Source of the DNA: a virus
Strand: one strand, 5' to 3'
DNA length: 29,416 bases
Virus record (IMG/VR): IMGVR_UViG_3300032241_003157
Coordinates: 1-29,416 of that record
The first letter of the stretch is position 1; every line of letters begins with the position of its first letter. Below, one piece after another: positions 1-29,416 of this stretch. Position numbers and translations under genes: made by a program. Below the pieces are notes generated by a model. That model made no database searches. It saw only the letters and a list, made by a program, of their open reading frames with translations, and had not been told where the DNA came from.

Positions 1-85
1 CACTATTAATTCTGCCGGTAGTAGTGCAACCGACGCCAACTTGCCTCCTTACATTACTGTGTATATGTGGCAGCGAACCGCTTAA
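1..85 (+). CDS. C-terminal end of a tail fibre / tail-collar type structural protein (partial)
   Basis: An open frame enters from the left edge (codons in phase from base 2) and stops with TAA at 83-85. It encodes the last 27 residues, ending in PPYITVYMWQRTA. A terminal NxPPY.TVYMW-type sequence is common at the C-terminus of T4-like marine phage tail-fibre and tail-collar proteins, so I infer a virion structural protein. The start and all N-terminal domains lie outside the window. The next gene begins 14 nt downstream and also carries a tail-fibre-type motif, which fits a tail structural neighbourhood. Confidence 0.6.
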   Translation, partial: TINSAGSSATDANLPPYITVYMWQRTA

Positions 86-99
86 TACGTAAATATATA

Positions 100-291
100 A
101 TGTCAACAACAGTAACCAACCTAATAGAAACAATTAACATTAATTATCCTGTAGCAGGTAAAATTAATGATAGCCAAGGGTTTAGAGATAATTTCAATAT
201 TATTCAACAATCACTGTTGTTAACTCAAGGCGAAATTGATTCAATTCAAAATTCACAGCAAGAGAAACACGACCAAAAAATATCTCATTAA
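100..291 (+). CDS. Short protein with tail-structural FRDNF motif (63 aa)
   Basis: I take ATG 100 as the start. An in-frame ATG at 67 lies inside the preceding gene, and the residues it would add have no family look. The protein reads MSTTVTNLIETININ followed by YPVAGKINDSQGFRDNF at about residues 16-32. A motif of this type (YPVAG..NDSQGFRDNF) normally opens the N-terminal region of much longer marine T4-like tail-fibre or baseplate-associated proteins. Here it stands alone in 63 residues with a short Gln-rich tail. It may be a free-standing attachment module or a shortened version of a longer protein. No Shine-Dalgarno is evident (aaatatata before ATG). Confidence 0.55.
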   Translation: MSTTVTNLIETININYPVAGKINDSQGFRDNFNIIQQSLLLTQGEIDSIQNSQQEKHDQKISH

Positions 292-306
292 TCGGTATCA
301 TCAAAC

Positions 307-552
307 ATGTTTAATCCACTTGTACAAGATCCTACTAAATTAAAAGATCAAGAATTAGAAAATAAAATTTTAGATCTTACTAAAAAATTTCACATAGCCT
401 TAAAATTAGGTCAGGGTGGGTTGGCCAATCAAATAGCTGTAACACTTGATCAATATATCGATGAACAAAGAATAAGACAAGAAAGATCATTAAAAGAAAT
501 TCAAGATAAACAAAAAAAACAAGGATTAGATGATTTAATAAATGTCGATTAA
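307..552 (+). CDS. Conserved small T4-like phage protein, unknown function (81 aa)
   Basis: This small, highly charged protein has a DPTKLKDQELENKILDLTKK segment near the N-terminus and a Lys/Gln-rich, probably helical C-terminus (about residues 50-75). It has no signal peptide, membrane segment or catalytic motif. The pattern matches short conserved hypothetical proteins of cyanophage/pelagiphage type myoviruses, but I cannot name a function. Its last 11 nt overlap the next gene, which points to co-transcription and translational coupling. It sits among structural genes on its left and replication-related genes on its right. Confidence 0.6.
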   Translation: MFNPLVQDPTKLKDQELENKILDLTKKFHIALKLGQGGLANQIAVTLDQYIDEQRIRQERSLKEIQDKQKKQGLDDLINVD

Positions 553-1096
553 TTCCACACAATTTGTATGGCCTACTAGTTTTGCCTGCACAGTTTTTTA
601 TGAAAAACAAATAATACCTAATAGTTTCAATATAAACATAAGCATATCACCATATGAAGATAAGAAATCGACGTTCGGAGATGGGTTTAAAAAAATAAAA
701 TATTTTATAGAGAACTTTCTTCATAATAGTGTTTTTATCAATCAAGAAAATCCTCTATTACAAAATTTTTCATCTATTGAAACAAATCTAGTTTTATTTC
801 CCGATGAACCTTATGATTTTTATGTAGGTTGTATATTATTCAAAAAATTGATTACCATAACACAAGATTATTTCGAAATTGACCTTTTAAGTATTGACAG
901 TATCGCAGGCGATCATATACAATATACTATTCTAACTCCTGAAGAATGTGGATTAGATTTAGAAGGTAACTTTTGGTGGAATGATGATACCGTGAGTACG
1001 GGAATAGATAATTCTAAAGATTGGAAAGATTTAAATTTACCAAATCAATCAAAATTTGAACCAAAAATCATTAAAGGCGGACTTAGTGAAGATTGA
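542..1096 (+). CDS. Hypothetical phage protein (184 aa)
   Basis: I do not recognise this gene. The protein is acidic and rich in aromatic residues and Asn/Ile, with mixed predicted strands and helices and a WWNDDTVSTG stretch around residues 144-153. It has no transmembrane segment, signal peptide or enzymatic signature. It overlaps the upstream gene by 11 nt, and its last codons cover the ribosome-binding site and start of the downstream gene, so it belongs to one operon. A virion or morphogenesis role is possible from context only. Confidence 0.6.
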   Translation: MSINSTQFVWPTSFACTVFYEKQIIPNSFNINISISPYEDKKSTFGDGFKKIKYFIENFLHNSVFINQENPLLQNFSSIETNLVLFPDEPYDFYVGCILFKKLITITQDYFEIDLLSIDSIAGDHIQYTILTPEECGLDLEGNFWWNDDTVSTGIDNSKDWKDLNLPNQSKFEPKIIKGGLSED

Positions 1097-1613
1097 CAAT
1101 TATGGTAAAGTTCTATTTTCTCAACAAGAAATTTTTGAATCATTATATTTCAACACAAAAATTGATCTAAATAAAGTTACTTTAGATTCCCTAGTGGATA
1201 TTGATCAATTCAATGATGCTGTTGAAACTAATGCAGATACAATACCTTTGTTGAAAGCAGCAGATATTTTAAATATCGATGTCGAAACATTTGATAAAAT
1301 AAATCAAAATAATTGGTTCATGCCCGACGAATACAAAAATTTTCAAATTGAAAAATGGCTATTGGATCAATGTGAAAACTCGGATCAGGTTGAAAGAATT
1401 CAAAAAGAATTGAATCTATTTCAAAAATATAATATGCTACAAGTTCTGTTGTATCTTAAATACTTAGTGGATACAATAAGAAAAAATAATATTGTATGTG
1501 GAGTTGGCAGAGGAAGTAGTGTAGCTAGCTATGCATTGTTTTTAATCGGTGTTCACAAAATTGATTCATTGAAATATCAACTTGATATTAATGAATTTTT
1601 AAAGGAGGATTAA
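1086..1613 (+). CDS. DNA polymerase III alpha-like fragment (175 aa)
   Basis: The C-terminal third resembles the segment of bacterial DnaE just before the palm active site: a helix rich in Leu/Tyr, NNIVCGVGRGSSVASYALFL (about residues 138-157; compare DnaE VGPGRGSGAGSLVAY), then IDSLKYQLDINEFL (compare IDPL.YDLLFERFL). In DnaE the catalytic PDxDxD follows immediately, but this protein stops there. It therefore cannot be a polymerase by itself. I prefer GTG 1086 (preceded by AAAGGCGG) over ATG 1056, because it keeps the overlap with the upstream gene to 11 nt and gives a family-like VKIDNYGKVLF start. The phage has its own family B polymerase in this window, so a regulatory, decoy or DNA-binding role is more likely than synthesis. 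Confidence 0.65.
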   Translation: MKIDNYGKVLFSQQEIFESLYFNTKIDLNKVTLDSLVDIDQFNDAVETNADTIPLLKAADILNIDVETFDKINQNNWFMPDEYKNFQIEKWLLDQCENSDQVERIQKELNLFQKYNMLQVLLYLKYLVDTIRKNNIVCGVGRGSSVASYALFLIGVHKIDSLKYQLDINEFLKED

Positions 1614-1614
1614 A

Positions 1615-1896
1615 ATGGTCTATAGAACATTCCAAGGTAAAGAAATTGATATGGAAAAATTAATGCGTCAAAACGAATTGACGCAAGCTGCCGGTAATGT
1701 GAAAATGAATGCAAGAGGAGATCAATTAGGTTCAGGAGGTAAAATCGTTAAGAAAAGAGAAGATGTATTGGCAGAATATTATGAAAATAATCCCAAAGCC
1801 AACGCAAAGCCACCTGTTTCTAACAAAGTTTCAACTGCCGAGTCAACGGTTACAGATAATTCGGCAAAACCTAAAAAATCAAAAACGGAGGATTAA
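1615..1896 (+). CDS. Conserved phage hypothetical protein (93 aa)
   Basis: It starts one base after the previous stop, behind a strong AAAGGAGG ribosome-binding site. The N-terminal half (YRTFQGKEIDMEKLMRQNEL, then GNVKMNARGDQLGSGGKI) is of a type conserved among marine T4-like phages. The C-terminal third is low-complexity and rich in Pro/Ser/Lys, probably disordered. No enzyme motif is visible. It lies directly upstream of the GroES-like gene with no gap, so the two are very likely co-expressed. Confidence 0.65.
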   Translation: MVYRTFQGKEIDMEKLMRQNELTQAAGNVKMNARGDQLGSGGKIVKKREDVLAEYYENNPKANAKPPVSNKVSTAESTVTDNSAKPKKSKTED

Positions 1897-2235
1897 ATGA
1901 AAGTTCAAGGAACAATTGTTCCGATCAAAGATCGTGTAATGGTAACAGATATGCAATTCGGTATGGAAAGAACAACCTCGGGCATTTATATTCCATCCGA
2001 CGACGGAAAAACACAAGGTATTCATCCTAGATGGGCACGAGTTTGGGCTATAGGGCCAGAACAACAAGATGTAAATGTAGGTGATTGGATCTGTATTGAA
2101 CATGGTCGTTGGAGTCGTGGTATAACCGTCGAGCAAGATGACGGAACAGAAATTACTGTTCACATGGTAGATGTCAATGCTATTATGATGATTTCAGATA
2201 AAAAACCAGAGGATGTTTTTAGGGCGGAAGCATAG
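1897..2235 (+). CDS. GroES-like co-chaperonin (gp31-type role)
   Basis: A 112-residue protein with a GroES/Cpn10-like start (VQGTIVPIKDRVMVTDM; bacterial GroES begins with a comparable PL.DRV core). A segment at about residues 22-40 could be the mobile loop that contacts GroEL (MERTTSGIYIPSDDGK). Later segments include HPRWARVWAIGP and VGDWICIEHGRWSRG. Cyanophage and pelagiphage homologues of this layout are annotated as GroES. The expected role is to replace or modify host GroES so that the host GroEL folds the major capsid protein, as T4 gp31 does. The RBS is ACGGAGG. The window also carries a DnaJ-like protein and a ClpA-like unfoldase, so this phage encodes several partners for host chaperone and protease machines. 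Confidence 0.8.
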   Translation: MKVQGTIVPIKDRVMVTDMQFGMERTTSGIYIPSDDGKTQGIHPRWARVWAIGPEQQDVNVGDWICIEHGRWSRGITVEQDDGTEITVHMVDVNAIMMISDKKPEDVFRAEA

Positions 2236-2264
2236 TTGATTTAATCTTTAAACTTTGCTAAAAT
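2236..2264 (+). promoter_or_regulatory. Putative sigma70-like promoter (TTGATT-17-TAAAAT)
   Basis: A -35-like TTGATT (2236-2241) is followed at 17 nt by TAAAAT (2259-2264), in the short gap between the GroES-like gene and the next small gene. A second TATAAT is at 2269-2274 but has no good -35. It probably feeds the small genes and the clamp loader downstream. Assignment is by pattern only. Confidence 0.4.
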
Positions 2265-2282
2265 AATTTATAATATATAGAT

Positions 2283-2447
2283 ATGAAATTAATTCACGAC
2301 GAGTTCTCTGAAACTTGGGTATGGGTTGAAGACCGTAATGAAAATATCGAACTCAGCCCACAATTTGATTCCGAGGATGATGCAAAACTTTGGAAAACAA
2401 GGATGATTAATATTTTAATTAAAGGTAAAAGTCGAGATGATGAATAA
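2283..2447 (+). CDS. Small conserved phage protein (54 aa)
   Basis: ATG 2283 to TAA 2445-2447 encodes 54 residues that look like real coding sequence: MKLIHDEFSETWVWVEDRN, then ELSPQFDSEDDAKLWK. It fills what would otherwise be a 200-nt gap in a tightly packed operon and overlaps the next gene by 11 nt. Similar short Trp-rich proteins occur beside replication genes of marine T4-like phages, but their function is unknown to me. There is no Shine-Dalgarno; the start is preceded by an A/T-only stretch downstream of the putative promoter. Confidence 0.6.
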   Translation: MKLIHDEFSETWVWVEDRNENIELSPQFDSEDDAKLWKTRMINILIKGKSRDDE

Positions 2448-2706
2448 ATTAAAAAAAATATTCAAATACAATAAAAAACCTGATGCGATTTTAACGACAA
2501 AAGGTCCTATCAGTATTGATGGTGCACCCGACGAAGAGAACTGCATTCATTTTAAAATGTGGAATGCCTATGGTGGCAAAGTTATTCAAACACATAGGTT
2601 TGATAGAATAAAAGATAAAGTACATAGATCTATGTATATTATCACCGATAATCAAGACATTGGGCAAGAAATTGGCAAAATTATAACTATGGAAGCTCTT
2701 CGTTAA
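2437..2706 (+). CDS. Hypothetical small basic protein (89 aa)
   Basis: The start is ATG 2437 or the adjacent ATG 2440; both overlap the end of the preceding small gene. It has a basic N-terminus (NKLKKIFKYNKKP) followed by an alpha/beta-looking region (PISIDGAPDEENCIHFKMWN) and a helical C-terminus. I see no recognisable domain. It precedes the clamp loader gene by only 10 nt, so it is probably co-transcribed with replication functions. Confidence 0.6.
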   Translation: MMNKLKKIFKYNKKPDAILTTKGPISIDGAPDEENCIHFKMWNAYGGKVIQTHRFDRIKDKVHRSMYIITDNQDIGQEIGKIITMEALR

Positions 2707-2716
2707 AGGGAAATTT

Positions 2717-3637
2717 ATGCGTGAATTATGGACCGAAATCTACCGCCCAAAATCAGTCAATGACTATGTGTTTCGTGATCAAGCACAACGACAACAGATT
2801 GAAAATTGGATTGCCGAAGGAAGTATCCCACATTTACTATTCAGTGGCGGAGCAGGGGTAGGTAAAACAACATTGGCTAAAATTCTAATCAATGAATTAG
2901 AGATTCCTGATTATGATGTTTTAGAAATTAATGCATCTCGAGATAACAATGTTGAAACTGTAAGAGACAAAATTATTAATTTTGTCCAAATGATTCCATT
3001 TGGTCCATTTAAAGTGGTGCTACTGGACGAATGCGATTTTTTAACACCAAATGCACAGGCAATTCTTCGTGGTGTTATGGAAACATATAGTAGTACCAGT
3101 AGATTTATTTTAACCTGCAACTATCCAAATCGTATTATCCCTGCACTGCATAGTAGATGTCAAGGATTTCATATTGAAAAAACTGATCAAACAGAATTCA
3201 CTGCAAGAATCGCTACAATACTGATAAATGAAAACATTAATTTTGATCTTGATGTGTTAGATACATATGTAAAATACACCTATCCAGATCTTCGAAAGTG
3301 TATTAATACTGTACAGCAAAATATCAAAGATGGTGGTTTGGTATTGGCATCTCAAGAAAATGATTCCTTTGATTATAAGATACAAATGGTAGAGCTTTTT
3401 AAAAATGGTAACATCAAGGAAGCTAGAAAACTATTATGTAGTCAAGCAAGGCCCGAGGACATGGAATCTATTTACAGATGGTTATATGATAATTTAGATT
3501 TACTCGGTGACACAGAAGAAAAACAAGATACTGCTATTTTAATTATTAAACAAGGTCTTGTAGATCATGCGATCTGTGCCGACAGTGAAATAAATTTGTC
3601 TTCAACACTGATAAAATTGGCAAGACTTCAGTCATAA
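2717..3637 (+). CDS. 44: Clamp loader large subunit, gp44-like AAA+ ATPase
   Basis: A 306-residue RFC/gp44-type clamp loader ATPase (T4 gp44 is 319 residues). Visible motifs are the N-terminal EIYRPKSVNDYV box, Walker A GGAGVGKTT at residues 44-52, Walker B VVLLDECD ending near 107, sensor 1 ILTCNYPNRI near 131-140, and the SRC motif at 146-148 that supplies the trans-acting arginine finger. With gp62 it loads the sliding clamp (gp45, here at 28233) onto primer ends using ATP. The RBS is AAAGGGA. The usual neighbour gp62 is absent: the gene ends at a strong terminator facing minus-strand phoH. Confidence 0.92.
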   Translation: MRELWTEIYRPKSVNDYVFRDQAQRQQIENWIAEGSIPHLLFSGGAGVGKTTLAKILINELEIPDYDVLEINASRDNNVETVRDKIINFVQMIPFGPFKVVLLDECDFLTPNAQAILRGVMETYSSTSRFILTCNYPNRIIPALHSRCQGFHIEKTDQTEFTARIATILINENINFDLDVLDTYVKYTYPDLRKCINTVQQNIKDGGLVLASQENDSFDYKIQMVELFKNGNIKEARKLLCSQARPEDMESIYRWLYDNLDLLGDTEEKQDTAILIIKQGLVDHAICADSEINLSSTLIKLARLQS

Positions 3638-3653
3638 TTTTCTAATGTTCAAT

Positions 3654-3698
3654 AAAAAACCGCATACTTAATTGCAGGTCGATAGTATGCGGTTTTTT
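3654..3698. terminator. Bidirectional rho-independent terminator between gp44 and phoH
   Basis: Arms 3654-3668 and 3684-3698 form a perfect 15-bp stem (six A:T pairs, then CCGCATACT/AGTATGCGG) around a 15-nt loop. The A-run on one side and T-run on the other give a U-tract for both transcripts, so it can end gp44 transcription rightward and phoH transcription leftward. The loop contains a 12-mer that recurs, inverted, in the phoH leader. Confidence 0.9.
3672..3683. repeat. 12-bp inverted repeat, copy A (in terminator loop)
   Basis: TTGCAGGTCGAT lies entirely within the loop of the gp44/phoH terminator. Its exact reverse complement occurs at 4487-4498, just upstream of the phoH ribosome-binding site. 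In phoH mRNA the 5' leader and the 3' terminator loop are therefore complementary over 12 nt. Confidence 0.7.
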
Positions 3699-3723
3699 GT
3701 TTAATTAAATTATAATTTAATCG

Positions 3724-4467
3724 CTAATCGGCCTCCTTATATATACTTAGCACTTCGCGAACGACAGGATGTCGTTCTACATCTTGTGATTCAAACCTTG
3801 CCATAGCAATCATACGATAATCACCTCCTTCGCCGTAAAGATTGCAAAATTCAAGTAAGCCATTTTCCCGTGGTCGGTCGGCTTGGTTTAAATCACCGGT
3901 TACTACCATTCTAGAATTTTCTCCTATTCTGGTCAATAACATTTTCATTTGTGATGGGGTAGCATTTTGCATCTCATCTGCAACAATGAATGCATTTTTA
4001 AATGTTCTACCCCTCATGTATGCCAATGGTGAAATTTCAATAATTCCATCTTCAAGCATACCTGCTATTTCTTTAGGATGATAATATTCTTCGAACACAT
4101 CAAATATAGGCCGTGTCCAAGGTTCCATTTTTTGATTTAAAGTTCCCGGTAAAAATCCGTGATCTTCATCTACACTTACCGCAGGTCTTGTAACAATAAT
4201 TTTACTGATCAACCCTTCTTTATATAATTTTATGGCCATTTGAACAGCTAACATAGTTTTACCCGTTCCTGCAGGTCCTATGGCGAAAATTATACATTTT
4301 TTGGGATTTTTAAGATATTCAAGATATGTTTCTTGAGATAAATTCCGTGGAATTATAAGTACCTGTTGTTTTCGTTTGAGATAAGGCCTGATAGCAATTA
4401 AATTATTATTTTCAGGCATCATACGAAATTGTTCTCGTTCATTATTGCGTCGTTTGGCTCTAGGCAA
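3724..4467 (-). CDS. phoH: PhoH-family ATPase
   Basis: A PhoH-type P-loop protein with Walker A GPAGTGKT at residues 64-71, TRPAVSVDEDHGFLPG downstream, a Walker B-like FIVADEMQNATPSQMK segment, and VVTGDLNQ. These are standard PhoH signatures. The family occurs widely in marine phages; its proposed roles in phosphate stress and RNA metabolism are not proven. I choose TTG 4467 as start because AAGGAG sits 7 nt upstream (4475-4480). The frame is open to a GTG at 4527, but that start has no separate RBS. It is the only long minus-strand gene in the left half of the window and converges on gp44. Its leader carries a 12-mer complementary to its own terminator loop. Confidence 0.9.
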   Translation of the reverse strand: MPRAKRRNNEREQFRMMPENNNLIAIRPYLKRKQQVLIIPRNLSQETYLEYLKNPKKCIIFAIGPAGTGKTMLAVQMAIKLYKEGLISKIIVTRPAVSVDEDHGFLPGTLNQKMEPWTRPIFDVFEEYYHPKEIAGMLEDGIIEISPLAYMRGRTFKNAFIVADEMQNATPSQMKMLLTRIGENSRMVVTGDLNQADRPRENGLLEFCNLYGEGGDYRMIAMARFESQDVERHPVVREVLSIYKEAD

Positions 4468-4486
4468 ATTAACTCTCCTTGGCAAA

Positions 4487-4498
4487 ATCGACCTGCAA
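4487..4498. repeat. 12-bp inverted repeat, copy B (phoH leader)
   Basis: ATCGACCTGCAA is the exact reverse complement of 3672-3683. On the phoH transcript it lies 6 nt upstream of the AAGGAG ribosome-binding site. A 13-bp palindrome, GATATTTAATATC (4500-4512), lies next to it. The pair brackets phoH. Confidence 0.7.
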
Positions 4499-4561
4499 AG
4501 ATATTTAATATCAATAGCGAAAAACACCTAAAAAATAGTCATTTTTACGATCATATTTTTG

Positions 4562-4569
4562 TATAAATA
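4562..4569 (+). promoter_or_regulatory. T4-type late promoter motif TATAAATA
   Basis: An exact match to the T4 late promoter -10 element, 17 nt before the ATG of the next rightward gene and in the divergent gap beside phoH. In T4 such sites are read by RNA polymerase carrying gp55 and gp33 with gp45 as activator. It implies that the genes starting at 4587 are late genes. Confidence 0.6.
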
Positions 4570-4586
4570 AATTAAAGAGATATAAC

Positions 4587-5120
4587 ATGCACCACGACAT
4601 TCTTGATGTTATTAAAAATGTTCAAACTTTAAGTGAGCACAATGATGCTTTTAAAGTTTTAAAGGACTTTGAACGAGTTCTCGATGAACTTGATATCTAT
4701 GTTTTTGAAAATTGGGAGGAAGGAGAATTACTATCCGGGCCCGATGTTAGTAGATATCTAGTTAAATGTAGCTTTATGTGGGATAGAAAAGAAATGCCCG
4801 ATCCCGAAGGCGGGAAAAGATTAAGCGATTATGGATGTAAAGTTTTATACAAAAAAACAAATATTCTAATACCAAGAAAAATTAAAAAACCCAGCGATTA
4901 TCGACCTGGTACAAAAAAAGGTAAAATTGATGCTCATCCGGTTTGGGTGGTGGAAATTCATATGCCTAAAAAATTAATGCAAGATGTTTATGTAGGTAGT
5001 CAAAATCAAGAAAATAATAGAATGGCTGAATTTATGAAATATAGAAAAGATGCCAGTGCATCAACAGCAGAAGTAGCTCAGGAGACTCCAGATAATGCAC
5101 AAGAACAAACACAGGCTTAA
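4587..5120 (+). CDS. Conserved T4-like marine phage protein (177 aa)
   Basis: An acidic N-terminal part (KDFERVLDELDIYVFENWEE) leads into a central region with GPDVSRYLVKCSFMW, DPEGGKRLSDYGCKV and PGTKKGKIDAHPVWVVEI. The last 40 residues are low-complexity Ala/Gln/Glu. I associate this sequence type with conserved hypothetical, possibly virion-associated, proteins of cyanophages and pelagiphages; no enzymatic motif is visible. The late promoter motif just upstream supports late, structural or assembly expression. It overlaps the next gene by 26 nt, and the two probably act together. Confidence 0.7.
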   Translation: MHHDILDVIKNVQTLSEHNDAFKVLKDFERVLDELDIYVFENWEEGELLSGPDVSRYLVKCSFMWDRKEMPDPEGGKRLSDYGCKVLYKKTNILIPRKIKKPSDYRPGTKKGKIDAHPVWVVEIHMPKKLMQDVYVGSQNQENNRMAEFMKYRKDASASTAEVAQETPDNAQEQTQA

Positions 5121-5844
5121 CGAAGGTCTTCGTGCTAAAGATTTAAAAGAATTTGTTAGCAATGTATTTTCTGTTGACAGATATACCAGCAAAATGGGCG
5201 AAGATAAAGATGTTGTTGTATTAGGTTTTAGGGTAAAAGAAAAATTACCTGCATTAGATTTGGTGGAATTTATCGAAACAGGATATAAATTTGTTCTAGA
5301 CGCAGATATGAGCTCAGGAGAAGAACACGATGGGCAATATCAGGTTTTCGTTGAATTAGAAAGAAACGAAAAATTACCTGGGCAAATTATGAATTTATTA
5401 AATGGTATTGGCCAATTAACAGATAACAAAAATTGGGAATTTAAATATCGAAATAGTAAACAATATCAGGTCACCGATGAAACATTAACCGAACAGATAC
5501 CTTTAAATTCACAATCATATCAATCTAAAATGCTAGAACAAAAAACTCAAGATGTTCAAGAATTTTTTGATCAAGGATCTGTTTCAGTAGATTTAGAAGA
5601 AAATAATATCGTTAAATTTAATAAACCATATTCGGGTGAATTAACAGCCAAACTTATTTCGTTGGGCCAATATGATGAAGTCCTTCACACATTACCAGGT
5701 GCTATAAGTTTGGATGAAAATAGTAATGCTGAAATATTATTTCTTAATAAATTTTTAGGCAATTATGATATACATAAAATAGGTGACAAATTTCTTATTG
5801 CCAACGGTGACCGCGCTGTTGTCTTGGAAAAAGGAAAATGGTAA
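5095..5844 (+). CDS. Conserved T4-like marine phage protein (249 aa)
   Basis: It begins inside the 3' end of the preceding gene (26-nt overlap). Residue 8 onward reads LNEGLRAKDLKEFVSNVFSV, then SKMGEDKDVVVLGFRVKEK and FVELERNEKLPGQIMNLLNG. No catalytic motif, signal peptide or membrane helix is seen. Together with its upstream partner it forms a conserved pair in marine T4-like phages; a virion-associated role is an inference from that and from the late promoter. The RL.EGLRAKDLKEF opening resembles the short EF-type N-terminal motif of the proteins at 14858-23443. Confidence 0.65.
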   Translation: MHKNKHRLNEGLRAKDLKEFVSNVFSVDRYTSKMGEDKDVVVLGFRVKEKLPALDLVEFIETGYKFVLDADMSSGEEHDGQYQVFVELERNEKLPGQIMNLLNGIGQLTDNKNWEFKYRNSKQYQVTDETLTEQIPLNSQSYQSKMLEQKTQDVQEFFDQGSVSVDLEENNIVKFNKPYSGELTAKLISLGQYDEVLHTLPGAISLDENSNAEILFLNKFLGNYDIHKIGDKFLIANGDRAVVLEKGKW

Positions 5845-6257
5845 ATTCTTATATAAAAAGATTTTTCTATGTTTTAATTTGTTTAACATTAACATCATGT
5901 ACCATTGTTGATGCTTATTTACAAACAAAATTTGATCCTAATGAATATAATTTAATTTCAAAAATAAGATATAAAAGTCAACTGGCAAAAACACAATGCG
6001 AAAACTATCAAACCAGTCAAGCTAATGCAGCAATGATATTTTCTGATAGTGAATATTTTGTTTTATATAGTCAATATATCCCAAGGAACCAAGATTTAAT
6101 AGATGCTGTAAAAAATCTTAATGAAATGGTAAAAGGATTAAATGACCAATATATTAAAAATGAAAAAGTTAGTTTAATGTTTTGTAGGATTAAATTCGAA
6201 GATATAGAACAAACAGCTGAAAAATTACAACAAATAATTGCCGGGAGACCTAGATGA
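5838..6257 (+). CDS. Predicted phage lipoprotein (139 aa)
   Basis: A basic N-terminus (NSYIKR), a hydrophobic stretch (FFYVLICLTL) and a lipobox LTSC with the cysteine at residue 21 indicate a signal-peptidase-II lipoprotein, so the mature protein should be anchored in an envelope membrane. The rest is helical, with two further Cys residues and a coiled-coil-like C-terminus. It lies at the head of the lysis/envelope cassette and has AAAGGA just before the ATG. It could affect lysis, superinfection exclusion or the envelope; its longer size and distance from the endolysin make it less likely to be the o-spanin than the lipoprotein at 7613. Confidence 0.7.
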   Translation: MVNSYIKRFFYVLICLTLTSCTIVDAYLQTKFDPNEYNLISKIRYKSQLAKTQCENYQTSQANAAMIFSDSEYFVLYSQYIPRNQDLIDAVKNLNEMVKGLNDQYIKNEKVSLMFCRIKFEDIEQTAEKLQQIIAGRPR

Positions 6258-6514
6258 GTGTAGAGCAACATCAACAAACATTGGCCGACTGCTATAATGG
6301 ATCAGACGATACTGCTGTAAAAGGTTTAGCACAACAAGCAAACAATTATACAGAATTACTAAAGAATGGACAGATTACCAATGCCGAATATGTAGAACTA
6401 ATGAAAGATATAGAAAGACAGATTTCGATTAATAACAGTATCTCTAATCAACAAGTTATGTATAATTTACATGCGGCAGTCGTTGGTTTAATCACTTTAG
6501 CTAGTTTTGTATAA
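6254..6514 (+). CDS. Small helical protein with C-terminal hydrophobic segment (86 aa)
   Basis: It starts at an ATGA overlap with the preceding lipoprotein gene, so translation is probably coupled. The protein is mostly Gln/Asn-rich and helical (LKNGQITNAEYVELMKDIE), with a hydrophobic terminus (LHAAVVGLITLASF, residues 71-84) long enough only for a short membrane anchor. I do not recognise a family. It sits just before the endolysin gene, so a lysis-accessory or envelope role is possible. Confidence 0.6.
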   Translation: MSVEQHQQTLADCYNGSDDTAVKGLAQQANNYTELLKNGQITNAEYVELMKDIERQISINNSISNQQVMYNLHAAVVGLITLASFV

Positions 6515-6532
6515 ACTTTGAGGTAAATTAAA

Positions 6533-7156
6533 ATGCCAGATTTTCCATTGACATTAGAAAAATTAAGAAGCTTTTTACCAGACAATCCACATGTGGATTA
6601 TTGGTATGATGCTATGTCCAAATGTTTACCAGACTACGAAATTAACACAGATGTAAGAATAGCTGCATTTTTAGCACAGTGTGCTCATGAAAGTGGAGGA
6701 TTTAAATTTTTAAAAGAAAATCTAAACTACAGAGCAGAAAGTTTAATGAAAGTATGGCCAAGATATTTTCCCGATTCGGAAACAGCACAAAGATATGCAC
6801 ATAATCAAGAAATGATTGCTAATAGAGCTTACTCTAACCGAATGGGCAATGGTCCAGAAGAATCCGGCGATGGTTGGAAATTTTGCGGAAGAGGACTTGT
6901 TCAACTGACTGGCAGAAATAATTATCAAGCATTTGCTGATAGTATTGAGACTAATATCGATGATATTCCTGAATATTTACAAACATTCGAAGGGGCAGTT
7001 CAAAGTGCTTGCTGGTTCTGGGAAAATAATAATCTAAATGAACTTGCAGATAGACAAGACATACTGACAATGACAAAAAAAATAAATGGTGGAACACTGG
7101 GACTTAACGAAAGACAAAATCATTTTCAAAGGGCTCTTCAAATATTAAAGGGATAA
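6533..7156 (+). CDS. Endolysin, glycoside hydrolase family 19 (chitinase-like lysozyme)
   Basis: A 207-residue GH19 enzyme that should cleave the glycan chains of peptidoglycan at lysis. The motif AFLAQCAHESGGF places the catalytic acid Glu at residue 53. Family features follow: YSNRMGNG (100-107), GDGWKFCGRGLVQLTGRNNY (112-131) and INGGTLGLNER (184-194). There is no signal peptide or SAR segment, so it should need a holin to cross the inner membrane. The genes that follow (two-TM coiled-coil protein, lipoprotein, candidate holin) complete a lysis module. The RBS is GAGGT. Confidence 0.92.
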   Translation: MPDFPLTLEKLRSFLPDNPHVDYWYDAMSKCLPDYEINTDVRIAAFLAQCAHESGGFKFLKENLNYRAESLMKVWPRYFPDSETAQRYAHNQEMIANRAYSNRMGNGPEESGDGWKFCGRGLVQLTGRNNYQAFADSIETNIDDIPEYLQTFEGAVQSACWFWENNNLNELADRQDILTMTKKINGGTLGLNERQNHFQRALQILKG

Positions 7157-7160
7157 TAAA

Positions 7161-7616
7161 ATGACAACCTGGTTATTTGATTTATTATTAAGCCATGTCG
7201 ATCCTGTAATATGGTTAATTGTTGCAGGAGCAGGGATAGGAATTTATTTAACCAGTAGCATTTTGGTGCATATACCGGAAATTAATCTCTATGCACGATT
7301 ATTAAAGCCTATTTCTATATTGGCAGCACTGTTAGGGGTCTTCATGTATGGAGGATCAGGGGTACAGAAAATATGGGAAGAAAGAGTAAAATTGGCACAA
7401 GAAGATGCAGATAAAAAAACTGCAATGGCAAATCAATTAAATGAAGATCTTAATAAAGAGAGAGCCAAAAGATCTAAAATTAGAATAGAATATAAAGATA
7501 AGATCAAGACTGAAATTAAAGAAATTACAAAAGTTATTGATCAAAAATGCGATATAGACCCAACAGTGGTGGAAATTTTAAATAAAGCTGCTACTAATCC
7601 GGAGAAAAGGCAATGA
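7161..7616 (+). CDS. Two-TM coiled-coil membrane protein, i-spanin-like (151 aa)
   Basis: Two hydrophobic segments (about residues 16-36 and 48-65) are followed by a charged coiled coil (about 68-128: EERVKLAQEDADKKTAM and onward) and a Cys at 130. This is the architecture of an Rz-like inner-membrane spanin, except that Rz has one N-terminal membrane segment. It overlaps by 4 nt (ATGA) with a short lipoprotein gene, the classical arrangement of an i-spanin/o-spanin pair, and follows the endolysin by 4 nt. With two membrane segments it could also have holin-like activity. Confidence 0.7.
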   Translation: MTTWLFDLLLSHVDPVIWLIVAGAGIGIYLTSSILVHIPEINLYARLLKPISILAALLGVFMYGGSGVQKIWEERVKLAQEDADKKTAMANQLNEDLNKERAKRSKIRIEYKDKIKTEIKEITKVIDQKCDIDPTVVEILNKAATNPEKRQ

Positions 7617-7885
7617 AAATAATAACTTTTCTTTTATTGTCGGTTTTATTATGTGCATGTTCTACTACTCAACCTGTACCTGTAAAACAAACTTGGCCCG
7701 ATGTTTCAAAAGATTTACTACAACCATGTCCTGATTTAAAATTAATACAAATAGAAACTCCTAAATTAAGTGACATACTTGATAATGTCACTGACAATTA
7801 TAGTATATATTATGATTGTAAATCCAAAATTGACGATTGGATTATATGGTATAACGGACAAAAAGAAATTTTTAATAGGAAATAA
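7613..7885 (+). CDS. Small outer-membrane lipoprotein, o-spanin (Rz1)-like (90 aa)
   Basis: MKIITFLLLSVLLCAC is a type II signal sequence with lipobox LCAC (lipidated Cys at residue 16). The mature region begins STTQPVPVKQTWP and carries CPDLK and YSIYYDCK. A CPDL...Y.C pattern of this type is typical of phage Rz1-like lipoproteins. Its gene starts in an ATGA overlap with the coiled-coil membrane protein, so the pair should span the periplasm and fuse inner and outer membranes in the last step of lysis. This implies a Gram-negative host with an outer membrane. Confidence 0.75.
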   Translation: MKIITFLLLSVLLCACSTTQPVPVKQTWPDVSKDLLQPCPDLKLIQIETPKLSDILDNVTDNYSIYYDCKSKIDDWIIWYNGQKEIFNRK

Positions 7886-7887
7886 TC

Positions 7888-8175
7888 ATGGGATTTATAA
7901 ACAAATTAGAAGTTGCAGCAGCAAAAAAACTTAAAAGTTTATTTCTCGATGCTAAAAAATTAGCAGATAGCTCAATAAAAGATTTAGAAGATGCTCAAAA
8001 AAATCTAGAAGAGGCACAACGAACGGCAGCGGAACACACAGAACGGGCACATCAAGCGGCAATCGATGCCGCCCAAAAGGCACAGGATGCTGCTGCTCAA
8101 TTAATGCTAGAAGTTAAAGCCGCGGAACAGAGAAAACTACAGTACAAAGATTTATTGGATAAAAGCAATAAATAG
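7888..8175 (+). CDS. Ala-rich coiled-coil protein (95 aa)
   Basis: Nearly the whole protein is a predicted long helix or coiled coil: KDLEDAQKNLEEAQRTAAEH, then repeats of A-A-x-x-A-Q-K-A. It has no signal peptide or membrane segment. It follows the o-spanin-like gene by 2 nt and precedes a membrane-protein gene. The function is not identifiable; an oligomerising accessory to the membrane proteins of the cassette is possible. Confidence 0.6.
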   Translation: MGFINKLEVAAAKKLKSLFLDAKKLADSSIKDLEDAQKNLEEAQRTAAEHTERAHQAAIDAAQKAQDAAAQLMLEVKAAEQRKLQYKDLLDKSNK

Positions 8176-8202
8176 TATTTGTATACATAAAGGAGCAAAT
8201 TT

Positions 8203-8790
8203 ATGGCTGGCCCGGTAGATATAATCTTAAATCTATTAAATAAACAACCTAAAAATATAGATGCACCTAAACCTCCACCGGGATCAAGAAGTGAAAGAGA
8301 AGCCAAAATTAAAGATAAGGCAGGTTTAGTTATTAATTTTTTTGCTTTATTACTAGCAGTTAATACCTGGTATGGCGGTAAACTATCAAGCACAATAATG
8401 AATAATACCATTAAAATAAATGATGTTTATTCGTTTTATCAGGCAAAAAGTATCAAACAAACACTGGCAGAATATGCTCAGGAACAAGCAAAAAGATTAG
8501 GAGACTCTAAAAGAGTCGAAGAACTTCAGGTTAAAATTGATAGGTATGATAATGAACAAGGTGAAGGCAAAATCGATCTACTTAAAAAGGCTAAATCACT
8601 TGAATCTGAAAGAGATGACGCTAAGTCAAGAAGTCCTTGGATTGGTTATGCCAACACTGCCTATCAATTAGCAATTGTTGTTTTGTCTGCCAGTATACTA
8701 GCAGTTAGTATGGGTTTATTTTATGGTAGTTTTATAATTGCACTACTGGGAATAATATTAAGCAGTCAAGGACTTTGGCTTTGGTTTTAA
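8203..8790 (+). CDS. DUF4337-like membrane protein (195 aa)
   Basis: A hydrophobic segment near residues 42-58 (LVINFFALLLAVNTWYGG) is followed by a long helical region containing YSFYQAKSIKQTLAEYA (about 77-93), then two hydrophobic C-terminal segments (about 150-170 and 172-195). The TM1 / WxxYQAKSIkq / TM2-TM3 order is that of the DUF4337 family of bacterial and phage membrane proteins, whose function is unknown. AAGGAG precedes the start. Location inside the lysis cassette suggests an inner-membrane role at or before lysis. Confidence 0.65.
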   Translation: MAGPVDIILNLLNKQPKNIDAPKPPPGSRSEREAKIKDKAGLVINFFALLLAVNTWYGGKLSSTIMNNTIKINDVYSFYQAKSIKQTLAEYAQEQAKRLGDSKRVEELQVKIDRYDNEQGEGKIDLLKKAKSLESERDDAKSRSPWIGYANTAYQLAIVVLSASILAVSMGLFYGSFIIALLGIILSSQGLWLWF

Positions 8791-8801
8791 AGGGGCAATA
8801 A

Positions 8802-9422
8802 ATGGCTAATGATACAGACAATGACGAAAAAGAAAGTTGGATGAATACTAAATGGCGTCCCATGATGGGATGGCTATATATGATGGTTTGTTTTATGGAC
8901 TTTATAGGATTCCCTATATTGTGGAGTTTGGTGCAAGCCTACGATCACGGTAATGTTACAAGTCAATGGCAACCTTTAACTCTCCAGGGGGCAGGATTAT
9001 TTCATCTTGCAATGGGCGCCGTCATTGGAATCAGTGCATACGGACGAACACAAGAAAAATTAAATGGGGCTGCAGGACCTACTATGAGTTTCGGCCCAGG
9101 GGTAGGAACAACTTATATACCTCCCACAGGTAATACCAGTGTAACTGTAAGCAATCAACCACTACAACAAAATAATTTCGGAGGAACAGGCAATGGGGGA
9201 TTCAGTGTACCATCGGGCGGGAATTCAACATTTGGCTCGCCGTCAACAGGAGGGTTCGGGAATTCAAACAGTGGATTCAATTCTTCACCACCATCCACAG
9301 GCTTTAGCTCAAATAGCTTTGGAAACACACCTAGCCAAACATCTACAGGGGACTTCGGTCAAGTTACAACAGGGTTCGGTGGGAAACCTGCACCTGTGCA
9401 ACCACCACAACCCGCAATTTAA
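8802..9422 (+). CDS. Candidate holin with glycine-rich C-terminal tail (206 aa)
   Basis: The N-terminal 85 residues look like the GTA_holin_3TM-type family: SWMNTKWRPMMGWLYMMVC (12-30), a membrane segment at about 22-45, WQPLTLQGAG (56-65), and a second membrane segment at about 62-80 ending in AYGRTQEK. The expected role is timed permeabilisation of the inner membrane to release the GH19 endolysin. Residues 90-206 form a low-complexity Gly/Asn/Ser/Thr/Phe tail with repeated SGGFG-like units, longer than a typical holin needs. The RBS is AAAGGGGC. The tail explains why another long open frame also lies on this strand at 9193-9429; I regard that one as a shadow. Confidence 0.7.
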   Translation: MANDTDNDEKESWMNTKWRPMMGWLYMMVCFMDFIGFPILWSLVQAYDHGNVTSQWQPLTLQGAGLFHLAMGAVIGISAYGRTQEKLNGAAGPTMSFGPGVGTTYIPPTGNTSVTVSNQPLQQNNFGGTGNGGFSVPSGGNSTFGSPSTGGFGNSNSGFNSSPPSTGFSSNSFGNTPSQTSTGDFGQVTTGFGGKPAPVQPPQPAI

Positions 9423-9433
9423 AGGATAATAAT

Positions 9434-9640
9434 ATGAGAAAAATAGCAATGGGTTTAATATTAAGTTTTATTAGCACAATGGTTATGGCAGAAGCCGAAA
9501 TTAAAACCGTTTGTCATGATAAGGCAGGAAAAAATGGTGCTGTAATAAAAGGCAAAGACGGAAAGCCTGTTCAAGAATGTAAAAAAATTAAGATACATAA
9601 AAAATTAGAAGGCACAGAAATTCCTGCAGATAAAAAGTAA
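9434..9640 (+). CDS. Small secreted protein (68 aa)
   Basis: MRKIAMGLILSFISTMVMA is a typical cleavable signal peptide (basic start, hydrophobic core, A-x-A-like end near residue 19-21). The mature 47 residues are Lys-rich and contain two Cys (TVCHDKAG and VQECKK) that could form a disulfide in the periplasm. No family is recognised. It is the last gene before a terminator-like hairpin, so it closes the lysis/envelope operon. The RBS is AAGGA. Confidence 0.65.
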   Translation: MRKIAMGLILSFISTMVMAEAEIKTVCHDKAGKNGAVIKGKDGKPVQECKKIKIHKKLEGTEIPADKK

Positions 9641-9646
9641 ATTCAA

Positions 9647-9676
9647 TTGACTTAGACAGATAAGGTATAGTATAAT
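9647..9676 (+). promoter_or_regulatory. Sigma70-like promoter (TTGACT-18-TATAAT) before the DnaJ-like gene
   Basis: TTGACT (9647-9652) and TATAAT (9671-9676) are separated by 18 nt, a near-consensus vegetative promoter. The -10 box falls in the stem and loop of a hairpin (9662-9688). It would start transcription about 15 nt before the DnaJ-like ATG at 9698, which has no Shine-Dalgarno. Confidence 0.5.
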
Positions 9677-9692
9677 TTACTATACCTTTTTT
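9662..9692 (+). terminator. Terminator hairpin overlapping the promoter
   Basis: A perfect 11-bp stem (AAGGTATAGTA / TACTATACCTT) with a 5-nt loop is followed by T's (run of six, 9687-9692). It is placed to end the lysis operon. The stem is A/T-rich with only three G:C pairs, so it may be leaky. It overlaps the -10 of the next promoter. Confidence 0.65.
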
Positions 9693-9697
9693 CTATT

Positions 9698-10525
9698 ATG
9701 TCAGATTATTATCAAATTTTAGGTGTAGGTAAAACTGCATCGCAAGAAGAAATTAAAAAAGCTTATCGAAAATTAGCTGCACAGCATCATCCCGATAGAG
9801 GAGGAGATACGGCTAAATTCCAAGAAATTCAAGCAGCATATGATACATTAAGTGATCCTGAAAAAAGATCTCATTACGATAATCCTCAACCTCAAAATCC
9901 TTTTTTTCATGCCGGACATCCTGGGGCCGCAGGATTTCAAGATTTTTTTAATCAAGTATTCGGTCATGGATCTCCTTTTTCAAATTTTCATCAGCCTAGA
10001 CAACCAAAAAATCGTAACCTCAACATACAGACAACAATAAGTCTTGAAGATGCATATAATGGAAAACAATTATTTGCAAATATTGCGTTGCCTAGTGGTA
10101 AAGAACAATTATTAGAAATTAAAATTCCTCCGGGCATAAACGACGGGTCAATACTACGATTAGCAGGAATGGGTGATGATAGTGTTCCTAATCTTCCTAG
10201 GGGAGATATACATCTAACAGTTAATATAGCTCCGCATACACTTTTTAAAAGAGATGGCGATGATTTAATTACTGTTTATAAATTAAACTGTATACATGCA
10301 ATCATTGGAAAAAACATTCAAATAGATACCATAGATGGTAAAACTTTAGAGGTTGCAGTTAACCCCGGAACACAGCATGGACAAATATTAGCTGTACCTG
10401 GTTATGGTATGCCAAAAATGTCCGACAATAGATTCAAAGGTAGACTACTGATTGTGGTAGAAATTACAGTACCGAATTCTTTAACACAAGAACAATATAG
10501 AATTCTAAAAGAAACTTTTAATTAA
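9698..10525 (+). CDS. DnaJ/CbpA-like J-domain co-chaperone (275 aa)
   Basis: The J domain spans residues 1-62 (SDYYQILGV...) with the HPD triad at 31-33, the site that stimulates DnaK ATPase. A Gly/Phe-rich linker follows (about 63-100), then a DnaJ-type C-terminal substrate-binding region ([19 protein letters not shown] around 143-161). There is no CxxCxGxG zinc-finger region, so it is a class B (CbpA-like) Hsp40. It would act in the cytoplasm by directing host DnaK. It starts a block with peptide deformylase and a ClpA-like unfoldase, and has its own sigma70-like promoter. No Shine-Dalgarno precedes the ATG. Confidence 0.9.
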
Positions 10526-10533
10526 ATATTATT

Positions 10534-11028
10534 ATGTATAAAATTGTTAAATTTCCAAATGAAATACTTAGACAGAAAATAAAGTATTGGGATTTTAATA
10601 ATTGTCCAGAAGATCCTGTTCAATTAGAAAAAAATCTTATCGAAACTATGTTTGCAAATAATGGTATAGGATTATCTGCCAATCAAGTGGGATTACCATA
10701 CAGAGTATTTGTTATGGGTCATAAAGATATACCAGAGAATGCACAGGCGTTTTTTAACCCTATGGTTTTAAAAACTGTCGATGAGATCAAAGAATTAGAA
10801 GAGGGATGTTTGAGTTTTCCTGGTATTTTTGTTAAAATTAAAAGACCTACTAAAATTCTAGCTAGATGGCAAAATTCCCAGGGAGAATATCAAGAATCAG
10901 AATTTACAGGATATGATTGTAAATGTTTTTTACATGAATTGGATCATTTAGAAGGTATTGTATTTCAAGATAGAGCAAGTTCACTGAAATGGTCGATGGC
11001 AATTAAAAAGCTTAATAAGAGGAAATAA
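10534..11028 (+). CDS. def: Peptide deformylase
   Basis: A metalloenzyme that removes the N-terminal formyl group from nascent proteins. All three family motifs are visible: GIGLSANQ (44-51), EGCLS (90-94, metal-binding Cys 92) and HELDH (134-138, two metal-ligand His and the catalytic Glu 135). At 164 residues it is near the length of bacterial enzymes. Phage deformylases of this kind are known from marine myoviruses and may sustain processing of abundant phage or host proteins late in infection. It lies 8 nt after the DnaJ-like gene and 5 nt before the ClpA-like gene, so the three form one operon. No SD is seen at its start. Confidence 0.92.
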   Translation: MYKIVKFPNEILRQKIKYWDFNNCPEDPVQLEKNLIETMFANNGIGLSANQVGLPYRVFVMGHKDIPENAQAFFNPMVLKTVDEIKELEEGCLSFPGIFVKIKRPTKILARWQNSQGEYQESEFTGYDCKCFLHELDHLEGIVFQDRASSLKWSMAIKKLNKRK

Positions 11029-11033
11029 AATAA

Positions 11034-13301
11034 ATGTTAGAACCTAATAAAGATTTAGAAATTATTTTTGAAAATACTATTCAATTGGCAAGTACCAATA
11101 AACATGAATATATTACTTTAGAACATTTTTTATATAGCATGATTAACAATGAATCTTTTGCTAAGATTTTGACAGATTTCGGTGCAGATATCGACTCAAT
11201 GAAAACGGATCTTGAAAATTATATCAATCAAGATCTTCAAGAAATTGTAAAAGAAGGTGTAGATAAACCTAAAAAAACTATCACTGTAGATAGAATGTTG
11301 AATAGGGCATTTACACAGGTAATGTTTAGCGGTAGACAAATTATCGAACCGGTTGATTGTTTCATTAGCATGTTTTCCGAAAAGAAAAGTCATGCCAGTT
11401 ATTTCATTAATAAGGCCAAAATTGAAAAAGAAGCATTTTTAAATTTTATTAAGAGTGAATTTGTAAATGAAGAAAATATCGATGAAGCACAACCAAAATC
11501 ACAACTAGATAAATTCATTCTACAATTTTGTACAAATTTAACAGCACGAGCAAAAAATAAAAAAATTGATCCTGTAATTGGCCGAGAAAAAGAAATTGAA
11601 GAAATTCAACTTGTTTTAGCAAGAAGAGTTAAGGCCAATGCCATCTTGATTGGCGATCCTGGTGTAGGTAAAACCGCAATCGCTGAAGGATTGGCTCGAA
11701 AAATTGTTGAAGGTAAGGTCCCGACATTTATTCAGGATCATACTCTTTACAGTTTAGATATAAGTGCTATGCTAGCCGGTAGCAAATATAGAGGAGATTT
11801 CGAAGAAAGATTAAAAACTGTCATCGGAGGTTTAGAAAAAAAGGGTAAATGTATTCTATTCATCGACGAAGCACATATGATGAATGGTGCCGGTGCTTCT
11901 GGACAAAGTACCAATGATATGGCAAATATGCTAAAAAGTTCACTGGGAAAAGGAACTATCAAGGTAATCGCTTCAACAACTTGGGAAGAATATAGAAAAT
12001 ATTTTGAAAAAGATCGCGCCCTGATGCGTAGATTTCAACGAGTTACAGTCGATGAACCCGATGAAGATACCGCAATTAAAATCATTAAAGGTATTAAAAA
12101 ATATTATGAAAAACATCACGGTGTAAAAATTACTAATCAGGCTGTTATTGATAGTGTGAAATATTCTGTGAAATATATCAGTGATAAAAAATTACCAGAT
12201 AAAGCAATTGACCTCATTGATAGAGCCTGTGCTAGATTTAAAGTTAAAGACGAAACAACAGGAGTTGTGGATCACGAAGAAATTCTTTTTGAAATTAGTA
12301 AAATATCTGGTATTCCATTCGAACAGATTACCAATAAAGAAACAAATAATCTTTCAGAATTAGAAAATAATATGAAAGGAAAAGTATTTGGGCAAGATTT
12401 GGCTATTAATTCACTTCTTGACAAGGTGTTTATTGCACAATCTGGACTTAAATCACCTGACAAACCAATTGGTAACTTTTTGTTTGTTGGGCCTACTGGG
12501 GTAGGTAAAACTGAAGCTGCAAAACAATTAGCAGAAAATCTTGGTGTCAAATTAATTAGATTTGATATGAGTGAATATCAAGAACAACATAGTGTAGCAA
12601 AATTTATCGGAGCTCCTCCGGGATATGTAGGTTTTGAAGATAATGCAGGGCTACTAATAACCAAACTACAAGAAAATCCAAATTGTGTATTACTACTCGA
12701 CGAGGTGGAGAAAGCTCATCCTAGCGTTCTTACCGTATTGCTACAACTCATGGATAATGGGTTCGTAACAGGAAGTAACGGTAAAAAAGCAGATGCAAGA
12801 AACGCTATTCTAATCATGACCAGTAATCTCGGCGCAGTAGATGCTGAGAAAAATTCTGTAGGATTTGGATCTTTAGAAAGAGATGGAGATCCTAAGGACG
12901 CTGTGAATAGGTTTTTTGCTCCAGAATTTAGAAACAGGCTCGATGGTGTTATTAAATTTGGAAAGTTAGATAAAACAACAATGGTAAAAATTGTTGATAA
13001 ATTTATTAAAGATCTTAATGAGCTTGTAAAAGATAAAAATATTTTTATTAAACTATCACAATCTGCTATCGAATATCTTGTTGATAATGGGTTTAACAGT
13101 AAAATGGGTGCCCGACCTTTGCAAAGAACTATCGATAATTTAATTAAAAAACCACTTAGCAAAGAAATTTTATTTGGAAAATTAGTTAATGGTGGCGCTG
13201 TAGAAATTGATACAGAAAATGAAACCTTAAAATTAAATGTTATCGAATTGATGCCTGTTCCTACAGTTGAGGATCAAATTGAAGAAGCAGACAACATCTA
13301 A
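11034..13301 (+). CDS. clpA: ClpA-like AAA+ unfoldase
   Basis: A 755-residue Hsp100 protein. An N domain (about 1-140) is followed by two AAA+ modules: Walker A GDPGVGKT (207-214) with Walker B ILFIDEAH (274-281), then GPTGVGKT (486-493) with VLLLDEVE (552-559). A pore-loop region GAPPGYVG (526-533) and the [10 protein letters not shown] end are also present. There is no long M-domain between the modules, which excludes ClpB and fits ClpA/ClpC. A VGFG tetrapeptide (609-612) sits where ClpA carries its IGL/IGF ClpP-docking loop, so it probably docks on host ClpP; no clpP is in the window. The RBS is AGAGGAAA. The gene could be used to redirect host proteolysis. Confidence 0.92.
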
Positions 13302-13947
13302 ACTATTTTACAAAAAATGGTTATATAAAATAGATTGTATGTGCAATGGAGCACATATGATCAAACCTTATGGTATTCCATACTGTAAATCTTTTTGTGC
13401 AGAGGACGAAACTGATAGCTATTATTATAGAAAATCTATAAACAAATCAAACCTTCTTGAATTTATCAATATTATTGAACCTTATTTTTATCAAAAAGGT
13501 CGACTTCAATTTAGATCAGAAAGATCCTTTTTTAATATTTTTACCAATGATCGAGAAGTCTACGATAAACTTTGTCATGAGCTAAAAAAATATCTCAGAG
13601 CAATACATGAGCCAAAAAATGACCAGGAAATAAAATTTCTTCAGGAAAAACATAACAAAATCTTATGTAATCATATACCATATAAAAAATATAATTACAA
13701 GATACATATTAAAAATAATATACCTCTTTCTTTTAAAGAAAAGTTCAAAATATGGATATCACATTACGATAAAATTTATGCTCCATTTACCGTTAAAGAA
13801 TGGTTATCATCATCGTATAATGTTTACTTTCAAATACCCTATGTTTACGCCGAGGATCAACCTACTTTAACAATGATAAGCTTATTTTTAGGAGATTATT
13901 TAAAAAAGACCGAACAATTTGTTGTTAGATCAGGAATAAATATCTAA
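13279..13947 (+). CDS. Conserved phage hypothetical protein (222 aa)
   Basis: The likely start is TTG 13279, preceded by GAGG 6 nt upstream and overlapping the clpA-like gene by 23 nt; TTG 13267 is a weaker option. It opens [20 protein letters not shown], a basic/aromatic N-terminus of a type seen in conserved cyanophage hypothetical proteins. The rest is Lys/Tyr/Phe-rich with mixed helices and ends VRSGINI. I see no catalytic motif or membrane segment, and its function is unknown. No ATG occurs near the beginning of the frame, so a non-AUG start seems required. Confidence 0.65.
   Translation: MKKQTTSKLFYKKWLYKIDCMCNGAHMIKPYGIPYCKSFCAEDETDSYYYRKSINKSNLLEFINIIEPYFYQKGRLQFRSERSFFNIFTNDREVYDKLCHELKKYLRAIHEPKNDQEIKFLQEKHNKILCNHIPYKKYNYKIHIKNNIPLSFKEKFKIWISHYDKIYAPFTVKEWLSSSYNVYFQIPYVYAEDQPTLTMISLFLGDYLKKTEQFVVRSGINI
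13935..13942 (+). promoter_or_regulatory. Possible late promoter variant AATAAATA
   Basis: AATAAATA lies within the end of the preceding gene, 21 nt before the ATG at 13964. It differs from the T4 late consensus at the first base only. It would fit late expression of the next, structural-looking gene. Confidence 0.3.
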
Positions 13948-13963
13948 TAAACAAGGAAAAATT

Positions 13964-14386
13964 ATGCCAAGTCTAGCTCAAGGATTAGAGTTTATTACCT
14001 ATACAAACACAGCAAGCGTTCAGGTAGTTTATCCACTTTATACTTCAACAGGGCAGACATTGGTGTATAAAAGTATACAAGCTCAGGGCGATGGATATTT
14101 CGGTAGTCCGGATGGATTGCATACAGTTATGTATACCTATGACAGCAATTTTATAGGTACTATTACCATGCAAGCTACACTGGCTACCGAACCTCAAGAA
14201 TCAGATTGGTTTGATATAGAGGGAACTACCTTAGTTCAAACCAGCAGCAGTGCATTTTTTAGTTATAATAACTTGGATGTACTGGTTCAATCTCAATATT
14301 ATAATTTTACCGGTAATTTTGTTTGGGTTCGAGGCTATGTAGCAATCGAAAACGGACAGGTAGAATCAATCCTTTACAATCACTAA
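13964..14386 (+). CDS. Probable virion structural protein (140 aa)
   Basis: The protein is Thr/Ser/Tyr-rich and predicted to be all beta, with ESDWFDIEGTT around residues 72-82 and NFTGNFVWVRGYV around 117-129. The SDWF..., NFTGNFVWVRG pattern is typical of small beta-sandwich virion proteins in marine T4-like phages. The Leu/Ile/Tyr-Asn-His ending (VESILYNH) is also characteristic. It has no signal peptide. The RBS is AAGGA. Which virion part it belongs to cannot be told. Confidence 0.65.
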   Translation: MPSLAQGLEFITYTNTASVQVVYPLYTSTGQTLVYKSIQAQGDGYFGSPDGLHTVMYTYDSNFIGTITMQATLATEPQESDWFDIEGTTLVQTSSSAFFSYNNLDVLVQSQYYNFTGNFVWVRGYVAIENGQVESILYNH

Positions 14387-14407
14387 TAATTCAAATAATT
14401 ATCATTG

Positions 14408-14415
14408 TATAAATA
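14408..14415 (+). promoter_or_regulatory. T4-type late promoter motif TATAAATA
   Basis: An exact TATAAATA lies in the 50-nt gap before the gene at 14437, 21 nt before its ATG. It is placed to drive the series of genes from 14437 onward (small basic protein, EF-motif protein, 1126-residue fusion) as late genes. Confidence 0.6.
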
Positions 14416-14436
14416 CTCTATACGGAGAGTGTTTGT

Positions 14437-14853
14437 ATGCGTATTTCTGACATTTTAAATTTTCAAAATGATCATATTCAAGAGGGAGATAGTTTTTCAA
14501 TTGAATTAGATGATATTATTTTAGAAAGTTATGTTGTAGGATTTACCGATGATGGTATTATTATTGAAAGCGACGAGTTTATGCTAGGGTATTTGACTAC
14601 AGATGATTTAACAGAGGCCAAATATCATGGAAAAACAGTACCATTAGGTAAGCCCATGGCGGGAGATGTTAAAAAATCTAAAGTTTATGTGAAAAAACCA
14701 AATGGTAATGTTGTTAAAGTAAACTTTGGCGATAAAAATATGCGTATTAAAAAGTCTAATCCTAAACGCCGTAAAAGTTTTAGAGCAAGACATCATTGCG
14801 AAAATCCAGGTCCGAGGTGGAAAGCAAGATACTGGTCATGCAGAAAGTGGTGA
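14437..14853 (+). CDS. Small protein with conserved basic Cys/His C-terminal domain (138 aa)
   Basis: The N-terminal half is acidic and beta-rich (DSFSIELDDIILESYVVGF). The C-terminal half is a compact, strongly basic module: LGKPMAGDVKKSKVYVKKP, NVVKVNFGDKNMRIKK, then KRRKSFRARHHCENPGP and ending WKARYWSCRKW. This C-terminal module recurs in many T4-like phages in head-associated contexts, but its function is not known to me. The RARHHC...WSC arrangement could bind metal or nucleic acid. The start MRISDIL fits the short N-terminal motif of the neighbours, and HIQE-G near residue 14-18 resembles a prohead protease site. It is expressed from a late promoter motif; the RBS is GGAG. Confidence 0.7.
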   Translation: MRISDILNFQNDHIQEGDSFSIELDDIILESYVVGFTDDGIIIESDEFMLGYLTTDDLTEAKYHGKTVPLGKPMAGDVKKSKVYVKKPNGNVVKVNFGDKNMRIKKSNPKRRKSFRARHHCENPGPRWKARYWSCRKW

Positions 14854-14857
14854 TAAT

Positions 14858-15232
14858 ATGTTATTAAAAGAATTTTTCGGAAAAGGTATAGATCCTATTA
14901 AAATGTCCCATAAAGATGGGCATGGAGATAGAATTAATGACGAACTATTTTGGTTTATAATTGACCACGACAAGCTTCATAAAGATTATTTTCATCCATT
15001 AGCCGTGAAAATTAAAAAATCATTTGAAAGTAACAAAAACGATAAAGAAAAATTTGTTAAAGAATTTATGCCTATGGTCAAAAAAGGATGTAAAGAATTT
15101 TATATACATAAAAAAATGAAAGGAAGTTTAGGACATGCCTTTCCTGAGGAACTAAGAAAAGATATGTGCGAAAGACTTTTCGACCACTACCGCGAAGATA
15201 TTATCAAAGAAAAATATAAAGTAGGTGCGTAA
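14858..15232 (+). CDS. EF-motif N-terminus protein, unknown function (124 aa)
   Basis: ATG 14858 is chosen because it starts the MLLKEFF motif shared with the next gene (MILREFF) and avoids a 128-nt overlap with the upstream gene that the longer frame would need. The protein is highly charged (Lys/Asp/Glu) and helical, with HKDGHGDRINDELFWFIIDHD and YIHKKMKGSLGHAFPEEL; His-rich segments are notable. No family is recognised. It ends 1 nt before the start of the 1126-residue fusion, indicating tight coupling with it. Confidence 0.65.
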   Translation: MLLKEFFGKGIDPIKMSHKDGHGDRINDELFWFIIDHDKLHKDYFHPLAVKIKKSFESNKNDKEKFVKEFMPMVKKGCKEFYIHKKMKGSLGHAFPEELRKDMCERLFDHYREDIIKEKYKVGA

Positions 15233-15233
15233 C

Positions 15234-18200
15234 ATGATACTGAGAGAATTTTTCAAACATTCTAAACTCTTTGAAGGTGGAAATTTAGAAATCGATGGTG
15301 CACAAGCACAGCAAATCGATCTCAAAGTACATAACAGAGCCTACATTATCCCTATTCTAAATACTTTACTCAATTCTATTAATTCAGAATTTCAACAGAG
15401 TACAGGCGGGCCGTTATGGAATCCCAAGGTTCTTAAAAGTCGCAAATATCTAAGTGGATCTAGTCCACATTTTTTTAATACAGATATATCAGATGATGAA
15501 TTTGAACGGATTAAACCTAAAGTAGGAGATATCGATACACAAGTTAACAAAGAAACAGAACCACAATTATCTCAGTGGCTCGAAAGTGTAAAGGGGCAGG
15601 TTGTCGGTAATGCTAAGTTTTTAGGATATAGTAGAGGTAATGAACAGTACAGTAGTTTATGGGAATTAACCGATCCTCCTATAAAAGTTCAGATCGACTT
15701 TGAATTTGTTGAATACAGTGAAAAAGATGAACCAACTGATTGGGCAGGATTTAGTCATAGTAGTAGCTGGGATGATCTAAATCAAGGTATTAAAGGCGTA
15801 TTTCACAAATTCTTAATACAATCTCTATCAAAAATGTCTTCAAAAGATTTTATATTTAGAAAAACCCATACAAGAACAGGAAAAGTTACAGATAAGGTCG
15901 AAAACGATAGCATGATTACCTTTGCCGTAAGTAGCAAAGAGGGCGGAGGACTTAGACTAAAGTACAAACCGGTACTAGACAACAATGGTAAACCTTTAGA
16001 AATAGATGGATTACCTGTACTAAAAGAATTACCAACAATTGGTTACGAAAGAGATATCAGCAAAATTTTTCAAACAATATTCGACAAAAGAATTGATAGA
16101 GCAGAATTAGCCAAAGTTTTACCAAACACATGGAGTTTTACCGGTCTATTAGATATTATGAATGTGATTCTTACTACTGAAGAAAAAGAACAGGTATTAG
16201 ATTCATTTGTTGATAAGTTATTTGCTCCTGGTGCACAAGGTCTATATAAAGGAGATCCTGAACGAGATCTTAAAGAAAAAAATACTGCTCTTAACTATGC
16301 ATTAAAAGTACTTGATATAGCACCTCCTAAAAACTTAGAGCAAATGCGTCAAGATTATGTCAAGAACTATAAGGTAACTACAGAAGGACCGGTTGGTTTA
16401 GATAGTCCTATTGAAGAAGCAGATGAGCAGCAACCAGTTGTCAAAGCACAATTGCGTAAAGGTATGCCACATCTGCGTGATTTAAAACCTGCAGACTTTT
16501 TAGATTTAGTAGATGAACTACACAGTGAGGGAGGTCGTTTCAAATTAGAAAACATTCCTCTTAATGTCAAGATAGACGGTTTCGGAGGTCGGTTCGGTAA
16601 GAATGCATCCGGTGCTCCGTTTATGGGTACCAGCAGAACCGAACCTCGTTATAAGGCAGGTTTCTTAAAATATCGTCAAGAAAAAGGAACAACAGATCCA
16701 GAAGTACTAAACAGAGCTAAATTGTTCGATGATCTGTTCGATGAAATGATGACTGCAATTAAAGCAGTGGATTCTAAATTAGGATCTGACTTTTTAGTAG
16801 ATAAACAGGTCACTTGCGAGGTATTATTTTTACCATTTGCCACACAAACAGAGGAAGGTAAACTAAAATTTGTCGGTATTGAATATGATCAACTACCAAA
16901 AGGTGTTAATCTTGTACTTGTTCCATTCCGTGTTGTAAAAGCCAGTACAGGTGAAGATGTCCCCGACAATGACGAAATAATTAAATCCTTAACCGATGTT
17001 GGTCAAAGCGGTAGTGTAATGTTTATCAGTAACCGATTGAAACAAAAACAAGGGTTAGATGTTACTGAGATTATCGACCCTTTAGACAATATTGAAGAAT
17101 TAAAAAATATTGTAGCAGGTACATCTGGTAAAAGAGATAGAGCAAGCATACAATTAAGAAAAGAAATTGAAGAGAAACTCAAACCGGTACAGATAGCCTT
17201 AGAAAAAGCTATAGATGAAGATCCAAACATTATTGGTAAAGATTTGTTGGGTAAAAATTATGAAGGTATTGTTATCAACAGTCGTTTAGGTCCAATTAAA
17301 GTAACTAGTCAACAACAAAAAGATATTATTGCTAAGAAAAATGCAACCAGGGCTGCAACTCACATTGAACAACCTAGACAAAATATTAGAAAAACTGCGG
17401 TAGTTGCTATAGGTAGTTTTATTGGACATAAAGGTCACGAAGAATTATTCAATTACACAATTAATAAAGCCGAAGAACTAGGTGGAGATCCTTATCTGTT
17501 TATAGGAAATGCAGAAGGAAAGGATGATCCTATTCCTACATCTGTTAAAGTGGAAACATGGCACAAACTATATCCCGAATATGCACAAAATATCAGTGCA
17601 GTTATGCAAGGCGGTTCCTTGATACAAAAGATCAAGCACGAATTAATTAATCCTCTTCCTGGAAAACCTCCTCGGTATGATAATATTATTATCATGGTAG
17701 GTGAGGATCGTGCAGGATTAACCATGCCTGCTGCGCTGATGAAATCTGTAAATAAATTCCCCGGATACGAACATGTTAAAGTAAGTTTAGATGTTACACC
17801 TCGTGGTACTGGTATCAGTGGAACTATGCTGAGAAATAGTCTAAAAAACGAAAGTCCAGAAAAGGCATTAGAAACTTGGTCAAATGCTTTTGATGTTAAG
17901 AAATTAGGTATTAGCTGGATTAAACATTTAATGGATGTTACGAGAAAAGGAATGGGCATTATCAAACCTGAACAAAAACAACAATCAGTATCTGAAACTC
18001 GATTATTCAATGCATTGATTAGAAATAACTCTAAGGTCAATGAAGAATTGGAATATTCCAAAAGAAATAAACTTATCAGTTTAATTCATAAAATTAAGGG
18101 TTGGGGTACTGCTGAACTTTCCTTGTTAAGTGATGAAGAACTATTAGATATAGTAAAGGGAATCAAAGCTGAAAGAAGTAAAGATCTGGATGAAAAAATG

Positions 18201-18614
18201 ATGGATCCTCATATATTTGCAGGATATGCTAGAGGGCAAAAACCTGGAGATATGTGGCGTGGTACAGACAAAGGACCCCCGGGAAATAAAGCATTTGGTG
18301 AATCTACCAAAAAAGGTGTGGCGGAAGTTTCTAAAACTAAAAAAAATCACAATGAATTTGAAGATCACAGTACCATGAGTAGGGCGGGTACAGGTCTGCC
18401 TGGGAACAAACCCGGAACCATAGGACCGAGTAACTACACTGATCAATCTAATTTCCGTGATCCACAAGGAATTTATGAAATAAAAAATCAAATAAAACAA
18501 TCGTATAAAGAAAAATCATCGGCCTTGATTCCTGTCAGTGAGGATATACAGAAGATATTTGATACATTAATTAATAAAATTATTATAAATGAAGCAATAC
18601 AAGATAACAAGTGA
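15234..18614 (+). CDS. Multidomain nucleotidyltransferase fusion (NTase + ligase-like + HxGH cytidylyltransferase-like)
   Basis: I use ATG 15234 (MILREFF, the motif shared with neighbours); a GTG at 15225 would add only three residues. Three modules are visible in 1126 residues. (1) About 70-160: GSS (75-77), GDIDTQV with Asp 99 and 101, and VQIDFEF with Asp 155, the pattern of polymerase-beta-type nucleotidyltransferases. (2) About 440-700: VKIDGFGGRF with candidate nucleotidyl-Lys 446, CEVLFLP (528-534), EGIVI (677-681) and IKVTS (688-692), matching motifs I, III, IV and V of ATP-dependent polynucleotide ligases. (3) About 720-890: GSFIGHKGHE (HxGH at 732-735) and GISGTMLR (860-867), the HIGH and ISSTxxR motifs of the nucleotidylyltransferase superfamily. 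Glu-Ala/Glu-Gly sites lie in the linkers, and the C-terminus has GVAEV and EDHSTM. Module assignments are by motif only; the substrate is unknown. Confidence 0.75.
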   Translation: MILREFFKHSKLFEGGNLEIDGAQAQQIDLKVHNRAYIIPILNTLLNSINSEFQQSTGGPLWNPKVLKSRKYLSGSSPHFFNTDISDDEFERIKPKVGDIDTQVNKETEPQLSQWLESVKGQVVGNAKFLGYSRGNEQYSSLWELTDPPIKVQIDFEFVEYSEKDEPTDWAGFSHSSSWDDLNQGIKGVFHKFLIQSLSKMSSKDFIFRKTHTRTGKVTDKVENDSMITFAVSSKEGGGLRLKYKPVLDNNGKPLEIDGLPVLKELPTIGYERDISKIFQTIFDKRIDRAELAKVLPNTWSFTGLLDIMNVILTTEEKEQVLDSFVDKLFAPGAQGLYKGDPERDLKEKNTALNYALKVLDIAPPKNLEQMRQDYVKNYKVTTEGPVGLDSPIEEADEQQPVVKAQLRKGMPHLRDLKPADFLDLVDELHSEGGRFKLENIPLNVKIDGFGGRFGKNASGAPFMGTSRTEPRYKAGFLKYRQEKGTTDPEVLNRAKLFDDLFDEMMTAIKAVDSKLGSDFLVDKQVTCEVLFLPFATQTEEGKLKFVGIEYDQLPKGVNLVLVPFRVVKASTGEDVPDNDEIIKSLTDVGQSGSVMFISNRLKQKQGLDVTEIIDPLDNIEELKNIVAGTSGKRDRASIQLRKEIEEKLKPVQIALEKAIDEDPNIIGKDLLGKNYEGIVINSRLGPIKVTSQQQKDIIAKKNATRAATHIEQPRQNIRKTAVVAIGSFIGHKGHEELFNYTINKAEELGGDPYLFIGNAEGKDDPIPTSVKVETWHKLYPEYAQNISAVMQGGSLIQKIKHELINPLPGKPPRYDNIIIMVGEDRAGLTMPAALMKSVNKFPGYEHVKVSLDVTPRGTGISGTMLRNSLKNESPEKALETWSNAFDVKKLGISWIKHLMDVTRKGMGIIKPEQKQQSVSETRLFNALIRNNSKVNEELEYSKRNKLISLIHKIKGWGTAELSLLSDEELLDIVKGIKAERSKDLDEKMMDPHIFAGYARGQKPGDMWRGTDKGPPGNKAFGESTKKGVAEVSKTKKNHNEFEDHSTMSRAGTGLPGNKPGTIGPSNYTDQSNFRDPQGIYEIKNQIKQSYKEKSSALIPVSEDIQKIFDTLINKIIINEAIQDNK

Positions 18615-18894
18615 AAATATACCTAAGGATACTTCAGACGATTGCTATATCGACCCTGCAGATCCTGTAAATGAATTAAAGATAGTACAATATCTTGCAG
18701 GGTTAGGCTCGGCAGCTAGACTACAAGAATACAGGGCAAAAACAACCCAAGATATTAGTGATAGCAATATAACAAAAACTGCTAGCGAAAATGCTCGCAT
18801 TATGCGAGAACAAAACATTAAACCGGGTACTCCCGAATGGTTCAAACTTTGGTTTTCAAAACAATTCATGACCGGAGAGAAGCCTATTAATTAA
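18589..18894 (+). CDS. Conserved small T4-like phage protein (101 aa)
   Basis: It overlaps the large fusion gene by 26 nt. It opens MKQYKITSENIPKDTSDDCY, continues DPADPVNELKIVQYLAGLG, and ends with PGTPEWFKLWFSKQFMTGEK. The terminal PGTxEWFKLWF...TGEKP signature is conserved among marine T4-like phages next to GVAEG-bearing proteins; I know no function for it. No membrane segment is present. Its stop is immediately followed, in convergent orientation, by the end of the minus-strand homing-type gene. Confidence 0.7.
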   Translation: MKQYKITSENIPKDTSDDCYIDPADPVNELKIVQYLAGLGSAARLQEYRAKTTQDISDSNITKTASENARIMREQNIKPGTPEWFKLWFSKQFMTGEKPIN

Positions 18895-19283
18895 GACTTG
18901 GTTACTTTATTTTTGCACTTTTCCCTGTGTTTGCTACCTGTTCCGTTATACCATCCATCCGGACATTCTAAACTTTTTACAGTATCAATTCCATTAGTCC
19001 ACCATCTTTTTCCGTAACTAGGATTGTTTTTTCCTAAATGATGTTCGTTTTTACGATTTGTCTCAAATAGGCGTTCTTTAATATATGGAGCCCTACCTCT
19101 TTTCCATCCTTTAGGACATTCTATGCTTTTTATTTCCGAAGAGCCGTCGGTCCACCAATACTTTCCAGATCCTAAATATTTGTTAGGATCGAACTTTGCA
19201 GTTTTACAAAAGTATAAAAGTCCTGTTATTTTATGACGTTTAATCATTAGCCAAGTAGGCTTAAATTTATTATAAATAAACAT
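18891..19283 (-). CDS. Homing-endonuclease-like protein, shortened (130 aa)
   Basis: ATG 19283 is preferred over 19328, since the family-like part starts at FKPTWLMIKRHKITGLLYFC. This resembles the opening of T4-like homing endonucleases (KPTYL.IK.H..TGL.YFGKT, then DPNKYLGSGKYW). In place of the catalytic core, the protein passes straight into two similar C-terminal units, KYWWTDGSSEIKSIECPKGW and RWWTNGIDTVKSLECPDGW, that look like DNA-binding repeats. The Gly of the YFGKT-type motif is Cys. It is therefore probably an internally deleted, cleavage-defective element. It is inserted on the opposite strand between two rightward genes, 4 nt overlapping the end of the left one. Confidence 0.65.
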   Translation of the reverse strand: MFIYNKFKPTWLMIKRHKITGLLYFCKTAKFDPNKYLGSGKYWWTDGSSEIKSIECPKGWKRGRAPYIKERLFETNRKNEHHLGKNNPSYGKRWWTNGIDTVKSLECPDGWYNGTGSKHREKCKNKVTKS

Positions 19284-19343
19284 GCTGATTGCTCCTAGTA
19301 GCATTAGAGTAGTTGGGGTTTCTGACACCCGCGAACTACGCTT

Positions 19344-19363
19344 TTATTTATTTGAATAAATAA
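19344..19363. repeat. 9-bp palindrome upstream of the Dps gene
   Basis: TTATTTATT (19344-19352) and AATAAATAA (19355-19363) form a perfect inverted repeat with a 2-nt centre, ending 4 nt before the dps ATG. It contains AATAAATA on both strands, one base from the late promoter consensus, and replaces any Shine-Dalgarno. It may be an operator or simply A/T-rich spacer. Confidence 0.4.
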
Positions 19364-19367
19364 CAAT

Positions 19368-19823
19368 ATGAACGATTTATCACAATTACAACAATTTGCA
19401 AAAATATCTTTTGCCAGTACATATAGTTTTGCTATTAAAAGTCAAAACTTTCATTGGAACGTAATTGGTTCGGATTTCTTTGAATATCATTCTTTATTTG
19501 AAAAAATATATCAAGAAGTTTATGAATCTATTGACAATTTTGCCGAAAATATTCGCAAATTAAAGGCGTATACTCCGGCTAGTCTTAGCCGTTTTAGTAT
19601 GCTAACTAAAATCGAAGACGAAACCGAAATTTTACCAGTTGAAGCGATGGTTAAAGAATTACTAGACGACAATGACCGTATGTTGGTTATTTTGAAGAAA
19701 ACTTATGATGCAGCCGAAGCAGCAGGTAAACACGGTTTCAGTAATTTTTTAGCCGAAAGAATGGATGCTCATGAAAAACATGGTTGGATGCTTAGAGCCA
19801 GCAGCAAAGGACAGCAGTTATGA
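19368..19823 (+). CDS. dps: Dps-like ferritin (DNA-binding, iron-oxidising)
   Basis: A 151-residue Dps-family four-helix protein. The ferroxidase ligands are all present with E. coli spacing: His 29 (FHW), His 41 (EYH, +12), acidic residue 45 (Glu, +4), Asp 56 (SID, +15) and Glu 60 (AEN, +19). Residues SQNFHWNVIGSDFFEYHSLF give the family signature. Dps 12-mers oxidise and store iron, detoxify peroxide and coat DNA. The N-terminus is short, without the Lys-rich DNA-binding tail of E. coli Dps. It has no SD. The next gene starts in an ATGA overlap, so it belongs to the operon of modular capsid-type proteins. Confidence 0.88.
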   Translation: MNDLSQLQQFAKISFASTYSFAIKSQNFHWNVIGSDFFEYHSLFEKIYQEVYESIDNFAENIRKLKAYTPASLSRFSMLTKIEDETEILPVEAMVKELLDDNDRMLVILKKTYDAAEAAGKHGFSNFLAERMDAHEKHGWMLRASSKGQQL

Positions 19824-20191
19824 GAGCACGAGAATTCATCGACGAGGCTAAAGATTATTCTGGGCAGCAAGGTATGCACAAAGATTGGTCCAGTGTTATT
19901 CCCAATGGTCACATTTATCCAGAATTGGATAATAGTTCCGGGTATCTTGCATACAGATTCGGTGTTGCGGTTGCAGGGATGCCCAACCAAAAAATGGATG
20001 TCGCAGGTCCCACAGGATTGAAAATGGTAACTATAGGTTATACCCCAGCCGATGAAGAAATACTCAATGCTGCATCAAAGTTAGTAGGAACACCCAAAGT
20101 TAAATTAACTTCAGATCGCAGCACAGAACCTCAAGGGACTTACACCAGAAGTCCTGTATCAAATTGGAATCCAAGGAATAATAAGAAATGA
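19820..20191 (+). CDS. Small protein with capsid-targeting-like N-terminus (123 aa)
   Basis: It starts MRAREFIDEAKDYSG, very like the start of T4 internal protein IPIII (MKTYQEFIAEA), where the prohead protease cuts after the Glu. IDE-A fits the (I/L)-x-E-(A/G) rule. The rest contains SSGYLAYRFGVAVAGMP, GPTGLKMVTIGYTPADEE and a basic C-terminus; this is a type seen in marine T4-like phages without known function. Both ends have ATGA overlaps (with dps upstream and the 855-residue gene downstream), so translation is coupled. An internal head protein is my inference. Confidence 0.7.
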   Translation: MRAREFIDEAKDYSGQQGMHKDWSSVIPNGHIYPELDNSSGYLAYRFGVAVAGMPNQKMDVAGPTGLKMVTIGYTPADEEILNAASKLVGTPKVKLTSDRSTEPQGTYTRSPVSNWNPRNNKK

Positions 20192-22755
20192 AAAATCACG
20201 AATTTAAAATTAAAAAATTCAAAGACTCCACAGTTTATACATTAGAAAGTGCAAGTAGCGGTGGTACCAGTGCAGGCAGTATTTCTTCTACAAATTCACC
20301 TGTTGGAAAATTACAGAGGCGGAACAGCATTATTGTTCAAGATGGGCAAGAACTAGACGAATTGAAAAGACCCAGCGGTTCTATGTTTCTTAAGTTTAGA
20401 GTTAAAACACTACCTGATGATGAAAAGACCATAATCGCCTATGGTGGATTTGGAACAACTCCTGCAGATGTTACCGTAAAAACTGCTAAAATTAAACCAT
20501 TCGATGCTAATGATACAGGGGAAGTTATAGTTAGAATAAAAAAATTATTAGCAGATAGAGATTTTATCGGTGTACAAAAAATTTATTTAGATATTCCCAA
20601 TGGTTTAAAACCTCGTCTAGAAGATTTAATTGATTATACCGAAAATGATGAAAGATTAGAATTATATAGTGCAGAAGATCATGACACCGATGATGAAACT
20701 GGAGGTGGTCAAACAGCTTATTATGTCAATGGCAAAAGAGTCAGTATACCGGGAAAACCACAAGCCCAGGTAGCGGGTTCAAGCCGTGGTGTTGCATCTA
20801 CAGGTATGGTGTCAATTAATGCAACCGATGATGGACAAAGATTAATCAAAGCATTAATATCTCAAAATAAATTAAGCAGAGATACTAAATTAGTTGGAAA
20901 TAAAATCACACTTAGAAAAGATGACTACAAAAAAATATTGAATACATTAGGCAATGATCGATTCCAACAGTATTTTACAAAAAAATCTGAAATCAGCGAA
21001 AAAGGTGTAGGAGAGGATCATAGTACAATGACGCAAGGTTATGGTCGGGAATCGGCCAGTACAGGAATGGCGTTTTCAAATCGTGCTAAAGGTGCTATCC
21101 CTGAAGAAAAAACTAGATTAGACCCATCATGCTGGTCTGGTAAAAAGATTGGAAATCCTGAAACTAAAGTAAAAGGTGGTGTTAGAGTTAATAATTGTGT
21201 TCCTAAAGAATCATATCAACTGGATGAATATGAAACCCATACCTTTACAGACCGAGAAGGAAATGTTTGGCGAGTAGATGATGAAGGGAATCGAGAATTG
21301 GTTAAGGGTGTCGGAGGTTCAGGAACCAGAACAGGCGGTAGCAGAGCCGGTCGTTCTGATGATTCTCCTTACAATCTGAAAAATAAAACCACTGGAAAAT
21401 TGCTCTTACAAAAAGGCACACAATCTCCCGCAGTGTTTAATGGTCTTCAACATGCACTGAATGTGGCTGCAAAATTACAATTTGGCAGTTGGGAACCGGT
21501 TCGTGCAACCATGGAGGAAGGTGTAGCGGAAGGCTCCAATAATGGTGGAACTCCATTTAATCAGGAGACTAATTTAAGATCTAAAACACCAAAACAATTA
21601 GCAGCATTGCTTGAATATTGGAAGAAAATATTAAAAACAGCTAACGATCGGGAAGATTGGAGGACAGCCGAGAGAGCCGATGAGCAAATACAATTAATTA
21701 AAAAGATCTTGGCCGGAAGAATTGGCAAAAAAGATATGGGAAAAGACTCAGGTGCCTTTATTAATGAATTTGCCCCCGATGATAACGATAGAGACGGTGG
21801 CGGTGAACGATTTTCATTCCAAGAAGACATTGATAGTAATGATGAAAAATATCTAATAGAAATTTATTATGAGGAAGATAGCGGTTCATATGCCGTTGCA
21901 TTTCATGAAAAACGAGGCAATCGACAGTATGTTATGTATCCCGTTGACAATGTCGATCCTGACGATTTAGCAGATGGTGCAACCGAGTATGTTCAAGATA
22001 TTATTACAAATGTAAAACGAGGTAGTACCGAAGATTTTGTAGCACCAAAAAATATGGAACTTGAGGAATTTATTCCGCCCCAGCAAGGTGTGGCGGAAGG
22101 CTCAGAAGACTCACTTCCTGCCGGATACGGAGATTATTCTAACGGTGCAACTAATCCAGATAGAACTGCATCGGCACAGAGACAAGCAGATAGGGAATTT
22201 GATCGAAGAGAACACGAACGCAAAGAAAAAGAGCGTAAAAATAAAGGTGTAAAAGGCCCAGATGATCTTGAGACCCATCAAAATCCAGATCCTAACGAAT
22301 ATGATATGGAGGGGGATTTTGTAAAAAATCAAATACATACCATTGTTCGTGCAGCTACTGAGTTGGCCGACGAAATCAATGACGATGATAACTTGCCAGA
22401 ATGGGTTGAAGAAAAAATAAGTCAAGCAAAAGGTATGTTGGTTAGCGTTATGAACTACATGATGAGCGAAAAAGAAAAACAAGATGATTTATCTCAATCA
22501 AATTTTGATGAGAATGATCAGTATTTCGAAACCCTTGATCAAAAGTTAAATAACTTGATTTCAGAAAAAGCATTAAGTAAAAGTATGCAAAGATTTATGG
22601 GTATGGTACATGCAGTTCAAAAAGGAGATATGACTGCACCAAGCCCGGCTGTGGCAAAAGCAGCTAAGGGAATGAGCATGAAGGCGGCACACGATTATGC
22701 TGCCACAACACATGCAGGTTTACCAGAAAAGAAACGAGCATCAAAAAAAAAGTAA
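20188..22755 (+). CDS. Large modular protein with GVAEG repeats (855 aa, in-frame part)
   Basis: This is a mosaic of short modules rather than one fold. An N-terminal alpha/beta part (about 60-265) is followed by GVGEDHSTM (273-281) and DPSCWSGKKIG...KGGVRVNNCVPKE (312-341). EEGVAEGS (443-450), a helical unit (467-510), an acidic unit and QQGVAEGS (632-639) come next. The C-terminal part has EYDMEGDFVKNQIHTIVRA...NLPEWVEEKI (704-744) and LSKSMQRFMGMVHAVQKGDM...GLPEKK (796-849). These last modules recur in unrelated marine phage proteins. The GVAEG units look like prohead protease sites. The frame ends in AAAAAAAAAGTAA; a further 61 residues continue in the -1 frame. It is coupled by ATGA to the preceding gene. 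The role is unknown; internal head protein is likely. Confidence 0.7.
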   Translation: MKNHEFKIKKFKDSTVYTLESASSGGTSAGSISSTNSPVGKLQRRNSIIVQDGQELDELKRPSGSMFLKFRVKTLPDDEKTIIAYGGFGTTPADVTVKTAKIKPFDANDTGEVIVRIKKLLADRDFIGVQKIYLDIPNGLKPRLEDLIDYTENDERLELYSAEDHDTDDETGGGQTAYYVNGKRVSIPGKPQAQVAGSSRGVASTGMVSINATDDGQRLIKALISQNKLSRDTKLVGNKITLRKDDYKKILNTLGNDRFQQYFTKKSEISEKGVGEDHSTMTQGYGRESASTGMAFSNRAKGAIPEEKTRLDPSCWSGKKIGNPETKVKGGVRVNNCVPKESYQLDEYETHTFTDREGNVWRVDDEGNRELVKGVGGSGTRTGGSRAGRSDDSPYNLKNKTTGKLLLQKGTQSPAVFNGLQHALNVAAKLQFGSWEPVRATMEEGVAEGSNNGGTPFNQETNLRSKTPKQLAALLEYWKKILKTANDREDWRTAERADEQIQLIKKILAGRIGKKDMGKDSGAFINEFAPDDNDRDGGGERFSFQEDIDSNDEKYLIEIYYEEDSGSYAVAFHEKRGNRQYVMYPVDNVDPDDLADGATEYVQDIITNVKRGSTEDFVAPKNMELEEFIPPQQGVAEGSEDSLPAGYGDYSNGATNPDRTASAQRQADREFDRREHERKEKERKNKGVKGPDDLETHQNPDPNEYDMEGDFVKNQIHTIVRAATELADEINDDDNLPEWVEEKISQAKGMLVSVMNYMMSEKEKQDDLSQSNFDENDQYFETLDQKLNNLISEKALSKSMQRFMGMVHAVQKGDMTAPSPAVAKAAKGMSMKAAHDYAATTHAGLPEKKRASKKK

Positions 22756-22937
22756 GTGAAACTGGTGCAGAGCAATTAGATGAAAAAATTCCTGCAAATG
22801 CACCAGTTGATGTTTGGATCAAGGATTTTCAACAATCAAACGCTAAACAATTTAGAGGTAAAAATCTAAGAAAAAGAGAACAAATGGCAAGAGCAGCTAG
22901 CTATGCGGCTAAAAATCCAGATAAAAAGAAAAGATAA
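22743..22937 (+). other. Out-of-frame C-terminal extension (61 codons) behind an A9 slippery run
   Basis: After A9 (22743-22751) the -1 frame stays open from 22752 to TAA 22935-22937. It encodes VSETGAEQLDEKIP, then PVDVWIKDFQQSNAKQFRGK and a basic end PDKKKR. This P...W..DF..S....F.GK module is one often seen at ends of phage structural proteins. The frame has no ATG, GTG or TTG start between its upstream stop (22665) and an internal ATG only 17 codons from the end, so it must be reached from the upstream frame. Its stop overlaps the deaminase start as TAATG, as expected if ribosomes really arrive in this frame. A -1 programmed frameshift or slippage, or a one-base homopolymer error, would explain it. 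Confidence 0.7.
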
Positions 22938-23443
22938 TGAGATTGAACGAATTTGATCAAGATGATTATATAATTAAAAATAGAATTAAACTTGATCGAA
23001 TTCTAGTGGAACTTTGTCACCATATTATCAAAGGACAAAAACAGGATCCTAAAAAATATGGAATAGTAGCTGCTGCTGTAATAGATCCTGATGATAAAAA
23101 AGTTTATGGTGTAAATGAGTTATCAGAAGATGATAAAAGAAAACATGCCGAACGAGTTGCCATAGATAGATATAAAAAACACTATGGAGAAATTCCTCCG
23201 GGTAGCATTATAGTAACAACATTGAGTCCATGCAATGAATATGGTAGCGAAATGGCCGGCCAAAGATACGGCGAAAGTTGCACAGATTTAATCAACGAAA
23301 GTCAATGTAGAAAGGTCTATTGCGGTTATATAGATCCAAGTCAACATAATGATCATCAAGAATATACATTGGAAGAAACTACCAATGAACATATTAAAGG
23401 TCTTTGTAAAAAATTTGCCGATACTTTTTTGAAAGAAAAATAA
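22937..23443 (+). CDS. Zinc-dependent deaminase-like protein (168 aa)
   Basis: A cytidine/deoxycytidylate-type deaminase fold: KYGIVAAAVIDPDDKKVYG (40-58), HAE at 70-72 (zinc His and catalytic Glu), and LSPCN with Cys 99 plus Cys 115 as remaining zinc ligands, then KVYCGYIDPSQ. The Pro-Cys to Cys spacing is 15 residues, whereas PCxxC is standard. RYGESCTDLI is a family-like segment of marine phage homologues. The substrate could be a free (deoxy)cytidylate, a pterin/riboflavin-type intermediate or a base in nucleic acid. It starts MRLNEF, like its neighbours, in a TAATG junction with the preceding frame. Confidence 0.75.
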   Translation: MRLNEFDQDDYIIKNRIKLDRILVELCHHIIKGQKQDPKKYGIVAAAVIDPDDKKVYGVNELSEDDKRKHAERVAIDRYKKHYGEIPPGSIIVTTLSPCNEYGSEMAGQRYGESCTDLINESQCRKVYCGYIDPSQHNDHQEYTLEETTNEHIKGLCKKFADTFLKEK

Positions 23444-23472
23444 TTGACTATTCTCCGCTGTTTATATACAAT
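23444..23472 (+). promoter_or_regulatory. Sigma70-like promoter (TTGACT-17-TACAAT)
   Basis: TTGACT at 23444-23449 and TACAAT at 23467-23472 with the ideal 17-nt spacer, 20 nt before the ATG at 23493. It is one of the best promoter matches in the window and suggests strong early or middle expression of the DsbA-like gene. Confidence 0.65.
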
Positions 23473-23492
23473 TTAGACTAAGGAGAAAAATC

Positions 23493-23765
23493 ATGAGTAA
23501 AGTGTTTGGTGATCCTGAAAAATCCAAAATCAAACAAATCGTGGCCGAAGGGGTAACCGTTTTACAAGAGATTCAAGATCTTACCGACGGACTAAATGAC
23601 ACCATTAAAGCAGTAGCCGAAGAACTAGAAGTTAAACCCAGTATTATTAAACGGGCAATTCGTATTGCCATGAAAGATCAATGGGATCAAGTCTATCGAG
23701 AGTTTGATGATCTCGAAAGTATTGTTGATATCAGTGGGCATGCTAATCGTAGAGATGATGATTGA
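23493..23765 (+). CDS. dsbA: DsbA-like double-stranded DNA-binding protein (90 aa)
   Basis: The core VAEGVTVLQEIQDLTDGLND, then KAVAEELEVKPSIIKRAIRIA, resembles the T4 DsbA (dsDNA-binding) family: a helical dimerisation part followed by a helix-turn-helix-like unit. T4 DsbA is 89 residues and binds near late promoters, stimulating late transcription. An acidic end (ESIVDISGHANRRDDD) follows. Its own strong promoter and AAGGAG RBS indicate high expression. It is unrelated to the disulfide oxidoreductase of the same name. Confidence 0.65.
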   Translation: MSKVFGDPEKSKIKQIVAEGVTVLQEIQDLTDGLNDTIKAVAEELEVKPSIIKRAIRIAMKDQWDQVYREFDDLESIVDISGHANRRDDD

Positions 23766-23781
23766 TTTTTTACCGATTTGC

Positions 23782-23814
23782 TTGACCTGCATACGAACAA
23801 TTCTATATTATAAT
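23782..23814 (+). promoter_or_regulatory. Sigma70-like promoter (TTGACC ... TATATTATAAT)
   Basis: TTGACC (23782-23787) is followed at 16 nt by TATATT (23804-23809), overlapping a perfect TATAAT at 23809-23814 (21 nt spacing). One of the two -10 choices probably drives the small gene at 23858, giving a leader of about 40 nt. Confidence 0.5.
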
Positions 23815-23857
23815 GCATAACTGATAAATTAATCAGCGAAATATAAAGGATAAAAAT

Positions 23858-24130
23858 ATGAAACAACTAAATCAAGAAACAAAAACCTTCAAACTATTGA
23901 CCGCAATGAAAAACGGCGAGAAGTTTACTCAAGCAAAAGCTGAAAAGCGTTTTGGTATTAAAAATCTATCTGCCGAAGCTTCACGGCTTCGTTATAGCGG
24001 ACATGCTATCTATTCCAATAATCACAAAGCAGGAAACGGTGTTACTGTAACCGAATACGGGCTAGGTCGTGCAAGTCGTAATATCGTTGCACTAGGTTAT
24101 CTTGCTAAACAATTGGGAATCACTCTTTAA
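23858..24130 (+). CDS. Small winged-helix/HTH-like DNA-binding protein (90 aa)
   Basis: KLLTAMKNGEKFTQAKAEKR (12-31) followed by FGIKNLSAEASRLRYSGHAI looks like a helix-turn-helix, with RLRYSGHAIYSN as the recognition helix and wing. The remainder is basic (NNHKAGNGVTVTEYGLGRAS). It is flanked by its own promoter and a strong terminator, so it is a monocistronic, probably abundant product. GC content and codon choice seem slightly higher than in its neighbours. A transcriptional or nucleoid role is an inference. Confidence 0.65.
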   Translation: MKQLNQETKTFKLLTAMKNGEKFTQAKAEKRFGIKNLSAEASRLRYSGHAIYSNNHKAGNGVTVTEYGLGRASRNIVALGYLAKQLGITL

Positions 24131-24150
24131 TTGATGATTCTTTAATGAGA

Positions 24151-24173
24151 AACCCACCTGAGGTGGGTTTTTT
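24151..24173 (+). terminator. Strong rho-independent terminator
   Basis: AACCCACC (24151-24158), loop TGA, GGTGGGTT (24162-24169), with a run of six T's (24168-24173). A perfect 8-bp, five-G:C stem with a U-tract. It ends the HTH gene transcript. Confidence 0.9.
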
Positions 24174-24187
24174 CATGGCTAAAAAAT

Positions 24188-24481
24188 ATGATAGATAACA
24201 TTTTTAAACCCACATTAGAATGGATTCAATATGATTGGAATAGTAATCGCTTTCGTTTTATTATCGAGCTTCTTGCTTGGGCTATTAGTATCGGCTGTAG
24301 CATTACAATGGCCCTTACAGTCCCTACGCCACCTCTCTTGGTCCTTTATCCTATTTGGATTACTGGTTGTGCTATGTACGCTTGGGCTAGCTACACTAGA
24401 AAAAGTTTTGGTATGTTGGCTAACTACATCCTGTTAGTCAGTATCGATTCTACAGGCTTGATTAGAATGCTGATTAAATAA
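24188..24481 (+). CDS. Small integral membrane protein (97 aa)
   Basis: Three hydrophobic segments are visible: about 24-43 (IIELLAWAISIGCSITMAL), 47-66 (PPLLVLYPIWITGCAMYAW) and 74-95. FRF.IELLAWAISIGCS and YTRKSFGMLANY recall conserved marine T4-like phage membrane proteins of unknown function. There is no signal peptidase site. It lies between a terminator and the DNA polymerase gene; there is no recognisable promoter, and no Shine-Dalgarno precedes the ATG (gctaaaaaat). Confidence 0.65.
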   Translation: MIDNIFKPTLEWIQYDWNSNRFRFIIELLAWAISIGCSITMALTVPTPPLLVLYPIWITGCAMYAWASYTRKSFGMLANYILLVSIDSTGLIRMLIK

Positions 24482-24557
24482 TATATGAGTAAGGTACAGC
24501 GAACCATAAATCGCTACATTGGTATGTGTCGGCCGCAAATGACACAGGAGAAAAATA

Positions 24558-24950
24558 ATGAGTTATGTTGATGCCATCTGGTCTAAAGATGAAGACTCCA
24601 TTAGAGTAGTGGAACGAGATCCTAAAAAAGGAAGAGTTTATCAAGATTTTCCAGCTCGATATGTATTTTATTACCCTGATTCTAAAGGAAAATATCGATC
24701 CATCTATGGCGATAGTCTCTCTAGAGTAACTGCTAAAAGTTTTAAAGAATTTTCTAAAGAACAAAGAATTCACAGCGGACACAGACTGTTTGAAAGTGAT
24801 ATTAATCCTGTGTTTAGATGTCTAGAAGAAAACTACTTAGGCAAAGAACCACCTAAATTGAATGTGGCATTCTTTGATATCGAAACTGATATGCAACCTT
24901 TTGCAGTATCATCTCAGTATATGGTCCGTATTCGAAAAAAGAAAAAATAG
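24558..24950 (+). CDS. 43: DNA polymerase gp43, N-terminal part (gene split)
   Basis: The N-terminal 115 residues match a T4-like family B polymerase: VDAIWSKDEDSIRVVERD, YYPDSKGKYRSIYGDSL, and the exonuclease I motif NVAFFDIETD (about 102-111), which carries the catalytic Asp and Glu of proofreading. After MQPF the frame leaves the polymerase, reads AVSSQYMVRIRKKKK and stops. The rest of gp43 resumes 0.9 kb downstream, so the gene is interrupted inside the exonuclease domain. RBS AGGAG. Either it is spliced with the downstream part, or a 130-residue peptide must assemble with it. Confidence 0.88.
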   Translation: MSYVDAIWSKDEDSIRVVERDPKKGRVYQDFPARYVFYYPDSKGKYRSIYGDSLSRVTAKSFKEFSKEQRIHSGHRLFESDINPVFRCLEENYLGKEPPKLNVAFFDIETDMQPFAVSSQYMVRIRKKKK

Positions 24951-25825
24951 TTTTTGATATTGAAGTAGATAGACTAAATAATTTATAATAGGAACAATTA
25001 TGAATTACGAAAAAATCTACCATAACATTATTAATAATGCTAGCACAAGAAAAAAAGGGCCAGGGATTGAAAAACATCATATCGTGCCTAGAAGTTGTGG
25101 AGGGTCAGATGATAAATCTAATCTTGTTTATCTAACTACAAGAGAACATTTAATTTGTCATTTACTATTAGTTAAAATATATAAAAATAATTCGGTGTTT
25201 CGAAAGAAGATGATATATGCTCTATGGTGGATGGCAAAGACAAGAAACTGTGTTAATAATTGCCGAATAACAAGTCGGACCTATGCACTAGCAAGAGAAG
25301 AATTTATTAGAAATAACCCAAATAATTGTGAAGAAAGAAAAAAAAGATTCACAGAAAACCATAAAGCAGGAAAATACAAATATAATTATAAAAAAGTAGG
25401 ACAAACTTTAAAAGAAACATTGCAGAAGTTAAGCAAAGAAGAAATGATTGAAAGGATGAGATCATCAGCATTATCTTGCGATCATAAAAAAAGAAGAGAT
25501 TCTATTAGAAAGGGAAAAGCATCTCATTTCTGCTTAACTAATATTGATAATACCAATGTAGAATTTTGGTCGTACGATGATGTAAAAACAATAACAGGGT
25601 ATGATTATGGTCAGATACTATATAGGATAAAAAAATACAACGGCAAGATGCCAAACGGGTCTACCATAAAATACATATCAAAATATAGAGGAAATGATGG
25701 AAACATTGGAAGAAAAAGAAATAACAGTATTCGAGTTAAATCAATTACAAAATCGAGATGACTACGAAGTATGGGATGATATTAAGAAACAATGGGTTAA
25801 TATACACAGTTGTAGATACCTAGAG
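24903..25825 (+). mobile_element. Homing element interrupting gp43 (group I intron or freestanding insertion)
   Basis: The limits are inferred by joining the two polymerase halves. Cutting after TTT 24900-24902 and resuming at CCG 25826 gives a continuous MQPF-PGPGYASPEDAF in frame, 891 residues in total (T4 gp43 has 898). These limits have the U-before and G-before-exon bases that group I introns use. The element holds one HNH endonuclease gene. I could not find convincing P/Q/R/S core sequences; only AGACTAAAT at 24971-24979 recalls an R-type element. A freestanding insertion with two separate polymerase ORFs is the alternative. Confidence 0.6.
25000..25761 (+). CDS. HNH homing endonuclease inside gp43
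   Basis: 253 residues with an HNH nuclease centre at the N-terminus: IEKHHIVPRSCGGSDD (His 26-27), N41 in KSNLVYLTT, and His 50 in REHLICH. A basic, helical middle (RKKRFTENHKAG, NYKKVGQTLK) and a C-terminal FCLTNIDNTNVEFWSYDDVK unit of the DNA-binding repeat type follow. It should cut gp43 alleles lacking the element and spread it by repair. A TAGGA RBS precedes the ATG, and CTAAATAA (24974-24981), close to the late promoter motif, lies 18 nt before the start. The 3' end overlaps the second polymerase frame by 68 nt. Confidence 0.85.
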   Translation: MNYEKIYHNIINNASTRKKGPGIEKHHIVPRSCGGSDDKSNLVYLTTREHLICHLLLVKIYKNNSVFRKKMIYALWWMAKTRNCVNNCRITSRTYALAREEFIRNNPNNCEERKKRFTENHKAGKYKYNYKKVGQTLKETLQKLSKEEMIERMRSSALSCDHKKRRDSIRKGKASHFCLTNIDNTNVEFWSYDDVKTITGYDYGQILYRIKKYNGKMPNGSTIKYISKYRGNDGNIGRKRNNSIRVKSITKSR

Positions 25826-28156
25826 CCGGGCCCAGGTTATGCCAGTCCTGAAGATGCCTTTATGCCTATCACGGCTATTGCTATTCACTTACAATGGTTA
25901 GATACACTGGTGTGCTTAGCAGTACCGCCAAAAACTCTAACCATGGCCGAGGCCCAAGATCAAGTTAAAGAATTTCCAAATACAATTTTGTTTGAAACAG
26001 AGTACGAGATGCTCGATACATTTTTGGATCTAATCCAAGATGCTGATGTATTAAGTGGTTGGAATAGTGAAGGGTTCGATATTCCTTATACGGTAAATAG
26101 GGTTACCAAGGTTTTATCAAAAGAAGATACAAAAAGATTTTGTTTATGGAATGCTTTACCTAAAAAAAGAGAATACGAAAAGTATGGAAAAACTGCTATC
26201 ACTTATGATCTGGTCGGCCGTATTCACCTTGACAGTCTCGAGCTGTACAGGAAGTATACTTATGAGGAACGCCACACTTACAGGCTCGATGCAATTGGAG
26301 AAATGGAAATAGGTGAAACTAAAACAGTTTACGAAGGAACATTGGATCAACTATACAATAACGATTTTCGCAAATTTATCGAATACAATAGACAAGACTG
26401 TTCACTGTTGAATAAACTTGATAAAAAATTAAAATTTATTGATCTCGCTAACACAATTGCACATGAAAATACCGTTCTGTTGCCTACCGTTATGGGTGCT
26501 GTTGCGGTCACAGAACAAGCCATTATTAATGAAGCACACCATCGTGGACTAATAGTCCCTAGTCGTATCAGAAAAGATGATCGAGATGATACACAGGCTG
26601 CAGGTGCCTATGTTGCCTATCCTAAAAAAGGAATTCATGATTGGATTGGATCCATGGATATTAACAGTCTATATCCCAGTGTGATTCGTGCACTAAACAT
26701 GGGACCAGAAACCATTGTAGGACAACTAAGACAAGATTACACAAAACAAGAAATTGAAACAAAAATGGCCAAGGACAGTAGTTTTGCCGCTGCATGGGAA
26801 GGAAAATTTGCGGTCAATGAATATGAATTTGTAATGGATCAAGATAGATCCCATGAAATAATTATCGACTGGGAAAACGGAAACACGGATATTATGAGTG
26901 GGGCTGAAATATACAAGTTAATCTTTGAAAGCAATAAACCTTGGATGTTAAGTGCCAATGGAACCATTTTCAATTACGAGCAAGAGGGTATTATTTCAGG
27001 ATTATTGAAACGGTGGTACTCGGAAAGAAAAGAATTACAGGCCAAGCTCAAAGATGCAATTAAAGCTGAAAATAAAATTGAGGAAGAATATTGGGATAAA
27101 AGACAGCTTGTGAAAAAAATTAATTTGAATTCTCTTTATGGAGCAATTTTAAATTCCGGATGTAGATTTTTCGATAATCGAATTGGTCAGTCCACTACAC
27201 TAACTGGAAGGGGAATTGCCCGCCATATGGCATCAAAAATAAACGAGGTAATTACTGGGGAATACAATCACATAGGCAAAGCAATCATTTATGGAGACAC
27301 CGATTCTGCTTATTTCAGTGCATATTCTACATTAAAAAATGAGATCTCTAAAGGAGAAATTCCTTGGGATAAAGAGACCGCAATTAAACTTTATGATACA
27401 ATCGCAGAAGAAGTTAATGGTACCTTTCCTCAATTCATGCTAGATGCTTTTCATTGTCCCAAAAGTAGAGGTGAGGTTATTCGAGCAGGACGAGAGATTG
27501 TTGCTATCAAAGGTCTTTTTATTACAAAGAAAAGATATTCGGTACTTTATTTTGATAAAGAGGGAAAAAGACAAGATATAGATGGCAAACCTGGTAAAAT
27601 CAAAGCCATGGGGCTTGATCTTAAACGCAGCGATACACCTGAATTTATGCAAAAATTCCTGGAAGAAATTCTCGCTCGTGTTCTAAATGGTGCAGAAGAA
27701 AAAGAAATTCTCGACCGCATTATGGAATTTAGAACAGAATTCAAAGCAAGACCGGGTTGGGAAAAAGGAAGCCCTAAACGAGCAAATAACATCACCGAAT
27801 ATGAAAATAAGGAAAAGAACGCAGGAAAAGCCAATATGCCAGGACATGTTAGGGCAAGTATTAATTGGAATACACTTAAGAAAATAAACGGTGACAAATA
27901 CTCTATGCAAATTGTCGACGGAATGAAGGTAGTTGTTTGTAAATTGAAACCTAATCCCTTAGGGTTCACCAGTGTAGCATATCCTACAGATGAACTAAGA
28001 TTACCCAAATGGTTTCAAGAATTACCATTCGATCATGCAGAAATGGAAACTGTTATTATCAATAATAAGTTGGAAAATCTTATCGGTGTATTAGAGTTTG
28101 ACCTTGATAGTACCGAGGAAAATTCAACCTTTAATTCATTATTTTCCATCGAATAA
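25694..28156 (+). CDS. 43: DNA polymerase gp43, C-terminal part (exonuclease II/III and polymerase domains)
   Basis: Family B polymerase from residue 45 (PGPGYASPEDAF) on. Visible motifs are Exo II GWNSEGFD (122-129), Exo III YNRQD (231-235), motif A DINSLYPS (322-329), motif B KKINLNSLYG (474-483), motif C YGDTDS (533-538) and a KKRYSVLYF segment. All catalytic residues are present. The first 44 residues (METLEEKEITVFELNQ...) have no polymerase character. They are either intron read-through or, if translation starts at ATG 25694/25697 behind AGAGG, a new N-terminus. Without Exo I (in the upstream part) proofreading should fail unless the halves are spliced or associate. The product replicates the phage genome together with gp45 and gp44. 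Confidence 0.92.
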   Translation: MMETLEEKEITVFELNQLQNRDDYEVWDDIKKQWVNIHSCRYLEPGPGYASPEDAFMPITAIAIHLQWLDTLVCLAVPPKTLTMAEAQDQVKEFPNTILFETEYEMLDTFLDLIQDADVLSGWNSEGFDIPYTVNRVTKVLSKEDTKRFCLWNALPKKREYEKYGKTAITYDLVGRIHLDSLELYRKYTYEERHTYRLDAIGEMEIGETKTVYEGTLDQLYNNDFRKFIEYNRQDCSLLNKLDKKLKFIDLANTIAHENTVLLPTVMGAVAVTEQAIINEAHHRGLIVPSRIRKDDRDDTQAAGAYVAYPKKGIHDWIGSMDINSLYPSVIRALNMGPETIVGQLRQDYTKQEIETKMAKDSSFAAAWEGKFAVNEYEFVMDQDRSHEIIIDWENGNTDIMSGAEIYKLIFESNKPWMLSANGTIFNYEQEGIISGLLKRWYSERKELQAKLKDAIKAENKIEEEYWDKRQLVKKINLNSLYGAILNSGCRFFDNRIGQSTTLTGRGIARHMASKINEVITGEYNHIGKAIIYGDTDSAYFSAYSTLKNEISKGEIPWDKETAIKLYDTIAEEVNGTFPQFMLDAFHCPKSRGEVIRAGREIVAIKGLFITKKRYSVLYFDKEGKRQDIDGKPGKIKAMGLDLKRSDTPEFMQKFLEEILARVLNGAEEKEILDRIMEFRTEFKARPGWEKGSPKRANNITEYENKEKNAGKANMPGHVRASINWNTLKKINGDKYSMQIVDGMKVVVCKLKPNPLGFTSVAYPTDELRLPKWFQELPFDHAEMETVIINNKLENLIGVLEFDLDSTEENSTFNSLFSIE

Positions 28157-28183
28157 TTTATTTTAAATTGAACAATATTTGCG

Positions 28184-28212
28184 TTGACTTAATTAATAAA
28201 TCTAAATAAAAT
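28184..28212 (+). promoter_or_regulatory. Sigma70-like promoter (TTGACT-17-TAAAAT) before gp45
   Basis: TTGACT (28184-28189), a 17-nt spacer and TAAAAT (28207-28212) precede the clamp ATG by 20 nt. CTAAATAA (28202-28209) overlaps it and resembles a late-type element, so the clamp gene could have both kinds of control. Confidence 0.5.
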
Positions 28213-28232
28213 TATCATAAAGGACATTTAAT

Positions 28233-28967
28233 ATGAAATCGATTCTTCAAGACATTGTTTATCACACAAACAAATTAGGTTTTCTGAATACCGTTAAAAT
28301 TACAGGCACAGATGAAAAAACTCTAATCGATAGTATCGCAGACGATCGAACAGTTATTATGTACGGTGAAACTAAAGATCCTCAACTAGAAATGGTTGGT
28401 GTTTTTGGAATGCCACAACTAGAAAAATTACGATATCTTCTCGATGGTAAAGAATATCAGGAAGATGCTGTAATTAATGTAATGCGAGAAACTAGAAATG
28501 AAGAAGAAATACCTGTAGGTATTCATTTCGAAAATAAAGATGGTGATTTTAAAAATTACTATCGTTTCATGAGTACAGAAATTATCAATGAAAAAATTAA
28601 AACCTTTAAATTTAAAGGTGTTAAATGGGATGTTGAAATTTCTCCCAGTGTAAGTTCAATTCAACGATTTAATTTCCAAGCAGGTGCTAATACTGAACAT
28701 ACTACTTTCCTTGCTAAAACAGACGGAGATCGACTTATTTTTATCTTTGGAGATCAAAGCACACATGGCGGAGAATTTGTTTTTGCTTCAGGTATTACAG
28801 GAAAGATTACCAAATCCTGGACATGGCCTGTAAGTAATGTTCTAAGCATTTTGAAGATTGCAGACGGAAACAATACTACTATGAGCTTTAGTAACGAAGG
28901 TGCTATGCAAATTATGCTTGATAGCGGCATTGCTACTTACAAATACATTATTCCGGCACAAGCATGA
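28233..28967 (+). CDS. 45: Sliding clamp gp45
   Basis: 244 residues (T4 gp45 is 228). The gp45-like N-terminus (LQDIVYHTNKLGFLNTVKIT), DRTVIMYGETKDP, VGVFGMPQLEKLRYLL and the C-terminal MSFSNEGAMQIMLDSGIATYKYIIP agree with the trimeric T4-like processivity clamp. It holds gp43 on DNA and, in T4, activates late promoters through gp33/gp55. It follows gp43 directly, whereas gp44 is 25 kb upstream. RBS AAGGA. The next gene begins in an ATGA overlap. Confidence 0.9.
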   Translation: MKSILQDIVYHTNKLGFLNTVKITGTDEKTLIDSIADDRTVIMYGETKDPQLEMVGVFGMPQLEKLRYLLDGKEYQEDAVINVMRETRNEEEIPVGIHFENKDGDFKNYYRFMSTEIINEKIKTFKFKGVKWDVEISPSVSSIQRFNFQAGANTEHTTFLAKTDGDRLIFIFGDQSTHGGEFVFASGITGKITKSWTWPVSNVLSILKIADGNNTTMSFSNEGAMQIMLDSGIATYKYIIPAQA

Positions 28968-29338
28968 TTAAAACAATTAACAGCGGACCGGGCATTGTTA
29001 TATCTGGTGCAAGTTGGAGTGATCCTTACATCAGCCCAGGTGCAGTCGGTGCAGGTATGGTTCGTTGGAATTCTAATATGGGCTGTTTTGAGATTAACGA
29101 TGGTTCTACATGGAAACAGATTAATTGGTCGTATCCCACGATTCGACTTTCCACAGAGGTTCAAGAATTATTGGAGTGGGTTAAGCAGAAACGAAAAGAG
29201 GAAGAAGGTATGTTATCTCTACCAGATGATCATCCTGCCGTAAAGATCGCCAAAGAAAATTTAAATCGTGCCAAGGTTGCAGTGATGCAAGCCGAAGAAC
29301 AATTAAAAACAACATTAATATTGAGTCAAAATGAGTAA
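28964..29338 (+). CDS. Conserved marine phage protein, possibly virion-associated (124 aa)
   Basis: The N-terminal half (SGPGIVISGASWSDPYISPG, then GAGMVRWNSNMGCFEINDG) is the type that precedes 'SYPTI' in many marine T4-like small proteins. The C-terminal half is helical (LLEWVKQKRKEEEGML, KIAKENLNRAKVAV). It has a Gly-rich, beta-type N-terminal part and a coiled-coil-like tail. There is no catalytic motif. It starts in an ATGA overlap with gp45 and overlaps the next start by 8 nt, so it is translationally coupled to the clamp. Function unknown. Confidence 0.65.
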   Translation: MIKTINSGPGIVISGASWSDPYISPGAVGAGMVRWNSNMGCFEINDGSTWKQINWSYPTIRLSTEVQELLEWVKQKRKEEEGMLSLPDDHPAVKIAKENLNRAKVAVMQAEEQLKTTLILSQNE

Positions 29339-29416
29339 ACCAACTATAGATTTAACCACAGGTGTTAGAGATACAGCCGTATATTTGCCTGCAATTTCGT
29401 CATTCTACTCTGCATA
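29331..29416 (+). CDS. Start of a conserved phage protein (partial)
   Basis: ATG 29331 overlaps the preceding stop by 8 nt. The 28 complete codons read MSKPTIDLTTGVRDTAVYLP and continue AISSFYSA to the window edge. The IDLTTGVRDTAVYLPAISSFY opening is conserved in marine T4-like phages. The rest of the gene lies outside the window, so its function cannot be judged. Confidence 0.6.
   Translation, partial: MSKPTIDLTTGVRDTAVYLPAISSFYSA

Follow-up and report, generated by a model that had tools for sequence, protein, structure and literature searches.

The window analyzed here is the whole of virus record IMGVR_UViG_3300032241_003157, a stretch of 29,416 bases, and the operon under study occupies positions 14437–23443 of its plus strand (Table 1). 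Genes for a DNA polymerase, relatives of which were found, and for sliding-clamp-like and clamp-loader-like proteins mark the source as a T4-like phage. The polymerase gene (24558–28156, +) is split into an N-terminal part (24558–24950) and a main part beginning at about 25.8 kb, and an ORF with an HNH-like start (25000–25761) sits between the two, as if an intron carrying a homing endonuclease were present. A cluster of DnaJ-like, peptide-deformylase-like and ClpA-like genes (9698–13301, +) and a GroES-like gene (1897–2235, +) suggest that this phage brings much of its own protein-folding machinery.

The box ahead of the operon (TATAAATA) is tentatively regarded as late-promoter-like; it is not enriched across the window as a whole. 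Inside the operon a minus-strand ORF (18891–19328) carries repeated WWT(D/N)G...ECP(K/D)GW motifs and possibly specifies a homing-endonuclease-associated protein. A Dps/ferritin-like protein (PF00210; 19368–19823, +) is encoded among the tagged genes described below, in a neighbourhood kept in several relatives. The start motif of those genes is absent from both this protein and the protein at 18589 of the same operon.

Table 1. Features of the operon and its upstream region (a hyphen within a site marks the predicted cut)
Feature	Position	Strand	Remarks
T4-late-promoter-like box TATAAATA	14408..14415	+	21 bases before first operon gene (protein A)
Protein A	14437..14853	+	138 aa; variable N-terminal part with four gp21-like sites, then conserved basic C-terminal domain
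Predicted site DLTE-A of A (P1 E60)	14605..14619	+	Just before conserved domain; LxE-A conserved
Protein B	14858..15232	+	124 aa; start MLLKEFF; without nearby cut site
Protein C	15234..18614	+	1126 aa; leader, Pol-beta-like nucleotidyltransferase, ligase-like domain, HxGH nucleotidyltransferase, C-terminal extension
Predicted cut site 1 of C, LFE-GG (P1 E14)	15267..15281	+	E, G, G, N invariant in 16 homologs
Pol-beta-like nucleotidyltransferase domain of C	15276..16373	+	Approximate limits; phrog_19290; invariant GDID...D
Predicted cut site 2 of C, PIEE-A (P1 E395)	16407..16421	+	Interdomain linker; (LIV)xE-A in 16/16 homologs
Ligase-like domain of C	16440..17333	+	Approximate limits; KxDG, EGxV motifs
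HxGH nucleotidyltransferase domain of C	17376..17948	+	Approximate limits; phrog_3041
Seam-like word AAAGGTGTGGCGGAAGT in extension of C	18312..18328	+	Encodes KGVAEV; 2 mismatches to 17-mer
Protein E	19820..20191	+	123 aa; start MRAREFIDE-A; homolog comparison
Predicted site FIDE-A of E (P1 E9)	19835..19849	+	Glu conservation in homologs
Protein F	20188..22755	+	855 aa; modular polyprotein
Capsid-protein-like junction VYTLE-SASSGGTSAGSISS of F (P1 E20)	20227..20295	+	Likeness to gp23 junction
Seam GAAGGTGTAGCGGAAGG in F	21517..21533	+	Encodes EGVAE-G
Seam CAAGGTGTGGCGGAAGG in F	22084..22100	+	Encodes QGVAE-G; exact consensus
Protein G	22937..23443	+	Deaminase-like (PF00383); start MRLNEF; without nearby cut site

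Internal head proteins of T4 start MKTYQEFIAE-A, and gp21 cuts at (I/L)-x-E-(A/G/S). The original prediction held that products of this operon share a comparable short N-terminal motif ending in (E/D)(F/I), with early Glu-Gly/Ala sites after it in several of them. The six quoted N-termini are all present, in A (14437, MRISDIL), B (14858, MLLKEFF), C (15234, MILREFF), E (19820, MRAREFI), F (20188, MKNHEF) and G (22937, MRLNEF). Among the proteins of the window and six related records, whose genes were called by a simple script that may have misplaced some starts, (E/Q)F(IVLF)xE falls within the first 10 residues in 12 of 919, against 0.6 expected, and these belong to six families; the tag is thus common to unrelated proteins, as it is in T4. 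With a looser form of the motif the contrast was far smaller (18 families versus 2–15 at control offsets). Comparison with relatives shows the starts of B, C, E and F to be conserved: M(L/K)LxEFF is kept in 18/18 homologs of B, and the homologs of E mostly retain MRAxEF(I/V) followed by Glu-Ala. The claim of a common motif stands for these proteins; MRISDIL of A has no EF.

The window is a fragment from which gp21, gp22 and gp23 are absent; all three are present in relatives, and gp21 (PF03420) together with gp23 (PF07068) was found in 13 of 21 related records. Between their portal and gp21 genes, relatives encode a protein of about 82 residues that opens with MILREFIYF or MLLNEFIYF, and proteins related to it were confirmed in 181 IMG/VR stretches. 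The start pattern reaches well past the window, and by position and likeness this protein ties it to the prohead core.

When 889 proteins were ranked by their excess of (LIV)xE(AGS) over their own shuffles, the gp22-like scaffolds of 6/6 related records fell in the top 15; the ranking was not told of them and so recovers expected substrates blind. Protein A ranked second of the 889. The total count in the window's protein F was not above its shuffle. The conserved domain of A is also present in cultured Pelagibacter and Roseobacter phages and in phage C48C1, and the LxE-A ahead of it is conserved in L032, L006, C48C1 and HTVC008M, two cultured phages among them. HIQE-G (E16) of A was rejected as a conserved site, its relatives reading LRTG and IRQG. 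In E the Glu of the site is nearly invariant in 23 homologs despite a varying distance from EF, and its EFIDE-A resembles EFIAE-A of T4. The early Glu-Gly/Ala sites as first proposed accordingly survive in C (LFE-G) and E (IDE-A) but not in A. A site of the form (L/I/V)xE-(A/G/S) follows the tag in C, E and F, and is not found near the tag in B and G.

Two sites are conserved in protein C. Site 1, (LIV)xE-GGN, comes after a leader of variable length in an alignment of 16 homologs. At site 2, (LIV)xE-A, the Glu and the following Ala are kept in the same homologs while P2 varies, within a linker of very variable length; the IEE-A which had been pointed out between the first two modules of this protein is therefore a conserved feature. 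An AlphaFold2 model (mean pLDDT 82) has long segments below 50 only at residues 1–15 and 381–402, which coincide with sites 1 and 2. First-domain homologs in Vibrio phage pv27 and Xanthomonas phage X1 begin with MGGN, that is, exactly after site 1, and in that of Campylobacter phage IBB_35 a short leader runs up to FILE-GGN. Phage X1 encodes the nucleotidyltransferases in distinct but adjacent genes.

Each of the three folds of C has motif residues that do not vary among the 16 homologs (GDID...D; KxDG with EG; HxGH with S..LR). Fold comparison matched the HxGH domain to FAD synthetase, PPAT and NMN adenylyltransferase; overall the matches to C were these nucleotidyltransferases and tRNA, RNA and DNA ligases, with modest E-values (3.5e-5 to 1.5e-2). 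Of the proposed cargo, the deaminase-like protein G, which has EF but lacks a nearby site, is a weak candidate.

Phage C48C1, a cultured relative by gene content, carries genes for a ligase-like protein and a cytidyltransferase, both of whose starts are T4-like (MLDFKNFITE and MIKNFSQYLLE). Positions 9116–20231 of its record (L201) hold, besides MLDFKNFITE, the starts MKKFKQYIDE-G, MKDFFELRE-A and MKKFTEIRE-A, and similar ones. These gene starts are closer to the T4 tag, and the same kind of cargo operon may exist in marine phages.

Leaderless homologs, together with the ClpA-like ATPase gene upstream, could be taken to mean that the infected cell is the only place where the proteins act, their N-termini and Glu sites being signals for another protease or chance occurrences with no relation to the head. 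We consider this very improbable: the sites of C are invariant inside otherwise variable linkers, the same consensus is enriched in gp22, and protein F carries a copy of the gp23 junction.

The last point had gone unnoticed in the original prediction, as had the GVAE seams at 18312, 21517 and 22084. The start of F copies the presumed maturation junction of the major capsid protein (YxLE-SAxxGGTSAG). F and its homologs open with, for example, VYTLE-SASSGGTSAG or RYVLE-SATGGATS, which resemble RKYLAE-SATAGATSAGNVAT in gp23 of the same phages; from its position relative to that of T4 gp23, we infer that gp23 is cut at this junction. A profile built from 34 gp23 junctions and run over 11,492 ORFs matched the start of many small proteins, such as MKIRDILE-SATAGATSSGNIAT (best E 1.8e-8), and more weakly the homologs of F (E about 1e-5 to 1e-1). 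Small proteins of 58–90 residues which combine the tag with capsid-junction sequence (MKIRDILESATAGATSSGNIAT...) are widespread (L238, L448, L102, L422 and others). With full-length F as query few relatives were found, and its homolog in L017, a module chain with seven GVAE sites in 863 residues, had no match among isolates.

Both F and the extensions of C consist of modules strung together through QGVAE-G, and a single DNA word, CAAGGTGTGGCGGAAGG, codes for this joint. QGVAEG ranks with the most frequent words in the pooled proteins and occurs mostly in F homologs and C extensions; no mention of GVAEG was found in the phage literature searched. In 106 distinct copies the seam reads CAA GGT GTG GCG GAA, two of these triplets, GTG and GCG, being little used elsewhere in these phages (11% and 8% of their codons). 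Among 114 seams defined on the protein level, with mutually unrelated flanks, conservation is limited to about 18 bases. The exact 17-mer was found in at least 120 stretches of IMG/VR (contig counts here include closely related phages), and in the newly fetched loci 98/98 copies, among the matches listed, fall inside an ORF and are read in the QGVAEG frame. In 122 copies with 1–2 mismatches the Glu codon shows 17 synonymous and 0 non-synonymous changes, and the Gln codon 42 non-synonymous ones; about a third of the variant seams have a P1' residue other than G/A/S. From the pattern of codon changes and the flank-limited conservation, both the DNA word and the Glu appear to be constrained. An internal translation start at the seam was rejected, as no consistent start codon follows it.

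The rare codons and the persistence of a 17-mer between unrelated flanks are also what one would expect if the seam were a DNA element only, a joint for recombination or for mobile elements, whose reading as QGVAEG is accidental and in which cutting plays no part. The constant frame of the listed copies and the absence of non-synonymous change in the Glu codon speak against this explanation, as do the sites of A, C and E, which share the cut consensus without any such DNA word; we hold it to be improbable.

Exchange at the seam is evident from comparison of the chains, in which modules have many neighbours and similarity stops abruptly at the in-frame 17-bp word encoding the cut site. For one widespread cassette, identity drops at the seam from 0.8–0.9 inside to about 0.3 outside, and the cassette has 14 different neighbours on its left and 27 on its right. 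Where alignments between seam proteins end, the end point is close to a seam in 22–25% of cases versus 9% for random positions. The start motif is present in 31/54 seam ORFs versus 109/442 of their neighbours, and an early gp21-like site in 23/54 versus 56/442. A Pfam scan of nine polyproteins gave few named domains (a GNAT acetyltransferase and some DUFs), many modules being short and without a named domain. The AlphaFold model of the most widely shared cassette (pLDDT 47) was not used; the DGAHR motif of this cassette may recall ParB-like folds. The recombining agent would likely be the phage's own recombinase, acting on short homology. Of five related records, possibly fragments, two have a RecA-family protein, and in T4 UvsX-dependent joining occurs at repeats of 3–13 nt (PMC8262927).

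Taken together, the sequence comparisons indicate that the operon probably encodes capsid-targeted cargo, processed by the prohead protease and built from exchangeable cassettes. The tag M(R/K/L)xxEF(I/V/F) would direct each precursor into the prohead core, as does the T4 capsid targeting sequence, which is 10 residues long (PMC9026906). Cutting after Glu in (L/I/V)xE-(G/A/S) by a gp21-type protease is strongly supported by site conservation; it would remove the tags and separate fused domains, yielding from C a leader, the Pol-beta-like nucleotidyltransferase and a pair of the ligase-like domain and HxGH nucleotidyltransferase, and would cut F and the extensions of C at their GVAE-G seams. 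The products, presumably packaged into heads, would leave with the DNA at ejection and become active immediately, the three nucleotidyltransferases of C perhaps in repair or modification of nucleic acid or a cofactor. The targeting and trimming originally proposed are well supported as inferences by the conserved tags, the invariant sites in variable linkers, the capsid-junction copy, the presence of gp21, gp22 and gp23 in relatives, and the leaderless homologs that start at the predicted mature end. The absence of a nearby site in B and G, the unconserved HIQE-G of A, the site count of F, the variant seams with P1' other than G/A/S and the untagged Dps-like protein count against this reading.

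Entry into the prohead and cutting might also befall core components, fragments of which exit the head or remain inside it as packing peptides, with no effector delivered. T4 gp67 and gp68 are cut to fragments which mostly leave the head (PMC9026906), many of the modules here are short and without a named domain, and a likely core protein, the neighbour of portal and gp21, has the same tag. On the other hand, the motif residues of the three enzyme folds in C do not vary, and most cassettes differ greatly between phages, unlike core proteins. We regard delivery of cargo as the better reading and this alternative as unlikely.

Like IPI, IPII, IPIII and Alt of T4, the operon has diverse products sharing a short N-terminal EF(I) tag and a predicted cut after Glu, in phages whose relatives have gp21, gp22 and gp23; T4 internal proteins are likewise diverse, only the capsid targeting sequence being conserved (PMC3012670). 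Unlike them it includes multi-domain fusions with internal sites, cassette polyproteins, a DNA-conserved seam and a copy of the gp23 junction. In phiKZ/SPN3US-type head ejection proteins a gp21-like protease also cuts after Glu, removing propeptides of head proteins (PMC10052503), but nearly all sites are in N-terminal propeptides and no repeated internal seams like the present ones are described. The polyvalent proteins of phages and conjugative elements (Iyer et al. 2017, PMC5512222) are large, multidomain and thought to enter the host with DNA; C likewise has three nucleotidyltransferase-type domains in one polypeptide. Here, however, the cut sites fit a head protease, and the available part of that paper does not describe a 17-bp seam. 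A zincin-like peptidase domain is common, though not universal, in polyvalent proteins, and Pfam scans gave no peptidase family here. The cassettes also invite comparison with the T-even gp38 adhesins and their glycine-rich motifs, since in both short conserved coding motifs flank the segments exchanged. Gp38 is, however, a single tail adhesin without a protease site.

The cassette polyprotein arrangement with its DNA-conserved seam is the larger finding and more unusual than the single sites. We are evenly divided as to whether the 17-bp seam is at once a recombination joint and a translated prohead-protease site, such that any module inserted there would automatically be packaged and released as a separate protein. 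If this is true, cassette shuffling is how a widespread group of uncultivated phages assembles and varies the proteins that it injects, and the cargo of such a genome could be read from its tags and seams. This would provide a sequence rule for early-acting phage proteins that otherwise pass as hypothetical, and proteomics could then directly address a question of long standing, namely what T4-like heads contain.

Follow-up and report, generated by a model that had tools for sequence, protein, structure and literature searches.

An open reading frame of 1126 codons from a T4-type phage almost certainly encodes three nucleotidyl-transfer folds in one protein: a Pol-beta-type domain (D1), an ATP-dependent-ligase-type domain (D2), and a HIGH-superfamily domain (D3). 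The frame lies in a 29,416-nucleotide fragment (IMG/VR record IMGVR_UViG_3300032241_003157), called the window here. The protein, which we refer to as the polyprotein, is a new combination of known parts that is real, well conserved, and unusual. The reading we prefer, to which we give about an even chance, is that of a head-delivered nucleic-acid repair polyprotein processed by the prohead protease, with RNA (tRNA) as the best guess for its substrate. The features discussed are collected in Table 1.

Table 1. Positions of the polyprotein, its parts, and neighboring features in the window (a slash marks a predicted cut)
Feature	Residues	Positions	Strand	Basis
T4-late-promoter-like TATAAATA		14408..14415	+	position only
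First gene of presumed operon, N-terminus MRISDILNFQNDHIQE/GD, also propeptide-like; phrog_7595		14437..14853	+	PHROG match, N-terminal sequence
Upstream gene with same N-terminal tag (MLLKEFFGKG...)		14858..15232	+	N-terminal sequence, fusions in relatives
Polyprotein D1-D2-D3-tail	1-1126	15234..18614	+	ORF and homologue comparison
Capsid-targeting-like propeptide MILREFFKHSKLFE, predicted cut after E14 (L-x-E/GGN)	1-14	15234..15275	+	homologue N-termini, stand-alone starts
D1, Pol-beta-type nucleotidyltransferase (G75-S76, D99, D101, D155)	15-378	15276..16367	+	AlphaFold model, structure matches, conservation, phrog_19290
Variable D1-D2 linker ending PIEE/AD, predicted cut after E395		16368..16418	+	site in 18/19 homologues
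D2, ATP-dependent RNA-ligase-like covalent nucleotidyltransferase; K446 (motif I), E529 (III), E677 (IV), K689 (V)	396-712	16419..17369	+	model, structure matches, conservation
D3, HIGH-superfamily nucleotidylyltransferase; H732-x-G-H735 within 731-735, S862-x-T-x-x-R867	713-912	17370..17969	+	motif, phrog_3041, HHalign, conservation
C-terminal tail, poorly conserved, KKGVAE/VS (E1031) and INE/AI (E1120); other cargo here in relatives	913-1126	17970..18611	+	homologue comparison
Companion polyprotein, 855 aa, two GVAE/GS sites		20188..22755	+	junction and N-terminus comparison

Three domains in one reading frame

The frame opens with an ATG at 15234 and runs without an internal stop to the stop codon at 18612-18614. 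The order D1-D2-D3 is found within a single ORF in 33 close relatives from IMG/VR and at 78 of 80 further viral loci recovered by a D2-profile search, the two sets overlapping. Since these relatives and loci keep the same arrangement, the fusion is real; it is not an artefact of assembly and not an isolated case. All three motif sets for which an earlier note had singled out this protein were located, and the retention of catalytic Asp, Lys, and His residues, which that note had put forward as a check, holds almost without exception. In an alignment of 70-73 distinct homologues, which took in those distant stand-alone genes that aligned, no substitution was seen at S76, D99, D101, D155, K446, D448, R453, E529, E677, or K689, and the D3 histidines H732 and H735 were likewise kept; because the catalytic residues are invariant in this way, the three motif sets are not a product of chance. 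Scans of the whole protein with Pfam, NCBIfam, and PADLOC returned nothing past cut-off, and a D2-D3 profile found zero relatives in 84,980 bacterial and archaeal genomes.

The AlphaFold check proposed for D1 and D2, run from a 19-sequence alignment, gave confident models with the expected Pol-beta-type and ligase folds. In the D1 model (residues 1-394; pLDDT 89.8, pTM 0.85), the GS motif, the DxD motif, and the third Asp (GSS 75-77, GDID 98-101, VQIDF 152-156) lie within a predicted Pol-beta-type fold, as in members of that superfamily. The top structural matches are family X polymerases (Pol mu, Z 8.3), followed by the terminal nucleotidyltransferases TUT7 and GLD-2 (Z 7.2-7.8); the Z values are modest, those against family X DNA polymerases being 7-8.3 across 165-200 residues. 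The RlaP family model PF10127 does not detect D1, which is therefore RlaP-like in its working at most, and judged by its model D1 resembles the X-family DNA polymerases at least as well as RlaP-type enzymes. Sequence-profile searches of solved structures gave no convincing match for D1 or D2.

D2 (residues 396-712; pLDDT 89.4, pTM 0.82) carries motifs I (KxDG), III, IV, and V in order on a ligase fold, at KIDG 446-449, E529, EGIVI 677-681, and IKVTS 688-692. Its structure ranking is headed by Naegleria Rnl5 (Z 10.6 over about 190 residues), TbREL1 (9.6), T4 Rnl2 (9.4), and the Clostridium thermocellum Pnkp ligase (9.2), with the best DNA ligase at Z 9.1 and the rest below, so that the lead of the RNA ligases is modest. 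Foldseek also matches the D2 model to RNA/DNA ligases. Against viral models, D2 matches proteins annotated as RNA ligase from phages and giant viruses (3.5e-6 and 1.9e-5) and "cytidyltransferase-like domain-containing" proteins, one of which, at 1.6e-6, comes from Synechococcus phage S-PM2. The D2 model contains no OB or DNA-binding domain, and D2 is not matched by PF09414, the curated RNA_ligase family, the polyprotein as a whole having no Pfam match at E<=10. We lean toward placing D2 nearest to the RNA ligases, with a predicted ligase activity; the ATP-dependent ligase type named in the earlier note stands in fold and motifs and is narrowed by this placement.

D3 can be assigned to the HIGH superfamily from its sequence. 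The HxGH and S-x-T-x-x-R motifs are both present (GHKGH 731-735, ISGTMLR 861-867), and the domain matches the phrog_3041 cytidyltransferase at 1.2e-11 and, by profile, RibF at 6e-4, while HHalign to cyanophage and CBB proteins gave 97.8%.

A probable head-targeting tag, cleavage-type sites, and shuffled cargo

The prohead protease gp21 of T4 cleaves after L/I-X-E, and capsid-targeting propeptides are 10-19 aa long (PMC9026906). The 14-aa propeptide of the polyprotein fits this rule in both length and ending. Across the family the N-terminus follows the pattern M-x-L-x-E-[LF]-F...L-x-E/GGN, with the site present in 17 of 17 homologues and in 68 of 78 further ones. The D1 homologue of Campylobacter phage CP220 begins MKLSELMFILE/GGN, and in phages of Vibrio, Xanthomonas, and Stenotrophomonas the stand-alone D1 homologues have M-GGN as their first residues, which is exactly the predicted mature end. 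Campylobacter phage IBB_35 likewise encodes a D1 homologue (AEF56792). A second site, L/I-x-E/A, lies in the D1-D2 linker of 18 of 19 homologues, though the linkers vary in length and sequence, and none of the 19 has a cleavage-type site between D2 and D3. When searched as [LIVAMF]xE[AGSN], sites reach a density per 100 aa of 5.5 at the N-terminus and 2.7 in the D1-D2 linker, against 0.05-0.22 in the domain cores; Fisher's test gives 1e-31, a figure that serves to illustrate the contrast only, because the sequences are related. Within this single protein LxE sites are not in excess (3 versus 4.5 in shuffles), and it is their position across homologues that is informative.

From these sites, the products expected in the window would be the propeptide, D1 (residues 15-395), and D2-D3 plus tail. 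The sites thus speak for the proteolytic release envisaged earlier, but for D1 only; D2 and D3 would stay joined and not be set free as separate activities. A gp21-type prohead protease (PF03420) and gp23 (PF07068) occur in the contigs of 5 of 12 relatives, the contigs being partly incomplete and the window itself a 29-kb fragment. Close to its N-terminus, the gp23 of these relatives carries KYLAE/SATAG or a similar sequence. Packaging in the head with processing by the prohead protease is, on this pattern of tag and conserved sites, quite likely. That the protein may be packaged had already been suggested in the earlier note from the late promoter and a "capsid-like" N-terminus, the latter being better described as capsid-targeting-like.

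The same kind of junction recurs in neighboring genes and in cargo that is exchanged between relatives. In relatives L148 and L150 the gene immediately upstream forms one continuous frame with D1, the junction reading ..MEGGN, and in L189, L190, and L208 an HExxH (metallopeptidase) module is fused via ISE or IME before GGN. At the other end, relatives have tails of up to about 935 aa with differing contents, a phage lysozyme with LysM in some and HD_4 (an HD hydrolase) in others; this C-terminal cargo is often joined by QGVAEG, a hexamer class with 72 occurrences in the loci, where two permuted versions used as controls have 5 and 0. The companion polyprotein begins ..YTLE/SASSGGTSAG, resembling the gp23 propeptide end KYLAE/SATAGATSAGN. 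No kinase/phosphatase module was found fused to the polyprotein. As for the late promoter reported earlier, the octamer does lie 21 bases upstream of a presumed operon (14437-18614), counted to its first gene, but with 3 copies in the window versus 5.4 expected it is not enriched, and because this count is not above chance the call is one of position. Clamp loader and DNA polymerase genes are located near the polyprotein gene.

Related modules and known systems

The same module exists outside the polyprotein family. In Menderavirus and Xanthomonas phage X1 it takes the form of four separate neighboring genes, in the order D1, a gene with a phrog_12709 N-half, ligase, and HIGH; the order of D1, ligase, and HIGH is that of the polyprotein, whereas the propeptide is absent and there is one additional gene in place of a single ORF. 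Marine cyanophages and their relatives carry, among DNA replication genes, a gene for the KxDG protein DUF6267 with one for a HIGH cytidyltransferase after it, and phrog_455 contains both. This cyanophage/pelagiphage module (phrog_455 and phrog_3041) resembles D2-D3 in that the KxDG protein adjoins, or is fused to, the HIGH transferase, and is unlike the polyprotein in that D1 and the head tag are not seen. HHalign of D2 against DUF6267 was not significant, and because sequence profiles show no significant link, the connection is drawn from structure and the KxDG motif. It follows from the Menderavirus/X1 clusters and the cyanophage pairs that the ligase-HIGH association is wide and probably old, relative to which D1 and the head tag have been either gained or lost. 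Related modules also adjoin helicase, primase, and UvsX-type genes.

Three known systems invite comparison. Phage polyvalent proteins (Iyer et al. 2017, PMC5512222) are described as large, multidomain proteins of disparate enzymes with variable architectures, sometimes including metallopeptidase modules, and inferred to be injected with the DNA. The polyprotein is alike in joining unrelated enzymes in one chain (D1, D2, and D3, with lysozyme/LysM, HD_4, and HExxH in relatives) and in its shuffled architectures, in which both N- and C-terminal cargo differ between relatives. It likely belongs to this class, the likely difference being release by a head protease, to which its sites are suited, rather than by the embedded peptidases to which that paper ascribes release. 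A term search of the paper retrieved passages in which ATP-grasp ligases figure solely as phage RNA-repair enzymes standing apart, and not as polyvalent modules. The T4 internal head proteins and Alt (PMC9026906) share with the polyprotein, which would likewise be a late product of a T4-type phage, a short N-terminal propeptide ending in L/I-X-E, and a gp21-like protease is present in relatives of the polyprotein; unlike it, they are not multi-enzyme polyproteins with sites between the enzymes. Pairs of RlaP with a phage RNA ligase (PMC7824862) bring together a Pol-beta nucleotidyltransferase and an ATP-dependent RNA ligase, as do D1 and D2, and differ in that D1 is unmatched by the RlaP model and that D1 and D2 are fused, head-tagged, and joined by a HIGH enzyme. 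No description of the combination of head tag, Pol-beta nucleotidyltransferase, RNA ligase, and HIGH enzyme was found in the literature. To speak of an undescribed system, as the earlier note did, is nonetheless too strong, because polyvalent proteins, gp21 processing, and RlaP-ligase pairs are each known.

Proposed role and competing readings

We propose that the polyprotein would be expressed late, and that residues 1-14 would bring it into the prohead core in the style of T4 capsid targeting. A T4-gp21-type protease would then cleave behind residues E14 and E395, with a further cut probable in the tail, leaving free D1 and a joined D2-D3 enzyme inside the capsid. Both may enter the host along with the phage DNA and repair broken nucleic acid there, at best guess RNA or tRNA cut by a host defence. 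D1 would restore lost nucleotides, D2 would self-adenylylate on K446 and seal the ends, and D3 could carry out an accompanying adenylyl/nucleotidyl transfer. Nucleic-acid ends are a reasonably likely substrate because a Pol-beta nucleotidyltransferase is constantly paired with a motif-complete ligase; granted such ends, RNA is slightly favored over DNA. Restoration of nucleotides by a Pol-beta nucleotidyltransferase before an ATP-dependent RNA ligase seals is a known phage theme, exemplified by RlaP (PMC7824862). The partial contigs of 12 relatives contain no ordinary RlaP or RNA_ligase family match, which is in keeping with the polyprotein serving in their place. Several observations count against the preferred reading: D1 is missed by the RlaP model and resembles family X DNA polymerases at least as well, D2 scores only modestly better against RNA ligases than against DNA ligases, a fused kinase/phosphatase module is lacking, and the cyanophage modules are placed among DNA replication genes.

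The strongest rival, although in our view rather unlikely, is that the head-delivered enzymes mend gaps and nicks in DNA, with D1 as a family-X-like gap-filling polymerase and D2 as a DNA nick ligase acting on the incoming genome or on cut phage DNA. Over about 290 residues D1 is indeed best matched by Pol mu, beta, lambda, and TdT, DNA ligases come close to the top of the D2 ranking, and both the window gene and the related modules have the neighbors named above. It is nevertheless RNA ligases that rank first for D2, whose model is without an OB or DNA-binding domain, and the Z of 7-8 obtained for D1 is near the level reachable by unrelated folds. A capping role, offered in the earlier note beside the end repair that we retain as best guess, was rejected: in the list of viral structures matching D2, capping enzymes come in at low ranks only, and there is no other pointer to mRNA capping.

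Other readings turn on D3, on the targets of the enzymes, or on the head itself. D3 could act as an NMN adenylyltransferase and so replenish NAD+ when host defences deplete it, with D1 and D2 secondary, as might be suggested by a Menderavirus neighbor gene annotated as nicotinamide-nucleotide adenylyltransferase, a weak match (0.008) of a cyanophage relative to the NMNAT PHROG, and NadV in 3 of 12 relatives. NadV was not found in the partial contigs of the other 9, nearly all homologues have D3 and the ligase in one chain, and the DDPIP segment of D3 is unlike the NPF of the Menderavirus protein. The NAD-type cofactor synthesis considered earlier is retained as a rival only, and an improbable one, because two of the three NadV-bearing relatives have a separate HIGH gene of about 340 aa near NadV, about 3 kb away. 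The enzymes could also be AMPylation-type effectors whose targets are proteins of the host or small signals, as has been proposed for the Pol-beta nucleotidyltransferases of polyvalent proteins, which PMC5512222 presents as composed of host-directed effectors, with these nucleotidyltransferases grouped with protein-modifying domains. The constant partnership with a ligase points instead to nucleic-acid ends and makes this very doubtful. Finally, stand-alone homologues without a tag in Menderavirus, X1, and Vibrio phages would suit an unpackaged, late cytoplasmic enzyme whose LxE sites are coincidental. We regard this, too, as improbable: the sites are conserved only at the N-terminus and linker, the predicted cut coincides exactly with the stand-alone start, and cargo is shuffled at such sites.

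Within the preferred reading of a head-delivered RNA repair kit, it could be speculated, as a long shot, that the HIGH domain performs a new polynucleotide step, for example, the adenylylation of 5'-phosphate ends or its reversal, and that this step is coupled to the fused ligase, with tRNA or mRNA cut by abortive-infection nucleases being mended before phage gene expression. Adenylyl transfer at 5'-phosphate ends is the same bond chemistry as that of NMN + ATP to NAD+.

If head delivery and repair hold true, phages of a T4-type group that is common in the environment would inject repair enzymes made in advance, in the form of a polyprotein matured by proteolysis, and nuclease-based host defences would be pre-empted ahead of phage transcription. 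The ligase-HIGH pair that recurs as "unknown function" in marine and freshwater T4-type phages, including DUF6267, would gain a testable function, and the L/I-x-E and QGVAEG junctions would form a code for spotting other head-packaged cargo in metagenomes.

Candidate head-cargo genes

The companion polyprotein has an N terminus (..YTLE/SASSGGTSAG; slashes mark predicted prohead-protease cuts) that resembles, on sequence comparison, the gp23 propeptide end of relatives (KYLAE/SATAGATSAGN), and it carries two GVAE/GS junctions and a phrog_30268-type C terminus. The ferritin-like gene sits between the two polyprotein genes. The deaminase-domain protein begins MRLNEF, a start resembled by the N terminus of a 524-residue ORF at another viral locus, L143, which opens with MRLLEFSDSDYEIHNRTKLDQ and contains a QGVAEG-type junction. 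As more small genes have propeptide-like starts, window positions 14437-23765 may constitute a block of head cargo.

Features in the window and compared viral loci (L-numbers)
Feature	Position	Basis or detail
GroES-like protein	1897-2235	Pfam
DnaJ-like protein	9698-10525	sequence reading
Peptide deformylase	10534-11028	sequence reading
ClpB/ClpA-like ATPase	11034-13301	Pfam
Ferritin-like/Dps-type protein	19368-19823	PF00210, 3.6e-18
Small gene, propeptide-like start	19820-20191	MRAREFIDE/A
Companion polyprotein	20188-22755	855 aa
Cytidine/deoxycytidylate deaminase domain	22937-23443	3.4e-11
Small gene, propeptide-like start	23493-23765	..KQIVAE/G
Gene between D1 and ligase genes	L036:6749-7693	
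Gene between D1 and ligase genes	L035:7008-8012	
DUF6267 (Prochlorococcus phage P-HM2)	L040:4736-5953	PF19782

Proteostasis and polymerase genes

The phage-encoded GroES-like, DnaJ-like, peptide deformylase and ClpB/ClpA-like proteins are an unusual proteostasis gene set. Separately, a B-family DNA polymerase (24558-28156) is seemingly in parts separated by an HNH endonuclease ORF (25000-25761), probably reflecting an intron or intervening homing element.

A ligase-gene neighbour and a probable ligase-fold family

In L035 and L036, where D1 (polymerase-beta-type nucleotidyltransferase) and ligase are separate genes, the gene between them shows sequence hints of a putative PD-(D/E)xK nuclease-like core. 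The KWDG motif is invariant in DUF6267. The S-PM2 cytidyltransferase-like protein, probably a DUF6267 member fused to a HIGH domain, gives a match to the model of the D2 ligase, so DUF6267 probably represents a ligase-fold family that has gone unrecognised.
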